Shown here: positions 1-62,684 of the stretch, one piece after another | How the letters are laid out: every line of letters starts with the position of its first letter | How positions within the stretch are numbered: the first letter of the stretch is position 1 | Source of the DNA: a virus | Length of the DNA: 62,684 bases | Virus record (IMG/VR): IMGVR_UViG_3300010883_000026 | Location: 1 to 62,684 of that record | Strand: one strand, 5' to 3' | Made by a program: the position numbers and the translations under genes | The notes under the pieces: generated by a model | What the model was told of the DNA's origin: nothing | Seen by the model: only the letters and a program-made list of their open reading frames with translations | Database searches by the model: none

Positions 1-267
1 CTAGAGGTAGATCTCCCCAGGCTCCAGTTGGAGCTTTCTAAAGAGAAGGAGATATGTGCGGTTAGGCTAGAGGCTATGGTATTACGTCTTAATACTATGC
101 TTGACCACAACAAACAGCTTGAGCTTCTTCTAAACGAATCTCTAAATGTTGAGATTACGCCCAAGGCTTTTTGGGATAGCAATGTCTTTTGGGCGGTCGC
201 CGGATTCTTCTTAGGCTCCTTGACTACGGTAGGTATTACCTTTGCCGTAGCAGAAGCCGTGAAGTAA
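1..267 (+). CDS. C-tail-anchored small membrane protein, 5' end outside window
   Basis: The frame is open from the first base of the window and stops at 265-267, so the start may lie upstream; the only start-like codon inside is TTG at 28, with no ribosome site. The visible product is a charged amphipathic helix, probably a coiled coil, followed by a C-terminal hydrophobic segment of about 24 residues beginning near VFWAVAGFF. That layout (helix, then a tail membrane anchor) occurs in phage lysis proteins such as spanin or holin partners, but there is no family signature. It is convergent with the tail-fibre gene on the other strand. The function is unknown. Confidence 0.5.
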   Translation, partial: LEVDLPRLQLELSKEKEICAVRLEAMVLRLNTMLDHNKQLELLLNESLNVEITPKAFWDSNVFWAVAGFFLGSLTTVGITFAVAEAVK

Positions 268-371
268 TTATGCGCTTATCTTGAATTCAATTTCTTTGAT
301 CCAGGCATAAGTTGTCGGCTGAACGACTCCGCTACTACTTATAAAGTATAGTAACGGTATTGTCAATGAGG
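268..371. terminator. Convergent intergenic region with weak hairpin
   Basis: This 104-base AT-rich spacer lies between the ends of two converging genes. A six-pair stem with one G-U pair can form between 310-315 and 323-328. There is no clear T-run next to it, so a bidirectional terminator is inferred mainly from position. Confidence 0.25.
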
Positions 372-1997
372 TTATATAATGATATTTGCCATATCATCAA
401 ACTCCGCTTCAGTAATAGTTTGATCTATTATAGCAAAATATCTGTACTTCGCAGGGTGGAAGGTATAATTGGCATTCGACCCTATAATTGACATATCAGA
501 CGATCCCGCTGAGCTTTGGGTCCCTGATGATGAATTAGATATAGAGTTGTAGGAATGGCCAGTAGCGGAACCGTCGATGCTATGTTTCCACCGAACAGTT
601 AAGGTTCCATAGCCCGTGGCTGGGTCGATAGAATTGTTGTATATAATAGCAACTAAATAAACTCCGAAATCCAATACAGGGGTCACTGTGGTCGTGCTAG
701 TTCCGGGAATCCCGATGGGGGTCCAGATTCCGTTTCCATCAAGGGCAACACCTCGATGTCCTTGAGCAAACCCTGTCCCTGATTCATACCTAAAGTTATT
801 AGCGACTTCTAATGAAGAGGTGGCACCCCAATCACCCTCTAGCAAACTATACTGACCTGCTTGGAGACTGCCGGTTAACGGGGTAAACGCCATTATTATT
901 GTACGGTCTTGATTTCTCAAATAGTTGTTATGAGGAACACCAGCAAGCTCAATATTGTCTGTGGTGGCAGCCCATGCTTGGGCGGCCATCGGGATGATGT
1001 ATCCATCTAGCCCCGGAATGTCTGCACTATCAGCAACTGCACTACCTGTTACATTTGCCCCCACCTGGAATGTGCCACCCAGAGATCCAGTGTTGTTGAG
1101 GGTATCAAACTTGCATTCTATGGTGGGAGGGTTGGCCAACCCTTGCACATAATTAGATAGACTAAAAGGCCCAAGCATCACGCAATTTATGATGGAGCGA
1201 TTTATCTCACCATCGCTAAACGTGGTAACAATATCAACACTTGATTCAAGATCATATATTGCGCCAGAGCCCACCGTTTGCGTTGCCGCAACTGTCAACT
1301 GAGTAGGAGAATCCACCGAGACGATATCTGTGCCTAAGTTTACCCCCTGGGGGTCTACCGTTATTGTGCCCCCCGCCTTCGCCTGTCTGATAAATTCTGT
1401 GGAGACACCAGTGATCGTAGTCCCTGACCATGTAACCAACCCACCAGTGGTGGGTAAGTTACCGGTCGCATATACAGAGTATGTTTTAGAGACATTGGTT
1501 CCAAGCTCATCCTGTAACACAACCATCGTGTCAATTTCGTAGGCCGTCCCCGCAAGTATTGGGTCATTTATCGGTGGCGCATCAACTGTGAGTTCTGTAT
1601 CGGAGACTATGCCAGTAATCCCAGCCATGTCCGCACTCAAGTAGAGAGGTGGTGTTCCAATCATATCCCAGACAGCACACTCCGAAGTAAATGCTGTTCC
1701 GGTTCCCGTAACTGTAGTCCCTGTCCAAGATATGGTCCCCGACCCCTGAATTACGGTGTTCTGAGAAAACGCAATCTTCTCTATAACATCTAAGGGGCCC
1801 TCCCTAACCACCTTCACAGCACCCGGAAGAGTTAGGCTAGGATTGATTACGGTAATGGGTAGCCCGCTCTGGAGGACGGTAAAATCAAATGGACCTGCAG
1901 CGACAGATATTCCTATGTCCGCGCCTGCTCCGCCCCCAGCAGCAGGGGCTATACCACCCCCAGAAGGAATTATCCCCGAGCCACCAATAATAGACAT
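372..1997 (-). CDS. Tail fibre / receptor-binding protein with two beta repeats and lectin-like C-terminus
   Basis: This 541-residue product is encoded at the end of the late block. The ATG at 1997 is preferred over an in-frame GTG at 2000 because AGGGG lies six bases before the ATG. The N-terminus is Gly/Ala-rich. Residues about 86-153 and 186-248 are two copies of a small beta module (ISWTGTTVTGTGTAF and VTWSGTTITGVSTEF starts, TELTV and TQLTV ends) of a type common in phage fibres. The C-terminal third resembles a concanavalin/LamG-like jelly roll, with a closing pattern near FAIIDQTITEAEFDDM. Host-surface binding is inferred from this architecture and from its position after the tail genes. 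Confidence 0.65.
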   Translation of the reverse strand: MSIIGGSGIIPSGGGIAPAAGGGAGADIGISVAAGPFDFTVLQSGLPITVINPSLTLPGAVKVVREGPLDVIEKIAFSQNTVIQGSGTISWTGTTVTGTGTAFTSECAVWDMIGTPPLYLSADMAGITGIVSDTELTVDAPPINDPILAGTAYEIDTMVVLQDELGTNVSKTYSVYATGNLPTTGGLVTWSGTTITGVSTEFIRQAKAGGTITVDPQGVNLGTDIVSVDSPTQLTVAATQTVGSGAIYDLESSVDIVTTFSDGEINRSIINCVMLGPFSLSNYVQGLANPPTIECKFDTLNNTGSLGGTFQVGANVTGSAVADSADIPGLDGYIIPMAAQAWAATTDNIELAGVPHNNYLRNQDRTIIMAFTPLTGSLQAGQYSLLEGDWGATSSLEVANNFRYESGTGFAQGHRGVALDGNGIWTPIGIPGTSTTTVTPVLDFGVYLVAIIYNNSIDPATGYGTLTVRWKHSIDGSATGHSYNSISNSSSGTQSSAGSSDMSIIGSNANYTFHPAKYRYFAIIDQTITEAEFDDMANIII

Positions 1998-2006
1998 CAC
2001 AAACCC

Positions 2007-2384
2007 CTAACCTACAAAAGTATATACCCTATCAATAGATCCAAGTGCTGACAGAGCGCTTACTCGAACAAGGACCCTATCAAACCCCGCAACATTGAAT
2101 ATCTGTGCAAAGGTGGCCGTGAGGTCCTCAAAAGTAGCCGGGGCCCCTGTGCCCCCTGAAACCTGAACCCACGCCCCGCCGCCTCCCTCAAATAGCCATA
2201 CGTCTAAAGAGTACGTAGGGGCGTTTACGAGAGTGTGGATAGCCACCGCGACGGTGTTGAAACCCGTACAGTCGGTACCATCAGTAGGCGCTGAGGGCGC
2301 TGTCTCTGCGGCAGCGACAGTCTCTGGTCCGTCCCTTACTTCTAGGACCCCAGTAGCACCACGTTCTTTTGTAAATCTAGGCAT
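2007..2384 (-). CDS. Small virion protein, unknown (125 aa)
   Basis: This is a 125-residue, mainly beta-predicted protein with a proline/threonine-rich N-terminal third. It starts with a good ribosome site (AGGAGAAAG before the ATG) and ends six bases before the tail-fibre gene. Its fold composition and location suggest a tail or decoration component. I recognise no family. Confidence 0.55.
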   Translation of the reverse strand: MPRFTKERGATGVLEVRDGPETVAAAETAPSAPTDGTDCTGFNTVAVAIHTLVNAPTYSLDVWLFEGGGGAWVQVSGGTGAPATFEDLTATFAQIFNVAGFDRVLVRVSALSALGSIDRVYTFVG

Positions 2385-2393
2385 CTCTTTCTC

Positions 2394-2723
2394 CTACGGT
2401 AACGGGAGGCCGCTGGGTGGATCCCCCTTAGAGATCATCTGCTTTGCTCGTTTATAGATAAGCGCCGCTAGGACCCCCGAGCAAATTCCAGTAACTACTC
2501 CCCAAGGGAACTCAAGAAACAAGTTACCCAAGCTAGCACCTATAATAATGGGTATCCCCCTGAACACCACCTGCCACCAAGAAGGGTCAGAGGCATCCTC
2601 TTTCTTAGGTTGCAGTTTTCTACACCAAATTTTGATCACTTCTGTCATACCATACGCGGCAACACCAACTAAAAATAACACAATAATAATATTCTCAGGC
2701 GACGGACTTGCAGCCGTTATCAT
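2394..2723 (-). CDS. Two- to three-TM membrane protein, holin candidate
   Basis: The ATG at 2723 is chosen over TTG 2738 because GGAGGAAG sits just upstream of it. The 109-residue product has a first hydrophobic segment near residues 8-28, a charged loop (KLQPKKEDASD), then two closely spaced hydrophobic stretches around 55-90, and a basic tail. Size and topology fit a phage holin, and late-operon expression would suit that role. However, the lytic transglycosylase is encoded far away at 61.4 kb, so the holin reading rests on topology alone. Confidence 0.5.
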   Translation of the reverse strand: MITAASPSPENIIIVLFLVGVAAYGMTEVIKIWCRKLQPKKEDASDPSWWQVVFRGIPIIIGASLGNLFLEFPWGVVTGICSGVLAALIYKRAKQMISKGDPPSGLPLP

Positions 2724-2751
2724 TAATTCTTCCTCCAAAAATTTAAAGTGA

Positions 2752-2787
2752 AATAGCCACCCCTTTCCTAAGAAACAGGTGGCTATT
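2752..2787 (-). terminator. Hairpin between late genes
   Basis: This is a perfect 10-bp inverted repeat, 2752-2761 with 2778-2787 and a 16-base loop, just after the stop of the 256-residue structural gene. In the minus direction it is followed by TTTCACTTTAAATTTTT; in the plus direction by AATTTTTAATT. It may act as a terminator or attenuator. Confidence 0.6.
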
Positions 2788-2807
2788 AATTTTTAATTAA
2801 CGCTCAC

Positions 2808-3578
2808 CTACGCCTTGTTCTCTGGGAACCAGTTACCCGTCTCTGAGAGCAGATTCGAGTCGATGAGATCAAGCTGAGTTATCTTGATGGGAACCATCTT
2901 CTCGTACTGAATCCCCACGGACTCCTGGATGATCAAACCCTGGCTGTCTACCGCGAGTGAGTGCTGAGGCACGTAACACTGGTCGAGATAGACGGAGGCG
3001 ATATTGTTCTCTTCGTTGTCTTTGAAGATAAGCAAAAGCCCAAGGGGCTGACTAAACAGGTCAGAGGCCAAGTTCATGAACATATTGTCATAACCGGGCG
3101 GAACTTTGACGCTGTGCAGGCCGTCCTTTATTCCTTGGGCCCCGCTTGTAGAGAAGGGGGCTACCCCTGTTCCAGCAGACTCAATAAGAGGCCGGATGGC
3201 GATAGTATCACCGCCGGTATCGTTCTGGGTATCGTAGTAAGCATAGAGAGCGCGAAGCAAACTAGGCCCATGATAGACAACACGCCCAAGAGACAACTGA
3301 CCCACACTTCGTCCTGAGATGAAGTAACTTCGGTCAGAGCCGATTTCAAAGATTCGGCTAATCGCTTTGTTTTGACTAAGAGCAATATTTTGCGTTAATC
3401 CAATAGGATAAACTATTACCCCATCCGCCCCTGAATCTTCAGAGGGCAGAGTGATATCTGAAAAGAAAGGAGGTCCAGCGCAGATCAGAACAAACTGACC
3501 GTTGAGGAAATTGCCTTCCCTAAGACCGCCTTGTACATGGGTTTTGTACGGCTTCCAACCTGAAAGACCTCCAGCCAT
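2808..3578 (-). CDS. Virion structural protein, tail tube candidate
   Basis: This 256-residue protein lies two genes downstream of the sheath, where contractile phages usually encode the tube. The centre carries the pattern EIGSDRSYFISGRS followed by GRVVYHGPSLLRALYAYY, a stretch that reads like a conserved structural core. It ends at a strong hairpin. The tube assignment is inferred from position and size (T4-type tubes are shorter), and the upstream 282-residue protein is the alternative tube. Confidence 0.5.
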   Translation of the reverse strand: MAGGLSGWKPYKTHVQGGLREGNFLNGQFVLICAGPPFFSDITLPSEDSGADGVIVYPIGLTQNIALSQNKAISRIFEIGSDRSYFISGRSVGQLSLGRVVYHGPSLLRALYAYYDTQNDTGGDTIAIRPLIESAGTGVAPFSTSGAQGIKDGLHSVKVPPGYDNMFMNLASDLFSQPLGLLLIFKDNEENNIASVYLDQCYVPQHSLAVDSQGLIIQESVGIQYEKMVPIKITQLDLIDSNLLSETGNWFPENKA

Positions 3579-3612
3579 TTTATATCTCCTCTAGAAAGGG
3601 GGGTTAGCACTA

Positions 3613-4461
3613 TTACTCGTAAAAAACGACGGTGACATCTTCAGACCCATTGGCAGTACCTGCACCAGCAACCAAAGTAGTCACGTCGATTCGTGCGATA
3701 TTCTCACCGTTAACAACACTGTAGGTAACGATGATGCCCGCCGGGGCGATCTCTACACCAGTCCCTGAAACCTGGGCCGAAGCCATGTGTGCGCGAGGCA
3801 AGAAAGGAAGAACGATCTCCCAGTTCAACTGGCCCCCAAATTCCGTCTGCGCGTTATACGTAATAGGACCAACGACAGCGGTTCGGCTACCAGTGACCGT
3901 AGTGGCCGCAGCAGCCAGAGCTACCATATTAAAGCCATCTGCCGCATCTGTAAGGGATTCAGACAGAGCAATGTTCGCAGCCGGAAGTCCTTGAGTCTCA
4001 TTACCCTGGGTGTCAATGCAGATAACCGTCATATCATTCGCGGTGGGAGCCGCAGCCTGGACAGTCGTCAAGGAACCGTTCTCAAGGAGAACGGCTGTCG
4101 CGACACCGGCTGCGAGGAGCCCATCAGCGATACCAGTTCCAGCGCCATTGATAGCAAGCTGTAAGTTTACTAACGAGAGAATCACAGAAGCTCCGATAAG
4201 AACACCAATGAACGTATCGTCTGAAATACTGTCCCCAGCACCCAGAAACTCATAAGTGTCTGCCCCAATAGCTATGGTATTAGACGTAGAGGGGATAGCG
4301 TCCATATGCAGGTTTGCACGCTGGGTTGCTCCAGTCTGCTCTGATGTATTAAATGCGTCGTCGATGTCTGAGTAGAGATCATCAAGGGCGTCCCCTACTA
4401 GGCCATCCCTGAATTTCTTACCCGCAGGTCGTCTCGCGGTTCCAAAAGTATTGCTCGCCAT
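3613..4461 (-). CDS. Virion structural protein following the sheath
   Basis: This 282-residue protein is rich in Ala, Thr and Gly. Its N-terminus (TFGTARRPAGKKFRDGLVGDAL) is basic, and the rest looks like beta-rich domains. The stretch around NTIAIGADTYEFLG resembles small beta domains inside the giant sheath (VMRINVGGTAFTVQFP), hinting at a shared module. It lies 30 bases downstream of the sheath gene and is probably co-transcribed. Tube or sheath-associated protein are both possible. Confidence 0.5.
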   Translation of the reverse strand: MASNTFGTARRPAGKKFRDGLVGDALDDLYSDIDDAFNTSEQTGATQRANLHMDAIPSTSNTIAIGADTYEFLGAGDSISDDTFIGVLIGASVILSLVNLQLAINGAGTGIADGLLAAGVATAVLLENGSLTTVQAAAPTANDMTVICIDTQGNETQGLPAANIALSESLTDAADGFNMVALAAAATTVTGSRTAVVGPITYNAQTEFGGQLNWEIVLPFLPRAHMASAQVSGTGVEIAPAGIIVTYSVVNGENIARIDVTTLVAGAGTANGSEDVTVVFYE

Positions 4462-4490
4462 TTTTCTGCCTCCTTACCCTTCGTGTGCCT

Positions 4491-7400
4491 CTACACAAAG
4501 ATGGTGATTTTAATTGTGTTAGCCGGGTAAAACGGCGTAACTGAGATTTCTACCTGAATGGTATCTAGTTTTGCGCTGTCCTGAACAATCTTGTCTAGAG
4601 TTGCGCTAGCAACAATGGATCCAGTTGCGCTTGCCAGTGCTCCACTAAGCCCGATAGCGACCGTTTCCAGCAACTGCTTAGTGATGTTGTTTCTGCCAAT
4701 GAACCTCTTAACCTGACCTCGGATCAACTTGGCCAAGTAATCAACGGCCTTGAGGATCGAAAGTTCTCTTGTTTTAAGAGAAGTCACATCAGTGGTCAAC
4801 TGATGCCTACTAGCCAGGGAGCCGCCAGCGACGTCCTGGATAATCCAATATACACCACCAGAAGCTGCTGTCGCCATCTGGTTTTCACTAAATTTATCAT
4901 TAGACCCGACAGGTCTGGTGAAGCCCACCATCGGTAGGTTCGTGAATGGCTGTGATGGATTCTGCTGTCCGATCATCGCGGCGACCGCTGCGCCTAGGTA
5001 ATGACCCTCAACAAGAATCTCAGTACCGTCAAAAGTAGTACCGACACTTTCTGGCTGGAGAAGTACGAGACGCCGATTTTGATATCCGGTGGCTCCACCA
5101 GCGATCTCAGCCAGAGTCTCACAGGCAACAAGTTTACCAGCAGTGGTGGTAGTATTTATAGCGGCCTGCCTTATAAGGATGGAGACCGTCTCTCCAGCAA
5201 CTGCGAAGTCAGCCAACGCTGCCCCGTCTGTTTTGTAGTAACCATCATCGTTACCACCCGTTCCCGGCCCACCGCCTGGAAGGAAAGCATTGTTGATTTC
5301 AATCTGTACGGAGTTGGGAGGAGCCGGAGTGGCGCTAATCCAATACTTAAAAGCGTCTCCGGCCCGGTCTAGGTATACACCCGGTACGGTATCGTAGACC
5401 TGACCAACGCTTCCTGGAACTGGGTTCCCGTTGGCGTCGAGCTTGCCGTTGAGAGCGACTGGGATATTCATGTTTTCATCATCAAACGTAATGATGAATT
5501 TACCGTTGATCTCAGGACCAATAGTAGCTGTGCCGGAGGCGATCAGAGTTGACTCTTTCTCCGTAGGGAGAGCCAAGGAGATGATGCCCATCCGCTCTTT
5601 CTTAGCCTCAGGCTCAGACAGTGCGGTGACGTGAAGATTGAGAAGCTTGTGAACTTCCCTATCTTGTGTCAGCGGCGCGATAGCGTAGACTTCTTTTAAT
5701 TCAAGGAAGTCCAGTGCTCTAGCGTAAGCGTCTACTGTTCCGTCAGGAGCGTCAGCGCTCGTCTCGTCTACCCCAATAGCAGCCAGACTAATAGTCGGAG
5801 CATTGAGGAACGCGAGACTAAGTCCGAAGGCCAGGGGGTTATCTTGCGAGATCGGCCCAATCAGACTCTCGACCTCAGTTGCGCTATTAAAGACTAATAA
5901 CCCAGGGTCAGCGGCACTTGAGGTAACGTCCTTACGGAGCGCTGTATATTGCACATACACAGGGGCCGAAGACCCAGCGTTTGCAATACCTGCTCCGTCC
6001 CTAATCAAAGCGTGTTTGAGGTTTATGACTGCTTCAAGGTCATTGTAGGTGGCCTCGGCTTCAACCCGACCGTCACCGTCAATAAGGCCCTCGGCAGTAA
6101 TATACCAGTCGTTCACCAGCCCTCTATTATCCACCGCGAACTCAGATATAACTAACTGAGCGTTCGTGAATGTGGAGGTGCCCACCACTAAATTCTCAAT
6201 GGCGACAACGCGGCCCAAAACAGAGCCATCGTTGTAGAGAAGATCTCCTAGAAGAGTCTTGTCACTCTCACCATGGAAAACTCGCGTAGTGTATAGAGGT
6301 GTGCCGGGTCCGGTGCCACAAGCGTTCACCCTCGTATACGTAAGAGTTACATCGGAAACGCCAGTGGTTGTGGATAAGCACATAGGTACGGGAGGTGCGC
6401 TGTTACTTTCAGCAAAATGGATATTAAACGTACCTGTGGAATGCTCCAACGCATGGAGTGTAGTCGCCGGGAATGGCGATTCTATACAGTAGGTATCAAC
6501 GTCTAGAGTGCCGACAGAGCTTACAACATTAGAGATGTCCAAGCTTTTAAACTTAAGCGCCCCGTCATCCCCCAGGTCAGTAATATCAACAGCCACATCT
6601 ACAGTAGTGGACCATGTGTCGAATATCGTCCCACCCCCATTCTTAAGCGCCAGAATGAGATCTGCGTCAGTGCCTGCTTCTAAAACTTTTACAGCCGTGC
6701 CTCCGGTTGCAGACGAGGGATTAATAACGTGGAGGACTACACGATCTTCGCCATCTATAACTACCTTGGTCGCACTAACCCTAACATCCAAGTCCCCATC
6801 GAGGAGCAAAGCCGTGTCTAGCTCGGTAACAAAATCAGCTATGGTGGCAGGGTTAGCTAGCTGTGCCGTTGTTATCTGCTTACTAAAATCGGTGGTGGTT
6901 CCACCATCAGAACTCACAGCAATTTGTAATTTTACTGCGGTGTTACTCACATTCAAGATGTCCATCGAGGTGTCAGTGGCGTTAAACACCAGTGCACCAA
7001 CAGAGATACAGTCAGAGATGCTGGCTGAGAAGCTGCCCCTACTTATCGCCGTCTCTAAGAGAGTGTCTGCCTGCTTGTTATAGTCAGTCCCTGAGACTAT
7101 GTCTGCGTTGAGCTTCAGACCATTCGCAGCGGCGGTAGTTACATTGGCTATTGTCTCTGTGCGGGAGGTGCTGAACCCTGAGAACAGATTCTCTATAACC
7201 TTTGCGGTGCCCTGCAACTCTATCGTAGAATCATGCTCACTCGTGGAGACAGACTCAATCTGAATAGCGTTGAAAGTCTCGTTGAGGTAGTTCGTCAGGC
7301 TCACCGACGCACAGTTTCCAATTGTATCTAAAGCAGCATCGATTTGATCCACTACCGAGGTATCATCAAATTCTACTTCGATGAAGTCTCCACCATCGAT

Positions 7401-8750
7401 AGAGATCCCCAACTTTTGGCCCACAACATCAAGTTGTGTGCCGTTGAGACCACCTGCTTTTACAGCCCCTGTGAGCACTGCTTTGCTTGTAGTAATAGCT
7501 GCGGGGGCGAAGTCAGTTGGGTCCATACCCCGACTAAGGTGGAGAGTCTTGAGGTATAGGTAGGAGCTTGCTGGTAGAACAAAGTCCCCGCCATTGTTGG
7601 CAGCATCGTAGTTGAGGGTGACTTCTATCTCGTTGTCAATATTAACGAGCTTCTCCGCAATCTTAGCCTTTAACTGGTCAAAGGTAGTGTGGTCCTCCTG
7701 GATGGTAACAGTTAGGGTCTTGGCCCCAAGATTCCAGACAATATCAACTGCTGCGGACGCAGCAAAAGCCACCTTGATGAGATTGCCTGACACACCTGGA
7801 AACACACCTGACGTGGTGGGATCGGCAATGAACGGATCCATGCCTATCGCTTTAACCTTTAAGAAGTTCGCACCGGTTACATCTGGCCACGTATTATTGG
7901 CTGATAACTCTGGCCCGTCCTGCCCTAGAGGGATGGTGATCTCTGCGTCCCTTCCCAAGCTGACCACTGTGTTGGTCTTGCTACCGGCAGCAGGCTTGCC
8001 GTAAAGCTTGGTTCGCCCAAGACTAAAAGCAGGCTGATGCGCCCTGGTAATGGCCGCTGGACCGGAGCCTCCAGAAGAACTGCCGACCTCAGTGTAGGAG
8101 TTCCAGTTAATGGCGCTGTCCTCGGAGAACTGGGACAGGACATTATTGAAGTACCTGAAGACATTTATGTTGTCGCCTTCAAGGACGATCTCACTGATGT
8201 CTGCGAGGGGGGACGGAAGACTGCTGTACGGGACATTGTGCTCAAAATTCTTGTAGGTGCCCTTTCCCGTCACCGTCTTGCCTTCAAGAGCAACGAGATT
8301 CAGAAGAGTATAGGCATCATCCGCAATTGTCTCTAGCTTCAGACTAGCGGTCGTACCTGTCGTCGCCGTCTCAATGATCAGCTTGTTGTTTTTGAACTCA
8401 GCGGTCGCACCAGACAACGCCTTATTGATAGTTGTCGTGATCAACGCATGAGAGATGGGCACGGCATTAATGGTAACAGGAAACTGGACGGTAAAAGCCG
8501 TGCCACCAACATTGATGCGCATAACTTTCCCAGACAGAGCTACAAGATCGCTGACAGCACTTGCGCTGACAAGCCTAGCCGCCGTCGTCACCTCAGCCAG
8601 GGCATTCAAAAGGCCCTCTGGGGTAACAGGGGACACTATTTGAAAGCATGGCCCCACGATGCAGGGAACCAGCGAGGGGGTTAGTACCGTAGGAGACTCA
8701 GTAATTATCTCCTGAGAAATCTCTACGCCAGGACGTGTTAGTGTGGCCAT
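4491..8750 (-). CDS. Giant tail sheath protein (1419 aa)
   Basis: The N-terminus (TRPGVEISQEII..., then PSLVPCIVGP) matches the opening of contractile tail sheath proteins, and the last ~130 residues (from WIIQDVAGGSLASRHQLTTDVTSLK through RGQVKRFIGRNNIT to TPFYPANTIKITIFV) match the sheath C-terminal domain. The core near GPISQDNPLAFGLSLAFLNAP is also sheath-like. The protein is about twice the length of T4 gp18. The extra mass lies in the N-terminal half, a run of beta-rich domains that probably decorate the outside of the tail. This gene is the main evidence that the virion has a contractile tail. It starts at ATG 8750 after GGAG. Confidence 0.85.
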   Translation of the reverse strand: MATLTRPGVEISQEIITESPTVLTPSLVPCIVGPCFQIVSPVTPEGLLNALAEVTTAARLVSASAVSDLVALSGKVMRINVGGTAFTVQFPVTINAVPISHALITTTINKALSGATAEFKNNKLIIETATTGTTASLKLETIADDAYTLLNLVALEGKTVTGKGTYKNFEHNVPYSSLPSPLADISEIVLEGDNINVFRYFNNVLSQFSEDSAINWNSYTEVGSSSGGSGPAAITRAHQPAFSLGRTKLYGKPAAGSKTNTVVSLGRDAEITIPLGQDGPELSANNTWPDVTGANFLKVKAIGMDPFIADPTTSGVFPGVSGNLIKVAFAASAAVDIVWNLGAKTLTVTIQEDHTTFDQLKAKIAEKLVNIDNEIEVTLNYDAANNGGDFVLPASSYLYLKTLHLSRGMDPTDFAPAAITTSKAVLTGAVKAGGLNGTQLDVVGQKLGISIDGGDFIEVEFDDTSVVDQIDAALDTIGNCASVSLTNYLNETFNAIQIESVSTSEHDSTIELQGTAKVIENLFSGFSTSRTETIANVTTAAANGLKLNADIVSGTDYNKQADTLLETAISRGSFSASISDCISVGALVFNATDTSMDILNVSNTAVKLQIAVSSDGGTTTDFSKQITTAQLANPATIADFVTELDTALLLDGDLDVRVSATKVVIDGEDRVVLHVINPSSATGGTAVKVLEAGTDADLILALKNGGGTIFDTWSTTVDVAVDITDLGDDGALKFKSLDISNVVSSVGTLDVDTYCIESPFPATTLHALEHSTGTFNIHFAESNSAPPVPMCLSTTTGVSDVTLTYTRVNACGTGPGTPLYTTRVFHGESDKTLLGDLLYNDGSVLGRVVAIENLVVGTSTFTNAQLVISEFAVDNRGLVNDWYITAEGLIDGDGRVEAEATYNDLEAVINLKHALIRDGAGIANAGSSAPVYVQYTALRKDVTSSAADPGLLVFNSATEVESLIGPISQDNPLAFGLSLAFLNAPTISLAAIGVDETSADAPDGTVDAYARALDFLELKEVYAIAPLTQDREVHKLLNLHVTALSEPEAKKERMGIISLALPTEKESTLIASGTATIGPEINGKFIITFDDENMNIPVALNGKLDANGNPVPGSVGQVYDTVPGVYLDRAGDAFKYWISATPAPPNSVQIEINNAFLPGGGPGTGGNDDGYYKTDGAALADFAVAGETVSILIRQAAINTTTTAGKLVACETLAEIAGGATGYQNRRLVLLQPESVGTTFDGTEILVEGHYLGAAVAAMIGQQNPSQPFTNLPMVGFTRPVGSNDKFSENQMATAASGGVYWIIQDVAGGSLASRHQLTTDVTSLKTRELSILKAVDYLAKLIRGQVKRFIGRNNITKQLLETVAIGLSGALASATGSIVASATLDKIVQDSAKLDTIQVEISVTPFYPANTIKITIFV

Positions 8751-8771
8751 GTTTAAAACTCTCCTATCGGG

Positions 8772-9413
8772 CTAGTCCGTGTCTAAACCCATGTGAAGCT
8801 TAACAGCTTTTATCAGGGTGTAGAAGTCTTCTGACGTAACTGAAATCACATCTTGCACGTAAAATGGGATGATCAACTGAACCATTTTCCACTCAGGGGT
8901 ACTCGACCCAGGAACTATCTGAGACTGCTGAGTCTCCTGCGTCAGTTGAATATTATTACCTATCGCGTGCATTCTGCCTAGTCTCATTATACTTGCTTTA
9001 AAAACAGGTATCATCCGGAAGATCGTGTAAGCTATATCCTGTGCTTCCAATCCCTCTCGCGCAATGACACTTATAGTAACTGAGCAGCTAAGAATGTCAG
9101 ATATGACCTCGTCTTTTCTATGAAAAAATAGCTGAGTTCTCTGACTTGTGGAAGTAGAAACCCACCCAGCACCCCCTCTCGAAGTAACAATCAAAGGTCT
9201 TTTGTTTGTAGTCTCGATCCCACTGGGGTTTTGGTCTGTGATAATAACTTCGGTTTCAGTTAGATTGGGGTGCCATCTATGATACCCAGCGGGCCTGTTC
9301 TTAAATAGGCCCTGGAGCCATAGTAGCCACGCACGTGTAGCCTCAAGTAGTCGATCTTCTGGGAGAAGAAAGGATACCTCGGGGCTTGCTCTATTTATCG
9401 CAGATGGGGTCAC
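8772..9413 (-). CDS. Tail completion / terminator-like protein
   Basis: This 213-residue protein uses a GTG start whose bases overlap the TGA of the upstream gene (GTGA), so translation is probably coupled. The sequence has an N-terminal helix (EDRLLEATRAWLLWLQGLF), then a central beta region around RPLIVTSRGGAGW and SVTISVIAREGLEAQDIAYTIF. That arrangement resembles tail terminator or completion proteins that cap the tail tube, and its position just before the sheath gene agrees. The call rests on pattern and context only. Confidence 0.45.
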   Translation of the reverse strand: MTPSAINRASPEVSFLLPEDRLLEATRAWLLWLQGLFKNRPAGYHRWHPNLTETEVIITDQNPSGIETTNKRPLIVTSRGGAGWVSTSTSQRTQLFFHRKDEVISDILSCSVTISVIAREGLEAQDIAYTIFRMIPVFKASIMRLGRMHAIGNNIQLTQETQQSQIVPGSSTPEWKMVQLIIPFYVQDVISVTSEDFYTLIKAVKLHMGLDTD

Positions 9414-10309
9414 ACTCTTTTACCGTATATATTATTGAGGGCCGACGCCAAGTTGTCGGACTCCAGGCTCTGTGGGTTAGTATAGTTTCTTTCGGGGCTG
9501 GCCAAAAGGTCTTTTACTTCAATTTCGGTTAAATTTAGCGGGATAGTATATTCTATGTCCCCCTTAGGGACCCTGTGTATCTGAGCCTGCTGTCTTACTA
9601 GGGCCCTGGCTTTTTTAATCTTGTTTATAGTAGACCCAATCCGCCACCGTATGTTTTCTGCCTCAACGACTATATCCCCCTCGGATAGTTCTGGGTAGTT
9701 ACCGGCAAATAATACTGTGTTCTCGTTCTGAACGTCTCCGAAGTTCGCATGAATCACAGATTCATCAGGGGAGACGACAAGTCCGTGGGTAGTTATTGGC
9801 GCGTAATAACCTCCTACCCACCCAGTGTCAAAGCACACCGAACACCCAGATCTCAGCCGTCTTTGTGAGACTTCGTCGAAACATATACGGCACCTCTGCC
9901 CAGCCTTCTTCCGAGGGTAGACCCAAAGCTGTCTCCCGGAGAACTCTTTAAGCCTGAGATTATTGAGACGAGCCATCTCTAAAGCAGCTAGGTCAGGCTT
10001 GGCTGCTAATTTCGCCCCACCTAACTCGGGCCATGTCTTGCTTACAGTGTCATCGTCTCTGCGCCGTACCTTAACTCGATAGTATATTTTGTGGTAAAAA
10101 GAGAACTGCCCGCGAACAGTATTGTCCCGAATATGGAATGTATTCACGACGGGTACTGTCAGATCGTGGTAAGGCCCGAATTCATTTTCAGACTTCTGAA
10201 CTATGAACTCGTAGTTGTTCACATCCTCAAATACTGGTTTGATGTCCCAGTAGATGTCTAGGTAACCAACGTCAAAACTTCTCACTCTTATGTTGGTTAC
10301 CTCCAACAC
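9410..10309 (-). CDS. Neck protein with FnIII-like domain and zinc knuckle
   Basis: This 299-residue protein has a probable GTG start with AGAGG seven bases upstream. Residues 1-90 look like a fibronectin type III fold (NYEFIVQKSENEFGPY... IYYRVKVRRRDD). A zinc site follows: C140, C143, C156 and C159 in the CRIC...CSVC pattern. The C-terminal half is beta-rich. Its place between capsid-connector genes and the tail-terminator candidate suggests a head-tail neck component. The zinc site is seen directly; the role is inferred. Confidence 0.5.
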   Translation of the reverse strand: MLEVTNIRVRSFDVGYLDIYWDIKPVFEDVNNYEFIVQKSENEFGPYHDLTVPVVNTFHIRDNTVRGQFSFYHKIYYRVKVRRRDDDTVSKTWPELGGAKLAAKPDLAALEMARLNNLRLKEFSGRQLWVYPRKKAGQRCRICFDEVSQRRLRSGCSVCFDTGWVGGYYAPITTHGLVVSPDESVIHANFGDVQNENTVLFAGNYPELSEGDIVVEAENIRWRIGSTINKIKKARALVRQQAQIHRVPKGDIEYTIPLNLTEIEVKDLLASPERNYTNPQSLESDNLASALNNIYGKRV

Positions 10310-10320
10310 GACTTGGCCTC

Positions 10321-11367
10321 TTATGTCTGAAAGACAACTGGTGTGGGCTTTTGTTTCGGCTCGGACATTTTCTTATAGGCTAGATAGCCAAGTCCGCCTG
10401 CTCCCGCCAAACCTGCGGCGGGCAGTAAGTACTTGTTGAGGTCCGACGCCTCTCTACCCTCACCTAGTATACCCTTGAGTCCCCGACTTGCTCGACTACC
10501 GGCAGCGCCTATACTTGCGCCCCCAAGACCAAGAGCATGGAGACCGCCAGCAAGGCCAGGAAGAGCCGACTTAGGATCAGAGGCCATTCGGCCCAGAGCA
10601 GGGATGCCTAACAAAGAAGCGAGCCCTGAGGTCCTCTTGAAGCCTCGGTGCCAGCGTTGGGCCTCACCCAAATCAGAAAACTTGGACAGTCCTCGGACTA
10701 ACCGTTCCCTGTTAATCTTCTTCAGTTCGTCCCAGTTTCTAAATCTTTTTACCCCTGGAACCTTTTCCCAGGTGCGCGACCACCACCCCGGAGCCGCCTG
10801 GGTAGGGGGGCGAAACCCATGGAGCATGCCCGCAGCAGCAGGGCTGCCAGCAAAGTCTTTAGCCTTCTTCACCCCGTGTTTGCCGTAAACTTTCAAGACG
10901 TCCATCAAATTGAGGGCGAGCTTGGTTTTGACCTCAGCAGAGTTTAGTTTAATTTTTTCTGCAGGCGGCAGCTTTTTAACCCTTTTTTTATCGTACTTCT
11001 TTAGCATTGCCTGAGTAAGCGCCTTCGTGCGTACTGTGGACGGCAGCTTTTTAGGCACTACCTGTTTAAGCTCTGCTGGAAGGGTACCTTTTTTGCGCGA
11101 CGGCTTTGGTCTCTCCTCCATCACAGTATTCTTAGTGACCTCCGCTACAGTGGTTCTCAGCGGTCGTAAGGGAGGGCTCTTTACATTCTCTGAGACGCTT
11201 TTCTGTACCCGTTTAAACTTTTCTCGTTCCTCACTTCTTGTGACTGGTGCTTTCGCTGCGGTCTTAACAACCGGCTCCTTCAGGGAAATAAAGAACGACG
11301 TGGCCTCAAGAAACTTTTTATCAGTGTCCTGCTCGTCAACCACCATCTTTTCAAAAACGTTCATCAT
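10321..11367 (-). CDS. Basic internal virion protein with C-terminal Gly/Ala-rich hydrophobic segment
   Basis: The 348-residue product is strongly basic in its first 150 residues (many KK, RK and PKK runs). It ends with Gly/Ala/Leu-rich hydrophobic stretches near 255-295 and 312-332 (LPAAGLAGAGGLGYLAYKK). The segment GRMASDPKSALPGLAGG recalls RMASDPLVASSFL in the 19.1 kb gene product. Together with the genes at 18.3-20.5 and 25.3 kb it forms a group that could be DNA-associated or injected proteins. It starts at a double ATG. The function is unknown. Confidence 0.45.
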   Translation of the reverse strand: MMNVFEKMVVDEQDTDKKFLEATSFFISLKEPVVKTAAKAPVTRSEEREKFKRVQKSVSENVKSPPLRPLRTTVAEVTKNTVMEERPKPSRKKGTLPAELKQVVPKKLPSTVRTKALTQAMLKKYDKKRVKKLPPAEKIKLNSAEVKTKLALNLMDVLKVYGKHGVKKAKDFAGSPAAAGMLHGFRPPTQAAPGWWSRTWEKVPGVKRFRNWDELKKINRERLVRGLSKFSDLGEAQRWHRGFKRTSGLASLLGIPALGRMASDPKSALPGLAGGLHALGLGGASIGAAGSRASRGLKGILGEGREASDLNKYLLPAAGLAGAGGLGYLAYKKMSEPKQKPTPVVFQT

Positions 11368-11380
11368 CTGTCCCCTAGGA

Positions 11381-11719
11381 TTACTTATTCATAGAAGAGA
11401 AGGCAGGCTCGTGCATAAACACTATAATAGTGCCACCGACGAGGTTACCCGCGAAGTCTAATTTAAGACCCCCTGGACAGGGGGCATGAAGTTCTAAAAC
11501 TTCAACAGACCCCGCAGCCGACGTGGTTGCAAAGGTGGCATCTAATACACCAAAATTAGCGCCGTTATCGAGACTGGCCAGCAGTTGCACCTGTATTCCG
11601 GCAGTCAGCCCAATAATCTGGAAGGTGAACCCGGTGTAGTGCTCAGACCCAGGCAGCGCCAACTCTATTTCATTGGTTATGGTGAAGGACTTTCGCTGTT
11701 TGTTTGGTATTCTGGGCAT
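11381..11719 (-). CDS. Small beta-rich virion protein (112 aa)
   Basis: This 112-residue protein has a basic N-terminus (MPRIPNKQRKSF) and alternating hydrophobic strands (FTFQIIGLTAGIQVQLLASLDNG), typical of a small jelly-roll or decoration protein. It sits between the connector candidate at 11.7 kb and the basic protein at 10.3 kb, with short spacers, in the late transcription unit. There is no recognised family. Confidence 0.5.
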   Translation of the reverse strand: MPRIPNKQRKSFTITNEIELALPGSEHYTGFTFQIIGLTAGIQVQLLASLDNGANFGVLDATFATTSAAGSVEVLELHAPCPGGLKLDFAGNLVGGTIIVFMHEPAFSSMNK

Positions 11720-11729
11720 AAGTCAGTCC

Positions 11730-12266
11730 CTAGTCCAATTGGTCAAAGTAGCCGTTTACGTAGAGATACTCAGAAGAAACTCCCGACCCATTAAGAGCGC
11801 CACTTAAGTTTAACGCCTTCTTGAGTCGAAGCTTCTTCTGTTCATACTGGCTTGCAAACAAAGAAATCCACTGCATTAGCATGGGGGTCTTGTCTGAAAC
11901 AGATACCTGAACACCCTGACCATCCGAGTAGCTCATCTGGTTTCTTGTTTGAAGGAGCCCAATCGACTCCAGCACGTTTACTATAGTACCCCTTATGAGC
12001 AGGGAAGTAGAAGGGAAACTTTCTAGGCCAAAAGACTGGATCAGCGGCGGGCTGGTGTTAAAGTCGTCTATCGTCTCCATGATGGCAAAGGCTATCGCCC
12101 TGTCTGAAGTTTCACGCCCCTCGACTAGCCTATTTAGCTCTGGGTAGTCTCTTAACTTAGCTCGCACAAGCGCTATAACTCCAAGAAGCTTAGTGGGAAG
12201 ACCTGCCTTTACAGACTCCACCGGTCCTAGTGTATTACTATTGGGACTTGTAGGGTCGTTGCTCAT
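11730..12266 (-). CDS. Head-tail connector candidate (178 aa)
   Basis: This 178-residue, mostly helical protein contains the stretch RAKLRDYPELNRLVEGRETSDRAIAFAIMETIDDFN, read here as two short blocks, followed by a loop (TSPP). That pattern is like adaptor/connector proteins that bind below the portal. The gene lies in the capsid-to-tail interval, where such a protein is expected. The family was not confirmed. Confidence 0.45.
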   Translation of the reverse strand: MSNDPTSPNSNTLGPVESVKAGLPTKLLGVIALVRAKLRDYPELNRLVEGRETSDRAIAFAIMETIDDFNTSPPLIQSFGLESFPSTSLLIRGTIVNVLESIGLLQTRNQMSYSDGQGVQVSVSDKTPMLMQWISLFASQYEQKKLRLKKALNLSGALNGSGVSSEYLYVNGYFDQLD

Positions 12267-12271
12267 GGCGG

Positions 12272-12481
12272 TTACTCGTCAACAGGTTTTCTTTTTCTTC
12301 GACTTCTAGTCTTCTTAGGCGCACTCGGCTTGCTGGGGTCTTTTTCATGTAGGGAGAAGGACCCTCTCTCAATAAATTTTTTAAGCTCCTCTACTTGCTC
12401 GTCTGTCACTTCTTGCACATCTCCAGTTTTAAACGGAGTGTTGTAGAGCCTACAGTATGAACTCTCGTTTTTAATAAACAT
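12272..12481 (-). CDS. Small basic-tailed protein (69 aa)
   Basis: This is a 69-residue protein whose start overlaps the stop of the previous gene (TAATG). An N-terminal beta/helix module (SSYCRLYNTPFKTGDVQEVTDEQ) is followed by a very basic end (KKTRSRRKRKP). It could bind DNA or capsid interior. There is no recognised family. Confidence 0.5.
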   Translation of the reverse strand: MFIKNESSYCRLYNTPFKTGDVQEVTDEQVEELKKFIERGSFSLHEKDPSKPSAPKKTRSRRKRKPVDE

Positions 12482-13005
12482 TACTTATCTTCCGAAGACT
12501 TTTTACTTCGCCTCCTCGTAGAGCGCATAGGAGTAGATTCCCCCTTCTTAGCGAGTGCTGGTGGCTTGGATACAAACACCGGCCTCTTAGGCTCTACTTT
12601 AGCAGATTCTGCCTTTTTAGGTGTTTCTTTTTTTACAGAAACTTTAGGAGGCGGGGTCTCTTTAACCTCGACCTTAGCCGTCTCCTTTACTTCTACCTTG
12701 ACCGCCTCTTTCACAGAAGGTTTCTCAGCAATCTTCTTGGTATTATTCTCTAATACTGGCGTAGCGATTTTAACAGGCTTCCTACCTGAACCACCCGTTA
12801 CTCTGATTCTGCCCGCTTTGATATATTTCTCTATATCGGCCTTGCCTTTCTTATAAGAGTCAACCGTGAGGTACATATGTGCACCGGGTTTAAGAAGCCT
12901 ACCTCCTATGTGTATCCGAGTTTTTAAACTAGGACTCTTCCGCTTTCTACGGTTAGGATTTCTTTTATTAAACTCAAGATGAGTCACTTTGTAGACTTTC
13001 GACAT
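12481..13005 (-). CDS. Lysine-rich low-complexity protein (174 aa)
   Basis: The 174-residue product has an N-terminal ordered part of about 75 residues (SLKTRIHIGGRLLKPGAHMYLTV). A low-complexity Lys/Val/Glu/Pro region follows, with near-repeats of VKVEVKETAKVEVKET, and the C-terminus is RSTRRRSKKS. It is the first gene after the capsid terminator hairpin. The histone-like composition suggests an internal, DNA-contacting virion protein, but this is inferred from composition only. Confidence 0.5.
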   Translation of the reverse strand: MSKVYKVTHLEFNKRNPNRRKRKSPSLKTRIHIGGRLLKPGAHMYLTVDSYKKGKADIEKYIKAGRIRVTGGSGRKPVKIATPVLENNTKKIAEKPSVKEAVKVEVKETAKVEVKETPPPKVSVKKETPKKAESAKVEPKRPVFVSKPPALAKKGESTPMRSTRRRSKKSSEDK

Positions 13006-13028
13006 AATAATCCTTGGTTACAGGTAAA

Positions 13029-13069
13029 CGCCCCCCACCTATATACATTCATAATACAAGTGGGGGGCG
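13029..13069 (-). terminator. GC-rich terminator after the major capsid gene
   Basis: A 10-bp perfect stem (CGCCCCCCAC at 13029-13038 with its complement at 13060-13069) lies 17 bases after the capsid stop codon. On the minus strand it is followed by TTTA only. It probably acts as a partial terminator or 3' stabiliser that raises capsid mRNA relative to downstream genes. Confidence 0.7.
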
Positions 13070-13085
13070 CTTTTCAAGAACCAGA

Positions 13086-14276
13086 TCAGAACTGAGCCAC
13101 CTGTGGGAACGTCTGGCCTTCCTCAACAAGATTGTTGAGCCTGCCAAGCTGATCCTCGGCCAACGGCAAGAACGCAGTACGAGCAGCAGCGTTGGTAGCG
13201 CCTACAGTCGTCTCCACCGAGCCCGCATAAAGCTCAAGCTTACGGCAAGAAGCGACGTTACCAATGTACATGCCGATATCTTCCCAAGCCTCAAACGAAA
13301 TACGATTGCGCTCCTTATCTGCATAAAACTTAGTCTTATTCAGAATGAGGAACCCACCCATGTACTCAGGTGAGGTGAAGGCATAGATATTACCAGGACG
13401 CAGGAGATCAGTCTTCAAGGTACGGATGAACTTACGGCCAATGACCGTAGAGTACTTGTACCCATCAACAGAAGTCTCACCAACGATCTTGTCGCCCATC
13501 TCGGTGATCGCCCAAGAGTTGATGTCCTCAAAATCCGTGTCGGTAATGAGAAACTGATTACAACGCAAACGCGAACCGCGATTCCCTGTACCTGTGAAAA
13601 GTTGAAACAACTTAATCAGGTCGTCCTTCTGGACGGGGAAAGAGAGAGTATCATTGGTTCCACCGTCAATAGCAGCAATATCGTGCCCGCCAATGACGTC
13701 GATACCCTTAACCTTACCAACTTCAGCCAAACCTGCAGCGACGTTCAACGCAGTAAATGCGGCAGCGGTGGGGTACGCGGCACCAAAGGCCAAGCCTTGG
13801 GCATCCTGCTGAAGGGACTGACAGGCAGACTCAATGTGGTTGAGGAAGACACTGTCTTCAACTTCCTGGATATCGTTGACGATATTCCGCTTGATGATCT
13901 GCGTGATGGGCAACGAGTACGCCATCAACTCCTGCTCAGTCTGCTCATAGCGCTCCGAACCAACAGTGTGGAAAGGAACTTCGAACCGAGGTGAGGTGTA
14001 GTAGCGCACGTTCGGCTGTCCTCGGAAGGACATCGACATGGACCGACTCTCAGGCTCAGTCTCAACGATCTTGACCAGGGTGTCATGACTGACGCTAACC
14101 TGGAGATCGGCACGGGTTACAGTTTTGGGAGGAAGAACTTTGCGTGCAAAGCTCTCCTCTCGGAGACGGTCGCGGATGTAGTCACTGCCCAGGGCAGCGA
14201 TTTTCTCTTTTCCGGCCTCTGTATCGAGCTTAGAAAGAAAAAGCTCGTTGAGGACTTCGCTAGGTACATTCGACAT
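13086..14276 (-). CDS. Major capsid protein, HK97-fold type
   Basis: This is a 396-residue protein directly downstream of the protease, scaffold and decoration genes, with a strong terminator after it. The N-terminal helical arm (to about residue 60) contains EKIA at 24-27, a possible processing site. The middle and C-terminal parts show capsid-like patterns: QIIKRNIVNDIQEVEDSVFLNHI, RSRLRCNQFLITDTDFEDI-type strands, and a P/A-domain-like end around YMGGFLILNKTKFYADKERNRISFEAWEDIGM. Length, order and abundance signals agree. Assignment by similarity search was not possible here. Confidence 0.75.
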   Translation of the reverse strand: MSNVPSEVLNELFLSKLDTEAGKEKIAALGSDYIRDRLREESFARKVLPPKTVTRADLQVSVSHDTLVKIVETEPESRSMSMSFRGQPNVRYYTSPRFEVPFHTVGSERYEQTEQELMAYSLPITQIIKRNIVNDIQEVEDSVFLNHIESACQSLQQDAQGLAFGAAYPTAAAFTALNVAAGLAEVGKVKGIDVIGGHDIAAIDGGTNDTLSFPVQKDDLIKLFQLFTGTGNRGSRLRCNQFLITDTDFEDINSWAITEMGDKIVGETSVDGYKYSTVIGRKFIRTLKTDLLRPGNIYAFTSPEYMGGFLILNKTKFYADKERNRISFEAWEDIGMYIGNVASCRKLELYAGSVETTVGATNAAARTAFLPLAEDQLGRLNNLVEEGQTFPQVAQF

Positions 14277-14292
14277 TACTTAGTCCTCCTTA

Positions 14293-14895
14293 TTACACGT
14301 TAGCGATTTGGGTGAGTCGAGCTTGATCATAAAGATAAAACTCAATTTCTCCGGTACCGGAGACAACAGAATCGGTAACTACGCGTACAACATAGCCAAC
14401 AATCCAGCAGTGATCCAGAGCGGTAGTGGATGGGGCACCCGTGGTGCCCTGTGCAGCCAAAGTAAGCAGCATCCGAGCAGTAGAGCCCTGCACGGCAACG
14501 GTCGGAGCCGCCACTGTCAGTGGCGCACCTTCTACCCACTGAGCCAAATTGGCGTCGGCACTATCGACGTTAAAGCACCTAGTGGTGAAACGCCCGCCTC
14601 CCTTACGAATGACGGGAACCCGAGAGTCCCCAAGAGCCGAACGATCAGAACGAAGCGCCGATCCCCACACCATACCGAGACCGTGGCCTCCGGGAGTGGT
14701 GTTTGCGGCATTGACGGCGCTGATCGTTTCGCCCGTACCATCATTTCCAGTCTTGGAAACGGCGACAATAAATTGACCATCCTCTGGAGCGGCGGCAATC
14801 GCACTACAGTCAACATCTTCCACAAGCATGTGGAGAGTTGACGTAGTGGGACTAACGCTGCGTCGGTTGGTGGCCTGTAATCCTACAAGAGCCAT
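14293..14895 (-). CDS. Capsid decoration / stabilisation protein candidate
   Basis: This is a 200-residue, beta-rich, Thr/Ala/Val-rich protein encoded immediately upstream of the major capsid gene, with a strong GGAGGAC ribosome site. Strand-like segments (GQFIVAVSKTGNDGTGETI, TARMLLTLAAQG, GEIEFYLYDQA) suggest a single beta-sandwich. Decoration proteins are often encoded in this position. The call is positional. Confidence 0.5.
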   Translation of the reverse strand: MALVGLQATNRRSVSPTTSTLHMLVEDVDCSAIAAAPEDGQFIVAVSKTGNDGTGETISAVNAANTTPGGHGLGMVWGSALRSDRSALGDSRVPVIRKGGGRFTTRCFNVDSADANLAQWVEGAPLTVAAPTVAVQGSTARMLLTLAAQGTTGAPSTTALDHCWIVGYVVRVVTDSVVSGTGEIEFYLYDQARLTQIANV

Positions 14896-14919
14896 TTTTT
14901 AGTCCTCCAAAAAAACGTG

Positions 14920-15264
14920 TTAGTTTCCGAGAATAAAATTCTCGAACGCTGAAGCTGAATCTGCGTCGTCTGGCATATCAGACACAGACGCGAACGAAAG
15001 ATCCGGAGCAGATAAAGCAAGTGCCTCTTTGACAACACCCAGATCCTTTTTGGAAGCCAGCAATGCTGCTACCTTCTGCTTGAAAGGAACGGATCCATCA
15101 GAAAAGCCACGGGCCTCCATCATAGAAACAATCTCTTCCGCCTGCCCCGACCGCCTATACTCTTCAAGAGTAGAAGCGAGCTTGGTGTTCTCCTCGACCA
15201 AGGCTCTAAGAACCTGTGGTACTTGAGAAAGAACCTCCAGAGTGGGTTTATCAAGTTGTCCCAT
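14920..15264 (-). CDS. Small helical protein between scaffold and capsid genes (114 aa)
   Basis: This 114-residue, mainly helical protein starts inside the end of the upstream gene (14-base overlap). Residues 15-40 (VLRALVEENTKLASTLEEYRR) look like a coiled coil, and the C-terminal end is acidic (SDMPDDADSASAFENF). It may assist capsid assembly. There is no recognised family. Confidence 0.5.
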   Translation of the reverse strand: MGQLDKPTLEVLSQVPQVLRALVEENTKLASTLEEYRRSGQAEEIVSMMEARGFSDGSVPFKQKVAALLASKKDLGVVKEALALSAPDLSFASVSDMPDDADSASAFENFILGN

Positions 15265-15859
15265 GACCAGCCTCCTGACCTAGTTTAGCTAGAAGTCTGT
15301 TTTTCAACATACTAGTAGCCTCTTTCCTCGCCATTGGCGATTCGCCACGATCTTCAGCGGTCTTCACGCTCTCTTCAGAAGGAACGCTCTCGTCTATCTC
15401 GTCGGCACTCAAAGCTGACTGTAAAATGTCAGCTAAACTCAAATCATCTATGTTTCCCGAAGTGTCGGCTTCCGTAAAAACGTCCTCGACCTCGGCTGTT
15501 TTCTCCTCAAAGACCTCTTCAATCTCCTCAGTGGGAGAGTGCTTCAGCGCTTTAAGGCGATTTAGTACATTCTGAACTAGGGCTGTTTCGTTTGAGCCCT
15601 CTTTACTTTTTTCAGCTAGCTTGGTCTGTAACTTACTGCGCAACGACGTGGACATGTCCCCAACGCTGCTGTCAATAAGAGATGGTGTCTGCGAAGACGT
15701 AGGCTCTTTTTGGATATCGACTATGTAGTCGATGGCCGAAGCAAGCTTTTCTACGTACACCGGGTCTGTCTTGAGGCCGGAAGGCTCATCAGAGTTTTTA
15801 GGTTCATCAGAGCAAACCCCAGTTGCTAGCTTCTCAATCAATGAATTTAGAGATGTCAT
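15251..15859 (-). CDS. Acidic head-assembly protein, scaffold-like
   Basis: This 202-residue protein is acidic, Ser/Glu-rich and apparently mostly helical or disordered, as scaffold proteins often are. It carries several copies of the block-wide motif EK(L/T)A: IEKLATG, VEKLASA and EEKTAEV, plus VKTAED. It lies between the protease/scaffold pair and the capsid gene. A processed scaffold or internal head protein is inferred. Confidence 0.45.
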   Translation of the reverse strand: MTSLNSLIEKLATGVCSDEPKNSDEPSGLKTDPVYVEKLASAIDYIVDIQKEPTSSQTPSLIDSSVGDMSTSLRSKLQTKLAEKSKEGSNETALVQNVLNRLKALKHSPTEEIEEVFEEKTAEVEDVFTEADTSGNIDDLSLADILQSALSADEIDESVPSEESVKTAEDRGESPMARKEATSMLKNRLLAKLGQEAGHGTT

Positions 15860-15934
15860 AAACTCTCCTGGGGCTTACGAGGTTGGTTAGAACACCGCCT
15901 CGCCCGCGCTCCTCTCAGCATTATATTACCAACT

Positions 15935-15976
15935 AATGATACAAACAAAGCTACTAATAACTAAGTTTGTATCATT
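15935..15976 (-). terminator. Perfect 12-bp inverted repeat
   Basis: AATGATACAAAC at 15935-15946 is exactly mirrored at 15965-15976, with an 18-base loop, 12 bases after the stop of the scaffold candidate. The stem is AT-rich and the minus-strand tail is AGTTGGTAATATAAT, without a T-run. It may be a weak terminator, a 3' stability element or a protein-binding operator. Confidence 0.5.
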
Positions 15977-15987
15977 GGCCGATCTTT

Positions 15988-16527
15988 TTAGCCTTCAAGA
16001 GCATTGGCGATAGCGTCAAGATCGTAACCAGCCTCGGACAGAAGCTCAGCGGCCCTGTTATCAAGCGCACCATCGATCTCTTCGTCATTGTAACCGGCAG
16101 CAGACTGCTTCTCGACACCACCGACCGCCTCAAGGATGGCGTTGGCGCGATTGACAGCTTCATCTTCGAAGGCCTGAGCAAACTCCTCATCGGAGGCTAC
16201 CTTCTCAGTACCACCATGCTGAATAGTAGTAAGCTCATCATAAAAAGCGTGGGCCATGGTGCGGCCAAGAAAATCAGCCTCAGCAACCTTCTCCTGACCT
16301 TCCTCCTCATAAGCCGCTGCGGTCTTTTCGACACCAGCGCCCCCCATAGCCTCAGAGATGATCTCGACGATCTCATCGTCACTAAACTCACTGAGGTCAA
16401 TGCCCTCAGCAGCAGCGACCTTTTCAAGCTCTTCGAGAATGGCCGCTTCCGCAGTCTTCTCTAAAGATCCATTATTCGCAGTGATATTGTCCTGGGTGCC
16501 ATAGGCCTGTGCAAGTAGCTCGTTCAT
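15988..16527 (-). CDS. Capsid scaffold candidate with five EK(T/V)A repeats
   Basis: ATG 16527 is chosen because GGAGGG lies seven bases upstream; a GTG at 16542 lacks such a site. The 179-residue product is very acidic and Ala-rich. It contains EKTA at 23-26 and 67-70, EKVA at 35-38, 79-82 and 109-112, and EKQS at 139-142, spaced by helical acidic segments. It sits directly after the protease gene and before the capsid gene, where phages with a maturation protease encode the scaffold. The repeats may be cleavage sites used to dismantle the scaffold. Confidence 0.5.
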   Translation of the reverse strand: MNELLAQAYGTQDNITANNGSLEKTAEAAILEELEKVAAAEGIDLSEFSDDEIVEIISEAMGGAGVEKTAAAYEEEGQEKVAEADFLGRTMAHAFYDELTTIQHGGTEKVASDEEFAQAFEDEAVNRANAILEAVGGVEKQSAAGYNDEEIDGALDNRAAELLSEAGYDLDAIANALEG

Positions 16528-16615
16528 TCTTATACCCTCCACGGTATAGTTTTAGAAAAAAAGTGTCTAACAGGGCACAGTCTTCGGTTGGCCTTTTGCC
16601 ACCTAGCACCCAAAA

Positions 16616-18256
16616 CTAAAATCCCCTCAACATTGTACTTACGTGCTTATCTATCTGACCGGATCTAAATAGATTCGTGCCCAGCCTAGTAAGTCCCAAA
16701 AATACAGATGAGGCGATTATGGGGTGTTGCTCAATAAACCTATCGAGAGGTCCTGTTGATTTACCGCCACCCATTTGCTTTCGCCTAACATGGGCACCGT
16801 AAAGATACGTGAGGGGCATAATACCTAACAAACCCAAAGGCAGCTTTGAGGCCGTCTTATCTAGGAGTGTCTTACCCATCAACATATCTTCAAATCCAGA
16901 CTCACTAAGGTTAGCGAGCAACCTAAAATCCTTACTTGTTATATTATCAACTACTGAATCTATGTTTTCAAGTAGTTGTTGCCGATACCCATTGTACCCG
17001 TCCGCTATCTTATTTAGAAGCGGTGATTCACTAGTAGTTAAACTTTCTGGTGCCGTCAATGGGTTTTTACGAATTGTAACTACAATTCGCTTTGTCAACA
17101 TAGGCTCAAACATACTCCTACGCCCAAGCATTGGCGCTATCAGATCTCTTATTTTACCAACGTGATCAAGGGGGTTCCCGAGAGAAACACTACGGTCCAT
17201 ACCAGAAGTGGGGGAGAATACTGTACCCGCTCTATCTAGTCTATCGGCCAAGGGTCTCTTGCCCATACGTATTAATATTACGCGTTGATACTCTTTGGGC
17301 TTCAGCACTATGCCTGAAGACGCTGTACTCGTTAAGATCTTTTTAAGGGGGTGCTCTGCTAAAGAGTCGAGCATTGGTCTAGGGAGCGACGGCTCACCAG
17401 AGAAGGCCTTCGGCATAATCTTGGCCGACATCGAGGGCACGCGCTTTATAATAGTGGCGACTTTGCCCCTAGCGGCCACTTTTTCCCTAATCTCGTAAGA
17501 CTCCGCAAGCCTATAGTCCTCAGCTAGTTCTGCTGACGACTTCGCTGTAAACGCGTGGGCGACCTTGGCCATAGCGAAGCTGGTCCGATCAGCACCTATA
17601 ACGACAAAACTTAAATCAAAAAACTTAGGCTTAGGATTGTAGACAAAGACTTTCCTGCCATCTGGTAGGATCTTACCCATCATGGTCTTTGTATGGAGGC
17701 AGTAGTCTGCCCTAGTCTTAGACCTATGCCCGCATATGGAGCAGACATCGTACTTGACCTTACACCCCATACTCACTGCGGGGTGCCCACCTCTGTCTAA
17801 AGTATCTACTATGTCTAGGTGGCCTTCCGCTCTAGCCTTCTGCCTATCAATCTCTAGTATAAGCTCAACCCGGTGCATGATAGGATTGTAGCAAGCGCAA
17901 ATAATCTTTCCTAAGGAACGCTCCTTATCTTTATTCTTGTGGTGTCTGTAGATACCTGAAGAGACAAAAGTTTTGTATCCAGCTACATTTGAGATGTCAT
18001 CGCCCAAATTAGGATTTAACTCACTCTCCTCAAAGTAGTCCCCATTGATATTGCTGCCGTAGTACTCACCAGCCCCCAGGGCATTGACTAGGACGTAGAT
18101 TTTGCTAGCGCAGGGGGACAGCCCATCTATAAAAGATCGAATCCTTGGGAACAGATCGCCCGAGGCCACCTTTTCCATATTCCGCCCAGGTCTAATAGCC
18201 TGGACGAATATGTTCCCATGGTCGTCTTGTCCCGGAAATGTTAGAAGCTTGAACAC
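16616..18256 (-). CDS. Prohead maturation protease with zinc knuckle and long C-terminal extension
   Basis: This 546-residue protein has a GTG start. The first ~230 residues fit an assemblin-type serine protease: NINGDYFEESEL, then the His pair H105-H106 in GIYRHHKNKD, strands LGKIICACYN and RVELILEIDR, and S162 in PAVSMGCKV. C172, C175, C186 and H188 could form a zinc site just after the active serine. Residues about 240-546 are an extension rich in basic residues, with hydrophobic segments near the end, so the gene may encode protease plus a core or internal protein. It carries MEKVAS (28-33), EKVAARG and DKTASK. Its position before the scaffold and capsid genes supports the call. Confidence 0.6.
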   Translation of the reverse strand: MFKLLTFPGQDDHGNIFVQAIRPGRNMEKVASGDLFPRIRSFIDGLSPCASKIYVLVNALGAGEYYGSNINGDYFEESELNPNLGDDISNVAGYKTFVSSGIYRHHKNKDKERSLGKIICACYNPIMHRVELILEIDRQKARAEGHLDIVDTLDRGGHPAVSMGCKVKYDVCSICGHRSKTRADYCLHTKTMMGKILPDGRKVFVYNPKPKFFDLSFVVIGADRTSFAMAKVAHAFTAKSSAELAEDYRLAESYEIREKVAARGKVATIIKRVPSMSAKIMPKAFSGEPSLPRPMLDSLAEHPLKKILTSTASSGIVLKPKEYQRVILIRMGKRPLADRLDRAGTVFSPTSGMDRSVSLGNPLDHVGKIRDLIAPMLGRRSMFEPMLTKRIVVTIRKNPLTAPESLTTSESPLLNKIADGYNGYRQQLLENIDSVVDNITSKDFRLLANLSESGFEDMLMGKTLLDKTASKLPLGLLGIMPLTYLYGAHVRRKQMGGGKSTGPLDRFIEQHPIIASSVFLGLTRLGTNLFRSGQIDKHVSTMLRGF

Positions 18257-18273
18257 GCTAGGTACCTGCTAGT

Positions 18274-19080
18274 TTACTCTTTACTCTTCTTCCTAAGAAC
18301 TGCTGCAGTGCCTACTGCACTAGTTCCCGCCAAGGCGGTCGGAAGGGTGTACTTGTTCTCATGCACAGCCTTTCTGGTGTCTTTAAGACCTCCGGCGGCG
18401 AGGGCTTTAAGCCTCTCTACATCCCGCTTCATGCTAGAGGCCCGCGCTCTCTTCTTAGGCCCTCTAAATCTACCGGGCTCTTTCCCATAGACGGCTCGCT
18501 TAAGGGCTTTCTTCAAACGCTCTTTTGCGCCGGGTGTTCCCTCACCAAGTAGCTTCTCTTTTAATTTCCGCAAAGCTGCTTTGGTCCCTTCTGCATGAGC
18601 GGCCTCTTTCCTGATGGGGTGAGTATTCATGAGCACAGATCCACTTTTGTTAAAGCCAGCACTGGCTTGTTTCTTCTTCAGGGCCTCAATTAGTTGATTA
18701 GCGGCAACGCCTGCCCCAGCACCCGTTCCTGCAGTAAGCGCGCTCATCCCAAGTAAAAGCCTTTGGCGCTCTTTCAACTCCTTGGGATACTGTTTTTTAC
18801 GCTTAAGCCCACGTATCAAGGTCTCAAGAACCCCAGCACCTCGACCCCCTGCTGAAATGATAGGGGCTAGGCCTTCTACAGCCTCAACGTTTTCAGGACC
18901 CATGCGCGGGGCAGTTTTCTTGGCACCCTCTAAGATAGACTTTAGGTACACATAAGATTTTGCTTTCGGATCAAGAACCTCATCAAGAACACTATCCGCT
19001 ACGGCTCTACGCGTGGGAGGTGCCTCCCCAGCCATAAGAATTGAATTTATATGTTTTAGGCCTTTACCTAAAGACATCAT
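18274..19080 (-). CDS. Basic Gly/Ala-rich virion protein (268 aa)
   Basis: The 268-residue product is Lys/Arg-rich. It has one hydrophobic Gly/Ala segment around residues 107-130 (LLLGMSALTAGTGAGAGVAANQLI) and a second at the C-terminus (LPTALAGTSAVGTAAVL) ending in RKKSKE. The region between is a long basic helix. It belongs to a run of similar proteins (18.3-20.5 kb, 25.3 kb) that could be ejected with the DNA or line the head interior. Function unknown. Confidence 0.45.
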   Translation of the reverse strand: MMSLGKGLKHINSILMAGEAPPTRRAVADSVLDEVLDPKAKSYVYLKSILEGAKKTAPRMGPENVEAVEGLAPIISAGGRGAGVLETLIRGLKRKKQYPKELKERQRLLLGMSALTAGTGAGAGVAANQLIEALKKKQASAGFNKSGSVLMNTHPIRKEAAHAEGTKAALRKLKEKLLGEGTPGAKERLKKALKRAVYGKEPGRFRGPKKRARASSMKRDVERLKALAAGGLKDTRKAVHENKYTLPTALAGTSAVGTAAVLRKKSKE

Positions 19081-19085
19081 TACCT

Positions 19086-19784
19086 CTAAGTGCCAAATCC
19101 AACTAGAGCAGAAGCAGCAGTAGGCAGAGCCTCTGAAAGAAGAGACGTCGCTTTTGGCTTGGACTGCGTCCAGTTCTTAGCAACTTCAGTAAGTGTTTTA
19201 ACATCCATAGGTTGAATGCCCTCATCTTTGAACTGTAGCGACCTTTTCAAGAAGGAGCTTGCGACTAAAGGATCAGACGCCATCCTACGATTAAACCTAT
19301 ACAGCGTACTAAATATATTAGCTACGTCTTTAGGACTTTCTTTTTTCAGGGCAGGGGTCTCTTGTAGCATCCTTTTGAAATAGATCTTCTTCTTAATTGG
19401 CCCCTCTATTTCATCGTAAATTTTCTCTGTTCCCTTAATCCCCGCACCAATAGCAGTCGCCCCTAAGCCGTAGCCCAGAACCTGCCTACCTGGGGAACCC
19501 TTGCCGAATAACTGCTGGACGAGTGACTTTTTGGGGGTGAGCTTCTCTATGATCTTAGGGAGCGCGTGTGCCCCCGCCCCCGCTATCAGAGCACCAACAG
19601 CCGCCTTGGGTGCTTTTTCAATAGCCTCCCGTGTAAGTTTTCGTGCGAAAGCCCGGTGTGGGTGCGCTTGCTGAGCCTTAAACTCTTTTAGCTCCTGCGT
19701 CTCCCTAAGTATTCTTAGCGTCCGGGCGGCGGGCGACTCTTGCTTCCGGGTCGCCAGCTTACTAAGCACATATGCTCTATTCAT
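19086..19784 (-). CDS. Basic virion protein with membrane-like segments (232 aa)
   Basis: The 232-residue protein has a basic N-terminal helix (residues 1-60), then AVGALIAGAGAHALPKI and VLGYGLGATAIGAGIKG, two Gly/Ala-rich hydrophobic segments, then a helical C-terminal half (NIFSTLYRFNRRMASDPLVASSFLKR). Composition and neighbours place it with the putative internal or ejection proteins. There is no recognised family. Confidence 0.45.
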   Translation of the reverse strand: MNRAYVLSKLATRKQESPAARTLRILRETQELKEFKAQQAHPHRAFARKLTREAIEKAPKAAVGALIAGAGAHALPKIIEKLTPKKSLVQQLFGKGSPGRQVLGYGLGATAIGAGIKGTEKIYDEIEGPIKKKIYFKRMLQETPALKKESPKDVANIFSTLYRFNRRMASDPLVASSFLKRSLQFKDEGIQPMDVKTLTEVAKNWTQSKPKATSLLSEALPTAASALVGFGT

Positions 19785-19789
19785 GACGA

Positions 19790-20455
19790 CTACCTCCAGG
19801 CTCCACCAGCAAACGGATCAGCCGTAGAGGGCTGTGTGGAAAATTGTCTTAAAACATCAGGGGCTATTTTATTCTGGGGCATGCCCGGAATGAAGCCCTT
19901 TGCTAGCGCTCTAAGGTTGGGATCAGAGGCTAATAAATACGCCAGAACCCCGCCCCCTGCGGCCATGTATGGGTGCTTTTGGGCGAACCCAGCAAGACCG
20001 CCATAGGTGGTTTTTCTACGGAGTGCGTGCTCTAGATCACCGACCGGCGTTCTTTGAAAGAGGCTTTTTAACTCCCCAGGAAGTTCTCCCGCCCTAATCT
20101 TACGAGCAACATCTGGGTCTACTGCAGAGTAGTCCCCGAGAACGCCTTTACCAGCAGCGGGAGTTGGGCGAAGCCTAGTACCTTTATAGGGTCCGTAAGA
20201 AGCTTTCCGCCCCATCAAGACATTTCCAGGCATTTGTAGAAGGGGGTCGAACACTGATTTGGAGGCTGCCACGGGGCCTGCCCTAAGAAAGGCGTCCATC
20301 CCACCCCTTGCCCCCTCGGATAATTTAGACCGGGCCCCAAGAACAGCATTCTGCCCAGGTGTTCCTGGCTCCCCACCAAGAATCCAGTCCCCGATTCTCT
20401 CAGTTCTAGATCTCAGTGCAGCCAACTTAACTCTATGTGCAAGAGTGTGTCTCAT
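19790..20455 (-). CDS. Basic virion protein with one hydrophobic segment (221 aa)
   Basis: This 221-residue, arginine- and glycine-rich protein has one membrane-like stretch (HPYMAAGGGVLAYLLA) near residues 163-178. The rest is likely loops and short helices (LKSLFQRTPVGDLEHALRRK). It follows the 353-residue gene by 10 bases and precedes another protein of the same character. Internal or ejection role is inferred from the cluster. Confidence 0.4.
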   Translation of the reverse strand: MRHTLAHRVKLAALRSRTERIGDWILGGEPGTPGQNAVLGARSKLSEGARGGMDAFLRAGPVAASKSVFDPLLQMPGNVLMGRKASYGPYKGTRLRPTPAAGKGVLGDYSAVDPDVARKIRAGELPGELKSLFQRTPVGDLEHALRRKTTYGGLAGFAQKHPYMAAGGGVLAYLLASDPNLRALAKGFIPGMPQNKIAPDVLRQFSTQPSTADPFAGGAWR

Positions 20456-20465
20456 ACAAGTACTC

Positions 20466-21527
20466 CTACATCATGGCGGGTTGAGGCGCACCTGTTGGCG
20501 GAGCAGGGCCTGCGGAAGGGGCTCCCATCGGGGGACCTGGAGGGCCTGGAGGGCCCGCTGGCGGAGGACCGACGGGAGGTCCTGCTGGCGGAGGACCGGC
20601 CATCGGGATACCCGCTGGGGGGGATCCCAACTGGGCCCCTGGCGGTGCAATCGGGGGTGCGGATGATCGGAACAACTCAGACCCAGGGCTGAAGTTCATG
20701 TCCGGACCCTTTAGAATAGAGAGAAGCTCTGTCATGGATGCCTGAGTTTTCTGAACTGCCTGCTGAGTAGCGACAAGCTTTTCAGAGATACCCTCCAGGT
20801 CTTGGGTGAGCCCTGTTATCGGATTTTGAGGAACCATGAACCCGCCAAAAGCCACCTTCTCTAAAGAGTTCAACTCAACGTAATCCCCAAGAGTCTCCTT
20901 CACAATGAGACTCAAACCTTTAGAGGGGTTCCCCTTATCTATTGCGGCCCCAATAACCATTGGCGAGTGACCTTCCGCTGAAGCCTGTTTACACAATGTG
21001 GTGAACTCAGCTAGTTTAAGGAAGAAAGCTGTGCCGAGTAGTTCTTTTGTGGCGCTAGCGTCATCGAATTTATTCTTGGTTGAGAGATAGTCTAGTTTTA
21101 CTTTTGCCCTGTCAACAAAGGCGACCTTTTCTTTACCCACCGCTCCACCAAAAATCTTTTCTAGTGAAACACTCTCTTGGCCAGGAATATATTTACTGGT
21201 AATAACTTCCCTGGCCGCCGTTTTACACATGGGGCGGGCCTCTATGTTCTGGACTACGGCGTTCGCGTCCGCCATTGGGAAGGTAATATTCTTACTAAAC
21301 CCGCTTTTGAACATGGTGGTAAACGTATCGTTGTTGGCAAACTCAACCACCCTCTTTATCTGCTCGTAGTTCAGACTGGCTTCTTTTGCTATACCCTTAA
21401 TGCTGTCGTTTAAAGGTATGTTCTCTTCTAAGTACTTGGCTGCGGCCCTGCGCCCCATACTTTTAAGCTCGTCTGGGCTTAAAGAAGAATCTTCTTTGGA
21501 AAGAATATAATTTTCTAAATCGTTCAT
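20466..21527 (-). CDS. Virion protein with proline-rich collagen-like tail (353 aa)
   Basis: Residues 1-265 look helical and contain the recurrent motif: IAKEASLN, CKTAARE, EKVAFVD, CKQASAEG and LEKVAFGG. Residues about 285-350 are a low-complexity run of PPAGPP-type repeats (Pro, Gly, Ala, Met). It follows the terminase gene. Such proline-rich ends often form extended, flexible or multimeric stalks. It could be processed by the prohead protease if EKVA is a cleavage signal. Function unknown. Confidence 0.45.
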   Translation of the reverse strand: MNDLENYILSKEDSSLSPDELKSMGRRAAAKYLEENIPLNDSIKGIAKEASLNYEQIKRVVEFANNDTFTTMFKSGFSKNITFPMADANAVVQNIEARPMCKTAAREVITSKYIPGQESVSLEKIFGGAVGKEKVAFVDRAKVKLDYLSTKNKFDDASATKELLGTAFFLKLAEFTTLCKQASAEGHSPMVIGAAIDKGNPSKGLSLIVKETLGDYVELNSLEKVAFGGFMVPQNPITGLTQDLEGISEKLVATQQAVQKTQASMTELLSILKGPDMNFSPGSELFRSSAPPIAPPGAQLGSPPAGIPMAGPPPAGPPVGPPPAGPPGPPGPPMGAPSAGPAPPTGAPQPAMM

Positions 21528-21555
21528 TATTACTTCCTTGAAAGGTCCTCCGGTA

Positions 21556-23193
21556 CTACTTGTCGCCCGTTGGGGTGAGAATATCTGGTCGAGGGTGCCT
21601 GATCATCGACGCTAAGAAACAATATAACATAGAGTGTATCGTATCGTCAGTAGTTCCCGGCGTTTTATTTACGATGGTCGTGCGCCTAGCTTCATTATAC
21701 TCGGAAAATACGGACAAAATGTCCTGAGCGAAGGGTACCTCAAAGCCCCTCCACTGTGGAAGTATGAATTCGTCCTTCCTGTTGATGGCGTTTATCAAGC
21801 TCATCAAACCCTCAGTGCGGTTGACCATCCATCTGTGCAGAGACCTATCAAAGTAGATTCTTTTGGTGTTCACATATTGGTACCGCGCTATGCGCTTAAT
21901 ACCAAATGTCCTAATCAGCTTGTCATTTCTGTCAAATCCGCCCCCATAGTCAACACCTATCATAGTAACCTTAAACTTATGGATGTAGTCACTAATAATT
22001 TGAACAGTTCTTTCAGGGGCAGAGTCCTCGCCCTCAAATCTCTTAAAGAAGAGAAATTGGAACTTACCGCCTAGATAGGCACCTATGGTCATCACTGTAT
22101 ACGAGTTCTCAGCAGTGCCCCAATCCACACCCATAAATATGGGGCCTCTGCCTATAAAGTTCTCAGCGTCCTTCATGGGAATGTTCCCGCACTGGGCCAT
22201 GAGGGTTTCTTGGGTTATGAGCTTTCTGCCTGAGTCGTAAGCCAACCCTAGGACTTCGTTGAAAAACTCAGCACGCCCGTAGACACGCTTTTTGTCTAAG
22301 ACGCTGGCCCAGTCAATCCAAGGAGTTATAACCTGAGGTATCCTGTACCCCTCAAAAGGCACATTAACTGGGGGGTTTTTTAGCCAGGAGGGGGACCGCA
22401 TAGAAGCCCACATAGCCTGCGGGTGCATCGCTTGTATGTCTTTTCCGCATTTAGAGCAGACAAGCCCCAAAGGCCCTATGTTCTTTTCCCCGATAACATT
22501 CCAATACCGGTAGTCCCCTCCACCACAACCATCACAGGGTATCACCCATTCATTTTTGGTTGAGAACGTATTCCAGTAGTAACTGATTGTGTTGTCTAGG
22601 CTCTTGGGGGTTCCCGAGTAAACTCTAAAATCATACGGTGAGTGCGATAGGGCCTCCTCTATAATTGGAATAACGTCTGTAAGAATGTCCTGTATCTCAT
22701 CAAGCAGAAGCATGTCCGCCGAGATACCACGCACACGGTCTGCGTGTAGGAATGCGTACCTAAAGGTTATGTCCGAGTCTGTCGAGAACCTCTTGTACAG
22801 GACATTATTCTTTATTCTCTCTTGTGCGCCCTTTGTATATATCTGCAATTTCTCAGAAAGGGCTATGGGTGTAGCAATCTTGTCTCTTGAAAAAGTCTCC
22901 GTCTGCTGCTGAGTAGGGCTTACGAATAGAACCCTGAAGTACTCCTGGAGCATTGTATACGTGAGGCACTTATTTCCAAGAGTAGTGCTCTTCTCTACCT
23001 GACGACCACATTGGAGTAGGATTCTTTTGGAAGGGGTGTCATACACAGGTACAAGGTACCTTCTGCCCTTAAAAGAAAAAGGGGCTAGTTGACCCTTCGT
23101 AGGCATGCACATAAAATTAGCAACAAATTCAGATGGAAACATCTGAACGCTGCCTTTGGCTGGCTTACCTTTGTTGGGTCCCTTTATGAGCAT
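21556..23193 (-). CDS. terL: Terminase large subunit, GpA-like
   Basis: This 545-residue DNA-packaging motor combines ATPase and nuclease. Walker A is GRQVEKST (63-70), Walker B is MLLLDE with D165 and E166, and the coupling motif is SGTPKS (193-198). A zinc ribbon (C220, C223, C246, C249) lies between the ATPase and nuclease, as in lambda-gpA-type terminases. The nuclease domain has D357 (GVDWGT), D415 (GVDYGGG) and a C-terminal DDTIHS acidic site. No small subunit was recognised nearby; the 264-residue product at 27.5 kb is one possible candidate. The start at 23193 lacks a clear ribosome site, and ATG 23142 is an alternative. Confidence 0.88.
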   Translation of the reverse strand: MLIKGPNKGKPAKGSVQMFPSEFVANFMCMPTKGQLAPFSFKGRRYLVPVYDTPSKRILLQCGRQVEKSTTLGNKCLTYTMLQEYFRVLFVSPTQQQTETFSRDKIATPIALSEKLQIYTKGAQERIKNNVLYKRFSTDSDITFRYAFLHADRVRGISADMLLLDEIQDILTDVIPIIEEALSHSPYDFRVYSGTPKSLDNTISYYWNTFSTKNEWVIPCDGCGGGDYRYWNVIGEKNIGPLGLVCSKCGKDIQAMHPQAMWASMRSPSWLKNPPVNVPFEGYRIPQVITPWIDWASVLDKKRVYGRAEFFNEVLGLAYDSGRKLITQETLMAQCGNIPMKDAENFIGRGPIFMGVDWGTAENSYTVMTIGAYLGGKFQFLFFKRFEGEDSAPERTVQIISDYIHKFKVTMIGVDYGGGFDRNDKLIRTFGIKRIARYQYVNTKRIYFDRSLHRWMVNRTEGLMSLINAINRKDEFILPQWRGFEVPFAQDILSVFSEYNEARRTTIVNKTPGTTDDTIHSMLYCFLASMIRHPRPDILTPTGDK

Positions 23194-23428
23194 GACTGAT
23201 TATAAACCGTTAATATCCTGTCTATCGAGAGCACTGGGAAACGACTTGGTTACTTTTAATCTAGACGATGGGGAGTGCATCCTGCGTCTATGGCCCCCTA
23301 TTAGTAAAGAGAAAAAGAAAACCCTGCTAGCCATAATAAAGCATCTTCATCCAAAGACCCGTATAGACATTAACCGAACCAAGGGCATTATACGGATTCA
23401 TAGTCGTCGCAGACAAAGTCGTCCTTAA
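23186..23428 (+). CDS. Possible small basic protein opposite to the late block
   Basis: This plus-strand frame of 80 residues fills a 194-base stretch with no minus-strand gene. It reads MSMTDYKPLISCLSRALG and continues to a basic end (IRIHSRRRQSRP). It has mixed helix and strand character and a reasonable composition, but the ribosome site is weak. It overlaps the starts and ends of two minus-strand genes and has no promoter-like element. It may be a real small gene or a chance frame. Confidence 0.3.
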   Translation: MSMTDYKPLISCLSRALGNDLVTFNLDDGECILRLWPPISKEKKKTLLAIIKHLHPKTRIDINRTKGIIRIHSRRRQSRP

Positions 23429-23639
23429 CCGGGGAATTGAACTTACTACACTCCCCGTCACCTCTCCAAGCCCGACCGTTCTTATAGGAAAAGTGCGTGC
23501 AATCACTGCACTGCTGGGATCCCTGGGCCAGTCGGAGGTTCGGGAGCTTTGGCAACCTCAGCAGGTCCTTGAGGGCCTCCGCCTCCAAAGATTCTGTGGA
23601 AGAGCCCTTTGGGCTGAGGAGGTTCTTTTGGATAGACAT
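23388..23639 (-). CDS. Four-cysteine small domain protein overlapping the helicase end
   Basis: This 83-residue frame starts inside the SNF2-like helicase gene (137-base overlap, shifted by +1). The last 42 residues form a compact module (CSDCTHF, GECSKF, FVCDDYE) with four cysteines, a pattern seen in small HiPIP-like or zinc domains in phages. The start ATG 23639 has only a weak GGGAA upstream. It could therefore be made as a separate protein, or as an extension of the helicase by frameshifting. The domain pattern is seen; its expression mode is not. Confidence 0.5.
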   Translation of the reverse strand: MSIQKNLLSPKGSSTESLEAEALKDLLRLPKLPNLRLAQGSQQCSDCTHFSYKNGRAWRGDGECSKFNSPVKDDFVCDDYESV

Positions 23640-25293
23640 AGCGTGTTTTCCCAGTAGCGGTCCTATACTTCTTTATGTACTTGTGTGGCGACTTTATAGC
23701 ACCGTAGAACTGTTTGCTAGTAGATCGCTTTTGCCCCGCCACACTATACATCCACTCGTCCGTAGTCTGCGGGGCCTTCTTGCCAAAGGCCCTACCAATA
23801 AATGAGGGTTTGGCCGATTCTGGGACAGTGCTCTGATACCTTCTTACATCGACCTTGCGCTCTTCAGGAATTCTTGCGGCCTGTCCCCCTAATCTTCTGA
23901 CTCTGCCCTCTGCTTGAAGAATCCTCTCAGGATTAAAATGCCCATCCAGAGCATAGAAAGCTGTGGCATCTTTGAGGTCGAGTCCTTCTGCCCCCGCACC
24001 GCTAAGGACAATAACTCTCTTCTTGCCCTGCTTAAAGGACTTCACACCAGTCTGCCTAATTTCAGAAGTAACCTTTGACCCCGCTATTTCAGTACCCTTG
24101 CCAATAAATAGGGCGTGGTCAATACCCATGGATTTAAGTCCTGCTGATAAGACATCAACGCCGCCATTGATGAGATTAGAGTACAGCACTACTTTGTTGT
24201 CTGGTCTGCTCTCCAAATGACGCGCTGTGTCATTTAGCAGTTTCTTTACCTTAGGTGTCGCTACAGCGGACTGCTCCACAGTTACATCTTTTCTTCCTGT
24301 GTGCAGGGAGTTCGAGAGTTTTCTAGCTTGACTCATCTGCACAAATAGCTGGTTGGCGTCCTTTACCGTTATGTTCTGGTCTTTCTTTGTGATGTACGTT
24401 TTAAGAGGGCCGAGCCGGTCAAGAGCGTACTGGTAAAGTTTATACTGCTCATCCGACATGGGGACCTTAACGTTCTTAAGCTCCTTCCTCGGCATACTCT
24501 TGCCCTTTAAGTCATCGGTAGTAACAAAGTGAACTCGGGGAGTTACTGTCTTTACGAAGGCTGTTGGGTTTCTCAAGCCAACAACTTTTCTATCCTTTCC
24601 TCCGAAACTTTTAGTATGTCCCACTGTCTGTGTGAAAGCCTTCTTAAACTGGTTTGGGGACATTCCCCTATGGGATTCCGATATAGTCAGGAGGGACGCA
24701 ATCTCAGAGGGATGATTGTTAATCAATGAGGCCGTTAAGCCCATAAAGTTTCGTGCGTAGGGCCTAGCGGCTACAGCAGCCTTAAATACCTGGGAGCCCT
24801 CATTTCGTATCTTATGGTACTCATCAAAAATGAGTGTGTCCGCCCCCGTCCTCTTCATAAACCCAGCGGGGTCCCTCCTAAACATTGCATAGGAGACTAT
24901 TGTGTAGTCTTTGTTCGGACCCACAGCATTAGGCCGAACGTAATTCTTTTTGGCCTTTTCGCTAGATGAGGCAACAACCTGATAAGAGCTATTGGTAAAC
25001 TTGGCTACACCGTTCTCTGCAAAATTGTTTCTCAACCCGGAGGGTACGACTACTAAGGCCTTTCCAGCTTTTCCTATGTGCTTTAGTTTCTCAAAACCAT
25101 AAATGCTGGTTACTGTCTTTCCGGTGCCCATCTGGTGGGCTAAAATCATCTTGCCGTTATTGTCTAATAGCTTCTGTACCGCGTCCTCTTGGTGGTCATA
25201 AGGTTTAAACCAAGCCTTCAAAGAAGGTATACCTGTTCCGTGACCTCCTTCGCCTTCCGCAGCATATTTTATTACGTAGTTATATAGACTCAT
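23503..25293 (-). CDS. SNF2-like superfamily 2 helicase in the virion block
   Basis: This is a 596-residue DNA-dependent ATPase. It has HQEDAVQ (Q-motif-like), Walker A HQMGTGKT (K59, T60), motif II DEYH (157-160), motif III LTAS, motif V GAEGLDL and motif VI QAEGRVRRLG, an SNF2/SF2 pattern with both RecA-like lobes. The C-terminus carries a basic motif at about 538-557 (KKYRTATGKTRYVYP) that is also present at the N-terminus of the next-upstream gene product, then a Gly/Pro-rich tail. Late-block location next to terminase and internal proteins suggests it acts in packaging, or is carried in the virion to act on host DNA or proteins. Replication use is less likely because another SF2 helicase lies in the early block. 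Confidence 0.75.
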   Translation of the reverse strand: MSLYNYVIKYAAEGEGGHGTGIPSLKAWFKPYDHQEDAVQKLLDNNGKMILAHQMGTGKTVTSIYGFEKLKHIGKAGKALVVVPSGLRNNFAENGVAKFTNSSYQVVASSSEKAKKNYVRPNAVGPNKDYTIVSYAMFRRDPAGFMKRTGADTLIFDEYHKIRNEGSQVFKAAVAARPYARNFMGLTASLINNHPSEIASLLTISESHRGMSPNQFKKAFTQTVGHTKSFGGKDRKVVGLRNPTAFVKTVTPRVHFVTTDDLKGKSMPRKELKNVKVPMSDEQYKLYQYALDRLGPLKTYITKKDQNITVKDANQLFVQMSQARKLSNSLHTGRKDVTVEQSAVATPKVKKLLNDTARHLESRPDNKVVLYSNLINGGVDVLSAGLKSMGIDHALFIGKGTEIAGSKVTSEIRQTGVKSFKQGKKRVIVLSGAGAEGLDLKDATAFYALDGHFNPERILQAEGRVRRLGGQAARIPEERKVDVRRYQSTVPESAKPSFIGRAFGKKAPQTTDEWMYSVAGQKRSTSKQFYGAIKSPHKYIKKYRTATGKTRYVYPKEPPQPKGLFHRIFGGGGPQGPAEVAKAPEPPTGPGIPAVQ

Positions 25294-25304
25294 GGTCCAT
25301 GCCG

Positions 25305-27149
25305 TTATTGCTCATTTTGGCGTCGTTTATCTTTGACCTTCTTGAGCCCACCTAACAAGGCTCCTGCCCCTACTCCACCTGCTAGGTACTTTGGCACAAC
25401 ATCTCTCAATCTTTTCTTTTTGGGTATCAGCGTCTTTCTAGAAAGCGCCTCCAGAAGTTTTTCTGACTTAGGGACTAAATATCTCTTTTTCGCGTGCGAG
25501 GTCACAGCCTCAGCAAGCCTGCCCAGATCTCCAGAGGCGGGGCTTAGTCCATAGAAAAGTGCGTCATTGATACGCTTGTCCACCTTGGACTCCCTCATTC
25601 CTGGAAAAAGCCCCCTGAGGCCACCTTTTTTGACTTCCGCCGCAACTCTGCCCTTAAACAAAGAGCCTACTCCAGGGATATTTGGAAGCACCGCTTTACC
25701 GCCGCCCACAAGAAAGTGCCCGCCAATCGGCCCTGCCGCGCCAGACAGCCCTAAGCCGAGCAAACCTAGACCGGGAATAACCTTAGAGAGGGCACTCTTT
25801 GCATCCTGTGGTCCTGCTTTTGGCAGCCCCTCTCCCAAGCTTCCCCGTCCACTATATAATAACTTCTGCACGCCTTTTTGGAAGGTGGGGAAGTGCTTGC
25901 TTTTCTTCCAAAGCGGTTTGCCCCCAATAGCTTTATCAATTGCCTCGTCAAGATTATGTAAGAACGGTGTTGGTTCCCCTGTTCTTGGGTGAACCTTTAA
26001 CTCTGGGTGCGCGTTTACATACCTTTTCGCCTTTAAGAGCAACTGCTCCCTACTGGCGTCGGGGAACTTTCTTAAAATTTTCCCAATTGTTATGCCTAAC
26101 TCTCGGGACATCGCAAGCTCAGGGATCGTGCCGTATACCGACATACTTCCCCTGGCACCTGGGTTAACTCTACCCGCGATGCCCTCCCGTATACCTAAGG
26201 CCATCTGCGTAGACTGTTTGTCCGAAAAGTACCTCTGCGGCTTAGACAGCCCGAGTCTAGCTGCAAACCGCCCCGGCTTCCCATAACGCATCGCCCCTGC
26301 TGTGCCTGAGTGCCCAAGACCCAGCGCAATGACCTCGGGGAGCAGACTTGCCTCCTTCTTGAGAGCTTTTGAGGCTCCTTCTATAACAGAGGACAGGACA
26401 AGCCCCCCTAGCAGACCACCTACCGCGCCACCACCGGCAGCGGGAAGAGCTTTCCTCAAAGCACGAACTAAGTTCTTCTCTTTTCCAACAGTCATTTGGC
26501 TAACCACATCTTCCCCTGCACGAGAAAGCGCTCCCAGGGCCCCACCCCCCAGCGCAGGGAGTAGCATTTTTTTAGCGAGTGTGGGCTCCTCACCCTTTTT
26601 ACCCTTCCGCCTACCAGCGGCAAGACCATAGCCCATTAATAGTGCTGCGGGGGTCTTGTAAAGAGACCGAGTGGTGCCCAATACACCGCCCTTCTTGAGA
26701 GCCTTGAGGGTTGACTCCCCTAAAGACTTACTAGCCCTATACCCCTCGATCCCACCCTTAGGTAGTTGGTACATAGCGGCTGAAAGCCCCAGATAAAGTA
26801 AGCCCTTTTTTCTTTCCTTCTTGTTTGAGGACGTGGCGAGATCGATACCTTTAAGAAACACAGGGGCACTGGCTATCCCTAAACCGGCCCCAAGGGCCCT
26901 GCCTGCTCCTCTTCCTTTTAGTCCCTGCTTGAAGTACTTCCCAAAAGAGCCCTTCCCGCCCTTGAGCTTAGCTTCAGTTGCCTGCTCTATGGCTCCTTTG
27001 GGGAGGTCTCCTAACAAAGCTTTTGCTGCGAAGATGGGAGCAACCTTAACTAAAGCTCCAAGGTAGCCCCGGTCTTTTTTAGCGTACTCATACCTAGTCT
27101 TACCTTTAGCGTCCTTGTACTTCCTCTTGTACTTTTTTTGCTTAGGCAT
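25305..27149 (-). CDS. Large Gly/Ala-rich multi-segment membrane-like virion protein (614 aa)
   Basis: The 614-residue product begins with the basic motif KYKRKYKDAKGKTRYEY (6-22), shared with the C-terminus of the neighbouring helicase. Many Gly/Ala/Leu-rich hydrophobic segments follow (ALGAGLGIASAPVFL, LLPALGGGALGAL, LPAAGGGAVGGLLGGLVLSSVI, VIPGLGLLGLGLSGAAG, YLAGGVGAGALLGGL), separated by lysine-rich linkers. This is the largest member of the Gly/Ala-rich group and looks able to insert in membranes. A pilot or ejection protein forming a DNA channel is a reasonable inference. No family recognised. Confidence 0.5.
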   Translation of the reverse strand: MPKQKKYKRKYKDAKGKTRYEYAKKDRGYLGALVKVAPIFAAKALLGDLPKGAIEQATEAKLKGGKGSFGKYFKQGLKGRGAGRALGAGLGIASAPVFLKGIDLATSSNKKERKKGLLYLGLSAAMYQLPKGGIEGYRASKSLGESTLKALKKGGVLGTTRSLYKTPAALLMGYGLAAGRRKGKKGEEPTLAKKMLLPALGGGALGALSRAGEDVVSQMTVGKEKNLVRALRKALPAAGGGAVGGLLGGLVLSSVIEGASKALKKEASLLPEVIALGLGHSGTAGAMRYGKPGRFAARLGLSKPQRYFSDKQSTQMALGIREGIAGRVNPGARGSMSVYGTIPELAMSRELGITIGKILRKFPDASREQLLLKAKRYVNAHPELKVHPRTGEPTPFLHNLDEAIDKAIGGKPLWKKSKHFPTFQKGVQKLLYSGRGSLGEGLPKAGPQDAKSALSKVIPGLGLLGLGLSGAAGPIGGHFLVGGGKAVLPNIPGVGSLFKGRVAAEVKKGGLRGLFPGMRESKVDKRINDALFYGLSPASGDLGRLAEAVTSHAKKRYLVPKSEKLLEALSRKTLIPKKKRLRDVVPKYLAGGVGAGALLGGLKKVKDKRRQNEQ

Positions 27150-27465
27150 GGTCGCTCACCGCAGAGGCTATTTTTCCAAGGAGTGCTTCAACAAAAAAAC
27201 TATTGAAAGTGAAGGGCAGGTCTTTTACGCATAAGTACCAGCTATCCACCTCAGGTATGTATTCTACCTCAAAAGAACTGTCTGAGAAATTACGTAATGC
27301 CTTCTTAACCAAAGAATCGAACTCACTGGGGAACTCGGGGTCGGGCCAAAAATGAAATTTAACTCTATCCCCCTCTATCAAGTACTCAGCCTTGACACTA
27401 AGAATGTTCGTGACCGGCGTAGTAAAGACTACGGGGAGTATCCTAATTCCTGCTGTATCACTCAT
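27142..27465 (-). CDS. Hypothetical protein (107 aa)
   Basis: ATG 27465 (MSDTAGIRI) is preferred over a TTG at 27486 because it overlaps the previous stop by the usual few bases, suggesting coupled translation. The product is an alpha/beta-looking 107 residues with aromatic strands (DRVKFHFWPDPEFPSEF, SFEVEYIPEVDSWYLCV). Its stop overlaps the start of the 614-residue gene. Possibly a chaperone or baseplate accessory protein; unknown. Confidence 0.5.
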   Translation of the reverse strand: MSDTAGIRILPVVFTTPVTNILSVKAEYLIEGDRVKFHFWPDPEFPSEFDSLVKKALRNFSDSSFEVEYIPEVDSWYLCVKDLPFTFNSFFVEALLGKIASAVSDHA

Positions 27466-28249
27466 CTTCGCCCCTAAGGTCTTCAATGCTGGATATATCG
27501 CGCTTGCCTAATTTTATAGCTATGCCCCTAAGCTCTCCTAATATCTCCTTGGCAGCGTCTCCGGTTCTTTCTATTTCCTCATTAGCCTTGAATATGTTTT
27601 CCGCCCACAACTTGGCGGTTAGGGCTGTGTGGCGGTTGTTGGGCTTGCCGCTTAGTTCCATAAATCGCATAGACGACTCATGGAAGACAGATTTCAGAAT
27701 AGACTCTTTGGAAACGTCAATCCTATAACCCAACTTCCACAGGGCAAACTCCTCACCTTTGCTGAAGCAGCCTTTAAGGAGTTTACCCTCCGGGTAGGTC
27801 TCTAGATAGGCATACCAGCCCCTTAGGGACATAATCTTAGGATTCCAAAAGTAATGTTGGTATAGAGCAACAGTCCCGGAGCTAATGTCGCTATTACAAA
27901 GTAAACTTAAATAGTCAGAAATTGTAGCAGCGGGGGTCTCTGTTAACGTCAACGCCTCAATAATGAGGCGCTTTTTGTCATCCCCCAGTATAGACCTAGC
28001 CTGGACGGCTTCAGTGTCCTCCCTATAAAGAGACATAAACCTTTGCCGCCTCACCCACGATAGAACTCCGGATGAATTAAGTCTAAATGGCGCTGGCTTT
28101 GTCTCATTCAGTTTAGAGTTTAATTCAGAGAGATACCCTGCACTGGGGGGTACCATGCCGTACATCTCTGCCAACGCTATTATCTGGCCTCGCCTCAGGC
28201 CAGAAAAAGTAAGCATATATTTCAGCCAGTACTCGTTTGGCTGTTTCAT
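27458..28249 (-). CDS. Hypothetical helical protein (263 aa), small-terminase or connector candidate
   Basis: ATG 28249 shares a base with the upstream TGA (TGATG), so this start is chosen over GTG 28252. The 263-residue protein is mostly helical; an early part (RRGQIIALAEMYGMVPPSAGYLSELN) could fold like a helix-turn-helix. The rest has no recognised motif. Position upstream of terminase leaves a small-terminase role open, although the spacing of three genes is unusual. Confidence 0.4.
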   Translation of the reverse strand: MKQPNEYWLKYMLTFSGLRRGQIIALAEMYGMVPPSAGYLSELNSKLNETKPAPFRLNSSGVLSWVRRQRFMSLYREDTEAVQARSILGDDKKRLIIEALTLTETPAATISDYLSLLCNSDISSGTVALYQHYFWNPKIMSLRGWYAYLETYPEGKLLKGCFSKGEEFALWKLGYRIDVSKESILKSVFHESSMRFMELSGKPNNRHTALTAKLWAENIFKANEEIERTGDAAKEILGELRGIAIKLGKRDISSIEDLRGEDE

Positions 28250-30240
28250 CACCCACCTGCAAAGCTAAGCCTCATCTGAAGTTTCTTAAGGCCTAAGATC
28301 GCTCTTTCTAAGCCCCTTAGGGCCGCTGAAACTGCGGGCTCAGGTATATCAGAGAGGCCTAATCGAACACCTATAAGAAGTTCAGCCAATTTAGCTGTAG
28401 CCTGCTCAAACTCTGGCAGGGAGTCAATGTAGCCCTGAACATTCTCTGGCGTTATGAAATTAAGGGATAGGACCGAATCTACCGTATCCGGCCCTGCAAG
28501 CATTGAAGCCTCTTTGGTTAAGTCAGCTTTAAGGAGACTTACTACCTTCGTTACTTCTGGGTCGCCCACGGAGACTTCGGATTTAGGAGTTAACACCTTC
28601 CCGGCAATGACTTCCACCTTGTCTCCAGACAAAGCCTCGGCCAGCTTTTCTTTTGCCCCTGACGAACTGTCACCAAGAGCCCCCAAAACTAGAAGCCCGG
28701 TTTTATAGTCTACAGCCCCCAGCTTCAGGTTGTCCACAGGTCTACCACAGAACTCAAACTGAGTTCCATCAGAAACCACCGCAACCTTATTCATCAGGGT
28801 GTTTTGGGAAGCCAGTTTGTCTATGCTACCCACGTCGCTTCTAAACCCGTCACCATAACTTAAGGGGATGAACTTACTATCCTCAGGTATCAGGTACTCC
28901 CTTTCGGACACCTTAACTGGTTTTAGAACAGACGCTTTCTTTACAATGCACGGGGGCCCTAGTGTCTTCGTTGCAAGATAGCTAACATCCCCACCTTTCT
29001 CTGTTACTGTTTGCGTGATGAACACAGGCTCTGATGTCTGCCCCAACTTGGGAAACAGGAAAGTGCCCTCCCCTCTGGGTTTCGACCCCTCGATTAGGGA
29101 AAAATCTACATCTCCACAACGGATGCCTGCAACATCATCTTGAATAGAAGCCCCAGACTTACCCACTATATACGCCAACTTAGTGTTTCTTCCTTCAAAG
29201 GTGACCACGTCTCTTAGGACAATAGCCCTCTCTGCCGCCCCAGCTTTTGGCAAAACTGCGTACACCCCTGTACTGGCTATCTTCTCCAGGTTATCTGTAG
29301 CTCCTACACGCTCAAGCGCAGCTTCATTACTCGATAATAAGCAGTAACCGCTCCCCACAACTTCCTGACGGACAGACAGAGGAATAGTCTCCGCGTGGCT
29401 ATTCGCTATAAACGCAACCTTTACCTTAAAGGTATCTGCGGAAACAGAAGTTACTTCATAGCCACCGGGGGCTTTTCTCAAGACTGCTGCTGAGAAGTCT
29501 TCATCTACAACGACACTTTCAGCTTCCTTTTTAAAATAGGAAATCTTCGACACAGCTTGGTGGAACGCTGGGTTTGTCTGGAAGGCGGACTTCAGCCATT
29601 GGTCAACAGCGATCTTCTCAATCACCTTGTTCGCCACATCCTCACTCACCGTATTCCCAATGCGGGCCAGAACAGAACTGACCTTCTCCACAGAAGAATT
29701 GGGTGGCCCAAATCCACCCCCAGCCCCCGCAGCACTAGTAGGCGCATCTGGTTGGAAGTTCCCCCCAGCACTGAACTGCTGTGCGCCTGTGAGGGCGCTC
29801 TTGGGTGCTACCATATAGGGACTAGAGGAGAACAGAGCCGATGCGATTCGTTCTTCACTGAGGGGACGGAAGCTGCCATCATGCGTGATGAAGACATCAA
29901 AAGAGTGAGCCTTCTTATTGTCAACAATGATGGGAATTCGCAGGGTCTCTTCAGAAGCAGGGGGTTGTTCCCCGCCTCGTGAGATCATGTCCATCCTTTT
30001 TTGCATCTCCTCAGGAGGCGGTGCCGATACAGGAGACACAGTGAATACCCCGTAGAGGTACCCCATCGAGGAGTCTTGCCCCTCAATCGATAAGTTCACA
30101 TCATACCTACCTAAGTATGGATGTTGCTTATACAGTTGGGCCGTCAACTCACTTGCGTAGGTCGCCGGGTTGTCGCTCAAAGAGAACTTTGCTGCAACTT
30201 TAACGAATTGCGGCGGAATTACTTTTGTTATAAGCTGCAT
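28249..30240 (-). CDS. Large virion protein downstream of polymerase and spike (663 aa)
   Basis: This 663-residue protein has helical termini and a beta-rich middle. It carries many copies of the block motif: FVKVAAKF, VEKVSSV, IEKIAVDQ, LEKIASTG, DKLASQN, NKVAVVS, EKLAEAL. A Gly/Pro/Ala-rich linker lies near residues 150-185. It is two genes downstream of the RNA polymerase in the same unit, so it may be a polymerase-associated or ejected virion protein. No family is recognised. It starts at ATG 30240 with GGGAGAA upstream. Confidence 0.45.
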   Translation of the reverse strand: MQLITKVIPPQFVKVAAKFSLSDNPATYASELTAQLYKQHPYLGRYDVNLSIEGQDSSMGYLYGVFTVSPVSAPPPEEMQKRMDMISRGGEQPPASEETLRIPIIVDNKKAHSFDVFITHDGSFRPLSEERIASALFSSSPYMVAPKSALTGAQQFSAGGNFQPDAPTSAAGAGGGFGPPNSSVEKVSSVLARIGNTVSEDVANKVIEKIAVDQWLKSAFQTNPAFHQAVSKISYFKKEAESVVVDEDFSAAVLRKAPGGYEVTSVSADTFKVKVAFIANSHAETIPLSVRQEVVGSGYCLLSSNEAALERVGATDNLEKIASTGVYAVLPKAGAAERAIVLRDVVTFEGRNTKLAYIVGKSGASIQDDVAGIRCGDVDFSLIEGSKPRGEGTFLFPKLGQTSEPVFITQTVTEKGGDVSYLATKTLGPPCIVKKASVLKPVKVSEREYLIPEDSKFIPLSYGDGFRSDVGSIDKLASQNTLMNKVAVVSDGTQFEFCGRPVDNLKLGAVDYKTGLLVLGALGDSSSGAKEKLAEALSGDKVEVIAGKVLTPKSEVSVGDPEVTKVVSLLKADLTKEASMLAGPDTVDSVLSLNFITPENVQGYIDSLPEFEQATAKLAELLIGVRLGLSDIPEPAVSAALRGLERAILGLKKLQMRLSFAGG

Positions 30241-30251
30241 CTCTATTCTCC

Positions 30252-31607
30252 CTATTCGCTCGCTTTCACTTTTGATTTACTAGTGGTTATGCCAATTAGG
30301 CTGGGTGAGGGGTCAATCGCCCCCGTCAGGGGGTTCACTATATGCGTATGTGCGGCAAGAGCACTCAGTAGCCCCATGTCAATGACTACGGGGTAATCTC
30401 CCGGACCGCTCCCCCCCAATTTACCTTCCTCGGTAACCTCACCTTCGGCATCTACTACCCCAAGAGCTACACCACCTGTAATGGGCGCAGCCATTACTAG
30501 ATTACTAGTCGCAAGAGTAATAATGGGGGCTGTAAGCTTAATTTCTACTATAGCTTCTAAAACCACACTTTTCACCATAGCTTTAAACTCATCTGACTTG
30601 AGTAGCTCTACTGTGCTACCTAAGTCACCAAAATCTATCTTAACCCCATTATTAACTTTTGCATATACTGTATCCGCCACCTCGACGTGCACCGACGCCT
30701 CGGACCGTATGAAATTGTTGCCGCTAGTGTCTACCTGGAACGTGTACGTAACCTTTTCCTGCCCTTCTTCATGGGAGTAAATAGTAATGCTAATTGCCCC
30801 CGTACTGTCTACGGGTATTCCAGTAAAGGGCGTAAGAGCATCTGAAAATATTGTGGGCGGGTCTTCTTGCCTTGTTGCACTGTTGGCGAACAAGTGCTCT
30901 GAGTCTTTATCAGAGTCTAATACTTCATTGGACAGGGTTCCTGCCCGTACCTCGACTGTAAACTTGCCTCCGGTGACGTCTTCTTGGGCCTTGGCCTTGA
31001 TATTGTACTTGACCAGCACAGGAGTATTCCTTGCGCTGGACATGTCATCCTCATCTGAAAGGGTGGCGTGTCCCCACTCTATCTCACCCAGGGGGGAGAA
31101 CGCTTGGTATCTTTGGAAGAAGTCCCTGACTGTATTCTCTATGGGGATGTACACTCTCTGAGCAAGGGCCGTAGACCCTATTTGGAGTACGCCCCCTCTT
31201 CTTAGGATGATGAAATTGTCATCTGTGGCGCTGAGCATTACGTCCCCAGGCTCAAGTGGGTGTCGGAATCCAGAAAAGTCTGGCCCGCCATCAGAAGATA
31301 CAGAGACAATGTTGCCCTCTTCGTCTCTTACTTCTTTCGGGATATTCCTTGGATTTTGTATCCACCCGAGCACAAAAGCAGTTTCATCGGCAGGTATGCA
31401 CACGTAACAGTCACTGCCCGTCTCGGGCATAAAGTTAATCCCACCACCATGGTTGCCGTGGGTATAGGGCACCTGCCAAGGAATATCTACCAAGGGTCTG
31501 TTGGTGAAATTAGTTATAACATCGACGGTGTATTCCCTAAAATTAACTCCCGTCACCTTGGCTAGTTCGACCTTGGCGAAGCCGTCTGTCTGTACTGTAA
31601 CTCCCAT
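30252..31607 (-). CDS. Baseplate central spike / gp5-like OB-fold protein
   Basis: The 451-residue product opens with an OB-fold of the gpV/gp5/VgrG type: VTGVNFREYTVDVITNF, the IPWQVPYTHGNHGGGINFMPETGSDCYVCIP pattern read in two blocks, then TAFVLGWIQNP. The middle is beta-sandwich-like (residues ~190-330), and the C-terminus contains a probable beta-helical stretch (APIITLATSNLVMAAP) and an AAHTHI motif typical of spike ends. It would form the membrane-piercing tip of the contractile tail. Its start ATG shares one base with the polymerase stop codon (TAATG), so both are translated from one mRNA. Confidence 0.7.
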   Translation of the reverse strand: MGVTVQTDGFAKVELAKVTGVNFREYTVDVITNFTNRPLVDIPWQVPYTHGNHGGGINFMPETGSDCYVCIPADETAFVLGWIQNPRNIPKEVRDEEGNIVSVSSDGGPDFSGFRHPLEPGDVMLSATDDNFIILRRGGVLQIGSTALAQRVYIPIENTVRDFFQRYQAFSPLGEIEWGHATLSDEDDMSSARNTPVLVKYNIKAKAQEDVTGGKFTVEVRAGTLSNEVLDSDKDSEHLFANSATRQEDPPTIFSDALTPFTGIPVDSTGAISITIYSHEEGQEKVTYTFQVDTSGNNFIRSEASVHVEVADTVYAKVNNGVKIDFGDLGSTVELLKSDEFKAMVKSVVLEAIVEIKLTAPIITLATSNLVMAAPITGGVALGVVDAEGEVTEEGKLGGSGPGDYPVVIDMGLLSALAAHTHIVNPLTGAIDPSPSLIGITTSKSKVKASE

Positions 31608-34600
31608 TAGTACGGACCCTCCTTACCCTTACCGAACTCGGCAGAATATAGAATACCGGGAGCAGGGTGCAGTCCGTGAATATCAGACTCCCACCCCTCA
31701 TTGGCCGCTCGAATAAAGGTCTCTTTCAGTTTTCTATACTGCAGCCTAGCCACCCAGTCAGTGGATTGATCTAGGGGCAGTGTCTCTATACCACGCAGAA
31801 TTGGAAAAACAGAAATGGGGTTCTTATACTTATTCTTTTTATTAAGCGATGATACATACGAGAGTGACGCGTAGTCCCCTCTTATGAATTCGTCTGAATC
31901 TCCAGGGTCTTCTATTTTACCAAGGTTGGTGACCGACTTAACCAACACCTCGATATTCTTCTTCTTTATCCCTTGACCCCCGTATATCGTGTGTAGCTCA
32001 TCCGTCATATACCTTTGAACTGTGCCGATATTGGTTAGCTCCAAAAGCCTCCTTGGGTCAATGGAGCCGTCTGTGATGCTCTGCCCCTTCTTGACTATGT
32101 CCCCCGCCTTTACTTTTAACTTTCTAGAGCTTGGGACATATAGGTCTGCACCGCCGATTTTAACATCGAACCCCCCAACAGGGCTTTTCTTCACACTAGT
32201 TACTGTGGCCGCAATAGGTGACAACGTAGCTGAGTTGGGCAAAATCTTAGGAATCTTGAGCAACTGTATTACCCTATCGATGCCCGCAACAAGGGAAGAC
32301 CCCCCTTCGACCACACCCCCAGTATGGAATGTCCTCATAGATAGCTGTGTGGCCCGCTCGCTTATACCCGTCCCCGCGAGAACCCCAATGTTAGTTCCCT
32401 TACTGATAGGTAGACCGTCGTCCATAACCCCGTAACATTTTGAGCACATCCCTTTGCCCATTTCACACTTCAATGGGGATCTGACCAGGATTCTAGAAAT
32501 TTTATTAGCCTTCATCTTGGAAAAAAGATTAGGGGTAACCAGGGTGCCGCCTGGAATTGTAGAGTTACCCAATTTAATCGGCTTTAGTGTGAATCGGTCC
32601 ACTGCGTCAGCGTCATCTATATCCAGGGCAATCCCTTTCGTCGTTCCACAATCATCATCAGAGATCACATAGGAGACCGCCGTATTTACTATCTGCTTGT
32701 TCAGAGCACCGGGCACCTGCACAGCTAAAACTTTCTCAACAAGGCCTTTTCTGGCACCGGAGGCTGCGACCCAATACCCCGCAGTATCTAGTCCTTCCGA
32801 GTAGGATCTAGTAACGGGAACGGGGATCGTCCGCCCCTTGGCATTTTGTAGGAGCATTGGGGCTATAACCATCTGCTGTACTTGGGACCAAGAGGGCTTA
32901 ACCCCCGCTTTATTCATAGCGTATATTTTATTACCCTTCTTATCTAAGAGTTTCTTTGCGGCTGCGTTAATATCCGCTGTGGCTTTCGTGTAGAGCTTAA
33001 CTATCTCACTTTCTTTCTGGGAACTGGAGAGGGCCTTATTCGCTATAATCGTGGCTTCCTTCTTTTTTGCTACTACTAGGTACTTGTCTCGAAGATCTCT
33101 TAATGAATCAAAGTCCTTAAGAGTAAATGAGAATCCTATACTATGCGCGTACCCAAACCCGAGATCTTTAATACTGTCAATTGTTTTAGCGAACTCCGCT
33201 GGAGTCTTCCCAGCTAGTTCTTTGAGAACCCCCTGAAGATTTTTAGACCCCATGACCAAATTTTTATCTGTAAGATACTCGTCCTTCTGGAGTTTCTTGG
33301 GCAGCAGCCTATTAAGGGACAACCTACCTGCGGTAGTGTTCATCCCTCCTACTTTGATCTGGTCGGTCATGGAGATGTCCCCAGACTTTGCTGCCTTGAT
33401 CGCTTCCGCCGAAGATCCAAACGACTTGTTTGTCTTCTTCCCAAACTGGGTAAGGAGGAACAGGCCTAGCTGCCCCTCAAGGGTAGGTTGGTACATAACC
33501 TTACCCGTTGAAGGGTTGTACAGATTTTTGGAGGGCATCATCTTGTAGGCTTCGTCCACGGCCTCTTTGGAAATAGGGACGAAGACACCCATCGTATCCC
33601 CGTCAAAGTCAGCGTTGAAGCCTCCCGTGACCAGGGGATGTATACGAATAGCGCTCTCATTGTGCAGCCTTGGTTTAAAGGCCAAAATTCCAAATTTGTG
33701 CAAAACGGGATCGCGTTTAAATAGAACAGGCCTTCTAGAGACTGCTACATCTAGAGCTTTATTAGCCAGTGATGTGTCTTTTTCTACTTCGTCTCTAGCC
33801 GATAAAGGGGTATACCCCATCTTCACAAGCTCTTTGACAACAAAAGGCCTATAGATCTTCATAGCCCCTTTTCTGGGGAGGCCTATCTCATCTAAATTTA
33901 GCTGCATGTCCGGAACGATAACAGACCTCATTGTGAGGTCTTGTTTCCTATCCAGGATTTTCTTATGGAAGAAGCTTTCTTTGGGAGACCGCCTTCCGGA
34001 CATTATTGTCAATATCCCCGGTGGCCTCATTTGGCCGTCCAGGGTCACCTCAGATTGTTGGGATGTTGAGGCTGTACCCATCAGGGCGTCTGTGGCGTTA
34101 TAAACTTCCGCTCTTAGTACGTTGATACTACTCTCAGGAAGAACACCCTCCGCGTCACCAATCTTGCTGTTGAGTATGGCTATGTCCCGGTAAAGAACAT
34201 TCAAGCCATCAATGTTCAGGTCTCCTCCCTCCATTGCAGTAATAGGTCTAAAAATCGGAGGGAGCACCGGCAAGTTACTTAGGGTGTAAGCCTCTTTAGC
34301 GGAGAACCCTGTCTTTTTAAGCATCAAAAGATACTTTATCCGCTTGTTGACTTTGTCCAGTTGTGACCTACGGGCTGTTTTTATCTGTTCCTTCGCCTCT
34401 GCTAAATCCTTATCAGGGTTAACCTTACTAAGCTGGTCCACGATAGCTATTGGGCCAGAGCGTTTTGCCTCTTCGGCAGGTACAACATTACCTTCTTCGT
34501 CAAATCCAGAATTGCCAGCTATTATCGAATCATACTCCTTGAGGGTTAACCCCAACAAAGAGACAATGCCTTTCTCAAACATGGGGTTAGGCATCGCGGA

Positions 34601-37600
34601 TGATAGCTTTATGTGCCCCCAGTTTTTGCCCCCAGGGCCTCCAGTAACCTCTTCATCAAAAAGACCACCCTTCTCCGGTTTTAGGTCTTTCCCCCGAATA
34701 ACTTTACTCCCATCTTTTATCTCACCCGCTGAGATAGCAAGGACCTGCTTATCGGTAAGGGGGGTTAGGATGAGGCCATTGCCCTCCTTCTCTACATTGA
34801 GACCCAGGGCTTTCAAGTAGGATAGGAACTTCTCATACGCAAATGAGGGCTTAGGCGCAGGTAGCACGGATCCCGTTTGGATCGCTGTCCAAATTTCATC
34901 CTGTGTCTTGTCGCTTTTGTAGGTTAGGGCGTCTCTGATATTTGCAGTGGCTCCATGAGAAAGCATGGCGTACAGACCAAGTTCCCCAAACCGCTGTGCG
35001 CTATACTTCCCGCCACCCTTGGGAACTAGAGTCGCATCATAATTGTGCCCATACCCATGACTTCGTGCAGTAAGTTTTTTGTCGATCTGATGTACAAGCT
35101 TTAAAAAATACTGACTCCCCATCAAAACCTTGCCGTAACTCTTACCGGTCTGGGGGTCGATTAAATCTTCAGTCTCCTCAATACCTGCCTCTTTAAGGGT
35201 CTCCTTGACCATCTCTTGGTAGCCCCTTTCTCGCTGGTAGGGCTGGATGTACACCTTTTTGGGGCCCTCTTTGGTCTTTACCGTTTTGTAATGACCCTTC
35301 ACTTTGATTATCTTTTTTTCATCCTGCGACTGAAAATTATCTACGGCGTAGGGAACACCATCCTTCAGGGCAACTTTGGACAAGCTAGTCTCCAACACTT
35401 GCCCCAAATTGATTCTCCCAGGTACCCCAGAGGGGCTTAGTATAACCTGCACTACCTTGCCGTCTTTTGTTTTGGGCATCTCCTCGTCAGGCACGACAGC
35501 AGTTATTACGCCTTTATTGCCGTGTCTCCCTGTTAACTTATCTCCTATATCGGCGGGCTCTTCAGTCTTGACGTAGACCATGATCTCCCGACCATTTCTA
35601 ATAACGTCGGTGACTACTCCACTATAAGGTTTGTCCCAAGTAAGTGACTTGTTCTTAAAAGGGCGGACCAGGGATTTATGTATCCCTTTAAGGAGAAGCT
35701 GCTCCTTGGAAGGGTCGGTTTTTTGCATAGCCGTGACAAGGTGATCCCCTGGCCCAACCTGTTGCCCCTTTTTGATAACACCGTCTTCATCTAACTTAGC
35801 GGCGTTATCTTCTGATACTGTTCCAGGGAAATTAGCTCTGAACTTACTGAGCCCTATTCCCATATTTCGTTCTATGTAAGCCCTGTTCTTATGGAGGTGC
35901 TCGCTGGTTAACTTCTTTGAGGCGCTCTCGCTGATTACGACGCCGTCCTCAAAGACTAGGCCCTTAAAAGGAAGGTAAGCCACGGCTAGGTTAGTGCCTA
36001 TTGAGAGTACGCCGTCCTTTGTAAAATTTGTATCTGCAACGACTTGGCCCTTCTGAACCTTATCCCCTTTTTTCACCAAAGAGGTGCTGTGCATGAAGGC
36101 CTTTTTATCATTTAGGGGGTAATTATTGTAAAGCTGAACTTCGTGCTTTTCCCCCTTGCTGGTCTTTATCGTTATTTTGTCACCAGAGACGCTTACAACA
36201 GTTCCGGACTCTTTTGTCTTGTGGGAGTTAAAGCCGCCTAAAATCTTCTCCCAGGTGTTTACGTCTTCCCCACGACTTCCTGAGGCTGTTTGTACTAACG
36301 GCTGTTCCCTGTTCTTTAAGGAGATTGCTTGCTCCATATGCCGGGTGGCCATGCCTGCTCGATTAGCCTGATCGGACGGCAAAAAGGGAATCATATTGGC
36401 GGTCATAGAGAACATCTGCTTAGTCGAAGGTAAGATGTAATCAACCTTATCCGGACTTACAACAGTCGGGTCTTCACCACCACTAGGTATAACTGTTATC
36501 TGGCCTGTCTTAGGTCTTGGCTCTTTTCCTTTTTCAAAAATGAATTGATCCGAGAACGCAAGGCTTCCCTCTTTTAGAGTTACTGGCGTTGCCTGCTCAA
36601 ATTTCTTTTTCTTCGTATTGTAGACTCGAATGGCGGGACTCTTCCCCTCCTTACTAACACCTAAAGTAAGGTGCGTGGACACTCCTGACCTAGAGCCCTC
36701 AGGGGTATGGATCGGGTCTATGAACCCAAGGTGGCTGGCATCAATCATCTTGGCGTCGTCAGTGATCGCATTATCGCTTGCTATACCACCTGTGCCGGTG
36801 AGAGTTACTCTTAAAAAGCCCCCCACCATGTCTACGGGGTTTACTTGGCTACTCTGCTGAGAGAGCGATGTCGAGGTGAAGAACGCCTTTACAGGTACAT
36901 TAAAAATGTCCGTTGTTACGATAGAACGAACTTCCTCTCTCCTATCTAAATTATTCTTCATCTTGTAAAGAATACGCCGCGAGGAGTTCTGTATCCTTTC
37001 AGGAATATGGTCCTGCACAGACCACAACTCTTTGAACTCAAGAGCATCCCGGTTGTCTACCTTGCTCGTACCTCTACTAACGCCTAATAATTTACCCGAA
37101 GCGGCTAATAAGACAGGGCCTCCGACCTCAGTATAGGGCTTCCCAAGGGTTGTTTTAGTGGTTTCTCCGCTTAGTTCTGTTTTGGCCAGAGCTTCTTTTA
37201 TTACAGGCAACGCCTCTATATCTGTTTTTCCTGTGAATCTCCGGTCAAGGGCTTTGGCCATCTTGACAAGATTGCCCTTCTTCTTTGTGCCGACGTTCTC
37301 AGCGTAAAGAGGCCTACCCCAACTTTTCTCTATAGCCTCATCAGCTATCCCTAGAGCCTGTAAAACAGGCAATAGCTGTACATGGGAAGACCCGTACCCT
37401 AGGAGAAACCTTCGCTTCTCTGGGTCAAAGGACATCTTGAAGCCACGACCCTTCGCAAGGTTGAACTGCGTTTCAAGCTCGCCATTAGCCTTTCTTCTCG
37501 TATAGGCCCCGGCCTTTAGACGCCACTGGTTGTCCGCTTGGTACTCTGTACCAGCTACAATAAAGCTATAACGTCTAGTTAGTTTGGGCAGGCTGACCAA

Positions 37601-37867
37601 TTTTAGCTTGGACGCCTTACTTACGATTTTACCCGTTTCATTGTCAATGAGGTCGAAGTCCCCGTAAATACCAGTAGACCAAGTTCTACCACGCATTCGG
37701 GCCTTGCGTTGACTGGCGATATCGTCCACGTCAACGTCCTTCCCTGCATATACTTTTTTGGCTATGAGCGTGTGCTTTCTCCCCGTGAGAGGGAAGAACT
37801 TCTTGATCTCATCTACAGTCCCATCTTCGAGGGCTGCCATGGCCCTCTCAGGATCTAGAATCGACAT
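31607..37867 (-). CDS. rpoBC: Single-chain DNA-dependent RNA polymerase, beta-beta' fusion (2086 aa)
   Basis: Beta homology begins near residue 95 (RRYSFIVAGTEYQADNQW). It continues through the rifampicin-pocket region (336-362), PIHTPEGSRSG, VDYILPSTKQMFSM, LPFKGLVFEDGVVISE, GRHGNKGV (780-787), GVPGRINLGQVLET and AQRFGELGLYA, and ends near 1025 (LGLNVEK). Beta' resumes at GHIKL (1084) and includes PVLPPIFRPI, RRPVLFKRDPVLHKFGI, the catalytic NADFDGD with D1420, D1422 and D1424, a zinc site at C1740, C1801, C1808 and C1811, and trigger-loop residues MRTFH (1844-1848). The N-terminal beta' zinc domain is absent. ATG 37867 follows AGGAGATAGGAA. No alpha, omega or sigma gene was recognised. The gene is embedded among virion genes, so the enzyme may be packaged and injected. 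Confidence 0.95.
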   Translation of the reverse strand: MSILDPERAMAALEDGTVDEIKKFFPLTGRKHTLIAKKVYAGKDVDVDDIASQRKARMRGRTWSTGIYGDFDLIDNETGKIVSKASKLKLVSLPKLTRRYSFIVAGTEYQADNQWRLKAGAYTRRKANGELETQFNLAKGRGFKMSFDPEKRRFLLGYGSSHVQLLPVLQALGIADEAIEKSWGRPLYAENVGTKKKGNLVKMAKALDRRFTGKTDIEALPVIKEALAKTELSGETTKTTLGKPYTEVGGPVLLAASGKLLGVSRGTSKVDNRDALEFKELWSVQDHIPERIQNSSRRILYKMKNNLDRREEVRSIVTTDIFNVPVKAFFTSTSLSQQSSQVNPVDMVGGFLRVTLTGTGGIASDNAITDDAKMIDASHLGFIDPIHTPEGSRSGVSTHLTLGVSKEGKSPAIRVYNTKKKKFEQATPVTLKEGSLAFSDQFIFEKGKEPRPKTGQITVIPSGGEDPTVVSPDKVDYILPSTKQMFSMTANMIPFLPSDQANRAGMATRHMEQAISLKNREQPLVQTASGSRGEDVNTWEKILGGFNSHKTKESGTVVSVSGDKITIKTSKGEKHEVQLYNNYPLNDKKAFMHSTSLVKKGDKVQKGQVVADTNFTKDGVLSIGTNLAVAYLPFKGLVFEDGVVISESASKKLTSEHLHKNRAYIERNMGIGLSKFRANFPGTVSEDNAAKLDEDGVIKKGQQVGPGDHLVTAMQKTDPSKEQLLLKGIHKSLVRPFKNKSLTWDKPYSGVVTDVIRNGREIMVYVKTEEPADIGDKLTGRHGNKGVITAVVPDEEMPKTKDGKVVQVILSPSGVPGRINLGQVLETSLSKVALKDGVPYAVDNFQSQDEKKIIKVKGHYKTVKTKEGPKKVYIQPYQRERGYQEMVKETLKEAGIEETEDLIDPQTGKSYGKVLMGSQYFLKLVHQIDKKLTARSHGYGHNYDATLVPKGGGKYSAQRFGELGLYAMLSHGATANIRDALTYKSDKTQDEIWTAIQTGSVLPAPKPSFAYEKFLSYLKALGLNVEKEGNGLILTPLTDKQVLAISAGEIKDGSKVIRGKDLKPEKGGLFDEEVTGGPGGKNWGHIKLSSAMPNPMFEKGIVSLLGLTLKEYDSIIAGNSGFDEEGNVVPAEEAKRSGPIAIVDQLSKVNPDKDLAEAKEQIKTARRSQLDKVNKRIKYLLMLKKTGFSAKEAYTLSNLPVLPPIFRPITAMEGGDLNIDGLNVLYRDIAILNSKIGDAEGVLPESSINVLRAEVYNATDALMGTASTSQQSEVTLDGQMRPPGILTIMSGRRSPKESFFHKKILDRKQDLTMRSVIVPDMQLNLDEIGLPRKGAMKIYRPFVVKELVKMGYTPLSARDEVEKDTSLANKALDVAVSRRPVLFKRDPVLHKFGILAFKPRLHNESAIRIHPLVTGGFNADFDGDTMGVFVPISKEAVDEAYKMMPSKNLYNPSTGKVMYQPTLEGQLGLFLLTQFGKKTNKSFGSSAEAIKAAKSGDISMTDQIKVGGMNTTAGRLSLNRLLPKKLQKDEYLTDKNLVMGSKNLQGVLKELAGKTPAEFAKTIDSIKDLGFGYAHSIGFSFTLKDFDSLRDLRDKYLVVAKKKEATIIANKALSSSQKESEIVKLYTKATADINAAAKKLLDKKGNKIYAMNKAGVKPSWSQVQQMVIAPMLLQNAKGRTIPVPVTRSYSEGLDTAGYWVAASGARKGLVEKVLAVQVPGALNKQIVNTAVSYVISDDDCGTTKGIALDIDDADAVDRFTLKPIKLGNSTIPGGTLVTPNLFSKMKANKISRILVRSPLKCEMGKGMCSKCYGVMDDGLPISKGTNIGVLAGTGISERATQLSMRTFHTGGVVEGGSSLVAGIDRVIQLLKIPKILPNSATLSPIAATVTSVKKSPVGGFDVKIGGADLYVPSSRKLKVKAGDIVKKGQSITDGSIDPRRLLELTNIGTVQRYMTDELHTIYGGQGIKKKNIEVLVKSVTNLGKIEDPGDSDEFIRGDYASLSYVSSLNKKNKYKNPISVFPILRGIETLPLDQSTDWVARLQYRKLKETFIRAANEGWESDIHGLHPAPGILYSAEFGKGKEGPY

Positions 37868-37902
37868 TTCCTATCTCCTAAAGCAGTGTACGACACCAAC
37901 CC

Positions 37903-37916
37903 TTTTTGGGTATAAG
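37903..37916 (+). promoter_or_regulatory. Promoter-like element TTTTTGGGTATAAG (copy 1)
   Basis: This is the first of four plus-strand copies of a shared element. The downstream bases AGAGTAATGGAGGACCAAGAC match copy 4 closely. A 6-bp stem (37923-37928 with 37943-37948) and a CCCCCTTGGGGG palindrome (37960-37971) follow. It lies upstream of the plus-strand zinc-ribbon gene at 38066 and diverges from the polymerase gene. Confidence 0.6.
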
Positions 37917-38065
37917 AGTAATGGAGGACCAAGACTACGTACTCCTCCGTAACCACATGCCCCCTTGGGGGTAACAAAAGAGGTTCCTATGCGATATTTT
38001 TTCCAGTCCTCATGTTCGGATCTAGACACAGACATCGACGACGCGTTAGACCCAGACTCGGACAA

Positions 38066-38320
38066 ATGAAATGTAAACTGAAGGATGGATGGTGCGCTGA
38101 ACCTACTCAGTGCAGGCAGTGTCCCTACTTCAGTGGGAAGGCGGGAAGGGTTGTGTGGATGTGCATTATATGCCTTCATAACAATTCGTCCCTGCCTTTT
38201 TACCACAAAGGTACGTGTAGTCGGTGTGGAAAAGTAAGGTTGATTCTCATACCCGTACCTATATCTGCGCTGAGTCAGGAGCCGCCCGAGGAGGAAGCTT
38301 CTCAGGAAGAGGCTTCATAG
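38066..38320 (+). CDS. Small double zinc-ribbon protein between polymerase and portal genes
   Basis: This 84-residue plus-strand product is encoded in a gap of the leftward late block. It contains eight cysteines in pairs (C3/C10, C16/C19, C34/C37, C51/C54), enough for two zinc sites, and an acidic tail (EPPEEEASQEEAS). The last 62 bases are antisense to the 3' end of the portal gene. Copy 1 of the early promoter-like element lies 150 bases upstream. An earlier in-frame ATG exists at 38012, but the cysteine-bearing part starts at 38066; neither has a strong ribosome site. It may be a transcription factor or polymerase regulator, judged only from its location and zinc ribbons. Confidence 0.5.
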   Translation: MKCKLKDGWCAEPTQCRQCPYFSGKAGRVVWMCIICLHNNSSLPFYHKGTCSRCGKVRLILIPVPISALSQEPPEEEASQEEAS

Positions 38321-40256
38321 GCTTCATCCCGGACCCGCTTAAGTAATTATTTACCAGCATGTACAGGTCAGGGTTACTGGACCGTAGCTGAGCCATAGCC
38401 CTGTACCTGTCAACCTCATTCATAGCTTTTACCTGACTGCCCAATTTTTTAGCTTGCGCGAACAAGTCCACCATGGACCCACCAGCCTGTGCGACCTGTT
38501 GATCCATAGGACTCTGCTCAACTCCCTGAACGGCTCCCTGCTGTGCCTGTTGTGGGGGCGCTTGCTGCTCCGCACCGGGCTGTTGCCCTGGTGGGGGAGC
38601 GCCTTGTTCTGGAGGTGGTCCCTGCTGTTGTTGTGCCTGCTGTTGTTGTGCCTGCTCTGCTCCCTGCTGTTGTGGCTGTTGCCCTGGTGGGGGCGCTTGC
38701 TGCTGCATTTGGGCCTGAGCTTCCTGCTGCATTTGTTGAGACTGGATCTGATATCTAGTCTGGGTGAGCATGGCCTCGCCCTGAGCTTCTGCCTGCTTGC
38801 CCATCTGTGTTCGTGAGTCCCTGGCGAAATCAATACTTTCCTTCTCAATAAGTTTCTGCTCAGTGTCGTAGTTATAATCACGAGACTGCAAGAAAGTGCG
38901 CCTGCTGATCATCTTGGCGTTGGTGAGGTTCATGTCGAATGAGGCCCTCTGGATATCATCTGCCATTTTAAATGGCTTAAACTTCAGTGCGATTTTGGGA
39001 ATGTCCAAGAAGGCTGTGACCCTGTCTCGTATGAAGGTAACGAGACGCATCATGTCTTGCCTATTACCCAAAAATTCATTTTCAAGTGCACGTAGGTTTA
39101 CAGAAGCACCGGAGTACTGGGCCTCCCCGTAGAAGAACCCAGTGGGAACGCCCATTCCGGCAATTATCTGATCGTTGTAAACCCGAGTTTCCTGATGAAG
39201 GAGAAGACCCTTCCCCTGACCCCCTATTAGCTGGTACCCCACGGGAACAGGCATAACGGGTATATGGTTATTATCCATTTTCCACTTCTTAATTTGCTCT
39301 TGGACCTCCTTCTGCCAGTCTTTCAAGTTTACATGGGCGTAGGGGTTGTTACCGTCAGCAGTTACTTGGGGGAACATGACCCGCATTGGGACAATGTGTT
39401 CCAAGGCCACTGCCTCTTGAGCTTTACGAAGAATCTGTAGGAAATAGATGTCTTTCAAGACGGGTAAGATTAACGGAGACCCCCAGCCACTATCCGTGGG
39501 CTCTCTAGAAATCGAAGGTCTTCGCGCATGAAAAAGTTTGCTGGGGTCCAGCATGATAACTTTATTTTTCGCTAAAGCGTCTATGAACGCCTGCGGTATC
39601 GTCTCTATAACACTGGGCTTCCCTATGGTGATCTGGTTCTTCAGATGAACCGGCATCGTATAGTAGTACTGATACTCGCCAGTGATCTCTGTGTAATTAA
39701 TAGTAATATTGTTTGGGTTCCACCGAAGTAGGCGTATTTTCTTATAAGACTTGACTGGCTCGTCCTTGGCTTTGGCTGGCCCATTATGGCCGCAGGACTT
39801 ACACGTTATGTGAAATTTAAAGCCTTTCCATTTGTACCCAATCTTCTTGGCCACGTAGTCTTGGCTGCACGAACTACAGGTAAGCTTCTTAACGAACGGG
39901 AAGGCAATAGAGACAAAAGAGTTCCCGTAAGTATACCTATCTAAATTAGTCTCAATCAGAAAAGTTCTGAGCCTGAACTGGTCTTCAAAGATAGACTTGT
40001 AAAGCTCCTGCACTCCAGGGTTGTCCTCGGAGTAGACCAGATCAGTAATAGGGTACGTGGCTAGTTTGTAAGTAATCGCGCTTATAAGGGGATTCGTCTG
40101 CTGATAATACAGACACCACTTAAAGGTCTCCTTTACGGTCTTAGGTAGATAATTTTGAGCTATGTCAAAAAATGGGCTGGGGTAGAAAGTCTCCGGCCTA
40201 CCTACATTTTTAGCAGCCGTCAATCTATTACTGCCTGATAGGCCATGTGCTGGCAT
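38259..40256 (-). CDS. Portal protein with inserted zinc ribbon and Gln/Pro-rich tail
   Basis: This 665-residue protein forms the DNA gateway at the capsid vertex. Portal-like features are TNPLISAITYKLATYPITDLVY, the LFHARRPSISRE strand, the TGFFYGEAQYSGASVNLRALENEF segment, and the helical IRDRVTAFLDIPKIALKFKPF. A zinc ribbon (C127, C130, C152, C155) is inserted in the wing region. Residues ~505-590 are a low-complexity Gln/Pro/Gly run (QQQAPPPGQQP-type repeats), followed by a helical end. It lies upstream of the polymerase gene in the late unit, and its 3' end overlaps an antisense small gene. Confidence 0.75.
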   Translation of the reverse strand: MPAHGLSGSNRLTAAKNVGRPETFYPSPFFDIAQNYLPKTVKETFKWCLYYQQTNPLISAITYKLATYPITDLVYSEDNPGVQELYKSIFEDQFRLRTFLIETNLDRYTYGNSFVSIAFPFVKKLTCSSCSQDYVAKKIGYKWKGFKFHITCKSCGHNGPAKAKDEPVKSYKKIRLLRWNPNNITINYTEITGEYQYYYTMPVHLKNQITIGKPSVIETIPQAFIDALAKNKVIMLDPSKLFHARRPSISREPTDSGWGSPLILPVLKDIYFLQILRKAQEAVALEHIVPMRVMFPQVTADGNNPYAHVNLKDWQKEVQEQIKKWKMDNNHIPVMPVPVGYQLIGGQGKGLLLHQETRVYNDQIIAGMGVPTGFFYGEAQYSGASVNLRALENEFLGNRQDMMRLVTFIRDRVTAFLDIPKIALKFKPFKMADDIQRASFDMNLTNAKMISRRTFLQSRDYNYDTEQKLIEKESIDFARDSRTQMGKQAEAQGEAMLTQTRYQIQSQQMQQEAQAQMQQQAPPPGQQPQQQGAEQAQQQQAQQQQGPPPEQGAPPPGQQPGAEQQAPPQQAQQGAVQGVEQSPMDQQVAQAGGSMVDLFAQAKKLGSQVKAMNEVDRYRAMAQLRSSNPDLYMLVNNYLSGSGMKPMKPLPEKLPPRAAPDSAQI

Positions 40257-40267
40257 CTTTTAATACC

Positions 40268-40945
40268 TCAAGAAAAGAGTCTTTTAAGCTGGTCCAAAAG
40301 CATTTTGGAAATCTGAGTGTTGAAGTCCTTAACTGACAAGGACTTCATTACCTGAATGTCGTCGGGGTTGGTCCCGTCAAACTTTGGGGTTGCCCCTTTA
40401 GAAACTCTTACCTTCACTCTTTCCTGCTGCCCTTTAGAAGCAAAAGACTTTGTATGTTGGTTGCAGGGTTCTAGGGGGCCGGGCCCATAGACCATTCCAT
40501 AGTCTAGCATACACGCCGCTACGTACTTATATACCTCTTTAGATATATCCTTGTCCTCACGGATATGGCCGAAAATCTCTAGTGCAACAGAGGCCCTGTG
40601 GGGGGTACTCTTTTGTATAAGATCAAACCTGGGGGGGAGGCCAAGAAGCCCCATAGCTACTTTTTCAAATACCTCCCATAGCTCGTAAGGCTGGTCTGAC
40701 ACGTGGCATGTTCGGATAGCCTGGATCTTATTTCTATTGATTTCGGATATTGTCGTGCCCCACGTTCGCCCGATCTCAACCCAGCAGGTTTCAGGTTCCC
40801 AGGCAAGGTACTCTTTTTTAAACTCTTTGAGTAAGAGCAAGTTCAGGATCAGGGGATGGGTGTTCTTATTGGTAAACGCCATTTTAGTGGAACTAGGCCC
40901 TTGATATAATTTAGGGGGCGACACATGCTGCTTACCTGGAATCAT
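40268..40945 (-). CDS. Virion-block protein upstream of portal (225 aa)
   Basis: The 225-residue protein starts at ATG 40945 (GGGA eight bases upstream) and overlaps the previous stop by 14 bases; ATG 40882 is an alternative. The mostly helical sequence includes LILNLLLLKEFKKEYLAWEPETCW and FEKVAMGLLG, the latter carrying the EKVA motif. Position before the portal suggests a head or connector protein. Unknown family. Confidence 0.5.
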   Translation of the reverse strand: MIPGKQHVSPPKLYQGPSSTKMAFTNKNTHPLILNLLLLKEFKKEYLAWEPETCWVEIGRTWGTTISEINRNKIQAIRTCHVSDQPYELWEVFEKVAMGLLGLPPRFDLIQKSTPHRASVALEIFGHIREDKDISKEVYKYVAACMLDYGMVYGPGPLEPCNQHTKSFASKGQQERVKVRVSKGATPKFDGTNPDDIQVMKSLSVKDFNTQISKMLLDQLKRLFS

Positions 40946-41948
40946 CGATCATTCCCGCTATGACCTGCTTATGCGTAGTGGGGAGACTTCTAAATACGTT
41001 TACAGGGTCCTCAGAAAACTGTCTATTGAAATCCTCCCCAAACGTCTCTTCTAGCTTGTTGGAAGAGGAGTCCATGTACTCTTGCAAGTCGTCCCTGGTG
41101 TACTCTTTACCACCTACCTCGGTAATGTCGTTGTTAGGGCTTTCTGCGGTCTTCTCAATCGACGTCCCCAATACGGAGGAATACGGGTCGGGAAGAAGCT
41201 TTCCGTATAAATGAGTCAATCCCTGCTTAATGTCGAAATCATACAGGAGCGTTGCTAGAGAATCAACCTCCACGCTAGCTGATTTCTCAAAAAGATAGTC
41301 TAACTCCTCACTGGCCTCTTTATCAAAAGTAACAAGTTTCCTCAGGTCTAAAGACAACTTGAGATCACTGCCTACAGTGCTTCGTGCGTAGTCAGTCATA
41401 CGCGCTGGCAAGTCCTCCTGCACCCCCGCCTCTTTTACCTGTAGCATCAGGCGACGTTTTCCTCTTGGAGAGCAGTCGTCAAAGGCGTCCTCGACCACCT
41501 CATAGGTAGAGTCATTTTCAATACCAAAAAGCTTTTCCAGGCTGATGTTGTCGGCGTGCGTGCTGTACCCAAGTTCCAAGGAAGCTGCCTTTGTCAGCGT
41601 GTCGGGCGCAGCAAACCCAAACGAAACTAGAGCATCATTTAACTTCTGTGCGGTCTTGACTCTGAGGCCTTCAGGTAGGGATTCTCCATACTCGGAGAAA
41701 TACATAGCGGACGCTAGCGTATTTCCAGCGTCCACGCAGGGATACTTGTACTCCTTGCCCGTTGACGAGTCAACAACAAGAGCATAGTCATTATCGTTTC
41801 TGGACACGTTGGAAGATAGGTCAGCGGCAGTTTTAATGATGGCCGGAACGGTATTAAAGCCTATCTCCTTTCTAAGGAAAAGACCATTATCGTCGTAGTG
41901 GTCAAGAACAGAGATTTGTTCTAAAGAAAAAGAATTGGCGTTCGACAT
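40932..41948 (-). CDS. First gene of the leftward virion block (338 aa)
   Basis: ATG 41948 is preferred over GTG 41954 because GGGAG lies at proper distance. The 338-residue acidic product contains an internal segment (DAGNTLASAMYFSEYGESLPEGLRVK) that reads like a conserved phage module. It also has several lysine-alanine motifs (IIKTAADL, VKTAQKL, TKAASLE, IEKTAESP, FEKSASVE). It is the most upstream late gene seen, so the late promoter should be in the 41949-42032 spacer. Probably an internal or structural virion protein. Confidence 0.5.
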   Translation of the reverse strand: MSNANSFSLEQISVLDHYDDNGLFLRKEIGFNTVPAIIKTAADLSSNVSRNDNDYALVVDSSTGKEYKYPCVDAGNTLASAMYFSEYGESLPEGLRVKTAQKLNDALVSFGFAAPDTLTKAASLELGYSTHADNISLEKLFGIENDSTYEVVEDAFDDCSPRGKRRLMLQVKEAGVQEDLPARMTDYARSTVGSDLKLSLDLRKLVTFDKEASEELDYLFEKSASVEVDSLATLLYDFDIKQGLTHLYGKLLPDPYSSVLGTSIEKTAESPNNDITEVGGKEYTRDDLQEYMDSSSNKLEETFGEDFNRQFSEDPVNVFRSLPTTHKQVIAGMIDDSR

Positions 41949-41975
41949 CTCCACACTCCCACAAGGGTTCGACTA

Positions 41976-41988
41976 TTTTTGGTATAAG
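41976..41988 (+). promoter_or_regulatory. Promoter-like element TTTTTGGTATAAG (copy 2), main early operon
   Basis: This copy lies in the only divergent spacer between the two blocks, 45 bases before the first early gene. The following bases CAAGTTGTAGCAACCCTA nearly match those after copy 3. CAAG and CTTG arms can pair across the leader. It is likely the promoter of the replication operon. No typical -35 hexamer was seen. Confidence 0.65.
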
Positions 41989-42032
41989 CAAGTTGTAGCA
42001 ACCCTACCTTAACCTTGGAGAGGTACCACATC

Positions 42033-42266
42033 ATGACCGATGATAACACTACTGAAAGTAAAGTAAAAGTATTAGAGTTACACCCCAACAGGGTGGTCTC
42101 CGTCGCCACAACAAAGGACAAGCTCCTAGCAGACTTGGGGCGTATTGTCCTGAGTTCTGTCCAGAAAGCTGTGACGGAGATTAACTTGCACACCGAACAG
42201 GAGGAGGTAGTTCTAACTATTGTGCTGCCCAAAATACAAATCGACCCTAAGTCCAGTGACCAATGA
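42033..42266 (+). CDS. First early gene, small acidic protein (77 aa)
   Basis: ATG 42033 is chosen over an in-frame TTG at 42015; GGAGAGG lies about nine bases before it. The 77-residue product has a beta-then-helix pattern (VLELHPNRVVSVATTKDKLLADLGRIVLSSV). It directly follows the candidate early promoter, so it is likely the first protein made on this strand. No family recognised. Confidence 0.55.
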   Translation: MTDDNTTESKVKVLELHPNRVVSVATTKDKLLADLGRIVLSSVQKAVTEINLHTEQEEVVLTIVLPKIQIDPKSSDQ

Positions 42267-42651
42267 GGTAATTGGAAAATTGCTCCGGGATTTATGGGAA
42301 AAGCACAACTACTCCATACGGGGTTTTGCTAAGAAAACCGGGCTTTCAAGAGAAAGTGTGCGCCTCTACGGCTCCGGGGCACGTATCCCAAGTCATCAAA
42401 CTATCTTACTCATGCTCGCTGCCCTGGAAGAGGGCGAGTCTGAGGAGGGCTTAGCTATTTTGACGTGCGCGCTGAACATAAAAAACAAAGAAATAACCCA
42501 CTATTTGGGCGAGGAGCGAACGCAGGTCAATCTAGAAAAGAAGCTAGACGTCCTAGTAGACTTATTCTTTGAGCACTCTGGTCGAGATAGGGTACCTTCC
42601 ATTGAGCACTTCATCAGGGAAAAATTTAGAGAAGTGGAGGAGAGTTTATAA
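42256..42651 (+). CDS. HTH (Cro/CI-type) transcriptional regulator
   Basis: The 131-residue product (GTG 42256; a longer in-frame start exists at 42220) contains a classic helix-turn-helix: YSIRGFAKKTGLSRESVRLYGSGARIPSHQTI, with the recognition helix around LSRESVRLY. The C-terminal part is helical and acidic. It sits second in the early unit at the block boundary, where an early-to-late switch regulator would be useful. The HTH is clear; the operator and target are not known. Confidence 0.65.
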   Translation: MTNEVIGKLLRDLWEKHNYSIRGFAKKTGLSRESVRLYGSGARIPSHQTILLMLAALEEGESEEGLAILTCALNIKNKEITHYLGEERTQVNLEKKLDVLVDLFFEHSGRDRVPSIEHFIREKFREVEESL

Positions 42652-44060
42652 TGAAAATCTATGACCCGGAAATGGACCAGGGTGAGGCAATCAAGGGAAA
42701 AACGTTTCTTTCCTCAAATCTATGGCTGCCGAAAGAGCGTGTAAGCGACATTGACATACTATTGAGAGCCTGCACCTTTTACCAAGAAAATAGAAAAACG
42801 GGCCAGTCTAAGTCTATAAAACTAGCAACAGTTAAAAAGTACCATGTAGTCGTCCCCCGCTATTTATTATCGGTTAATAGTCCCTCAGAGGGTGCGCTCG
42901 GATCTATAGAGGAGCCCGAGTACAAATGGAAAAGGATAGACTTCAAGTCAAAAGTAAAACCCAGGAACCCGGCTCAGGAAAAAGCCTGGGGGGCGTTCTC
43001 TAATCAAAATTTCGGTACCCTCAATCTCGCCTGTGGCAAAGGTAAAACGGTGCTCGCCCTGCATAAAATTGCGCAGCGCAAAGTACCTGCTGTCGTTGTC
43101 GTCTCCAGCGTGGGTTTGATGAATCAATGGAAAGAACGGGCGCTGCAGTTTTTGGGTCTGAAAGAAGAAGAAATAGGAACTGTCCAAGGAAAAAAGGCTG
43201 AGTGGGATAAACCCTTGGTTATAGCCATGGTGCAGACCTTGGTGTCACAGAAGCTTAGTATCCCCATGGATGTACGGCGGCGTTTCGGTACTATCATCTT
43301 CGACGAGGTGCACCATATGGCGGCAACGTCTTTTGTGCAGACAGCCGATCTCTTCTTTGGTGCGCGCTTCGGGCTGACGGCTACCCCTAAAAGGGAGGAC
43401 GGCCTAGAAGACGTGTACTTTGCGCACATAGGTCCGATCTTCTACTCAGACCTGAAGGGGGAGCTTTCCGCAGATATCTTCTTCAAAAAGCTCCCCACGT
43501 CTCTTACAAGAAAAGAGGAGGAAGAGATGTTAGACAAAATAGGAGAGTTCTCTGTCGGTAAGTTTTACCAAGTATTGGCCAACAAGGCGTCGAGGAACAA
43601 GTACATTCTAGACGTTGTAGAGCAAGCTCTGGGTAGTGGGAGAAAGCTGCTCGTGCTCGTGCACGCCGCAAAGCATCCCAAAATATTACTAGATAATTTC
43701 AACACTGCTGAACGGAAGACCAGCTATACGGCAGCGGCTGTGTCTGGTATAACTAAGGGTGCGGATAGAACACGGTTGATGGAAGAGGCTGACGTGACCT
43801 TCGCTACCTTTGGGGTGGCAAAGGAGGGTCTTGACGTGGCCTCTCTAGATACCTTAATCTTTGCTACCCCCTTCAAAGCATGGGGGGCCTTTCAACAAGG
43901 AAAAGGACGAGTAGAAAGAATAACAACCAACAAAAAGGACCCGCTAGTAGTTGTCCTAGACGACTATGGAGTAGGCCCCGCAGCAGCAATGTGCAACACA
44001 CTACGACGACTCATCAAAATAAAGGGCTTCAGTTACAAGAATGTCAACCGCAACCAATGA
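42651..44060 (+). CDS. Superfamily 2 DNA helicase, UvsW/XPB-like
   Basis: This 469-residue helicase has Walker A LACGKGKT (126-133), motif II DEVHH, motif III LTATPKRED, and lobe 2 motifs around FATFGVAKEGLDVASLD and QGKGRVER. An N-terminal region of ~100 residues precedes the Q-like PAQEKAW. The family includes T4 UvsW-type branch-migration helicases used in recombination-dependent replication. It starts at ATG 42651, sharing bases with the previous stop, and overlaps the next gene by 20 bases. Confidence 0.82.
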   Translation: MKIYDPEMDQGEAIKGKTFLSSNLWLPKERVSDIDILLRACTFYQENRKTGQSKSIKLATVKKYHVVVPRYLLSVNSPSEGALGSIEEPEYKWKRIDFKSKVKPRNPAQEKAWGAFSNQNFGTLNLACGKGKTVLALHKIAQRKVPAVVVVSSVGLMNQWKERALQFLGLKEEEIGTVQGKKAEWDKPLVIAMVQTLVSQKLSIPMDVRRRFGTIIFDEVHHMAATSFVQTADLFFGARFGLTATPKREDGLEDVYFAHIGPIFYSDLKGELSADIFFKKLPTSLTRKEEEEMLDKIGEFSVGKFYQVLANKASRNKYILDVVEQALGSGRKLLVLVHAAKHPKILLDNFNTAERKTSYTAAAVSGITKGADRTRLMEEADVTFATFGVAKEGLDVASLDTLIFATPFKAWGAFQQGKGRVERITTNKKDPLVVVLDDYGVGPAAAMCNTLRRLIKIKGFSYKNVNRNQ

Positions 44061-44718
44061 CAAAGAACTAGAACAACTATGCTTAACCTGGAAAAAGTGC
44101 AAAAAGTGCCCCCTCTATAGAAATAGAAAAACGGCTATCCTGCCGCTTGGGAACCCAAACCCCCAAGTAGTATTTGTTTTAGACCGTTTACATGTGGGGA
44201 GCATGTATGGAGAAGGTTTAGAAAACAGTACCCAAATATGGGTATTAAATAAAATACTTAGCTACCTCGAAAATAATCCAGTAATAAAAGACTTTTGGGT
44301 AACCCCGGTAGTTCTATGTCCTACAAAGGCGACTAATCCTAAAGAGAAGTCTCCAGATATGATGCCGTTACCAAAGGTAAACCATCTGACCGCTTGTAGG
44401 GAAAGACTGCATAAAGAACTGCATATACTTCAACCTAAAGTTATCGTAGCGTGCGGAGCGGTATCCTTGAAAGCTCTCCATATCAAGGCTCCCCCCAAGT
44501 ACAAAGAAGCTTTTGGGGTGATGTCAGAAGTCTACATTCAAGGAGATTTAGTCCCCTACGCTGTACCTGTAATGACCACATTCTCCGTTAACTATTTAGA
44601 TAGGCTGGGCCAAAGCGACCCAGGGATCTGGAATAAGTTCTATGAGCATTTAAACGTATCTTTAGAAATAGCTGACGAACTGAACAACTTAATGGGAGGT
44701 AGGCATGAGCCTAACTAA
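44041..44718 (+). CDS. Uracil-DNA glycosylase superfamily protein with degenerate active site
   Basis: The 225-residue protein matches family 4 UDG architecture: CKKCPLYRNRK near the N-terminus and ACRERLHKELHILQPKVIVACGAVSLKAL later. C20, C23, C93 and C119 fit the [4Fe-4S] ligands. However, the catalytic GEAPGxxE motif is replaced by LDRLHVGSMYGEG, and the late HPS-type motif by TTFSVNYL. It may bind DNA or act as a structural or processivity factor, as vaccinia D4-type proteins do, rather than excise uracil. It lies between helicase and replisome genes. Confidence 0.6.
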   Translation: MSTATNDKELEQLCLTWKKCKKCPLYRNRKTAILPLGNPNPQVVFVLDRLHVGSMYGEGLENSTQIWVLNKILSYLENNPVIKDFWVTPVVLCPTKATNPKEKSPDMMPLPKVNHLTACRERLHKELHILQPKVIVACGAVSLKALHIKAPPKYKEAFGVMSEVYIQGDLVPYAVPVMTTFSVNYLDRLGQSDPGIWNKFYEHLNVSLEIADELNNLMGGRHEPN

Positions 44719-45121
44719 GGTCAAGGACGCTGTAGGGCAGTTTGAAGAGAAGAAAAAAAGGTTGCTGACATTTATGTCCGACCATGAGAACGAGATGGAA
44801 GAGTTTTTCGTTTTAGTAGGAGAGTACAATCAGTATCTTTCTGAAGCAAAGGATTTACTGCGAGGGGCTAGTGAGGCGGGGGCTATTAGAGTTGGCCCCT
44901 TGTCCCGTAGTGCGAAGCCGAAGTACATTAGGTATGACCCACAGAAAGTACCTGTCGATATTTTGACGATCCCAGGTGTAGTTAAAGACCTGGACTATAA
45001 GAAAATTGACGCCTTGGTCTCTGTTGGGGCCGTCAATGAGGAAGACATCGCCCCTGCTAAAAATATTGTATACGGCTCAGCCAGAATCTCCGGCCCCAAA
45101 GAGATCATTTTGAAATTATGA
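44705..45121 (+). CDS. Hypothetical early protein (138 aa)
   Basis: This 138-residue protein has an N-terminal coiled coil (residues ~5-50, FEEKKKRLLTFMSDHENEMEEFF) and a C-terminal alpha/beta region (YDPQKVPVDILTIPGVVKDLDYKKID). It overlaps the previous gene and its stop overlaps the next start. Likely a replication accessory protein by context. Unknown family. Confidence 0.5.
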   Translation: MSLTKVKDAVGQFEEKKKRLLTFMSDHENEMEEFFVLVGEYNQYLSEAKDLLRGASEAGAIRVGPLSRSAKPKYIRYDPQKVPVDILTIPGVVKDLDYKKIDALVSVGAVNEEDIAPAKNIVYGSARISGPKEIILKL

Positions 45122-45516
45122 GGAACACACTGTACCCAATAACTGTGAAAACCTACACAACAAAAACCTACGGAAAGGGAGAAGACATGAAGTCGAAGAC
45201 GGAAGGTACGGAAAGCATCAAAGACCTAGTTAGGATAGACACACCAGAGTCTCAGGTCGCCTCTGTGACCTGCGGGTTCACTAGAAAAGTGTCTGATGCG
45301 GCTTACTGGGGAGACGGAACTTGGGACAAGATCCCTTGGTCAGTGGAAGCATTCTCTTCTGTAACCCTCAAATGCGAACAAACTGAGAGCAGTTTGGATG
45401 CGGCAAGGGAGCGCGCTCTCAACATCGCCTGGGAGGCCTCACAAGAAAATATAGGGCACGCGATAGTGTCTCATGTAGACGACATAAAAACCCGTCTCTT
45501 CCCACACCTATTCTGA
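45118..45516 (+). CDS. Hypothetical early protein (132 or 109 aa)
   Basis: The first start, ATG 45118, overlaps the previous stop (ATGA). A second in-frame ATG at 45187 has a stronger site (GGGAG six bases upstream), which may give a 109-residue product. The common part is alpha/beta, with VTLKCEQTESSLDAARERALNIAWEAS. Resembles small phage replication-associated proteins by context only. Confidence 0.5.
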   Translation: MRNTLYPITVKTYTTKTYGKGEDMKSKTEGTESIKDLVRIDTPESQVASVTCGFTRKVSDAAYWGDGTWDKIPWSVEAFSSVTLKCEQTESSLDAARERALNIAWEASQENIGHAIVSHVDDIKTRLFPHLF

Positions 45517-45517
45517 C

Positions 45518-45838
45518 ATGAAGATAAAGAAAGGACAGATAGACGAGGTAGTCCTCTATGAAGTAGAGCTAAAACAGATCTTCGGAACTGGCGTGTTCGG
45601 CATAACGGCTAAACTGGGCTACAAGGCTAACGAACGTCCAGTGGGGGATATAAACCTCAGCGGCCTCTCCTCCGACATTGACGAGGACTTAAGCGCCGCA
45701 GTGGCCGCCCTGACTACTGTGTTAGAGCGGGTTTGCGTAACAAAGCTGCTTCTAGCGGAAGCGGAGATAAAGGAATCGGAGGTGCCAAGAGGGCTCCTGC
45801 CGACCAAAACAAATTCAGGTGAGTATGGAGATATATAA
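45518..45838 (+). CDS. Hypothetical early protein (106 aa)
   Basis: This 106-residue alpha/beta protein (VELKQIFGTGVFGITAKLGYKANE, then helices SAAVAALTTVLERVCVTKLLLAEAE) has a stop that overlaps the helicase start (TAATG). The position just before the DnaB-like gene leaves open a loader or inhibitor role. No family recognised. Confidence 0.5.
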   Translation: MKIKKGQIDEVVLYEVELKQIFGTGVFGITAKLGYKANERPVGDINLSGLSSDIDEDLSAAVAALTTVLERVCVTKLLLAEAEIKESEVPRGLLPTKTNSGEYGDI

Positions 45839-47253
45839 TGGCCAACTGGGAGTTACAGCTTATAAGCTCTATCGTAAAAGCTCCCGACAGGAGCGAAGTA
45901 TATAGCGAAGTCTTAAAAGAGGGAGTGTGCTTTAAAATGTTTGGGACTCCCCAAGCACGCTCCCTCTGGGCTTCCATAGAGGCTTACTACAGTCGCCCAA
46001 ACAATTTTGGGCACATACCAAGTGAGCAGACATTATTAGAAGGTAATCCCAACCTGACACTACCTGTGCCGGTTGAGAACATTATCGATTTATGCAGTAA
46101 CGTAAAAACTTCTTTTGTAAAAAGACAAGCAGAGAAAAGTATACAAGAGTACCTACAAGGGGCCCAAACTGACCCCTATATAGCGGTAGCGGGGCTGTAC
46201 CAAAGTCTGGGCTTACTTCAAGATGAGGCCAATGTCAGCAATGACGTAAGTTTCAAAGAAAGAGCTTTAGAAGAAGAAATCTTAAGATTGGAAGAGATCC
46301 ATACAAAACAAGGCATCACTGGGATGCCTTGGCCCTGGGCGAAGCTGAATCTAGATACAGGTGGGATACACGACTCGGACTATATAATGGTCTGGGCGTT
46401 GCCCAAGTCCATGAAAACATGGTTTGGGCTTATCATAGTAACCCACCTGTTCAAGACAGGACGAAAGGTGCTGGTCTACTCTAAAGAGATGACCTGGGCA
46501 AACACTAGGTCACGCGTAGCATCTATCCTGGCTGAGGTCAGTTACGATGCGGTGAAGCAGGGCAACCTGTCTCAAGTTGAGAAGATAACGTACCTGAACT
46601 CCCTGGAGGATATCTGTAGAGAGGACCACCCAGGTGATATCATCTTCACAAATGCAGATAGATTAGACGGCTCCCCAGGCGGGCCAATAGAGATTAGAAG
46701 AAAGATAGAGATGTACCAGCCTCATTTTGTGATGCTGGACTCCAGCTACATGCTGGAACTTCCGAACACAAAAATGAACCCCTTAGATTGGAAATCTTTA
46801 TCACTTGTTAATAGAGAGTTAAAGCAGATTACCAAATCTCTAAATATACCGATTCTCGCCATTCTGCAAGAGAATGAGAGGTCGGCCTACAAATACCAAA
46901 AGTCTAGAGGGACCGCCTCACTGGCCATGAACACAGGCGCAGTCATGGACTGCGACCTGGGAATTAGGTTGGTGAGGCACTCCAAACGAAAAGAACTCAG
47001 CATCCACTATGCCGCAGCTAGAGAAACCGAGGCCGATGGTTTCACAATAAATGCTATACCTTGCGAGAACTTCCAATACGCCCACGAGCACCTTCATAAC
47101 ATAGGTGACGACTTTGAAGACGAGGGAGGAGAAGAGAATAGGCCACAAGTGCCACAACCACCAGAACAACCAGAGGAGAGTTGGTCATTGATATCTTCAT
47201 ACAATCAACCTATCAACGATGAGATCCAAGAAGACCTAGAAGAAGATGAATAG
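45838..47253 (+). CDS. Replicative DNA helicase, DnaB-like RecA fold
   Basis: The 471-residue protein has an N-terminal helical domain (1-140), a linker helix (KERALEEEILRLEEIHTKQG), and a RecA-like ATPase. The P-loop is unusual: ALPKSMKTW (A187-W195, with K193 and T194), the variant in which glycines are replaced, known in phage DnaB-like proteins. Walker B is PHFVMLDSSYM. An acidic C-terminal tail (QEDLEEDE) may contact partners. It overlaps the primase gene by 8 bases, the expected helicase-primase pair. Confidence 0.78.
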   Translation: MANWELQLISSIVKAPDRSEVYSEVLKEGVCFKMFGTPQARSLWASIEAYYSRPNNFGHIPSEQTLLEGNPNLTLPVPVENIIDLCSNVKTSFVKRQAEKSIQEYLQGAQTDPYIAVAGLYQSLGLLQDEANVSNDVSFKERALEEEILRLEEIHTKQGITGMPWPWAKLNLDTGGIHDSDYIMVWALPKSMKTWFGLIIVTHLFKTGRKVLVYSKEMTWANTRSRVASILAEVSYDAVKQGNLSQVEKITYLNSLEDICREDHPGDIIFTNADRLDGSPGGPIEIRRKIEMYQPHFVMLDSSYMLELPNTKMNPLDWKSLSLVNRELKQITKSLNIPILAILQENERSAYKYQKSRGTASLAMNTGAVMDCDLGIRLVRHSKRKELSIHYAAARETEADGFTINAIPCENFQYAHEHLHNIGDDFEDEGGEENRPQVPQPPEQPEESWSLISSYNQPINDEIQEDLEEDE

Positions 47254-48232
47254 GCAGCACACAATAAGCCTCCTACAACCGTTTATAGAGTTTGCAGATG
47301 ACGAGCTAAAAAGTAATAACGTAGCGGCTTACTGCCCATTTCATAAAGAAGGGAAGGAAAGACGACCCTCATTCTATGTGTACGTTGGGCCGAGAACTCA
47401 CAGAAAATCTCCAGGTTCAGCCTTCTGCCACACCTGTAACAAGGGATGGAGCCTAACATCTCTACTAAGGGACCTAGGCGCAGGCTACATCCAGGTTAAC
47501 GACATTGTCGAGGACCTCGACGGATCTTACGAAAAACCACATCCGATTAATTCATTGGATTTCACATTGCCAAAGCTACCTGACGCGATGTTAGGTGCCT
47601 TCGACTTTGTGCCCAAGTCTTTACTCCAAGAGGGCTTTTCAGAAGAAATTCTCAAAGACTTTGAAGTAGGGTTCGACCGTAGACGTAAAAGAATAACTTT
47701 TCCTATCAGGGACCACTTGGGAAACCTCGTAGGGGTATCTGGGCGGACTGTCGTGAACGCACTTCCTAGGTATAAAGTATATCGTCAGGAACTATATGAA
47801 GTAGACAGGGGCTATGAATTGAAAAAAGGAAGAGTTCTGTGGAACCTACACTCCTTCTTTCATAGAAATATCACCCAAGGAGTTTATTCACCTGTAATAG
47901 TCACTGAGGGCTTTAAGGCTGCCATGTGGGTAACACAGTGTGGTTTCAAAGAAACTGTTGCACTGCTAGGGGTACACCTAACAAAAGAACAGAAATTTCT
48001 ACTAACAACTGTGGCAAACACCGTAATTTTGTTTCTCGATAACGACGAGGCGGGGAAGGAGGGAACTAAAAAAATAGCAAAAGCTCTCGGCTCAGAAATA
48101 CAGGTGAAAATAGCAAGATACCCATCACAGGAAAAACCAACAAGCCCAGATGATCTAGCCAAGGACGAGGTAATCCTGGCTGTCAATTTGGCCAACACAC
48201 CACTAGAGAGGATACTCCGTGACAAAAGTTAA
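47246..48232 (+). CDS. DNA primase, DnaG-like with zinc domain and TOPRIM
   Basis: The 328-residue primase has an N-terminal zinc-binding domain (C30, H33, C61, C64) and a TOPRIM core with VIVTEGFKAAMW (catalytic Glu) and LFLDNDEAGKEG (DxD). It is short compared with bacterial DnaG because the C-terminal helicase-binding domain is lacking, as in many phage primases. It would lay RNA primers on the lagging strand together with the DnaB-like helicase. Confidence 0.82.
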   Translation: MNRQHTISLLQPFIEFADDELKSNNVAAYCPFHKEGKERRPSFYVYVGPRTHRKSPGSAFCHTCNKGWSLTSLLRDLGAGYIQVNDIVEDLDGSYEKPHPINSLDFTLPKLPDAMLGAFDFVPKSLLQEGFSEEILKDFEVGFDRRRKRITFPIRDHLGNLVGVSGRTVVNALPRYKVYRQELYEVDRGYELKKGRVLWNLHSFFHRNITQGVYSPVIVTEGFKAAMWVTQCGFKETVALLGVHLTKEQKFLLTTVANTVILFLDNDEAGKEGTKKIAKALGSEIQVKIARYPSQEKPTSPDDLAKDEVILAVNLANTPLERILRDKS

Positions 48233-49340
48233 CTGGGAATCATTCCACAAAGACCACCAAAAGAGAAAACAAAAACTACTGAGCAAGAAGAAAAACAAAG
48301 GTGGGGGGGACTCAGCTTTCCAACCCGCTCCTTGGGCGGAGCGAATGAAATACTTCAAGCCGACTGAGACCCCAACCAGGGTACGCATTATCCTGAACAA
48401 AGACGGGTCCCAGTACTACACCTACTACAGTAGGTGGGTAAAAAGTGGGGGAGGGAGCCGAAACGTCATCTCAAACTCATGGAATGGTGACCCAGAAAGA
48501 AACATTCCGTGCGCGCTGTACTACTACGCGTTGGAGGAGGAGAAGCCTGAGCTTCTCGCCTCTCCTAACTACAGTATGACAATTCTGGTTCTTGAGGAGT
48601 TCTATAAAATCCCTAAGACGTCAAAAAGTGGAAACACCTACTTCATTTACGAAAGGAGTTTAGGTGAGGACCTCCACGGAAGGTCGTTGGACCCACCAGA
48701 GTGTAAAGACTATGAAAAGATCTTTGGTAGAAAGTTGCATTGGTCCATGTGGGGAACACAGAAGAAACAGTTCGATGAGTCTCTTGGAGAATTGACTGAG
48801 AAGTGTGGGCACTGCAAAGAGGGTAGTCTAATGGTCTTTGCTTACACTTGCCCGAAGTGCGACCACGAGATAGCTAACCATAAGGTCTCCCCTATAGAGG
48901 GGGAAGAAGAGGATATCTTACGAAACACAGATATCGTTTGTCCTAAGTGTGACGAGGGGATTAGGGCAGAGAGCCAGTTTGAGTGCATAAAACAAGAGGG
49001 TTACGGACGTAGAGCTAAGTGGGTTCCTGGGTGTGACAACCCTGTAGCTGTTGAGCCCTGTACCATAGACCTGACAATCAAATGTACCGAGGTCGGAAAA
49101 AATCGACTCATCGAGATACTAGAATTCGACAATCAAGAGGAGATTGATCTCCCAGGGTATATGTTTGAGCCCTTCGACTTTGATCGATTCTTTGGGCAAA
49201 TGAGCTTAGAAGAGCAGGCCCGGTGCATGAATAGGGAAAACCCCTTTGACGACAACGCGCAAAGCGTTGTCGATAAGTTCTTCATGACCGACCCAGACAA
49301 AGAGGACGAGCATAGCTCCCCTCGTGAGATCCCGTTCTAG
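48219..49340 (+). CDS. Single-stranded DNA-binding protein candidate with zinc ribbons
   Basis: The 373-residue product has a GTG start overlapping the primase end. The N-terminus is basic. OB-like strands (TRVRIILNKDGSQYYTYYSRW, MTILVLEEFYKI) surround two zinc clusters (CGHC... CPKC and CPKC... C...C). The C-terminus is acidic and ends EIPF, like the IPF tail of bacterial SSB that docks partner proteins. Position between primase and polymerase fits. SSB function is inferred from tail, fold pattern and place. Confidence 0.6.
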   Translation: MTKVNWESFHKDHQKRKQKLLSKKKNKGGGDSAFQPAPWAERMKYFKPTETPTRVRIILNKDGSQYYTYYSRWVKSGGGSRNVISNSWNGDPERNIPCALYYYALEEEKPELLASPNYSMTILVLEEFYKIPKTSKSGNTYFIYERSLGEDLHGRSLDPPECKDYEKIFGRKLHWSMWGTQKKQFDESLGELTEKCGHCKEGSLMVFAYTCPKCDHEIANHKVSPIEGEEEDILRNTDIVCPKCDEGIRAESQFECIKQEGYGRRAKWVPGCDNPVAVEPCTIDLTIKCTEVGKNRLIEILEFDNQEEIDLPGYMFEPFDFDRFFGQMSLEEQARCMNRENPFDDNAQSVVDKFFMTDPDKEDEHSSPREIPF

Positions 49341-49523
49341 TCTTTTCAGATACGCTGTGGCCCTTTGGGAGTTGAAGACGCAGTGTAGAAAACTCCCACG
49401 TCTCTTCCCAGACGTTTACCAATTGGGAGCGCCCCGGACCTTAGAAGTGAAGACGGTGGCAGTAGAACTTCCAAGGGGGTGCAAGGCCCCCACCTTTAAC
49501 CCCACTTAAACCCCAGGAGACTG
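49341..49523 (+). other. Intergenic region with two hairpins
   Basis: This 183-base spacer after the SSB-like gene holds a 7-bp stem (49367-49373 with 49391-49397) and a G5/C5 stem (49475-49479 with 49487-49491) near the next start. A short open frame (49324-49509) crosses it but lacks a ribosome site. The hairpins may separate two expression levels within the early operon. Confidence 0.45.
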
Positions 49524-50144
49524 ATGTCTGTAGAACACTATTTACAGCGCATGGTAGCTTTTAAACAAGCCTTCACCAGTAGAAAGCTTCCAGAGGGTTG
49601 GCACTATATGGGTACTGACGACTTTATTTTAGACCGAGGGGTAAACTTTGAGTCAAACTCACTGACCCCTGAAGAATTAGATATCCTCCTCGCGGCTGTG
49701 GACAATTGCTCTGTGGGGCGATTCATGCAGCAACAGTGCTTCTATAACTCTCAAATGCTGGTCCTGGGTGACTATAGCGACCAGCTAAAGTACACAGAAG
49801 GCTACGGCTGCAGTGGGCAAAGTATTCTTCCTATGCACCACGGATGGGTGACACTCAATGATAAGGTCATCGACCTTACATGGAGAACGGAGAAACCGAA
49901 CCACAAAGGTCGGCTCACCAATAGAATCTTTGGTGAATTCTCAGAGCCCTGGTCCTACCGGGGTGTTCATTTTACCCAGAAACTGATCTACCAAAGGATG
50001 GCAAATACAAAGATGATCGGCACACTCATCGACAACTGGGAGCAGAAATGGCCCCTGTTTAAATGGGAGCGCCTTAACCCCCCATACGAGGACCAGAACT
50101 ATGTTCAAGCTGCTGCCCGAGCCGAGGAAGGTAAAAACCCCTGA
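49524..50144 (+). CDS. Hypothetical protein, possible papain-like or transglutaminase-like fold
   Basis: The 206-residue protein contains QQQCFYNSQML, YTEGYG, HHGWVTLNDKVIDLTW in order: a Cys, a His and an Asp in a spacing seen in papain-like and transglutaminase-like domains. Similar hypothetical proteins are known in phages, but catalytic function was not established. It overlaps the DNA polymerase start by 44 bases. Enzymatic activity is only a suggestion. Confidence 0.4.
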   Translation: MSVEHYLQRMVAFKQAFTSRKLPEGWHYMGTDDFILDRGVNFESNSLTPEELDILLAAVDNCSVGRFMQQQCFYNSQMLVLGDYSDQLKYTEGYGCSGQSILPMHHGWVTLNDKVIDLTWRTEKPNHKGRLTNRIFGEFSEPWSYRGVHFTQKLIYQRMANTKMIGTLIDNWEQKWPLFKWERLNPPYEDQNYVQAAARAEEGKNP

Positions 50145-51993
50145 AGAGGCACTTAAATGTGTCGAGGAATTATCCAGTAATAAATTGCTGGCCTTCGACA
50201 CAGAGACCACGGGACTCTCACGAATAAAGGACCGTGCGATTATTTTAGCCCTAAGCGACGGGGAGAACAGATGGGCCGTCTGGGATCAAATGATTCCCTA
50301 TTTCAAAGGCCTCTTGGAAAACCCGGAGATCAAACTCATAGCGCACAACGCTAACTTTGACGCATGGATGTTACTCAACGTCGGCATAAACCTAGATCGT
50401 CACACGGAACGCACGCACTACAGGTTGTACGACACAATGGTCATGCACGCCTTATTACGTGACTGCGATCCTCACGATTTGAAGTCATTGAGCAAAAAGT
50501 ATTTAGATACCGATATGGTCTCCTTTAAGAGCACCTTCGGCTCACAGATGAGGAAAAAAAGTCTGCAGGAGATTCTCTTAGATGAAGAGAACGAAGAGGT
50601 CGTGGCTAACTATGCCTCTCTCGACGCATACGCCACTTACCACTTGTTCATGAGTTTACGTAGTGCTCTCCATGAGCGTGAGATAGAGGAGCCTGTAGCG
50701 GACCTACATACCCTCTGGGAGTACTACCTAAAAACAGAACTCCCTTTCACAAAAGTGCTGTGGGAGCTTGAACGTAACGGCATCACCGTAGACAAAAACT
50801 GTCTGCTGGAACAGGCCCCCAAAATGGAAAGGCAGATGCTTTCCACACTGAAGTGGTTTATCCGAGAAACGGGGAACATCACTATCAATCTGAACTCTGG
50901 TCCAACTATGAGGTCGTTGTTTTTCGACACGTTGGGCTATAAACCTATATCGCACACAGACAAAGGCCAGCCACAGCTAAATCAAGCTGTTCTTCAAAAG
51001 TGGGCCAAGTCTGGGTGTACCCACGCCCAGAATTTGCTCACGTACCGTGACCTTGATAAGAGGCTGAACACCTACATAAGTAACCTCTTAGAGAAGATAA
51101 ACCCCGCCACTGGCAGGGTGCACACAACCTTCAGGCAAACCGGGGCCAGGACTGGGCGACTTAGTTCTAGCGACCCCAACCTACAGAACCAGCCTGCGTA
51201 CATTAGGAGTGCTTTTGTATCTGGTGAGCACTACAAATTATTAGCCAGTGATTATGCGCAGTTGGAGATGCGCATACTTGCGCACTTCTCGAAGGATAAA
51301 ACCCTATGTACCGCTATTAAAGAGGGGCATGACGTCCACTCTATGACGGCGGCAAAGATGTTCAAAGTTATTTATGAAGACATCGTCGAAGCTAGACGCA
51401 TAGACGATGAGGGTGGAGAAGTAAGCCCCTACCAAAAGGAGCTACTGGCTCGGAGGGTAGCGGCTAAAGCCATTAACTTCGGGCTCATGTACGGACAGGG
51501 AAGCGGCAAACTTGCCGCGACTTTGGAATGCAGTAGAGATGAAGCGGTCGGCCTCATCAGGCAATACTTTAGGGCCTTCCCAAAAGTCACAGCCTACTTC
51601 AAGAAGGCCATAGCCAAGGCTAAAGAACTTGGCTACTGCACAACGATCTTGGGCCGGAGAAGGCAGGTAGACCAACTTAGGTCACCTCTCCCTTCTGACG
51701 TAGCTCAGGGCGAACGGCTTGTGAAGAACAGCCCTATCCAGGGCTCGGCAGCGGACATCACCAAGATGGCTATGATTGGGCTCTACGAAGATCCCGTCAT
51801 CACAGCCTCCGGTGTGAAGATGCTGCTGCAGGTGCACGACGAGGTCGTGTTTCAGGTTCCTCGTGAGCTTGAAAATAACGAACAAGTCAACAATCGAATC
51901 CAACAAATCATGAACCATCCCTTTGACTTTGACTTGGAAGTTCCTTTGGAAACTTCGAGCAAGTACGGGGACAACTGGCTGGAGTGTAAGTGA
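50101..51993 (+). CDS. polA: DNA polymerase I, family A, with 3'-5' exonuclease
   Basis: This 630-residue replicative polymerase has an exonuclease domain with LLAFDTETTGL (D33, E35) and AHNANFDAW. The polymerase domain has motif A SDYAQLEMR (D384), O-helix RRVAAKAINFGLMYG with Phe at the ribose/dideoxy-selectivity site, and motif C VHDEVVF (D580). The N-terminal 5'-3' exonuclease of bacterial Pol I is absent, as usual in phages. The start ATG 50101 lies inside the preceding gene. Confidence 0.93.
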   Translation: MFKLLPEPRKVKTPEEALKCVEELSSNKLLAFDTETTGLSRIKDRAIILALSDGENRWAVWDQMIPYFKGLLENPEIKLIAHNANFDAWMLLNVGINLDRHTERTHYRLYDTMVMHALLRDCDPHDLKSLSKKYLDTDMVSFKSTFGSQMRKKSLQEILLDEENEEVVANYASLDAYATYHLFMSLRSALHEREIEEPVADLHTLWEYYLKTELPFTKVLWELERNGITVDKNCLLEQAPKMERQMLSTLKWFIRETGNITINLNSGPTMRSLFFDTLGYKPISHTDKGQPQLNQAVLQKWAKSGCTHAQNLLTYRDLDKRLNTYISNLLEKINPATGRVHTTFRQTGARTGRLSSSDPNLQNQPAYIRSAFVSGEHYKLLASDYAQLEMRILAHFSKDKTLCTAIKEGHDVHSMTAAKMFKVIYEDIVEARRIDDEGGEVSPYQKELLARRVAAKAINFGLMYGQGSGKLAATLECSRDEAVGLIRQYFRAFPKVTAYFKKAIAKAKELGYCTTILGRRRQVDQLRSPLPSDVAQGERLVKNSPIQGSAADITKMAMIGLYEDPVITASGVKMLLQVHDEVVFQVPRELENNEQVNNRIQQIMNHPFDFDLEVPLETSSKYGDNWLECK

Positions 51994-52244
51994 TGAAGCA
52001 AGCGCTGAAACCAAAGAGTGAGTTCGAATACGAGCTACAAGATAGCTACGCAGAAGACAGAATCTGGATTCGGGTTAAGCAGCCAAAAGGCGCAGGGGAG
52101 GCGGACGTAGGTATACTCGTTACCGACGAAGGAATATCTATAGACGTATACCCTGCAGCAGACGAGTTCAACTCCGAACCAAATGTAGCTTTCGAGCCTT
52201 GGGTGTTATGGTCCGATATAACCGACAAACAGGAGAGCAAATGA
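51993..52244 (+). CDS. Hypothetical early protein (83 aa)
   Basis: This 83-residue acidic protein starts in the polymerase stop (TGATG). It has a beta-rich pattern (RIWIRVKQPKGAGEADVGILV). It is the first of a long set of small early genes. Unknown function. Confidence 0.5.
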   Translation: MKQALKPKSEFEYELQDSYAEDRIWIRVKQPKGAGEADVGILVTDEGISIDVYPAADEFNSEPNVAFEPWVLWSDITDKQESK

Positions 52245-52636
52245 CGAAAGTTGACAAGCACTGTAAAGAAACATTTGAAAGGGACCGAGAGGAGTCCCAA
52301 GCCTTTCCAGCCACCACGGTCTGGGAGTTCCAACCGGGCAACGGAACCCGGTACGAACTGATCTATACCTCGCGCCTGCGTCAAGGTCGGTCCATGATTA
52401 GCTTCATGCGCTACGCGGCAGGCGGCATTTGCATGGTGTTCAACAGCGACGGCTTCCTCCATTACACGTACATGATGGAGAAGATGCACGACATCAGGAT
52501 CGCTGACGCCGCAGCAGTGCTGGAGTTCCTCCAGCTTATGGGCCACGGGGTCGGCATGCCTGAAGAGGACGCGTACGAACGGATGGAGGACATCAGCGGC
52601 CCAAACCGGGTGTACCCCACATTAGTCACGGAGTAA
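52241..52636 (+). CDS. Hypothetical early protein (131 aa)
   Basis: ATG 52241 follows AGGAGAGCAA and overlaps the previous TGA. The 131-residue alpha/beta protein (RYELIYTSRLRQGRSMISFMRY) has a distinctly higher GC than its neighbours (GC-rich third positions), suggesting recent acquisition. Unknown family. Confidence 0.55.
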   Translation: MTKVDKHCKETFERDREESQAFPATTVWEFQPGNGTRYELIYTSRLRQGRSMISFMRYAAGGICMVFNSDGFLHYTYMMEKMHDIRIADAAAVLEFLQLMGHGVGMPEEDAYERMEDISGPNRVYPTLVTE

Positions 52637-52639
52637 GTA

Positions 52640-52921
52640 ATGGCTGATAAAGGAATAGGGGTGGGAAACTGCCCCGACCATGGAGATTACTATTTAGACG
52701 CACAAGACAGTCCGTGCCCCTCTTGCGAGGATGGTGGGCTGGCAGTCTACCAAATCCAGATAATTGACGAAATAAAGGCAAGCTCACCGCGACACGCGCT
52801 GCGGGTTTTTCTTAGTCGCCTTCGAGATGAGGAAACCGCAGCTTGCGTGGAGCATCTTCAAAGCGGCGAGAAATACGTCATAGAGTGCCAAACTGGTGAG
52901 TGCCTAAGCATGAAACTTTAA
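52640..52921 (+). CDS. Small zinc-ribbon protein (93 aa)
   Basis: The 93-residue product has a CPDH...CPSC ribbon at the N-terminus (residues 11-29), then a helix/strand module (ASSPRHALRVFLSRLRDEETAAC) and a short C-terminal strand. It has a good ribosome context (GAGTAAGTA before ATG is weak but the gene follows directly). Possibly a DNA- or protein-binding adaptor. Unknown. Confidence 0.5.
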   Translation: MADKGIGVGNCPDHGDYYLDAQDSPCPSCEDGGLAVYQIQIIDEIKASSPRHALRVFLSRLRDEETAACVEHLQSGEKYVIECQTGECLSMKL

Positions 52922-52933
52922 ACTGGGGCGTAA

Positions 52934-53113
52934 ATGACATACCAGTACGAGTGCTTCGGGGAGACATTAGAATTTGCCGAAGGCCTTGGCTGGGTGGATA
53001 CCCATCCAGGCACAGATGACCCTGGCTACGACGGCCCAGCGGCAGACGCAATTGAGCAAGAGGCCCTCGAATTCATCGCGGGCAAGGGCTACACAGTAGT
53101 CGGATTTGACTAG
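52934..53113 (+). CDS. Very small early protein (59 aa)
   Basis: ATG 52934 is preceded by GGGGCGTAA, a usable ribosome site. The 59-residue acidic product reads MTYQYECFGETLEFAEG..., ends GKGYTVVGFD, and fills the interval between two small genes exactly. Codon use and spacing look genuine. No family recognised. Confidence 0.5.
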   Translation: MTYQYECFGETLEFAEGLGWVDTHPGTDDPGYDGPAADAIEQEALEFIAGKGYTVVGFD

Positions 53114-53141
53114 AGCGCACAGGCGCTAGAACAAAAACTAA

Positions 53142-53435
53142 ATGAAAACATCATCGCATAAGACAATCCACCTTACAGAAAATGAACTCAAAGAGGCACT
53201 CGTTGCCTATCTTTCCACGAAAGGTGAGCACTACCTAAGTGCTCATCTTTCAAAGAATGCCTATGACCTAGATTGGTCACAAAATGGTAAAGAGTTCATC
53301 ATCTCAATGGATGGGGAGTTCGATGATGACGCTGTTAGGCTGGAAAACGTAAAATACGCCCTCAATAAACTGGGGGTCCATTTCGGTGGGCTAGAGGAGG
53401 CGCTAAACCGACATGTCTGGAAAAAACCAGACTAG
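53142..53435 (+). CDS. Hypothetical early protein (97 aa)
   Basis: This is a 97-residue alpha/beta protein (TENELKEALVAYLSTKGEHYL, EFIISMDGEF). Its final codons overlap an 18-base sequence that recurs upstream of the gene at 53699. Unknown function. Confidence 0.5.
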   Translation: MKTSSHKTIHLTENELKEALVAYLSTKGEHYLSAHLSKNAYDLDWSQNGKEFIISMDGEFDDDAVRLENVKYALNKLGVHFGGLEEALNRHVWKKPD

Positions 53436-53441
53436 GAGAAA
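53424..53441 (+). repeat. Direct repeat copy 1, translation-start context
   Basis: AAACCAGACTAGGAGAAA occurs here and again at 53678-53695. Each copy carries AGGAG just upstream of an ATG. The pair could reflect a duplication of an expression cassette. Confidence 0.75.
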
Positions 53442-53442
53442 A

Positions 53443-53679
53443 ATGACATATTTTGATGTCCCAGTAAAGGAACTCTTATTGAAGCTGGAAGAGGCGCATA
53501 TGAGCCTGACCAAAAGGCTACGTACGTCGGTAGAACGGAGCCTCTCCTTGTCCAAAAGATTGGATACCTCCAGGGTAGAGATACAACGACAAGTAGAGAG
53601 GAACCTACTCTTGGAAGAGGAGAACCGAAAACTAAAAGTTGACGTCCTCTGCCGCACATGCACTGAAGTGCTGAAATAA
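53443..53679 (+). CDS. Small coiled-coil protein (78 aa)
   Basis: ATG 53443 follows TAGGAGAAAA; an upstream in-frame start at 53413 is less likely. The 78-residue product is almost entirely a basic/acidic coiled coil (heptads from residue ~8 to 65, including RQVERNLLLEEENRKL) ending with CRTC. A dimeric adaptor or inhibitor is plausible. Unknown family. Confidence 0.5.
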   Translation: MTYFDVPVKELLLKLEEAHMSLTKRLRTSVERSLSLSKRLDTSRVEIQRQVERNLLLEEENRKLKVDVLCRTCTEVLK

Positions 53680-53695
53680 ACCAGACTAGGAGAAA
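53678..53695 (+). repeat. Direct repeat copy 2, translation-start context
   Basis: This is the second perfect 18-base copy of AAACCAGACTAGGAGAAA, providing the ribosome site for the gene at 53699. Confidence 0.75.
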
Positions 53696-53698
53696 GGA

Positions 53699-53956
53699 AT
53701 GAAGCACCAACAAAGATGCCCGAATTGTGACTGCGAAACAGTTACAAAAATACATACAAAAATAAATGAGACTCCGCACCCCTCACTCGAAGTATTTATC
53801 AAGGGGCTGGGGACGCCCAGTCCAGGGGACTCACCAATATACTGTTGTCTCGAATCCTTTGAGGGTAGATGGCAGTTAGTCGTGTGGTCCGACATTAACA
53901 AGGAAGCCCCAACACACAGGATTGACATGTCCGGTGCCTTTGAAACCAACAATTAA
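53699..53956 (+). CDS. Small zinc-finger-like protein (85 aa)
   Basis: The 85-residue product starts with CPNCDCETVTK (C7, C10, C12) and later has a CC pair, so a metal site is possible. The rest is beta-rich (GRWQLVVWSDINKE). Uses the repeated AGGAGAAAGGA ribosome site. Unknown function. Confidence 0.5.
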   Translation: MKHQQRCPNCDCETVTKIHTKINETPHPSLEVFIKGLGTPSPGDSPIYCCLESFEGRWQLVVWSDINKEAPTHRIDMSGAFETNN

Positions 53957-54050
53957 GTTCACGGCGAATAAAGCCTACGGGCAAGGAGCCCAAGACGCCG
54001 GGAACGACGCAGGCGAGTATATTGACCACATTAAAAGTAGGGAGATTCTA

Positions 54051-54278
54051 ATGCCAGACATAACGACGTGTTCTGGAGAAGGATGCAAACTGAAAGATAC
54101 CTGTTACAGGTACACGGCAAGTCCGAATGACAATGACCATCAATCATATTTCCTCGCTGAGGGGTGGAACCATCTTGATGGAAGTTGTAAATATTATCTC
54201 AATCTTAATCCTTGTTTGGAACTTCCCGAAAGGGTGGGACCAGAAGATCCAACAGAAAGAACGCTAGTTCAGAGCTAG
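54051..54278 (+). CDS. Cysteine-rich small phage protein (75 aa)
   Basis: ATG 54051 follows AGGGAGATTCTA; the frame is open upstream to about 53922, so a longer product is possible. The pattern TTCSGEGCKLKDTCYRYTA followed by DHQSYF and GSCKYY resembles a recurrent small phage family with four cysteines. The role is not known. Confidence 0.5.
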   Translation: MPDITTCSGEGCKLKDTCYRYTASPNDNDHQSYFLAEGWNHLDGSCKYYLNLNPCLELPERVGPEDPTERTLVQS

Positions 54279-54298
54279 CTCAAAAGGAGGAAATCGAT

Positions 54299-54610
54299 AT
54301 GGGGTGGTGGAGCATTGACCATGAGGACGGCGGAATTGGAACTAAGGTAACTGGGATGTTTGGTGGGGATATTCCCGCCGACGTTCTAGGTAGGGCGTTC
54401 GATAGGATTATCGAGTCGTACGAACATGAGTTCGGACGTAAACCCTACGAGAAGGAACTCATTGCTGCCGCAAACTTTGCCTTGGGTGGTTACGACTTGT
54501 GCGTTAAACCCGAAAACGTTGTCTATGCCTCAACAGGCGCAATTGGGCTAACTCAGCCCCAACAACATGGGTTGCTTACCAAAGGAGAAAAAACCAATGA
54601 CGGGCCCTAG
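54299..54610 (+). CDS. Conserved small phage protein, MGWWSID type (103 aa)
   Basis: ATG 54299 follows a near-perfect AAAGGAGGAAA site. The 103-residue product starts MGWWSIDHEDGGIG, has a helix with GRKPYEKELIAAANFAL, and ends in a flexible tail. Similar short proteins recur across phages without known function. Confidence 0.55.
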   Translation: MGWWSIDHEDGGIGTKVTGMFGGDIPADVLGRAFDRIIESYEHEFGRKPYEKELIAAANFALGGYDLCVKPENVVYASTGAIGLTQPQQHGLLTKGEKTNDGP

Positions 54611-54845
54611 GGACTACGGTCTGCCGAATAGCGAGCCTACAAGTAGGCCGATAGCCAGTCCTCTGCCCACCATAACCCCTATAGATGCCTGCCCTCTATG
54701 TAGGTGCAAAGAGGTCATGGTGATCACGCTAGAGGTGAACCAGCCTTTACTAAAGGGCGGAAAAGGTAAAGGTAGCTACTTCGGGTGCCCTGCCTGCCCG
54801 TGGGCATCCCCCATGCTAATTACAGCAACAAAAGAAGAGGAATAA
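54597..54845 (+). CDS. Small zinc-ribbon protein (82 aa)
   Basis: ATG 54597 has AAAGGAGAAAAAACCA upstream and overlaps the previous stop. The 82-residue product has a proline-rich N-terminus, then a ribbon CPLC ... CPAC about 35 residues apart. Likely a metal-binding early protein. Unknown family. Confidence 0.55.
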   Translation: MTGPRDYGLPNSEPTSRPIASPLPTITPIDACPLCRCKEVMVITLEVNQPLLKGGKGKGSYFGCPACPWASPMLITATKEEE

Positions 54846-54852
54846 GGGAACC

Positions 54853-54978
54853 ATGGACATAGACAATTCTGAGGAGTTCAAGATACAACGTTGGGATAGA
54901 CCAACAATCGTCTCAGTCATCTTAACGGCGGCTTTAGCTCTTGGGATGCTGAGTGTAGTCGTATGGGTGCTGGTCTAG
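54853..54978 (+). CDS. Single-TM small protein (41 aa)
   Basis: The 41-residue product MDIDNSEEF... has one transmembrane helix (VSVILTAALALGMLSVVVWVLV) at its C-terminus and an acidic N-terminus. It is preceded by AAGGGAACC. The composition and clean fit between neighbours support it. Possibly affects the host membrane or superinfection. Confidence 0.5.
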   Translation: MDIDNSEEFKIQRWDRPTIVSVILTAALALGMLSVVVWVLV

Positions 54979-55009
54979 CCACCCAGTAACTTTAACAGGG
55001 AGTTTGGAG

Positions 55010-55261
55010 ATGTGGGGAAAGATTAAATTCGATTCACAAAGGCGCTATGACGGTGCCCAATTGAATCAATTTTTTGAGGAGATCGTTCTAATTTTTGAGA
55101 AGGGGTGCCCAATACCAATCCCCCCTGACGGGGTGGAGCTATCTATACGTAGCACAGGGCCCGCTATACAGAAAAGAGTGGCTCTCCTCCCCACATCTAG
55201 CCCACAAAACAAGGAGCAAGGTAATAAGGCAGGGCCTGCCTTTTACCCCAAGTGCCCATGA
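55010..55261 (+). CDS. Hypothetical early protein (83 aa)
   Basis: ATG 55010 has GGGAG seven bases upstream; a TTG at 55004 is less likely. The 83-residue product has an N-terminal beta/helix module (DGAQLNQFFEEIVLIFEKGC) and a flexible C-terminus. The stop overlaps the next start. Unknown function. Confidence 0.45.
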   Translation: MWGKIKFDSQRRYDGAQLNQFFEEIVLIFEKGCPIPIPPDGVELSIRSTGPAIQKRVALLPTSSPQNKEQGNKAGPAFYPKCP

Positions 55262-55500
55262 AGCTAACTGAGAAAAAGGACCAGACGTTATTAGTGTTTA
55301 ATAAACACGAGGTTGCCTCTTTAGAGAAGGCCGTTGCCATTGTTCGTATGGCGCGGGAGAAAATTAAGAATTTAGACCAGCCGCTCAACTGCCTTCTAGG
55401 CGACGTGCAGTGGGACCTAACAAGAGTATTGGGCGCACATGCGCACACAGAGGGCGTACCCCTGCAAGAATTATCGGACGAACAGCCCGACATAAAATAG
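55258..55500 (+). CDS. Hypothetical helical early protein (80 aa)
   Basis: ATG 55258 overlaps the previous TGA. The 80-residue product is mainly helical (EVASLEKAVAIVRMAREKIKNLD). It is the last gene before promoter-like copy 3. Unknown function. Confidence 0.5.
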   Translation: MKLTEKKDQTLLVFNKHEVASLEKAVAIVRMAREKIKNLDQPLNCLLGDVQWDLTRVLGAHAHTEGVPLQELSDEQPDIK

Positions 55501-55503
55501 GGC

Positions 55504-55517
55504 TTTTTGGGTATAAG
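55504..55517 (+). promoter_or_regulatory. Promoter-like element TTTTTGGGTATAAG (copy 3)
   Basis: This identical core to copy 1 lies in the 77-base gap before the gene at 55578. Downstream CTCCTTGTAGCCAACCCTA matches the sequence after copy 2. A 5-bp stem, GCTCC with GGAGC (55517-55521 with 55542-55546), can form at the start of the leader. Confidence 0.65.
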
Positions 55518-55577
55518 CTCCTTGTAGCCAACCCTATTCGGGGAGCGCGTGTCTTAAGCTGAAAGGGAGGACCATTC

Positions 55578-55820
55578 ATGGCTAGGTACAAAGTAAACTG
55601 GTGCAAAACTTACTACGTGCATGGAGACGTAGAGATTGAGGCCAATTCAAAAGAGGAGGCCGAAGAAATCGTCTTAGACGAGATCGGAGACTACACAGGT
55701 AGTATGCTCTACGCGGGCGATTTAGATTTTGTTGAGGTCCTAGAAATAACAGACATGTGCAACGAGGACGAGTGGGTCCGCTCATCCGAGCAGACAATAA
55801 AGGAGATGTGCAATGAATGA
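55578..55820 (+). CDS. Small acidic protein (80 aa)
   Basis: The 80-residue product has a beta-helix pattern (YKVNWCKTYYVHGDVEIEANSKEEAEEIVLDEIG). It uses AAGGGAGGACC as ribosome site and is the first gene behind promoter-like copy 3. The fold resembles small DpnD/PcfM-like modules in phages, but the family is not certain. Confidence 0.5.
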   Translation: MARYKVNWCKTYYVHGDVEIEANSKEEAEEIVLDEIGDYTGSMLYAGDLDFVEVLEITDMCNEDEWVRSSEQTIKEMCNE

Positions 55821-56346
55821 CTTTTCAGACTGGGCAATAAAACGCGCCGAAGAAAAAGAAAAACATAAAAATGCGCAATTCGCTAAATTTAAAGAACACC
55901 TGCCTAAGATAAAAGAACAAGCTGTCTCTAGTATTAAGATAGAATACTGTGGGGGCGGTGATAGTGGAGAAATTCAAAACCTCATCTATTGCGATGTGGA
56001 CGGAAGGGAAATTTATGAATCCTGTGCTTGGGGATGTAAAGACCCCACTGCTCTTTCGAAGATATTCGAGGCAAAGAATATCCCAAACGCTCAATACAGG
56101 CACACTGCATACCGCACTGATGCAAAAACAGGTGAGAGCGTCAGAGAGCAGACGTACGTTGACGGTTCCCTCAACGACATCGTAGAAGATGTTGCCTACA
56201 GCTTACTCCCTAGCGGGTGGGAAGTTAACGAGGGGTCTCGCGGAACTATTACATTTCATCTTGACGAAACCCCAGTCAAGGTTGAGCTAGAACACGGCTG
56301 GGAGATAATAAAAACAGAGTGGGAGGCAGGTACTTACGAAATATGA
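55813..56346 (+). CDS. Conserved phage protein, DUF6878-like (177 aa)
   Basis: The 177-residue protein has a charged N-terminal helix, then IKIEYCGGGDSGEIQNL, a pattern I associate with the DUF6878 family, followed by alpha/beta segments (EVNEGSRGTITFHLDETPVKVELEHGW). It overlaps neighbours on both sides. Function of the family is unknown; the family name is from memory of the pattern. Confidence 0.5.
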   Translation: MNDFSDWAIKRAEEKEKHKNAQFAKFKEHLPKIKEQAVSSIKIEYCGGGDSGEIQNLIYCDVDGREIYESCAWGCKDPTALSKIFEAKNIPNAQYRHTAYRTDAKTGESVREQTYVDGSLNDIVEDVAYSLLPSGWEVNEGSRGTITFHLDETPVKVELEHGWEIIKTEWEAGTYEI

Positions 56347-56696
56347 AACCATATTATCACTCTTTGCTATCGGCAAAGAAGTTTGGCGGTACGCCCGAAG
56401 ATTATCTAGAAATACATCGATGGTTTGATAAAAGTAAGGCAGGCCTTGCCGATGTCAGACACCGAGCCGTTAGACATCACTCAGAAGGTATCTTCTGGTG
56501 TGAGGAGGTCTTCGGCAGTATACTAACCAATAGCGAAGGGAAGAAAATACCAGTCCGAAATATCGGAGAACAGCACGTGTTAGACGACCTCGGATGGATT
56601 CCGACCCTAAAAGATTGGTTACAAAATATGAAAGTAGACTCTTGGATGCTGAAGGCAAATAAAGAGTCTATAAAGCAAGTAGTGCTTATTGACTAA
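56343..56696 (+). CDS. Conserved phage protein, DUF6915-like (117 aa)
   Basis: ATG 56343 overlaps the previous TGA. The 117-residue product matches the recurrent pattern H..LLSAKKFGG, DYLEIHRWFDKSKAG, DVRHRAVRHHSEGIFWCEEVFG, and VRNIGEQHVLDDLGWIPTLKDWL, which I recognise as DUF6915. Several conserved histidines could bind metal. The function is unknown. Confidence 0.6.
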   Translation: MKPYYHSLLSAKKFGGTPEDYLEIHRWFDKSKAGLADVRHRAVRHHSEGIFWCEEVFGSILTNSEGKKIPVRNIGEQHVLDDLGWIPTLKDWLQNMKVDSWMLKANKESIKQVVLID

Positions 56697-56740
56697 CTGA
56701 GAAAACCCAGCCCCTTGTGAAGGCCAGGAGATCCTACGAA

Positions 56741-56911
56741 ATGATTAAATACGGAATTGTCCAGGCTCAGATTGATGAGTTAGTTAAATTAGGCTGGACT
56801 GAGACTAAAGCTAGAGAAGCTGTGGCTCAGGGTAAGGCCGAGAATATGATAAAGGAGGCCAAGGCCTGTAAAGAGCCCCCTGTAAAAGAAGAAAACTCTC
56901 CATCTTATTAG
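56741..56911 (+). CDS. Small helical protein before recA (56 aa)
   Basis: ATG 56741 is chosen because GGAGATCCTACGAA precedes it; an upstream GTG 56717 is possible. The 56-residue product is a UBA-like helical module (QAQIDELVKLGWTETKAREAVAQG) with a charged tail. Placed just before the RecA-like gene, it could be an accessory factor. Unknown. Confidence 0.45.
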   Translation: MIKYGIVQAQIDELVKLGWTETKAREAVAQGKAENMIKEAKACKEPPVKEENSPSY

Positions 56912-56919
56912 GAGGTAAT

Positions 56920-58050
56920 ATGCCGGAGGACTTATCAAAGTTAATCAAAAGTATTCAGAAGGACTTAGGCGGCGGGGCTACAATCACCAACCTGAGTGAT
57001 GTCCCGACGCCCTTTGAGACAAGACTGCCTACTGGCATCTTGTCAATAGATACGGCCCTACGGGGAGGGTTCCCTGCGGGGAGCCTCAATCAGTTGTTCG
57101 GGCCGGATGGGTCGGGTAAAGACTACCTGACCAACTTGGTTATTGCCGAGGTTCAGAAAAAGTACGGGGACGACGCCAATGTCTTCTGGATGTCTTTCGG
57201 GTACAAACCCGATAAAGAATTCATGAGGATGGCGGGAGTCCAAATAAAACGTTCTGATGAAGAACTAGTAAACATAGGTGTAAAGCCCTCTGAAGCTACA
57301 AAAGAGCAAAAGGGTAAATCTGTAGGGAACCTTCTGTTCATTGATGTTGCGGATAGCACAACATCAAAAGAGCAGCCAGCCGAAACTTTGCTTAACGCTG
57401 TTCTGGGTCTCGTAGACTCGAATAAGTTTCATCTGGGGATTGTCAACGAACTGGGCTCGGGGGAGACCCGAGACAACGTAGTAAAGACCTTGGGGAAGGA
57501 CCCCAAAATTGCCACATGGGCTAGTCTCATGACGCAGTTTTGCCAAAAGTTCTATAGCGCTATGCGCTTTAGTAAAGACGGCGAGATCAACAAAACCTGT
57601 CTCATCGTAATTAACCCCGTAAGGGCTAACATGAATATGATGAGCGCAAAGTTTAATCCGTTCTCACAGAGTGGGGGGCATGCTTTAAAACATGCTAAGG
57701 CCGTAGATCTTCATCTTAAACCTGCGGGGTATATCCGCAAAGGTAAAGGAGGCTCTAAGAGTGGGAAGGACATTGCGTGGAAAATTATGAAGGGCAAGCA
57801 TGGTGTTAGTGAGGGGGCGGAAGGAAAGTACGCCTTTCATTTCAACAAAGGTGTAGACCTCATAGCTGATCTCGCTAACACCGCAAAAGCCTACGGCACC
57901 CTAAAAAACGCTGGGAGGTACTACTACATCCTCGACTACGAGGACCGAATAGAGGGTGGTATCGAAGGAGTTACGGCTATCCTAAAGGAAAGCCCCTCTT
58001 TAGTAGAGGAGTTAAGGGAAGCCACCATCGCAGCAGCCCATGAAGGCTGA
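56920..58050 (+). CDS. recA: RecA/UvsX-like recombinase with altered P-loop
   Basis: The 376-residue protein has a RecA core: RLPTGILSIDTALRGGFPAGS, the P-loop GPDGSGKD (61-68), LFIDVADS as Walker B-like strand, and KTCLIVINPVRAN in the later core. The P-loop ends in Asp68 where RecA proteins have Thr or Ser. Homologous pairing and strand exchange for recombination-dependent replication are expected. The gene overlaps the downstream nuclease gene by 11 bases, and RusA and a Cas4-like exonuclease follow. Confidence 0.75.
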   Translation: MPEDLSKLIKSIQKDLGGGATITNLSDVPTPFETRLPTGILSIDTALRGGFPAGSLNQLFGPDGSGKDYLTNLVIAEVQKKYGDDANVFWMSFGYKPDKEFMRMAGVQIKRSDEELVNIGVKPSEATKEQKGKSVGNLLFIDVADSTTSKEQPAETLLNAVLGLVDSNKFHLGIVNELGSGETRDNVVKTLGKDPKIATWASLMTQFCQKFYSAMRFSKDGEINKTCLIVINPVRANMNMMSAKFNPFSQSGGHALKHAKAVDLHLKPAGYIRKGKGGSKSGKDIAWKIMKGKHGVSEGAEGKYAFHFNKGVDLIADLANTAKAYGTLKNAGRYYYILDYEDRIEGGIEGVTAILKESPSLVEELREATIAAAHEG

Positions 58051-58792
58051 AAAGGTAATAGTTGTCGTGGGGCGGAGCCCTACATATAAAAAAGTTCGCT
58101 GCCGTGACTTTTTGCCGGGACTGGTCTCAAATCAGTCACCGGATAAAAGTAGGACCGCCAGTTTAATAAATATCACCCATAGGGACACGGGGGTAGCAAT
58201 CCTGAACTATGTCCCTGTGGGTGCCCTTTCGGACGTTAAGACTCGTTTACAGAAGGAGAATTGGTCTCTTTCTCTAGGTGAGATATTTCACAGTAATAAT
58301 CATAGAGAAGCTGTGGAGGGCACGATAGAGTATATGGCCAACCAGGACAGTTCCAAGAAGCAGGAAAAACGTATAGCTGATGACCTAGAGGGTCGCGTTC
58401 AGCCAGCATCAGGCTCACGTTGGGGCTATAAGCGAGACGTAACCACACCTGAGTTCTTTATAGAGGCAAAAACATCTGATGCCTCTAGCGTAAGTATAGT
58501 GGAAAAGGACCTGAGATTTCTCAAACAACAGGCGTACCAACAAGGAAAGATCCCTGTATACATAGTGGAGCTTCGAGGAGAAAGCGTGGCTGTGTTACCC
58601 AAAGAAGAGGTCTACCCACAGTACATTGAAACTACAACGCTTGTGGGCGTTCGAGGCACGAAGTCATTCCCAATAAATGCCAAAATGCTAACTCTCGTAG
58701 AAACCGAAGTGGCTGAGGTTAGCGTCCTCTCTGGAAGATACTTGATCATGAACTACACGCGCTTTCTAGAAATAGCGAAAGGAGAAACCTAA
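58040..58792 (+). CDS. PD-(D/E)XK nuclease, Holliday-junction-resolvase-like
   Basis: The 250-residue protein contains the nuclease core KRIADDLEGRVQPASGS, RDV with D133, and FFIEAKT with E142 and K144, followed by a helix and PVYIVEL. That pattern is found in phage resolvase-like or restriction-type nucleases. Flanking sequences are beta-rich. It overlaps recA by 11 bases and the next nuclease start by one base. Confidence 0.62.
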   Translation: MKAEKVIVVVGRSPTYKKVRCRDFLPGLVSNQSPDKSRTASLINITHRDTGVAILNYVPVGALSDVKTRLQKENWSLSLGEIFHSNNHREAVEGTIEYMANQDSSKKQEKRIADDLEGRVQPASGSRWGYKRDVTTPEFFIEAKTSDASSVSIVEKDLRFLKQQAYQQGKIPVYIVELRGESVAVLPKEEVYPQYIETTTLVGVRGTKSFPINAKMLTLVETEVAEVSVLSGRYLIMNYTRFLEIAKGET

Positions 58793-59448
58793 TGCCTAAA
58801 GACTACGACGCGAATTTCAACGTATTGGAGGAACTTAATGACCTCCTTCTAGAAGAAAACAATAAGCCGTGGAAAAGAAAAAAGAGTAAGTACCACCCGT
58901 CAGCAATTACCGGGTGTAAGCGTGCCCTATACTACGACCGGGTAGGTGAAGAACCGAAGCAAAACATTCACGCATCGCTTAGAATGCTCTTCGGGCTGGG
59001 CCACGCTATCCACGGTTTTGTGCAAGAAAAGCTTGAAGTAAACGGTCCCGAGTTCAAAGCTGAGGTCGTAGCTCAATTTGACGAACTTAGTATCTACGGC
59101 AGATGTGACGGAATCTGGTGCGAGAAGGGGTGGATACTTGAAATAAAGACCATTGGTGACAGCAGCTTTAGAACTTTAGTAAAGCCTAAAGAGCCTCACA
59201 TACACCAAGCGCACTGCTACATGAAAGCACTGGACACCCCACGAACACAGGTTCTTTACGTAAACCGAGACTCTGGCCAAATGCGGCTATTTCGAATCCA
59301 TTTCGACGACGAAGTCTGGGCAAAGATAAGGGGGACCATTGAGTTCGTTGAGTCCCACATAGAGAACGGAACTGCGCCCCCAAAGGAGGAGAGTTACTAT
59401 GGCTGCCGAAGTTGCAAGTTTGCCCATGTATGCAAACCGGTTTACTGA
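58792..59448 (+). CDS. Cas4/RecB-like exonuclease with iron-sulfur cysteines
   Basis: The 218-residue nuclease has D106 (YGRCDGIW), E117 and K119 (LEIKT), and cysteines C42, C205, C208 and C214 arranged as in Cas4 and AddB-type [4Fe-4S] nucleases. Such enzymes resect DNA ends before RecA-type strand exchange. There are no CRISPR genes nearby, so a recombination role is preferred. ATG 58792 overlaps the previous stop. Confidence 0.72.
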   Translation: MPKDYDANFNVLEELNDLLLEENNKPWKRKKSKYHPSAITGCKRALYYDRVGEEPKQNIHASLRMLFGLGHAIHGFVQEKLEVNGPEFKAEVVAQFDELSIYGRCDGIWCEKGWILEIKTIGDSSFRTLVKPKEPHIHQAHCYMKALDTPRTQVLYVNRDSGQMRLFRIHFDDEVWAKIRGTIEFVESHIENGTAPPKEESYYGCRSCKFAHVCKPVY

Positions 59449-59978
59449 TGGATGATATTTTCCTTGACCTCAAGTCACAGTTGGAGGCGGACCTTAAAAC
59501 TACGGGGTTCAACCCCGGTACTGAGCCGCCTCAAAAAGAACCAGAAATAATAACTAATCTATCGGAATTGAGAGTAAGCTCTCTCAAGAACCTTTATGAT
59601 CAATACTTAATATTCTATGGATATCTTACCGACCAAATTACGCGGTGCTTGGTCTTCTCAGAAGTAACTAAGGCTAGGCAGGCTCAAAAACAAGCGGAGG
59701 CCATGAAAGAGGCCCACGCTAATAAAGAGCTAACGAACGCAGATATCAGGAAAGCGTATGTTGAGACTAACAATAGCTATCTCTTAGCCAAGAGAGACTA
59801 CCTGTACTTTAAACAGCTTCTCGCTGCGCATGAAGAGCGTAGAAGGAAAATGTCCAAGAGTATGGACAGGGTGGGAAGAGAACTTTGGTTGAGAACTCAA
59901 GATAAGTTCCCCCACCTATCTGAGGAGGACATGGATAACCACCCCCACACCAGACGTAGGTTTAGAAAACTTGAATAA
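59448..59978 (+). CDS. Hypothetical helical recombination-cluster protein (176 aa)
   Basis: ATG 59448 is nested in the previous stop (TGATG). The 176-residue product is mostly helical, with a long coiled-coil-like stretch (TKARQAQKQAEAMKEAHANKEL) and a basic region (EERRRKMSKSMDRVGRELW). It could be a recombination mediator or nuclease cofactor by context. No family recognised. Confidence 0.5.
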   Translation: MDDIFLDLKSQLEADLKTTGFNPGTEPPQKEPEIITNLSELRVSSLKNLYDQYLIFYGYLTDQITRCLVFSEVTKARQAQKQAEAMKEAHANKELTNADIRKAYVETNNSYLLAKRDYLYFKQLLAAHEERRRKMSKSMDRVGRELWLRTQDKFPHLSEEDMDNHPHTRRRFRKLE

Positions 59979-60396
59979 CGTAGTCTACAGAGCCACGTTA
60001 ACCTGCTTCCCGCCGTCCACTAACAACATGTATATATACACGCGGAGAGGCCCAGTGGCGTCTAAAGAAATGGTTCAATTCAAAAATAGAGCCAAGATTC
60101 AACTGGCACGGCAGGCCTTGACTTTATCGTCGAACATAGTAAATAACGTACCTTACCGATTGGTAATGGAATTCTACCTGCCGACCCTGGAGAATAAGAA
60201 CTGGCCAAAGACAAAGACCAGATTCAAGCGGCGTGACGTAAGTAACCTGATAAAGGTTACTGAGGACCTGATATCGGAATGTATCGGAGTAGACGACTCA
60301 TGCTTTATAGAAGTAGTGGCCAAGAAACTACATGGGCCAGATCATAACTTTGAGGGTATAGAAATTTACCTAGAAGCGCTGAACGATGGAAATTAA
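59971..60396 (+). CDS. rusA: RusA-like Holliday junction resolvase
   Basis: The 141-residue protein shows the RusA pattern: N-terminal CFPPSTNNMYIYT, central KRRDVSNLIKVTEDL, and CIGVDDSCFIEV with clustered acidic residues (D89, D99, D108, D109) that bind metal. It appears to start at TTG 59971 because no ATG occurs before the conserved N-terminal part. It resolves four-way junctions before packaging. Confidence 0.8.
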   Translation: MNNVVYRATLTCFPPSTNNMYIYTRRGPVASKEMVQFKNRAKIQLARQALTLSSNIVNNVPYRLVMEFYLPTLENKNWPKTKTRFKRRDVSNLIKVTEDLISECIGVDDSCFIEVVAKKLHGPDHNFEGIEIYLEALNDGN

Positions 60397-60676
60397 GAAG
60401 GCGGAACTTCTACATATTGTATGGGAACAGATGGACCGAAGGGCTCCTCTGGACTGCGGGGAAGAAGTACTACATGACTTCTTAATGTACAGGGCAAAGG
60501 AACTACCTGAGTCACCTGTAAATAAAAAAAGAGATAAAATCATAGAGTATATAAAACTGAACAGAAACCGGCTCAGCTTGTACTGTGACGGTAACTGCTA
60601 TAACCACCACGACGGCATAGTGCTTTTTTGTTATAAACAACTAATAAAGGAGGAGAGACGTGACCAAAAGATCTAA
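60386..60676 (+). CDS. Hypothetical early protein (96 aa)
   Basis: This 96-residue, mostly helical, basic protein has a Cys/His stretch (YCDGNCYNHH). It overlaps rusA and the next gene. Small size and coupling suggest a real gene. Unknown function. Confidence 0.5.
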   Translation: MEIKKAELLHIVWEQMDRRAPLDCGEEVLHDFLMYRAKELPESPVNKKRDKIIEYIKLNRNRLSLYCDGNCYNHHDGIVLFCYKQLIKEERRDQKI

Positions 60677-61436
60677 GCTAACCAAGACAATGTTACGGAA
60701 ATTGGACAAGAGTGAGCTAAGGATCATCGCCATAACGGGGATGGGCCAGGACATGCTGGACGCTTACCAATTAAAAGGGGAAGGCCTCGTGGACTGGGTT
60801 CACAGCCGACCTGGGGAGTTTGCGGACTTTAATGTAGACGGTATCGACAATGAGTCTTTTCGAGAAGGTATCACTGACTACGTAAAGGCTATACAGCGGA
60901 TGTTGACGGGTGAGGGGTCCATACCTTCATGGCCGACTATACCGAACGCCCAGGAAGAAGTCGTAGAAGAGCCTACTCTCGAAAAGGAAGTCGTTGAGAC
61001 TAAGGAAATGACAGAAGTAGCGTCTACCGATGTCATAGAGATTCCTGAAGAGTACCTTACTAAGGCAGGCAAGCCTGATCTTCGTAAAAAGGCAGTCAGG
61101 GAACTACTGGGGAAACCAGCACTCAAGAGGACACGAAAGACCACTATTCTGTCTCCCAAAAAGGTACAATTGGAGGTGCCAGAAAAGGAACTTAGAGAGA
61201 GCGACATAAACGTTGCTAGCCAACTAAAGGCTGAACTCTCTGCTATCGAGCAGAAGCTCGGTCAAGCGGAAGAGCGCTTTGAAGGTATAGAGAACGCTCT
61301 TCTATTCATTCTTAACGTCGGTAGGGAGTTCCTGGACTCATGTACGACCCTAGATGGGTATCCAGTATATGAGAACATGAACGGGATACCGAAACCGGTA
61401 GACTATTTAGATGATGACACCGACTCTGATATGTAA
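60660..61436 (+). CDS. Hypothetical protein with acidic linker and coiled coil (258 aa)
   Basis: The 258-residue product starts at GTG 60660 after AAAGGAGGAGAGAC. It has a helical N-terminal region, an acidic linker (residues ~97-130) and a coiled coil (ASQLKAELSAIEQKLGQAEERFEGIENALLF), ending in an acidic tail. No family recognised. It overlaps the lytic transglycosylase gene by 26 bases. Confidence 0.5.
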   Translation: MTKRSKLTKTMLRKLDKSELRIIAITGMGQDMLDAYQLKGEGLVDWVHSRPGEFADFNVDGIDNESFREGITDYVKAIQRMLTGEGSIPSWPTIPNAQEEVVEEPTLEKEVVETKEMTEVASTDVIEIPEEYLTKAGKPDLRKKAVRELLGKPALKRTRKTTILSPKKVQLEVPEKELRESDINVASQLKAELSAIEQKLGQAEERFEGIENALLFILNVGREFLDSCTTLDGYPVYENMNGIPKPVDYLDDDTDSDM

Positions 61437-61962
61437 GACAATACTCGCAAGTAGTCTCTTCTTTAATCCCATTTGGCTCGACGCCCACCCGGAGATTAAG
61501 GAAGAGGCTACTGTTGTTTGTGAAGAAGTAGCCCAGAAGGCCATAGATACTGGGATAGACCCAGTTCTGGTCACGGCCCTCGCCTACAGCGAAAGTAGGT
61601 TTAAGCGCCATCTGAGGAGCAAAGCGGGGGCTATAGGGCCCCTGCAGATCATGGCCCACCACCACTGCCCCGGCAGACGGAGCAAGGGCTGTGACTTGGT
61701 CCAAACAGGCATAAACACTCTAAGAAAATTAGCGATCCGATACGGCTGTGGCAAGGAACTACAAAAGCACACCGAAGCGCTCCTAAACAAAGGTGGGGAG
61801 GCGTATACCAGTTGGCTGGCTAAACAGGCCATCTGTGCGTCCCCTGATTGGGAAAAGACCATCTGTCACTATAACTCAGGGACTACCTGCTACTCTCGGG
61901 GATTTCCTCGATTGGTTCTAAGTCGAGCAAAAGTAATCCAAGAGTTGTTGGAGAAGCAATGA
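61411..61962 (+). CDS. Secreted SLT-type lytic transglycosylase, endolysin candidate
   Basis: The 183-residue enzyme starts with a signal-like hydrophobic stretch (TLICKTILASSLFFNPIW). The SLT/goose-lysozyme-like fold is indicated by ALAYSESRFKRHL with the catalytic E61, and by KAGAIGPLQI (71-80), then CHYNSG. The many cysteines suggest disulfides outside the cytoplasm. It would cleave peptidoglycan at lysis. A tiny membrane protein gene overlaps its end. Confidence 0.72.
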   Translation: MMTPTLICKTILASSLFFNPIWLDAHPEIKEEATVVCEEVAQKAIDTGIDPVLVTALAYSESRFKRHLRSKAGAIGPLQIMAHHHCPGRRSKGCDLVQTGINTLRKLAIRYGCGKELQKHTEALLNKGGEAYTSWLAKQAICASPDWEKTICHYNSGTTCYSRGFPRLVLSRAKVIQELLEKQ

Positions 61963-62057
61963 TAGAATTACTCGGTAATATTACTATGGGGATGTTAATC
62001 ATAGGCGGGTTCTGTATGTTCATAATCGCCAATGTACAGGATGAACCAAAGGAATAA
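61959..62057 (+). CDS. Very small membrane protein (32 aa), lysis-associated
   Basis: The 32-residue product MIELLGNITMGMLII... has one hydrophobic helix and a polar tail (NVQDEPKE). ATG 61959 overlaps the transglycosylase stop (ATGA), so translation is coupled. A holin-like or lysis-regulatory role is suggested by coupling to the lysin. Confidence 0.5.
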   Translation: MIELLGNITMGMLIIGGFCMFIIANVQDEPKE

Positions 62058-62085
62058 CCCCTTAAAAGTGCAAAAATAGACCCTT

Positions 62086-62098
62086 TTTTTGGGATAAG
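62086..62098 (+). promoter_or_regulatory. Promoter-like element TTTTTGGGATAAG (copy 4)
   Basis: This copy lacks one T of the core and is followed by AATAGTGAAGGACAAAGAC, close to copy 1. It precedes the GC-rich gene at 62185, but a good intrinsic terminator hairpin begins only 20 bases after it, so initiation here may be attenuated or make a short RNA. Confidence 0.55.
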
Positions 62099-62117
62099 AA
62101 TAGTGAAGGACAAAGAC

Positions 62118-62150
62118 AGCCCATCAGAATTCTCTGGTGGGCTTTCTGTT
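62118..62150 (+). terminator. Intrinsic terminator or attenuator
   Basis: AGCCCATCAG (62118-62127) pairs with CTGGTGGGCT (62134-62143) over 10 bp including one G-U, with a 6-base loop and a TTCTGTTT tail. It may end the early operon after the lysis genes. It also lies between promoter-like copy 4 and the next gene. Confidence 0.7.
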
Positions 62151-62184
62151 TATAAGCCAAAAATCCAAAATAGGAGGATATATC

Positions 62185-62684
62185 ATGGCTAAGCGTAACG
62201 GTTCCAGTTTCTTTCGCAACCCCTTCAAGCGCACCCCCATCCACCGGACCCGTGAGGGCCAGATCCTCGCCGCGAAAGCGGCGGGTGTCGGTCTTGGGGT
62301 TGGCGTGGGGTTGGCGTGGGTCGCGCCCCGCCTGTGGAGCGGCGTCCAGGCCGTTGTCAGCTTCCTCAACCCCTTCGGGGAAGAGGAGGAGGGGGGGAGC
62401 CCATTGAGCGAAGCGGCCCCCGTGGCCCCTGAGGTTGCTGCCCCCGTGGCCCCTGAGGTTGCTCCTGAGGCTCCTGCCCCCGTAGCTCCTGCCCCTGAGG
62501 CTCCTGCTGCTGTGGTTGCCCCGACCGAGGCCCAGGCCGAGGAGGCCCTGATCAAGGCCAAGAGGGCCTTGATCGAGACCAAGGCCAAGATCGAGGCCGA
62601 CAAGGTCGAGGCCGACAAGGCCAAGAAGGTCGAGGCCGACAAGGCCAAGGCCAAGGTCGAGGCCGACAAGGTCGAGGCCGACAA
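62185..62684 (+). CDS. GC-rich TM protein with Pro/Ala linker and KVEAD repeats, runs off window
   Basis: ATG 62185 follows a strong TAGGAGGATATATC site; the frame is open to the window end (166+ residues). The N-terminus is basic (FRNPFKRTPIHRTREG), then a Gly/Val-rich hydrophobic segment (AAGVGLGVGVGLAWVAPRLW). An acidic turn, a Pro/Ala/Val-rich linker with a perfect 24-base tandem duplication (62416-62463), and a helical repeat of the KVEADK type follow. Its GC content is far above that of its neighbours. If the sequence were circular, the frame would stop one codon into the left edge (AAC TAG). Anchored coiled-coil protein; function unknown. Confidence 0.55.
   Translation, partial: MAKRNGSSFFRNPFKRTPIHRTREGQILAAKAAGVGLGVGVGLAWVAPRLWSGVQAVVSFLNPFGEEEEGGSPLSEAAPVAPEVAAPVAPEVAPEAPAPVAPAPEAPAAVVAPTEAQAEEALIKAKRALIETKAKIEADKVEADKAKKVEADKAKAKVEADKVEAD

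Follow-up and report, generated by a model that had tools for sequence, protein, structure and literature searches.

A K-x-A motif in phage head proteins as the probable cleavage signal of a gp21-like prohead protease

Introduction

Why should one short motif, EK(V/T/I)A, recur from protein to protein in the head genes of a marine phage? The question is raised by IMG/VR record IMGVR_UViG_3300010883_000026, the whole of which (62,684 nucleotides) was analysed and is called the window here. A sequence-only reading had noticed the motif in a scaffold candidate and in other virion proteins, next to a serine-type prohead protease, and had proposed that it is either a cleavage signal or a packaging tag. 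We consider it very probable that the prohead maturation protease recognises hydrophobic-(E/V)-K-x-A, with EK(V/T/I)A as the preferred version, and that the chain is cut after the alanine. The T4-like and giant-phage proteases described in the available parts of two papers all cut after glutamate (PMC9026906, PMC10052503). According to these parts, SPN3US gp245 uses a three-residue signal with a free middle position, A-x-E, cuts after the glutamate and favours serine at P1' (PMC10052503), and phiKZ gp175 cuts after glutamate at a three-residue signal with a free middle (PMC9026906).

The motif in late and early genes

Against residue shuffles, EK[VTI]A was found 16 times in the late set of 36 minus-strand ORFs of the window (0.88 expected) and not once in the early set of 35 plus-strand ORFs (0.50 expected). 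With leucine admitted (EK[VTIL]A) the late count was 19 against 1.3 expected and the early count again 0. When the scaffold candidate and the 202-aa protein were removed, 10 late copies of EK[VTI]A remained against 0.77 expected. The late-against-early count, which the sequence-only reading had itself proposed, thus confirms its observation as a whole, including the lack of motif density in early proteins. The head block is the strongest occurrence of the motif in the window. EKxA was found twice in the protease, three times in the 202-aa protein (two EKLA), twice in the 353-aa protein, three times in the 663-aa protein (one EKLA) and once each in the 225- and 340-aa proteins, all of which had been listed before (the last as 338 residues). 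One copy in a 542-aa tail-fibre-like protein was missing from that list; the single hits in the 225- and 542-aa proteins may be due to chance.

As the full motif, strict EK(V/T/I)A proved too narrow, glutamate being favoured and not obligatory and the V/T/I position being free in relatives. The wider grammar is hydrophobic-x-K-x-A followed by a small residue, of which EK[VTIL]A is a subset. It was defined after inspection of head proteins of two cultured relatives, Salmonella phage Arash and Vibrio phage D69, and enrichments in these two are for that reason not fully blind. The wider form is dense in two of the late proteins named above:

28249..30240, minus strand: 663-aa protein, 8 hydrophobic-x-K-x-A (1.4 expected; window sequence only, no homologue set)
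40932..41954, minus strand: 340-aa protein, 5 hydrophobic-x-K-x-A (0.37 expected); motif density alone makes Arash gp242 and D69_0296 its possible counterparts

Protease, scaffold and capsid families

The genes stand in the order protease, scaffold candidate, 202-aa, 114-aa and 200-aa proteins and capsid protein, and related loci have homologues of all of them. The position of the protease gene beside those of the scaffold and major capsid protein is as expected of prohead serine proteases of the gp21/assemblin fold.

16616..18256, minus strand: prohead serine protease, 546 aa (PHROG 18299, head maturation protease, E 2.9e-11; T4 gp21 fold, Z 11.9)
18164..18175, minus strand: EKVA preceding the catalytic domain, predicted autocleavage site (K29 and A31 invariant, 18/18)
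17558..17569, minus strand: AKVA directly past the last catalytic strand, predicted autocleavage site (K231 and A233 invariant, 18/18; pLDDT <50 at 219-286)
17474..17485, minus strand: EKVA in the linker past the catalytic domain (K259 and A261 invariant, 18/18)

The protease had no Pfam match, and sequence profile searches found no solved relative of it or of the capsid protein. In the AF2 model the catalytic part is mostly at pLDDT 60-90, residues 219-286 fall below 50, and a long, mostly helical extension is predicted C-terminal of the catalytic domain. Foldseek matched the model to 5jbl (E 4.4e-4), and comparison with T4 gp21 (VIA) gave an rmsd of 3.0 over 148 aligned residues, the next-best Z being 5.4. 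On this model the catalytic domain belongs to the gp21/assemblin fold. The putative catalytic residues H106 and S162 (VSMG) are invariant in 18/18 family members.

15988..16527, minus strand: scaffold candidate, 179 aa, with five EK(T/V)A; motif columns kept in register among 19 distinct homologues
16450..16461, minus strand: scaffold site 1, EKTA, kept in 19/20 family members
16414..16425, minus strand: site 2, EKVA, kept in 17/20
16318..16329, minus strand: site 3, EKTA, kept in 20/20
16282..16293, minus strand: site 4, EKVA, kept in 16/20
16195..16206, minus strand: site 5, EKVA, kept in 18/20
15251..15859, minus strand: 202-aa core protein with K-x-A sites (columns K10 12/16, K38 16/16, K166 11/16)
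14920..15264, minus strand: 114-aa core protein, K-x-A at 27-30 and 63-66 (each column 24/26)
20466..21527, minus strand: 353-aa motif-rich core protein, related to Arash gp220 (family hydrophobic-x-K-x-A 108 against 12.0 expected)

Read from its GTG, the scaffold ORF spans 15988-16542 (184 aa); the internal ATG, at which most homologues start, gives the 179-aa form with the five copies counted originally. In this family the motif is retained where the flanking sequence diverges. One scaffold site and some others fall in likely helices, which counts against cleavage.

13086..14276, minus strand: major capsid protein, 396 aa (weak hit to PHROG 2522, major head protein, E 4e-4; blastp 9e-33 to the major capsid protein of Arash)
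14196..14207, minus strand: EKIA at capsid arm residues 24-27, where the earlier reading had placed it; predicted maturation cleavage after A27 (K23, E24, K25 and A27 invariant, 19/19)

K-x-A lies within the first 40 residues in 28/28 capsid proteins (4.8 expected by shuffles) and is depleted in the remainder of the protein (8 against 47.8 expected in 30 members). The AF2 capsid model (pLDDT 35.2) was not used.

Sequences entered a family set if they were distinct and at least 60 % as long as the window protein, with one best ORF per locus; 9 of the 36 late families, including those of the 663-, 340-, 225-, 542- and 268-aa proteins, had no usable homologue set. The scaffold candidate, the capsid arm, the neighbouring core proteins and the two flanks of the protease's catalytic domain all have K-x-A columns that stay in register across their families. 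Beyond the head core, most late families showed no enrichment of hydrophobic-x-K-x-A. Among decoration-like, tail and terminase families, no K-x-A column was kept by half of the members apart from one in the 299-aa family, and no leader was clearly above shuffles, so these proteins were rejected as targets.

Cultured and distant relatives

Homologous proteases occur in Arash, D69, Bacillus phage G and Mycobacterium phage Alice and its relatives, and Arash and D69 have the full K-x-A grammar in equivalent genes. The Arash head block holds 25 hydrophobic-x-K-x-A against 1.9 expected and the remainder 16 against 13.0 (ORFs were called in five overlapping pieces, with a few edge ORFs doubled or truncated), while controls with R for K, reversed order, or S/G for A were flat. 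A rival reading, which we hold to be extremely unlikely, is that nothing recognises the motif specifically and that it merely follows from shared ancestry and from core proteins that are helix-rich and rich in E, K and A. A high content of these residues is indeed seen in several of the proteins, and every set is related by descent, which shuffles do not model, so that the counts are not independent. However, the enrichment exceeds composition-preserving shuffles, the control motifs do not share it, the motif outlasts its diverging flanks, and beyond the head core it is not enriched in the majority of late families.

Phage G and most of the actinophage relatives have a basic-x-A close to the equivalent positions of the protease. 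The signal of phage G differs from that of the window in being mainly within the protease itself. In the actinophages the protease forms the N-terminus of a long protein, in which R-x-A is preferred to K-x-A; R-x-A came first and K-x-A fifth in their blind scan, and hydrophobic-x-K-x-A was not clearly enriched in five actinophage blocks. Entry 6wkk, for the capsid protein of phage G, covers residues 1-280 from Met1, spanning its RVA; if the residues across RVA are modelled, G is uncut there, which counts against cleavage. Among five distant phages with related proteases, K-x-A was not enriched in Dickeya AD1, Pseudomonas KoPa-5, Vibrio GR7B and Rhizobium N42 and only slightly in Rctr197k; with four of five lacking it, a signal general to all related proteases is unsupported. 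In the literature as far as it was available, no published processed N-termini were found for these phages, and the words 'cleaved' and 'protease' do not occur in the available part of PMC7150772.

Site logo and residue-pair scan

The sites were aligned from 8 chosen representatives of the marine set, the 340- and 663-aa proteins of the window, 7 Arash and 7 D69 proteins, identical site cores being counted once. The resulting logo resembles a protease subsite profile, with information limited to about P6-P3' and serine enriched at P1' (83 against 19.5 expected in 257 sites; 33 against 7.0 in 93 sites). The pattern was absent from three control sets, that of Arash leaving out 9 motif-rich or head-block proteins. 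A blind residue-pair scan placed the known (I/L)-x-E of T4 among its top three pairs there and gave K-x-A the top rank in the window as well as in Arash and D69. The T4 specificity was not enriched in the window core, where K.A came first and I.E and L.E stood outside the top 12.

K-x-A could instead be a docking or packaging motif, through which core proteins, the protease and the capsid arm bind one assembly partner and stay uncut there. Several copies in the scaffold, together with copies in leaders, would suit an assembly motif based on valency, but we think this reading unlikely: serine is preferred directly past the alanine, information is lost beyond P3', and sites lie at both edges of the protease domain. 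The simplest shared partner would moreover be the protease itself, and the identical scan recovers a known cleavage signal in T4. It is very unlikely that the protease recognises K-x-A and cuts elsewhere, e.g. after the lysine with the alanine on the primed side. HK97 is among the prohead proteases cutting after lysine, but the strong serine preference at the position after alanine speaks against such a cut here, as does the P3-x-P1 pattern of T4 and SPN3US in the parts of the papers available.

Of the two original proposals, the cleavage signal is best supported, by the subsite-like logo, the propeptide-like placement, the adjoining gp21-like protease and the scan that recovers the T4 signal, although EK(V/T/I)A is only the favoured subset of hydrophobic-x-K-x-A. 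We infer both the cutting at K-x-A and its position after the alanine. The packaging tag is not a separate alternative, as the short N-terminal leaders that end in K-x-A resemble cleavable sequences for capsid targeting.

Proposed processing and cargo

In the immature head, the protease (16616-18256) would release itself through cuts on either side of its catalytic domain, break the scaffold and the core proteins next to it down to small peptides, trim about 27 residues off the capsid arm and remove short N-terminal leaders of internal proteins. Serine, alanine, glycine or glutamate would be preferred after the cut alanine.

Herpesvirus assemblin is a weaker fold match to the window protease (Z 5.0-5.4, a range that may reflect only a common arrangement). 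Its consensus is (V/L/I)-x-A before serine, i.e. alanine at P1 and serine at P1', whereas P3 is lysine in the window signal, and the sequences are distant. Lysine at P3 together with alanine at P1 would be a new specificity for a gp21-like protease, nearer the herpesvirus signal; K-x-A is apparently new for a prohead protease. The T4 gp21 system shares the predicted fold, the P3-x-P1 format and the placement of the signal in a many-site scaffold, the capsid N-terminus, both protease ends and short N-terminal leaders. It differs in its (L/I)-x-E signal, as given in the available part of PMC9026906, and the window protease in its long, mostly helical post-catalytic extension and in matching no Pfam family. 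SPN3US gp245 and phiKZ gp175 have several cuts per propeptide, C-terminal autocleavage and a preference for serine at P1' according to the available parts of PMC10052503 and PMC9026906, as do the predicted cuts here, with glutamate at P1 there and alanine at P1 plus lysine at P3 here. Such a readable cleavage code would predict mature capsid ends, scaffold and head-internal proteins of uncultured viruses, and relatives that exist as named isolates, Arash and D69 among them, allow it to be tested directly.

Leaders were counted in marine sets, Arash and D69 rows excluded:

25261..25272, minus strand: IKYA closing the 11-residue leader of an SNF2-type helicase (23503-25293); K-x-A within the first 14 residues in 8/8 complete members, 0.78 expected
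19752..19763, minus strand: SKLA closing the N-terminal leader of a 232-aa protein (19086-19784); K-x-A within the first 45 in 16/19 complete members, 8.1 expected
20420..20431, minus strand: VKLA closing the N-terminal leader of a 221-aa protein (19790-20455); 16/17 members, 6.2 expected
11257..11268, minus strand: VKTA about 34 residues into a 348-aa protein (10321-11367); weak, K-x-A within the first 40 in 4/4, 1.7 expected, 57/2000 shuffles equal that

The arrangement of T4-type targeting, a short leader ending in the protease signal (here a predicted one), was found in the helicase and the 232- and 221-aa families. Judged from sequence, this suggests that the helicase and the two head-block proteins may be packaged cargo. 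We give roughly even chances to the broader proposal that the marine-phage K-x-A code both programs head proteolysis and labels cargo, such that leader proteins including the SNF2-type helicase would be taken into the prohead, trimmed inside it and delivered together with the genome. If so, sequence alone could list internal, possibly injected, proteins of uncultured phages. The SNF2 domain of the helicase begins at residue 34.

Motif counts and gene order

The EK[VTI]A motif, described in the sequence-only reading of this DNA, is very probably the K-x-A cleavage signal of a gp21-like prohead protease, with the cut predicted after the alanine (P1). The window, an IMG/VR virus fragment of 62,684 bases, has its late genes (372-42,232) on the minus strand; the plus strand encodes early replication proteins, namely a helicase, a DnaB-like helicase, a primase, a DNA polymerase and a UvsX-like recombinase. 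At the motif region the gene order is terminase, 353-, 221-, 232- and 268-aa proteins, protease, scaffold candidate, 202-, 114- and 200-aa proteins, and capsid protein. Features referred to here are:

13086-14276, minus strand: capsid protein, 396 aa
15988-16527, minus strand: scaffold candidate, 179 aa
16616-18256, minus strand: prohead serine protease, 546 aa
18274-19080, minus strand: 268-aa protein, basic; homologue in one locus only (100%), neighbours on both sides conserved
23503-25293, minus strand: SNF2-type helicase within the late head block; weak PHROG match to DarB-like antirestriction
31607-37867, minus strand: single 2086-aa ORF with RNA polymerase domains of two kinds, beta-like (Rpb2) and beta'-like (Rpb1); two separate genes in phages Arash and D69
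38,259-40,256: portal, by similarity to Arash gp204

The contrast between late and early proteins noticed in that reading held against residue shuffles: 36 late ORFs (13,624 aa) contained 16 copies compared to 0.88 in shuffles, and 35 early ORFs (6,539 aa) contained 0 compared to 0.50. Its tallies were correct overall, except that EKLA copies had been entered as motif and one match was unlisted. Without the two richest proteins the late count was 10 (0.77 expected). Variants with R for K or S/G for A were not enriched in the window shuffle test. Among gapped triples in late proteins EK.A ranked fourth, after two cysteine patterns and one glutamine pattern.

Conservation in marine relatives

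Related IMG/VR loci were obtained with the capsid protein (37) and the protease (13). In 27 late families of at least three members each, a column was counted if at least half of the members kept xK[VTIL]A. The scaffold family had six such columns, the 202-aa and protease families three each, the 114- and 353-aa families two each, and the capsid family one. The remaining columns were single ones in the 299-aa, 27,142-27,486 and RNA polymerase families. Scaffold motif copies were kept while the linkers varied in length and sequence. Invariant residues were K29/A31, K231/A233 and K259/A261 in the protease (18/18) and K23, E24, K25 and A27 in the capsid arm (19/19). The homologues are related by descent, which bears on these counts; the depletion of K-x-A in the capsid body (8 vs 47.8, 30 members) likewise counts shared ancestry many times over.

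Arash, D69 and the shape of the signal

The nearest named relatives are encoded by the Salmonella phage Arash and the Vibrio phage D69 (with D148 and D181, near-identical to D69). Their head proteins have a broader form, hydrophobic-x-K-x-A, often followed by S/A/G. It occurred 25 times in the Arash head block (1.9 expected) and 16 times in the rest of the 257 ORFs (13.0 expected); the head-block enrichment is not blind because the head-block sequences were known before the form was fixed. Controls in Arash (hydrophobic-x-R-x-A, hydrophobic-x-K-x-S/G, A-x-K) were flat. Six ORFs of a 40-kb D69 piece were rich in the motif: the protease, two on each side of it, and VPHD69_0296, which resembles Arash gp242 by eye and in motif density and whose window counterpart may be the 340-aa protein. 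The D69 protein directly downstream of the capsid gene (L002:24807-25469) has a long EVEA repeat tract.

A de novo scan, independent of the broader-form definition, ranked every residue pair a-x-c in core proteins. For the window, Arash and D69 alike, the top pair was K-x-A. As a control of the method, T4 gp21, gp22, gp67 and gp68 gave I-x-E second and L-x-E third, the known gp21 signal (PMC9026906).

Site logos were pooled from 257 marine sites and from 93 sites of Arash plus D69. If the cut falls after alanine, information was confined to P6 to about P3', with L/M at P5, E/V at P4, K at P3, A at P1 and a loosely constrained P2 (T/V, or E/V). Serine at P1' was found 83 times compared to 19.5 expected (marine) and 33 compared to 7.0 (Arash plus D69). 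No such logo appeared at control K-x-A sites in other Arash proteins (~197), window early proteins (39) or other late proteins (68). The mapped logo of SPN3US (PMC10052503) is A-x-E, and it prefers V at P4 and S at P1'.

The protease and N-terminal leaders

The protease matched PHROG 18299 (head maturation protease) and no Pfam family. Confidence in its AF2 model was mainly confined to the catalytic region and to a helical domain around residues 290-380; pLDDT was below 50 over 219-286, the stretch containing K231 and K259. T4 gp21 was the top Foldseek match (E 4.4e-4), and VIA gave Z 11.9 (rmsd 3.0, 148 aligned), herpes proteases being next (5.0-5.4). Residues 172-188 form a zinc-ribbon-like CxxC...CxH insertion within the catalytic domain, similar in relatives, with C172, C175 and C186 invariant in 18/18.

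Among complete members, K-x-A occurred in the first 45 residues of 16/17 proteins of the 221-aa family (6.2 expected) and 16/19 of the 232-aa family (8.1 expected), at varying positions. In the SNF2-type helicase it lay within the first 14 residues in 8/8 (0.78 expected), directly before the conserved domain; the Arash helicase has no such leader. Such an early K-x-A was absent from the 200-aa (0/26), 178-aa (0/20), 213-aa (0/17) and 1419-aa (0/12) families, and the terminase family had 3/15 (1.6 expected).

A scaffold with many sites, the capsid N-terminus, both protease ends and N-terminal capsid-targeting leaders make up the T4 layout, here with predicted sites and another signal. The open-access literature searched contained no description of a K-x-A protease specificity.

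Extent of the signal

Basic-x-A precedes or follows the protease domain, not at both ends in all, in phages G, Finch, E3, Stormageddon, Alice and Phrappuccino. In phage G, the sequence of capsid entry 6wkk begins at Met1 and spans its RVA, which would weigh against cleavage there if those residues are modelled. Five further phages carry related proteases: in AD1, KoPa-5, GR7B and N42 the signal was not enriched, and in Rctr197k it was slightly enriched; it therefore belongs to part of the protease family. In actinophage blocks hydrophobic-x-K-x-A alone was not clearly enriched; in the scan of five actinophage proteins, minus their N-terminal protease, R-x-A ranked first and K-x-A fifth. The capsid proteins of five actinophages (L056-L060) share, at residues about 40-50, a KLA with S, H or N as the next residue, some 45 residues in, which is a possible cleavage point.

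Follow-up and report, generated by a model that had tools for sequence, protein, structure and literature searches.

Bacterial RNA polymerase (RNAP) is built from alpha2, beta, beta', omega and sigma, and jumbo phages of the phiKZ type carry multisubunit-type RNAPs that do without alpha and omega, as virion and non-virion enzymes. Both the missing subunits and the two forms are described for these phages in the literature (PMC7598289). The RNAP-encoding Caudovirales (mReC) of Weinheimer and Aylward (2020) are tailed-phage contigs, mainly from IMG/VR, whose beta and beta' are alignable to the cellular subunits, deep-branching and distinct; they were filtered for both COGs, a length of at least 800 aa and the motif NADxDGD, and the paper speaks of separate subunits, beta and beta', mentioning fusion for crAssphage only (PMC7481178). 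In the crAss-like phage phi14:2, gp66 holds both catalytic barrels in one chain that is packaged in the virion and injected, and early transcription is rifampicin-resistant (PMC10136315, PMC10770324); the gp66 structure is closer to QDE-1, and the protein is too diverged for COG profiles (PMC7481178).

We analysed a 62,684-base IMG/VR virus contig, which is a fragment (hereafter the window). The original prediction held that one reading frame encodes a 2086-residue beta-beta' chain with its catalytic landmarks in order, and the sequence bears this out: the minus-strand frame at 31607-37867 has 2,086 codons with no internal stop and no N, and over the interval the RNAP frame contains one stop codon vs 51-178 in each of the other five frames. 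The gene starts with ATG behind a good ribosome site (AGGAGATAGGAAATG), its stop overlaps the following gene by one base (TAATG at 31607), and the three landmark motifs lie at exactly the residues that had been given for them. The gene and its parts are as follows.

31607..37867, minus strand: fused beta-beta' RNA polymerase gene, 2086 aa (frame, Pfam, phmmer)
34781..37867, minus strand: beta-like half, residues 1-1029 (Pfam Rpb2_3/_6/_7; AlphaFold2)
31610..34780, minus strand: beta'-like half, residues 1030-2086 (Pfam Rpb1_1-_5; AlphaFold2)
34760..34801, minus strand: beta/beta' junction, residues 1023-1036 (alignment with 10 bacterial beta + beta' pairs; both models)
36785..36880, minus strand: rifampicin-pocket region, residues 330-361 (alignment with bacterial pairs)
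35507..35530, minus strand: GRHGNKGV, residues 780-787 (sequence)
33596..33616, minus strand: NADFDGD catalytic loop, residues 1418-1424 (sequence)
32435..32650, minus strand: second beta' zinc site, C1740, C1801, C1808 and C1811 (sequence, alignment)
32324..32338, minus strand: trigger-loop motif MRTFH, residues 1844-1848 (sequence, alignment)

The HMM search that had been proposed as a check was run, and Pfam families Rpb2_3, Rpb2_6 (6.6e-56) and Rpb2_7, followed by Rpb1_1 to Rpb1_5, match the chain in the correct order; among solved structures, bacterial beta' subunits match at 1e-113 (phmmer). Markers of both barrels, the DxDxD loop and the beta-side lysines, are present: K777 and K785 are kept in 66/66 aligned relatives, D1420, D1422 and D1424 in 64/64, and the trigger-loop H1848 in 57/57 rows. 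Flap, clamp helices, bridge helix and trigger loop all align with bacterial subunits, as does nearly the full length of the chain. Its sole cysteines are the four of the second zinc site, which are nearly invariant among relatives; in an alignment with ten bacterial beta + beta' pairs, the N-terminal zinc finger of beta' is absent. S340, G350 and T355 sit where E. coli has D516, H526 and S531, the sites classically mutated in rifampicin resistance, and on the strength of these positions we predict that the window RNAP is probably resistant to the drug.

The alignment with the ten bacterial pairs also places the transition from beta to beta' at residue ~1029 with no linker; the C-terminal tail of bacterial beta and the N-terminus of beta' are trimmed there, without replacement sequence. 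AlphaFold2 models were made of each half separately rather than of one complex (residues 1-1120, pLDDT 85, pTM 0.77; residues 1020-2086, pLDDT 86, pTM 0.74), and both contain strands at 1023-1028 and 1031-1036 with a turn at G1029-N1030, a tight hairpin that is predicted to span the junction. The nearest solved folds found with Foldseek are Thermus beta for the beta half (TM 0.70) and B. subtilis beta' for the beta' half (TM 0.85). As part of the explanation that we consider probable overall, the window chain would be a catalytically competent, bacterial-type two-barrel RNAP core with beta and beta' as one polypeptide. The chain could also be a polyprotein that is cut into beta and beta', for example by the protease-like head maturation protein encoded at 16616-18256, to give a two-subunit enzyme; a head protease-like gene is indeed present, and head-packaged proteins in tailed phages are often processed. 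The predicted linker-free hairpin, however, offers no exposed loop at the junction, and the split relatives described below separate elsewhere, inside beta', so that we regard cleavage into two subunits as very improbable.

When viral contigs were scanned with the window protein, 30 loci matched at 41-67% identity (best segment), the majority over the full length, and a scan with the family alignment contributed the best 80 of 485 loci. Across these scans of viral contigs in IMG/VR, beta and beta' lie in one frame at at least 115 loci; removal of redundancy leaves 73 fused chains (<95% identical), or 60 at the 75% level. A frame break at the beta/beta' junction, which the original prediction had named as a way in which it could fail, is contradicted by these 73 non-redundant relatives, and the fusion is no artefact. 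The claims that the polymerase is phage-encoded, fused and well conserved all hold; the chain is no lone oddity and belongs to a large conserved clade with cultured split relatives. In some fused chains there are LAGLIDADG endonuclease inserts, their borders resembling those of inteins, within conserved motifs or beside them.

Each of 18 related records has exactly one Rpb2_6 locus. No alpha subunit was detected in these 18 records and no omega subunit in 14 related records, and a search for T7-type RNAP, run with no positive control, gave no matches. A phiKZ-type identity, in which beta and beta' would each be divided among two or more genes and two RNAPs would be present, was rejected given the single chain and the single Rpb2_6 locus per record.

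Unrooted phylogenies were calculated in which bacteria are the only cellular rows beside the phage family. When the two halves are concatenated, the 24 bacterial rows, drawn from many phyla, stand opposite all phage rows of the family with a support of 100, and a site-heterogeneous model on 21 rows gives the branch between bacteria and phage family 100/100. The beta-only and beta'-only trees show the same picture, and because they agree the chain is not a chimera; with bacteria and phage family on opposite sides of a fully supported branch, recent capture from a host is likewise contradicted, as is a placement inside a host genus, the second way in which the prediction was said to be open to failure. 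The clearly bacterial-like residues and folds would fit an rpoBC operon recently taken from a host, or a chimeric assembly, and we give this reading almost no weight against the placement of all sampled bacterial phyla together, the agreement of the two trees and the recurrence of the fusion across the non-redundant chains. An identity with bacterial fused rpoBC was tried and rejected, since the window chain falls in no bacterial phylum in the trees.

The cultured Salmonella phage Arash (gp206 + gp216) and Vibrio phages D69, D181 and D148 belong to the same family, with 30-31% identity over residues 12-1507. Unlike the window chain, theirs is divided after ~residue 1507 (window numbering), and the second piece lies up to several kb away; the two-piece form covers profile positions 1-1475 and 1478-2052, and the three-piece form 1-1097, 1097-1475 and 1478-2052. 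The chain of Vibrio phage D181 has a further break, at ~residue 500, where a homing endonuclease gene separates the parts. The 'beta' and 'beta'' labels of the Arash paper (PMC10585845) differ from the content of the genes, gp206 comprising all of beta together with the N-terminal half of beta', and gp216 the rest. Since beta is still joined to the start of beta' in each split form, there is no break at the cellular beta/beta' boundary. The two-piece break falls near the cyanobacterial rpoC1/rpoC2 boundary, the models for which end at ~1506 and start at ~1555 in the window protein.

The split rows form one clade nested within the phage family (100/99), and 0% of bootstrap trees place all fused rows on one side of a branch. 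L322, a fused chain of 2328 aa, and others branch outside the split clade; L322 is a long branch, and the argument for an ancestral fusion leans partly on it. Because the cultured relatives are split inside beta' and never at the cellular boundary, fusion would have come first, and fusion then fission, with the fused state ancestral in the family, is the simplest account.

Other arrangements were seen in the collection. In L324 the chain is interrupted close to the end of beta. In a sample of IMG/VR contigs with NADFDGD, a second phage lineage encodes beta (~1000 aa) and beta' (~900 aa) in separate genes, frequently with beta' ahead of beta, and lies outside the fused-RNAP clade; the same sample holds many short phiKZ-like pieces. 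One exact IMG/VR relative was found, for Vibrio phage D69 only, and none was confirmed in IMG/VR for the RNAP of Yersinia phage GN1.

The RNAP gene lies among the following neighbours.

38259..40256, minus strand: portal protein homologue, the next conserved gene upstream (Arash gp204 similarity)
30252..31607, minus strand: 451-aa protein overlapping the RNAP stop by 1 base (sequence)
23503..25293, minus strand: SNF2-type helicase, homologue of the Arash virion helicase gp217 (homology)
21556..23193, minus strand: terminase large subunit (phrog_675 2.7e-56; PF05876 1.6e-13)
16616..18256, minus strand: head maturation protease-like protein (phrog_18299 2.9e-11)
13086..14276, minus strand: probable major capsid protein (phrog_2522 4e-4; Vibrio phage D69 protein 26%, 4e-26)

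The portal homologue matches Arash gp204, which is annotated as portal, with 29% identity over 560 aa (2e-91). Downstream of the RNAP gene, on the same strand, are the terminase, the capsid candidate, the head protease-like gene and the SNF2-type helicase; the opposite strand carries replication genes (helicases, primase, DNA polymerase and a UvsX-like recombinase). The 451-aa protein is kept directly downstream of RNAP in relatives. The original prediction called it a spike and took the one-base overlap as proof against host contamination: the overlap is real, whereas the name 'spike' finds no backing, the protein having no Pfam, PHROG or NCBIfam match. That the gene is no host contaminant stands, on the better basis of the portal homologue upstream, the head/tail neighbourhood and the phylogeny.

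Evidence on the virion comes from Arash, a split-chain relative whose chain is ~30% identical to the window chain. Its virion proteome contains both RNAP pieces, the sigma factor gp10 and the helicase gp217; gp206 has 3516 spectra, the highest of all virion proteins, and gp216, gp10 and gp217 have 1210, 467 and 1148 (PMC10585845). Per residue we compute 2.3 spectra for gp206, 2.0 for gp216, 2.0 for gp10 and 2.4 for gp217, spectral counts being a rough measure only; these values are compatible with equal amounts of the four proteins, and those of the RNAP pieces and sigma with a packaged holoenzyme. The Arash gp10-related protein is divergent and matches Sigma70_r3/r2 (sigma regions 3 and 2). 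A gp10-like sigma is found in 13/18 related records, the three isolate phages included; those that lack it are fragments of <63 kb, the window among them, except for G006, which at 142,974 bases gave no sigma match. No sigma gene was found in the window. In G013 and G009 the sigma gene lies ~40-60 kb upstream of RNAP, with both genes on one strand, and such a position would fall outside the window fragment.

Since a cultured relative carries RNAP and matching sigma in its particle, these viruses, by analogy, probably import their own transcription machine, and those with the fused RNAP would bring it into the cell. The enzyme might instead be a conventional non-virion polymerase made during infection, with its presence in Arash virions due to carry-over of an abundant protein, a possibility for virion proteins that the Arash authors themselves allow (PMC10585845). 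Only one RNAP is found per genome, and it could therefore serve all gene classes. Against this, the spectra of gp206 exceed those of the major capsid protein, sigma and helicase accompany gp206 at similar spectra per residue, and the RNAP gene lies between the portal and the other head/tail genes in all clades; we judge a purely non-virion enzyme to be unlikely.

Two conserved non-coding positions were retained as candidate elements.

41976..41989, minus strand: GCTTATACCAAAAA, head of the RNAP-containing gene array, candidate promoter/regulatory element (conservation)
37904..37917, minus strand: TCTTATACCCAAAA, core CTTATACC, 49 nt upstream of the RNAP start (conservation)

GCTTATACCAAAAA is almost unchanged, with its core CTTATACCAAAAA present, in every relative with a readable region except L030, the extract of which has no full copy of the CTTATACCAAAAA core. 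In the 200 nt that precede the RNAP gene, CTTATACC occurs at 32/72 non-redundant loci, compared with 0/72 on the opposite strand and 1/72 for the reversed word, and the upstream copies show no consistent reading frame; because the loci are related the count is suggestive only, and CTTATACC-type elements may be promoters or regulatory elements. Across ten records the pattern TYCTTATACC has 38 sites vs 12 for the reversed pattern. A genome-wide promoter reading of this pattern was rejected and the enrichment discarded, since most of the sites fetched away from the heads of RNAP and the late operon look like conserved opposite-strand coding motifs (GYKKCEA, GYKN-EG), which confound the count.

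The explanation that we favour, and hold to be probable, is a virion-carried, host-independent single-chain RNAP core, in which the fusion is ancestral and Arash-like relatives split it later. The fused chain would fold as a crab-claw core without the alpha dimer, and by analogy with Arash it would enter the head along with a phage sigma and the SNF2-type helicase, be ejected into the cell with the DNA and initiate transcription of the phage genes with no need of host RNAP; the enzyme may yet draw on alpha, omega or sigma from the host. Its activity, promoter use and rifampicin resistance are inferred, and Arash-like relatives would later have divided the ancestral chain inside beta'. A more specific version, which we put forward tentatively and with less than even confidence, is a two-protein holoenzyme in the virion, consisting of the fused chain and a small gp10-like sigma with no alpha or omega, that would use phage-specific CTTATACC-type promoters; the single chain would be ancestral to an entire, old phage lineage, in which later members split the enzyme again at new sites inside beta'.

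A natural single-chain RNAP of this kind means that such an enzyme can probably do without alpha-dependent assembly and without the N-terminal zinc finger of beta'; it also makes a bacterial-like RNAP core available as one cloneable gene. The series from fused to split puts fusion before fission in phage polymerases, and 'beta' and 'beta-prime' gene labels in such phages may not match the cellular subunits. In the cultured Arash and Vibrio D phages, host-independent early transcription is directly testable.

With the Arash/Vibrio D group the window shares a portal gene immediately upstream of RNAP and a related helicase; the gp10-like sigma is a feature of those phages and of most relatives. 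The window lineage is probably mReC. Like mReC, the window RNAP lies outside the sampled cellular lineages, all of them bacterial (24 rows, 100%), and a fused chain of the window type would pass the mReC filters. The mReC capsid family PF07068 has no match in 16 records, in a search with no positive control, and the mReC MCP was itself found in only eight contigs (PMC7481178); the mReC terminase family PF03237 matches 10/16 records, mostly weakly, three above the cut-off, and the window TerL matches PF05876, with no PF03237 match in the window.

Like the fused rpoBC of Helicobacter and Wolbachia, the window chain joins beta and beta' in one polypeptide, and the NCBIfam models for fused rpoBC, NF007172 and NF011417, both match it (2e-156 and 2e-148), with scores far under their cut-offs (522/5372 and 496/4632 bits); the Helicobacter chain (L137), 2896 aa long, clusters with the bacterial rows in the trees. 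Where phiKZ-type phages have four or five polypeptides and two enzymes per phage, there is here one chain and one locus per record. Unlike phi14:2 gp66, the window chain aligns with bacterial subunits nearly throughout, and the single-chain RNAPs of crAss-like phages and P23-45 are far more diverged. RNAP-encoding Caudovirales, crAss-like single-chain RNAPs and the Helicobacter/Wolbachia rpoBC fusions are already known. The literature searched describes no fusion in the window lineage; the text of PMC10770324 mentions, without detail, derivatives of cellular-type RNAPs with fused barrels, and its supplement could hold an earlier notice. A conserved, bacterial-like single-chain phage core that would precede the split forms was not found described in that literature.

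Within the phage clade of the RNAP tree, L322 branches off deepest (L-numbers denote loci or contig stretches fetched for comparison). It is a fused chain whose similarity to bacterial RNAPs and to phage RNAPs is approximately equal, at 29% in each case, and it is a key sequence for rooting the tree.

5736-12722, contig IMGVR_UViG_3300031722_000008: L322 fused RNAP chain, 2328 aa

The fused clade excludes another phage RNAP lineage (L305, L312, L316, L351, L357, L368, L378, L379, L388, L400 and L409), in which beta (~1000 aa) and beta' (~900 aa) are encoded by separate genes, often in the order beta' then beta.

Three probable inteins adjoin the HTPEG, NADFDGD and MRTFH-equivalent motifs of the L027 RNAP chain, and the chains of L021, L107 and L130 have one probable intein apiece. 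The RNAP of Vibrio phage D181 is in three pieces, the first and second separated by a homing endonuclease gene; that of its relative D69 (L035) lacks this first break.

10001-19750, contig IMGVR_UViG_3300037483_000453: L027 RNAP ORF, 3249 aa
11959-19941, L033: Vibrio phage D181 RNAP, three pieces

Between the portal and RNAP genes of the window lies a small frame, which may be spurious; no homologues were found at 1e-4 in the ten relatives searched. Arash and D69 have a gene of ~95 aa in the same place.

37871-38206, window: 111-aa frame

The word TYCTTATACC recurs in several relatives opposite the apparent conserved coding motifs GYKN-EG and GYKKCEA (sites in L418, L421, L426-L428, L430, L434 and L435; L417, L429, L432, L433 and L436).

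The rpoB/rpoC stretches in records named as Staphylococcus, Enterococcus, Listeria, Salmonella and Acinetobacter phages (homology search matches H4-H10, H16 and H28-H32) look like host DNA. Two bacterial frames run uninterrupted across beta and beta'.

3704-12349, L145 (Bryobacterales MAG): bacterial frame, 2881 aa
3-4898, L176: bacterial frame

These are possible further rpoBC fusions, beyond those of Helicobacter and Wolbachia.
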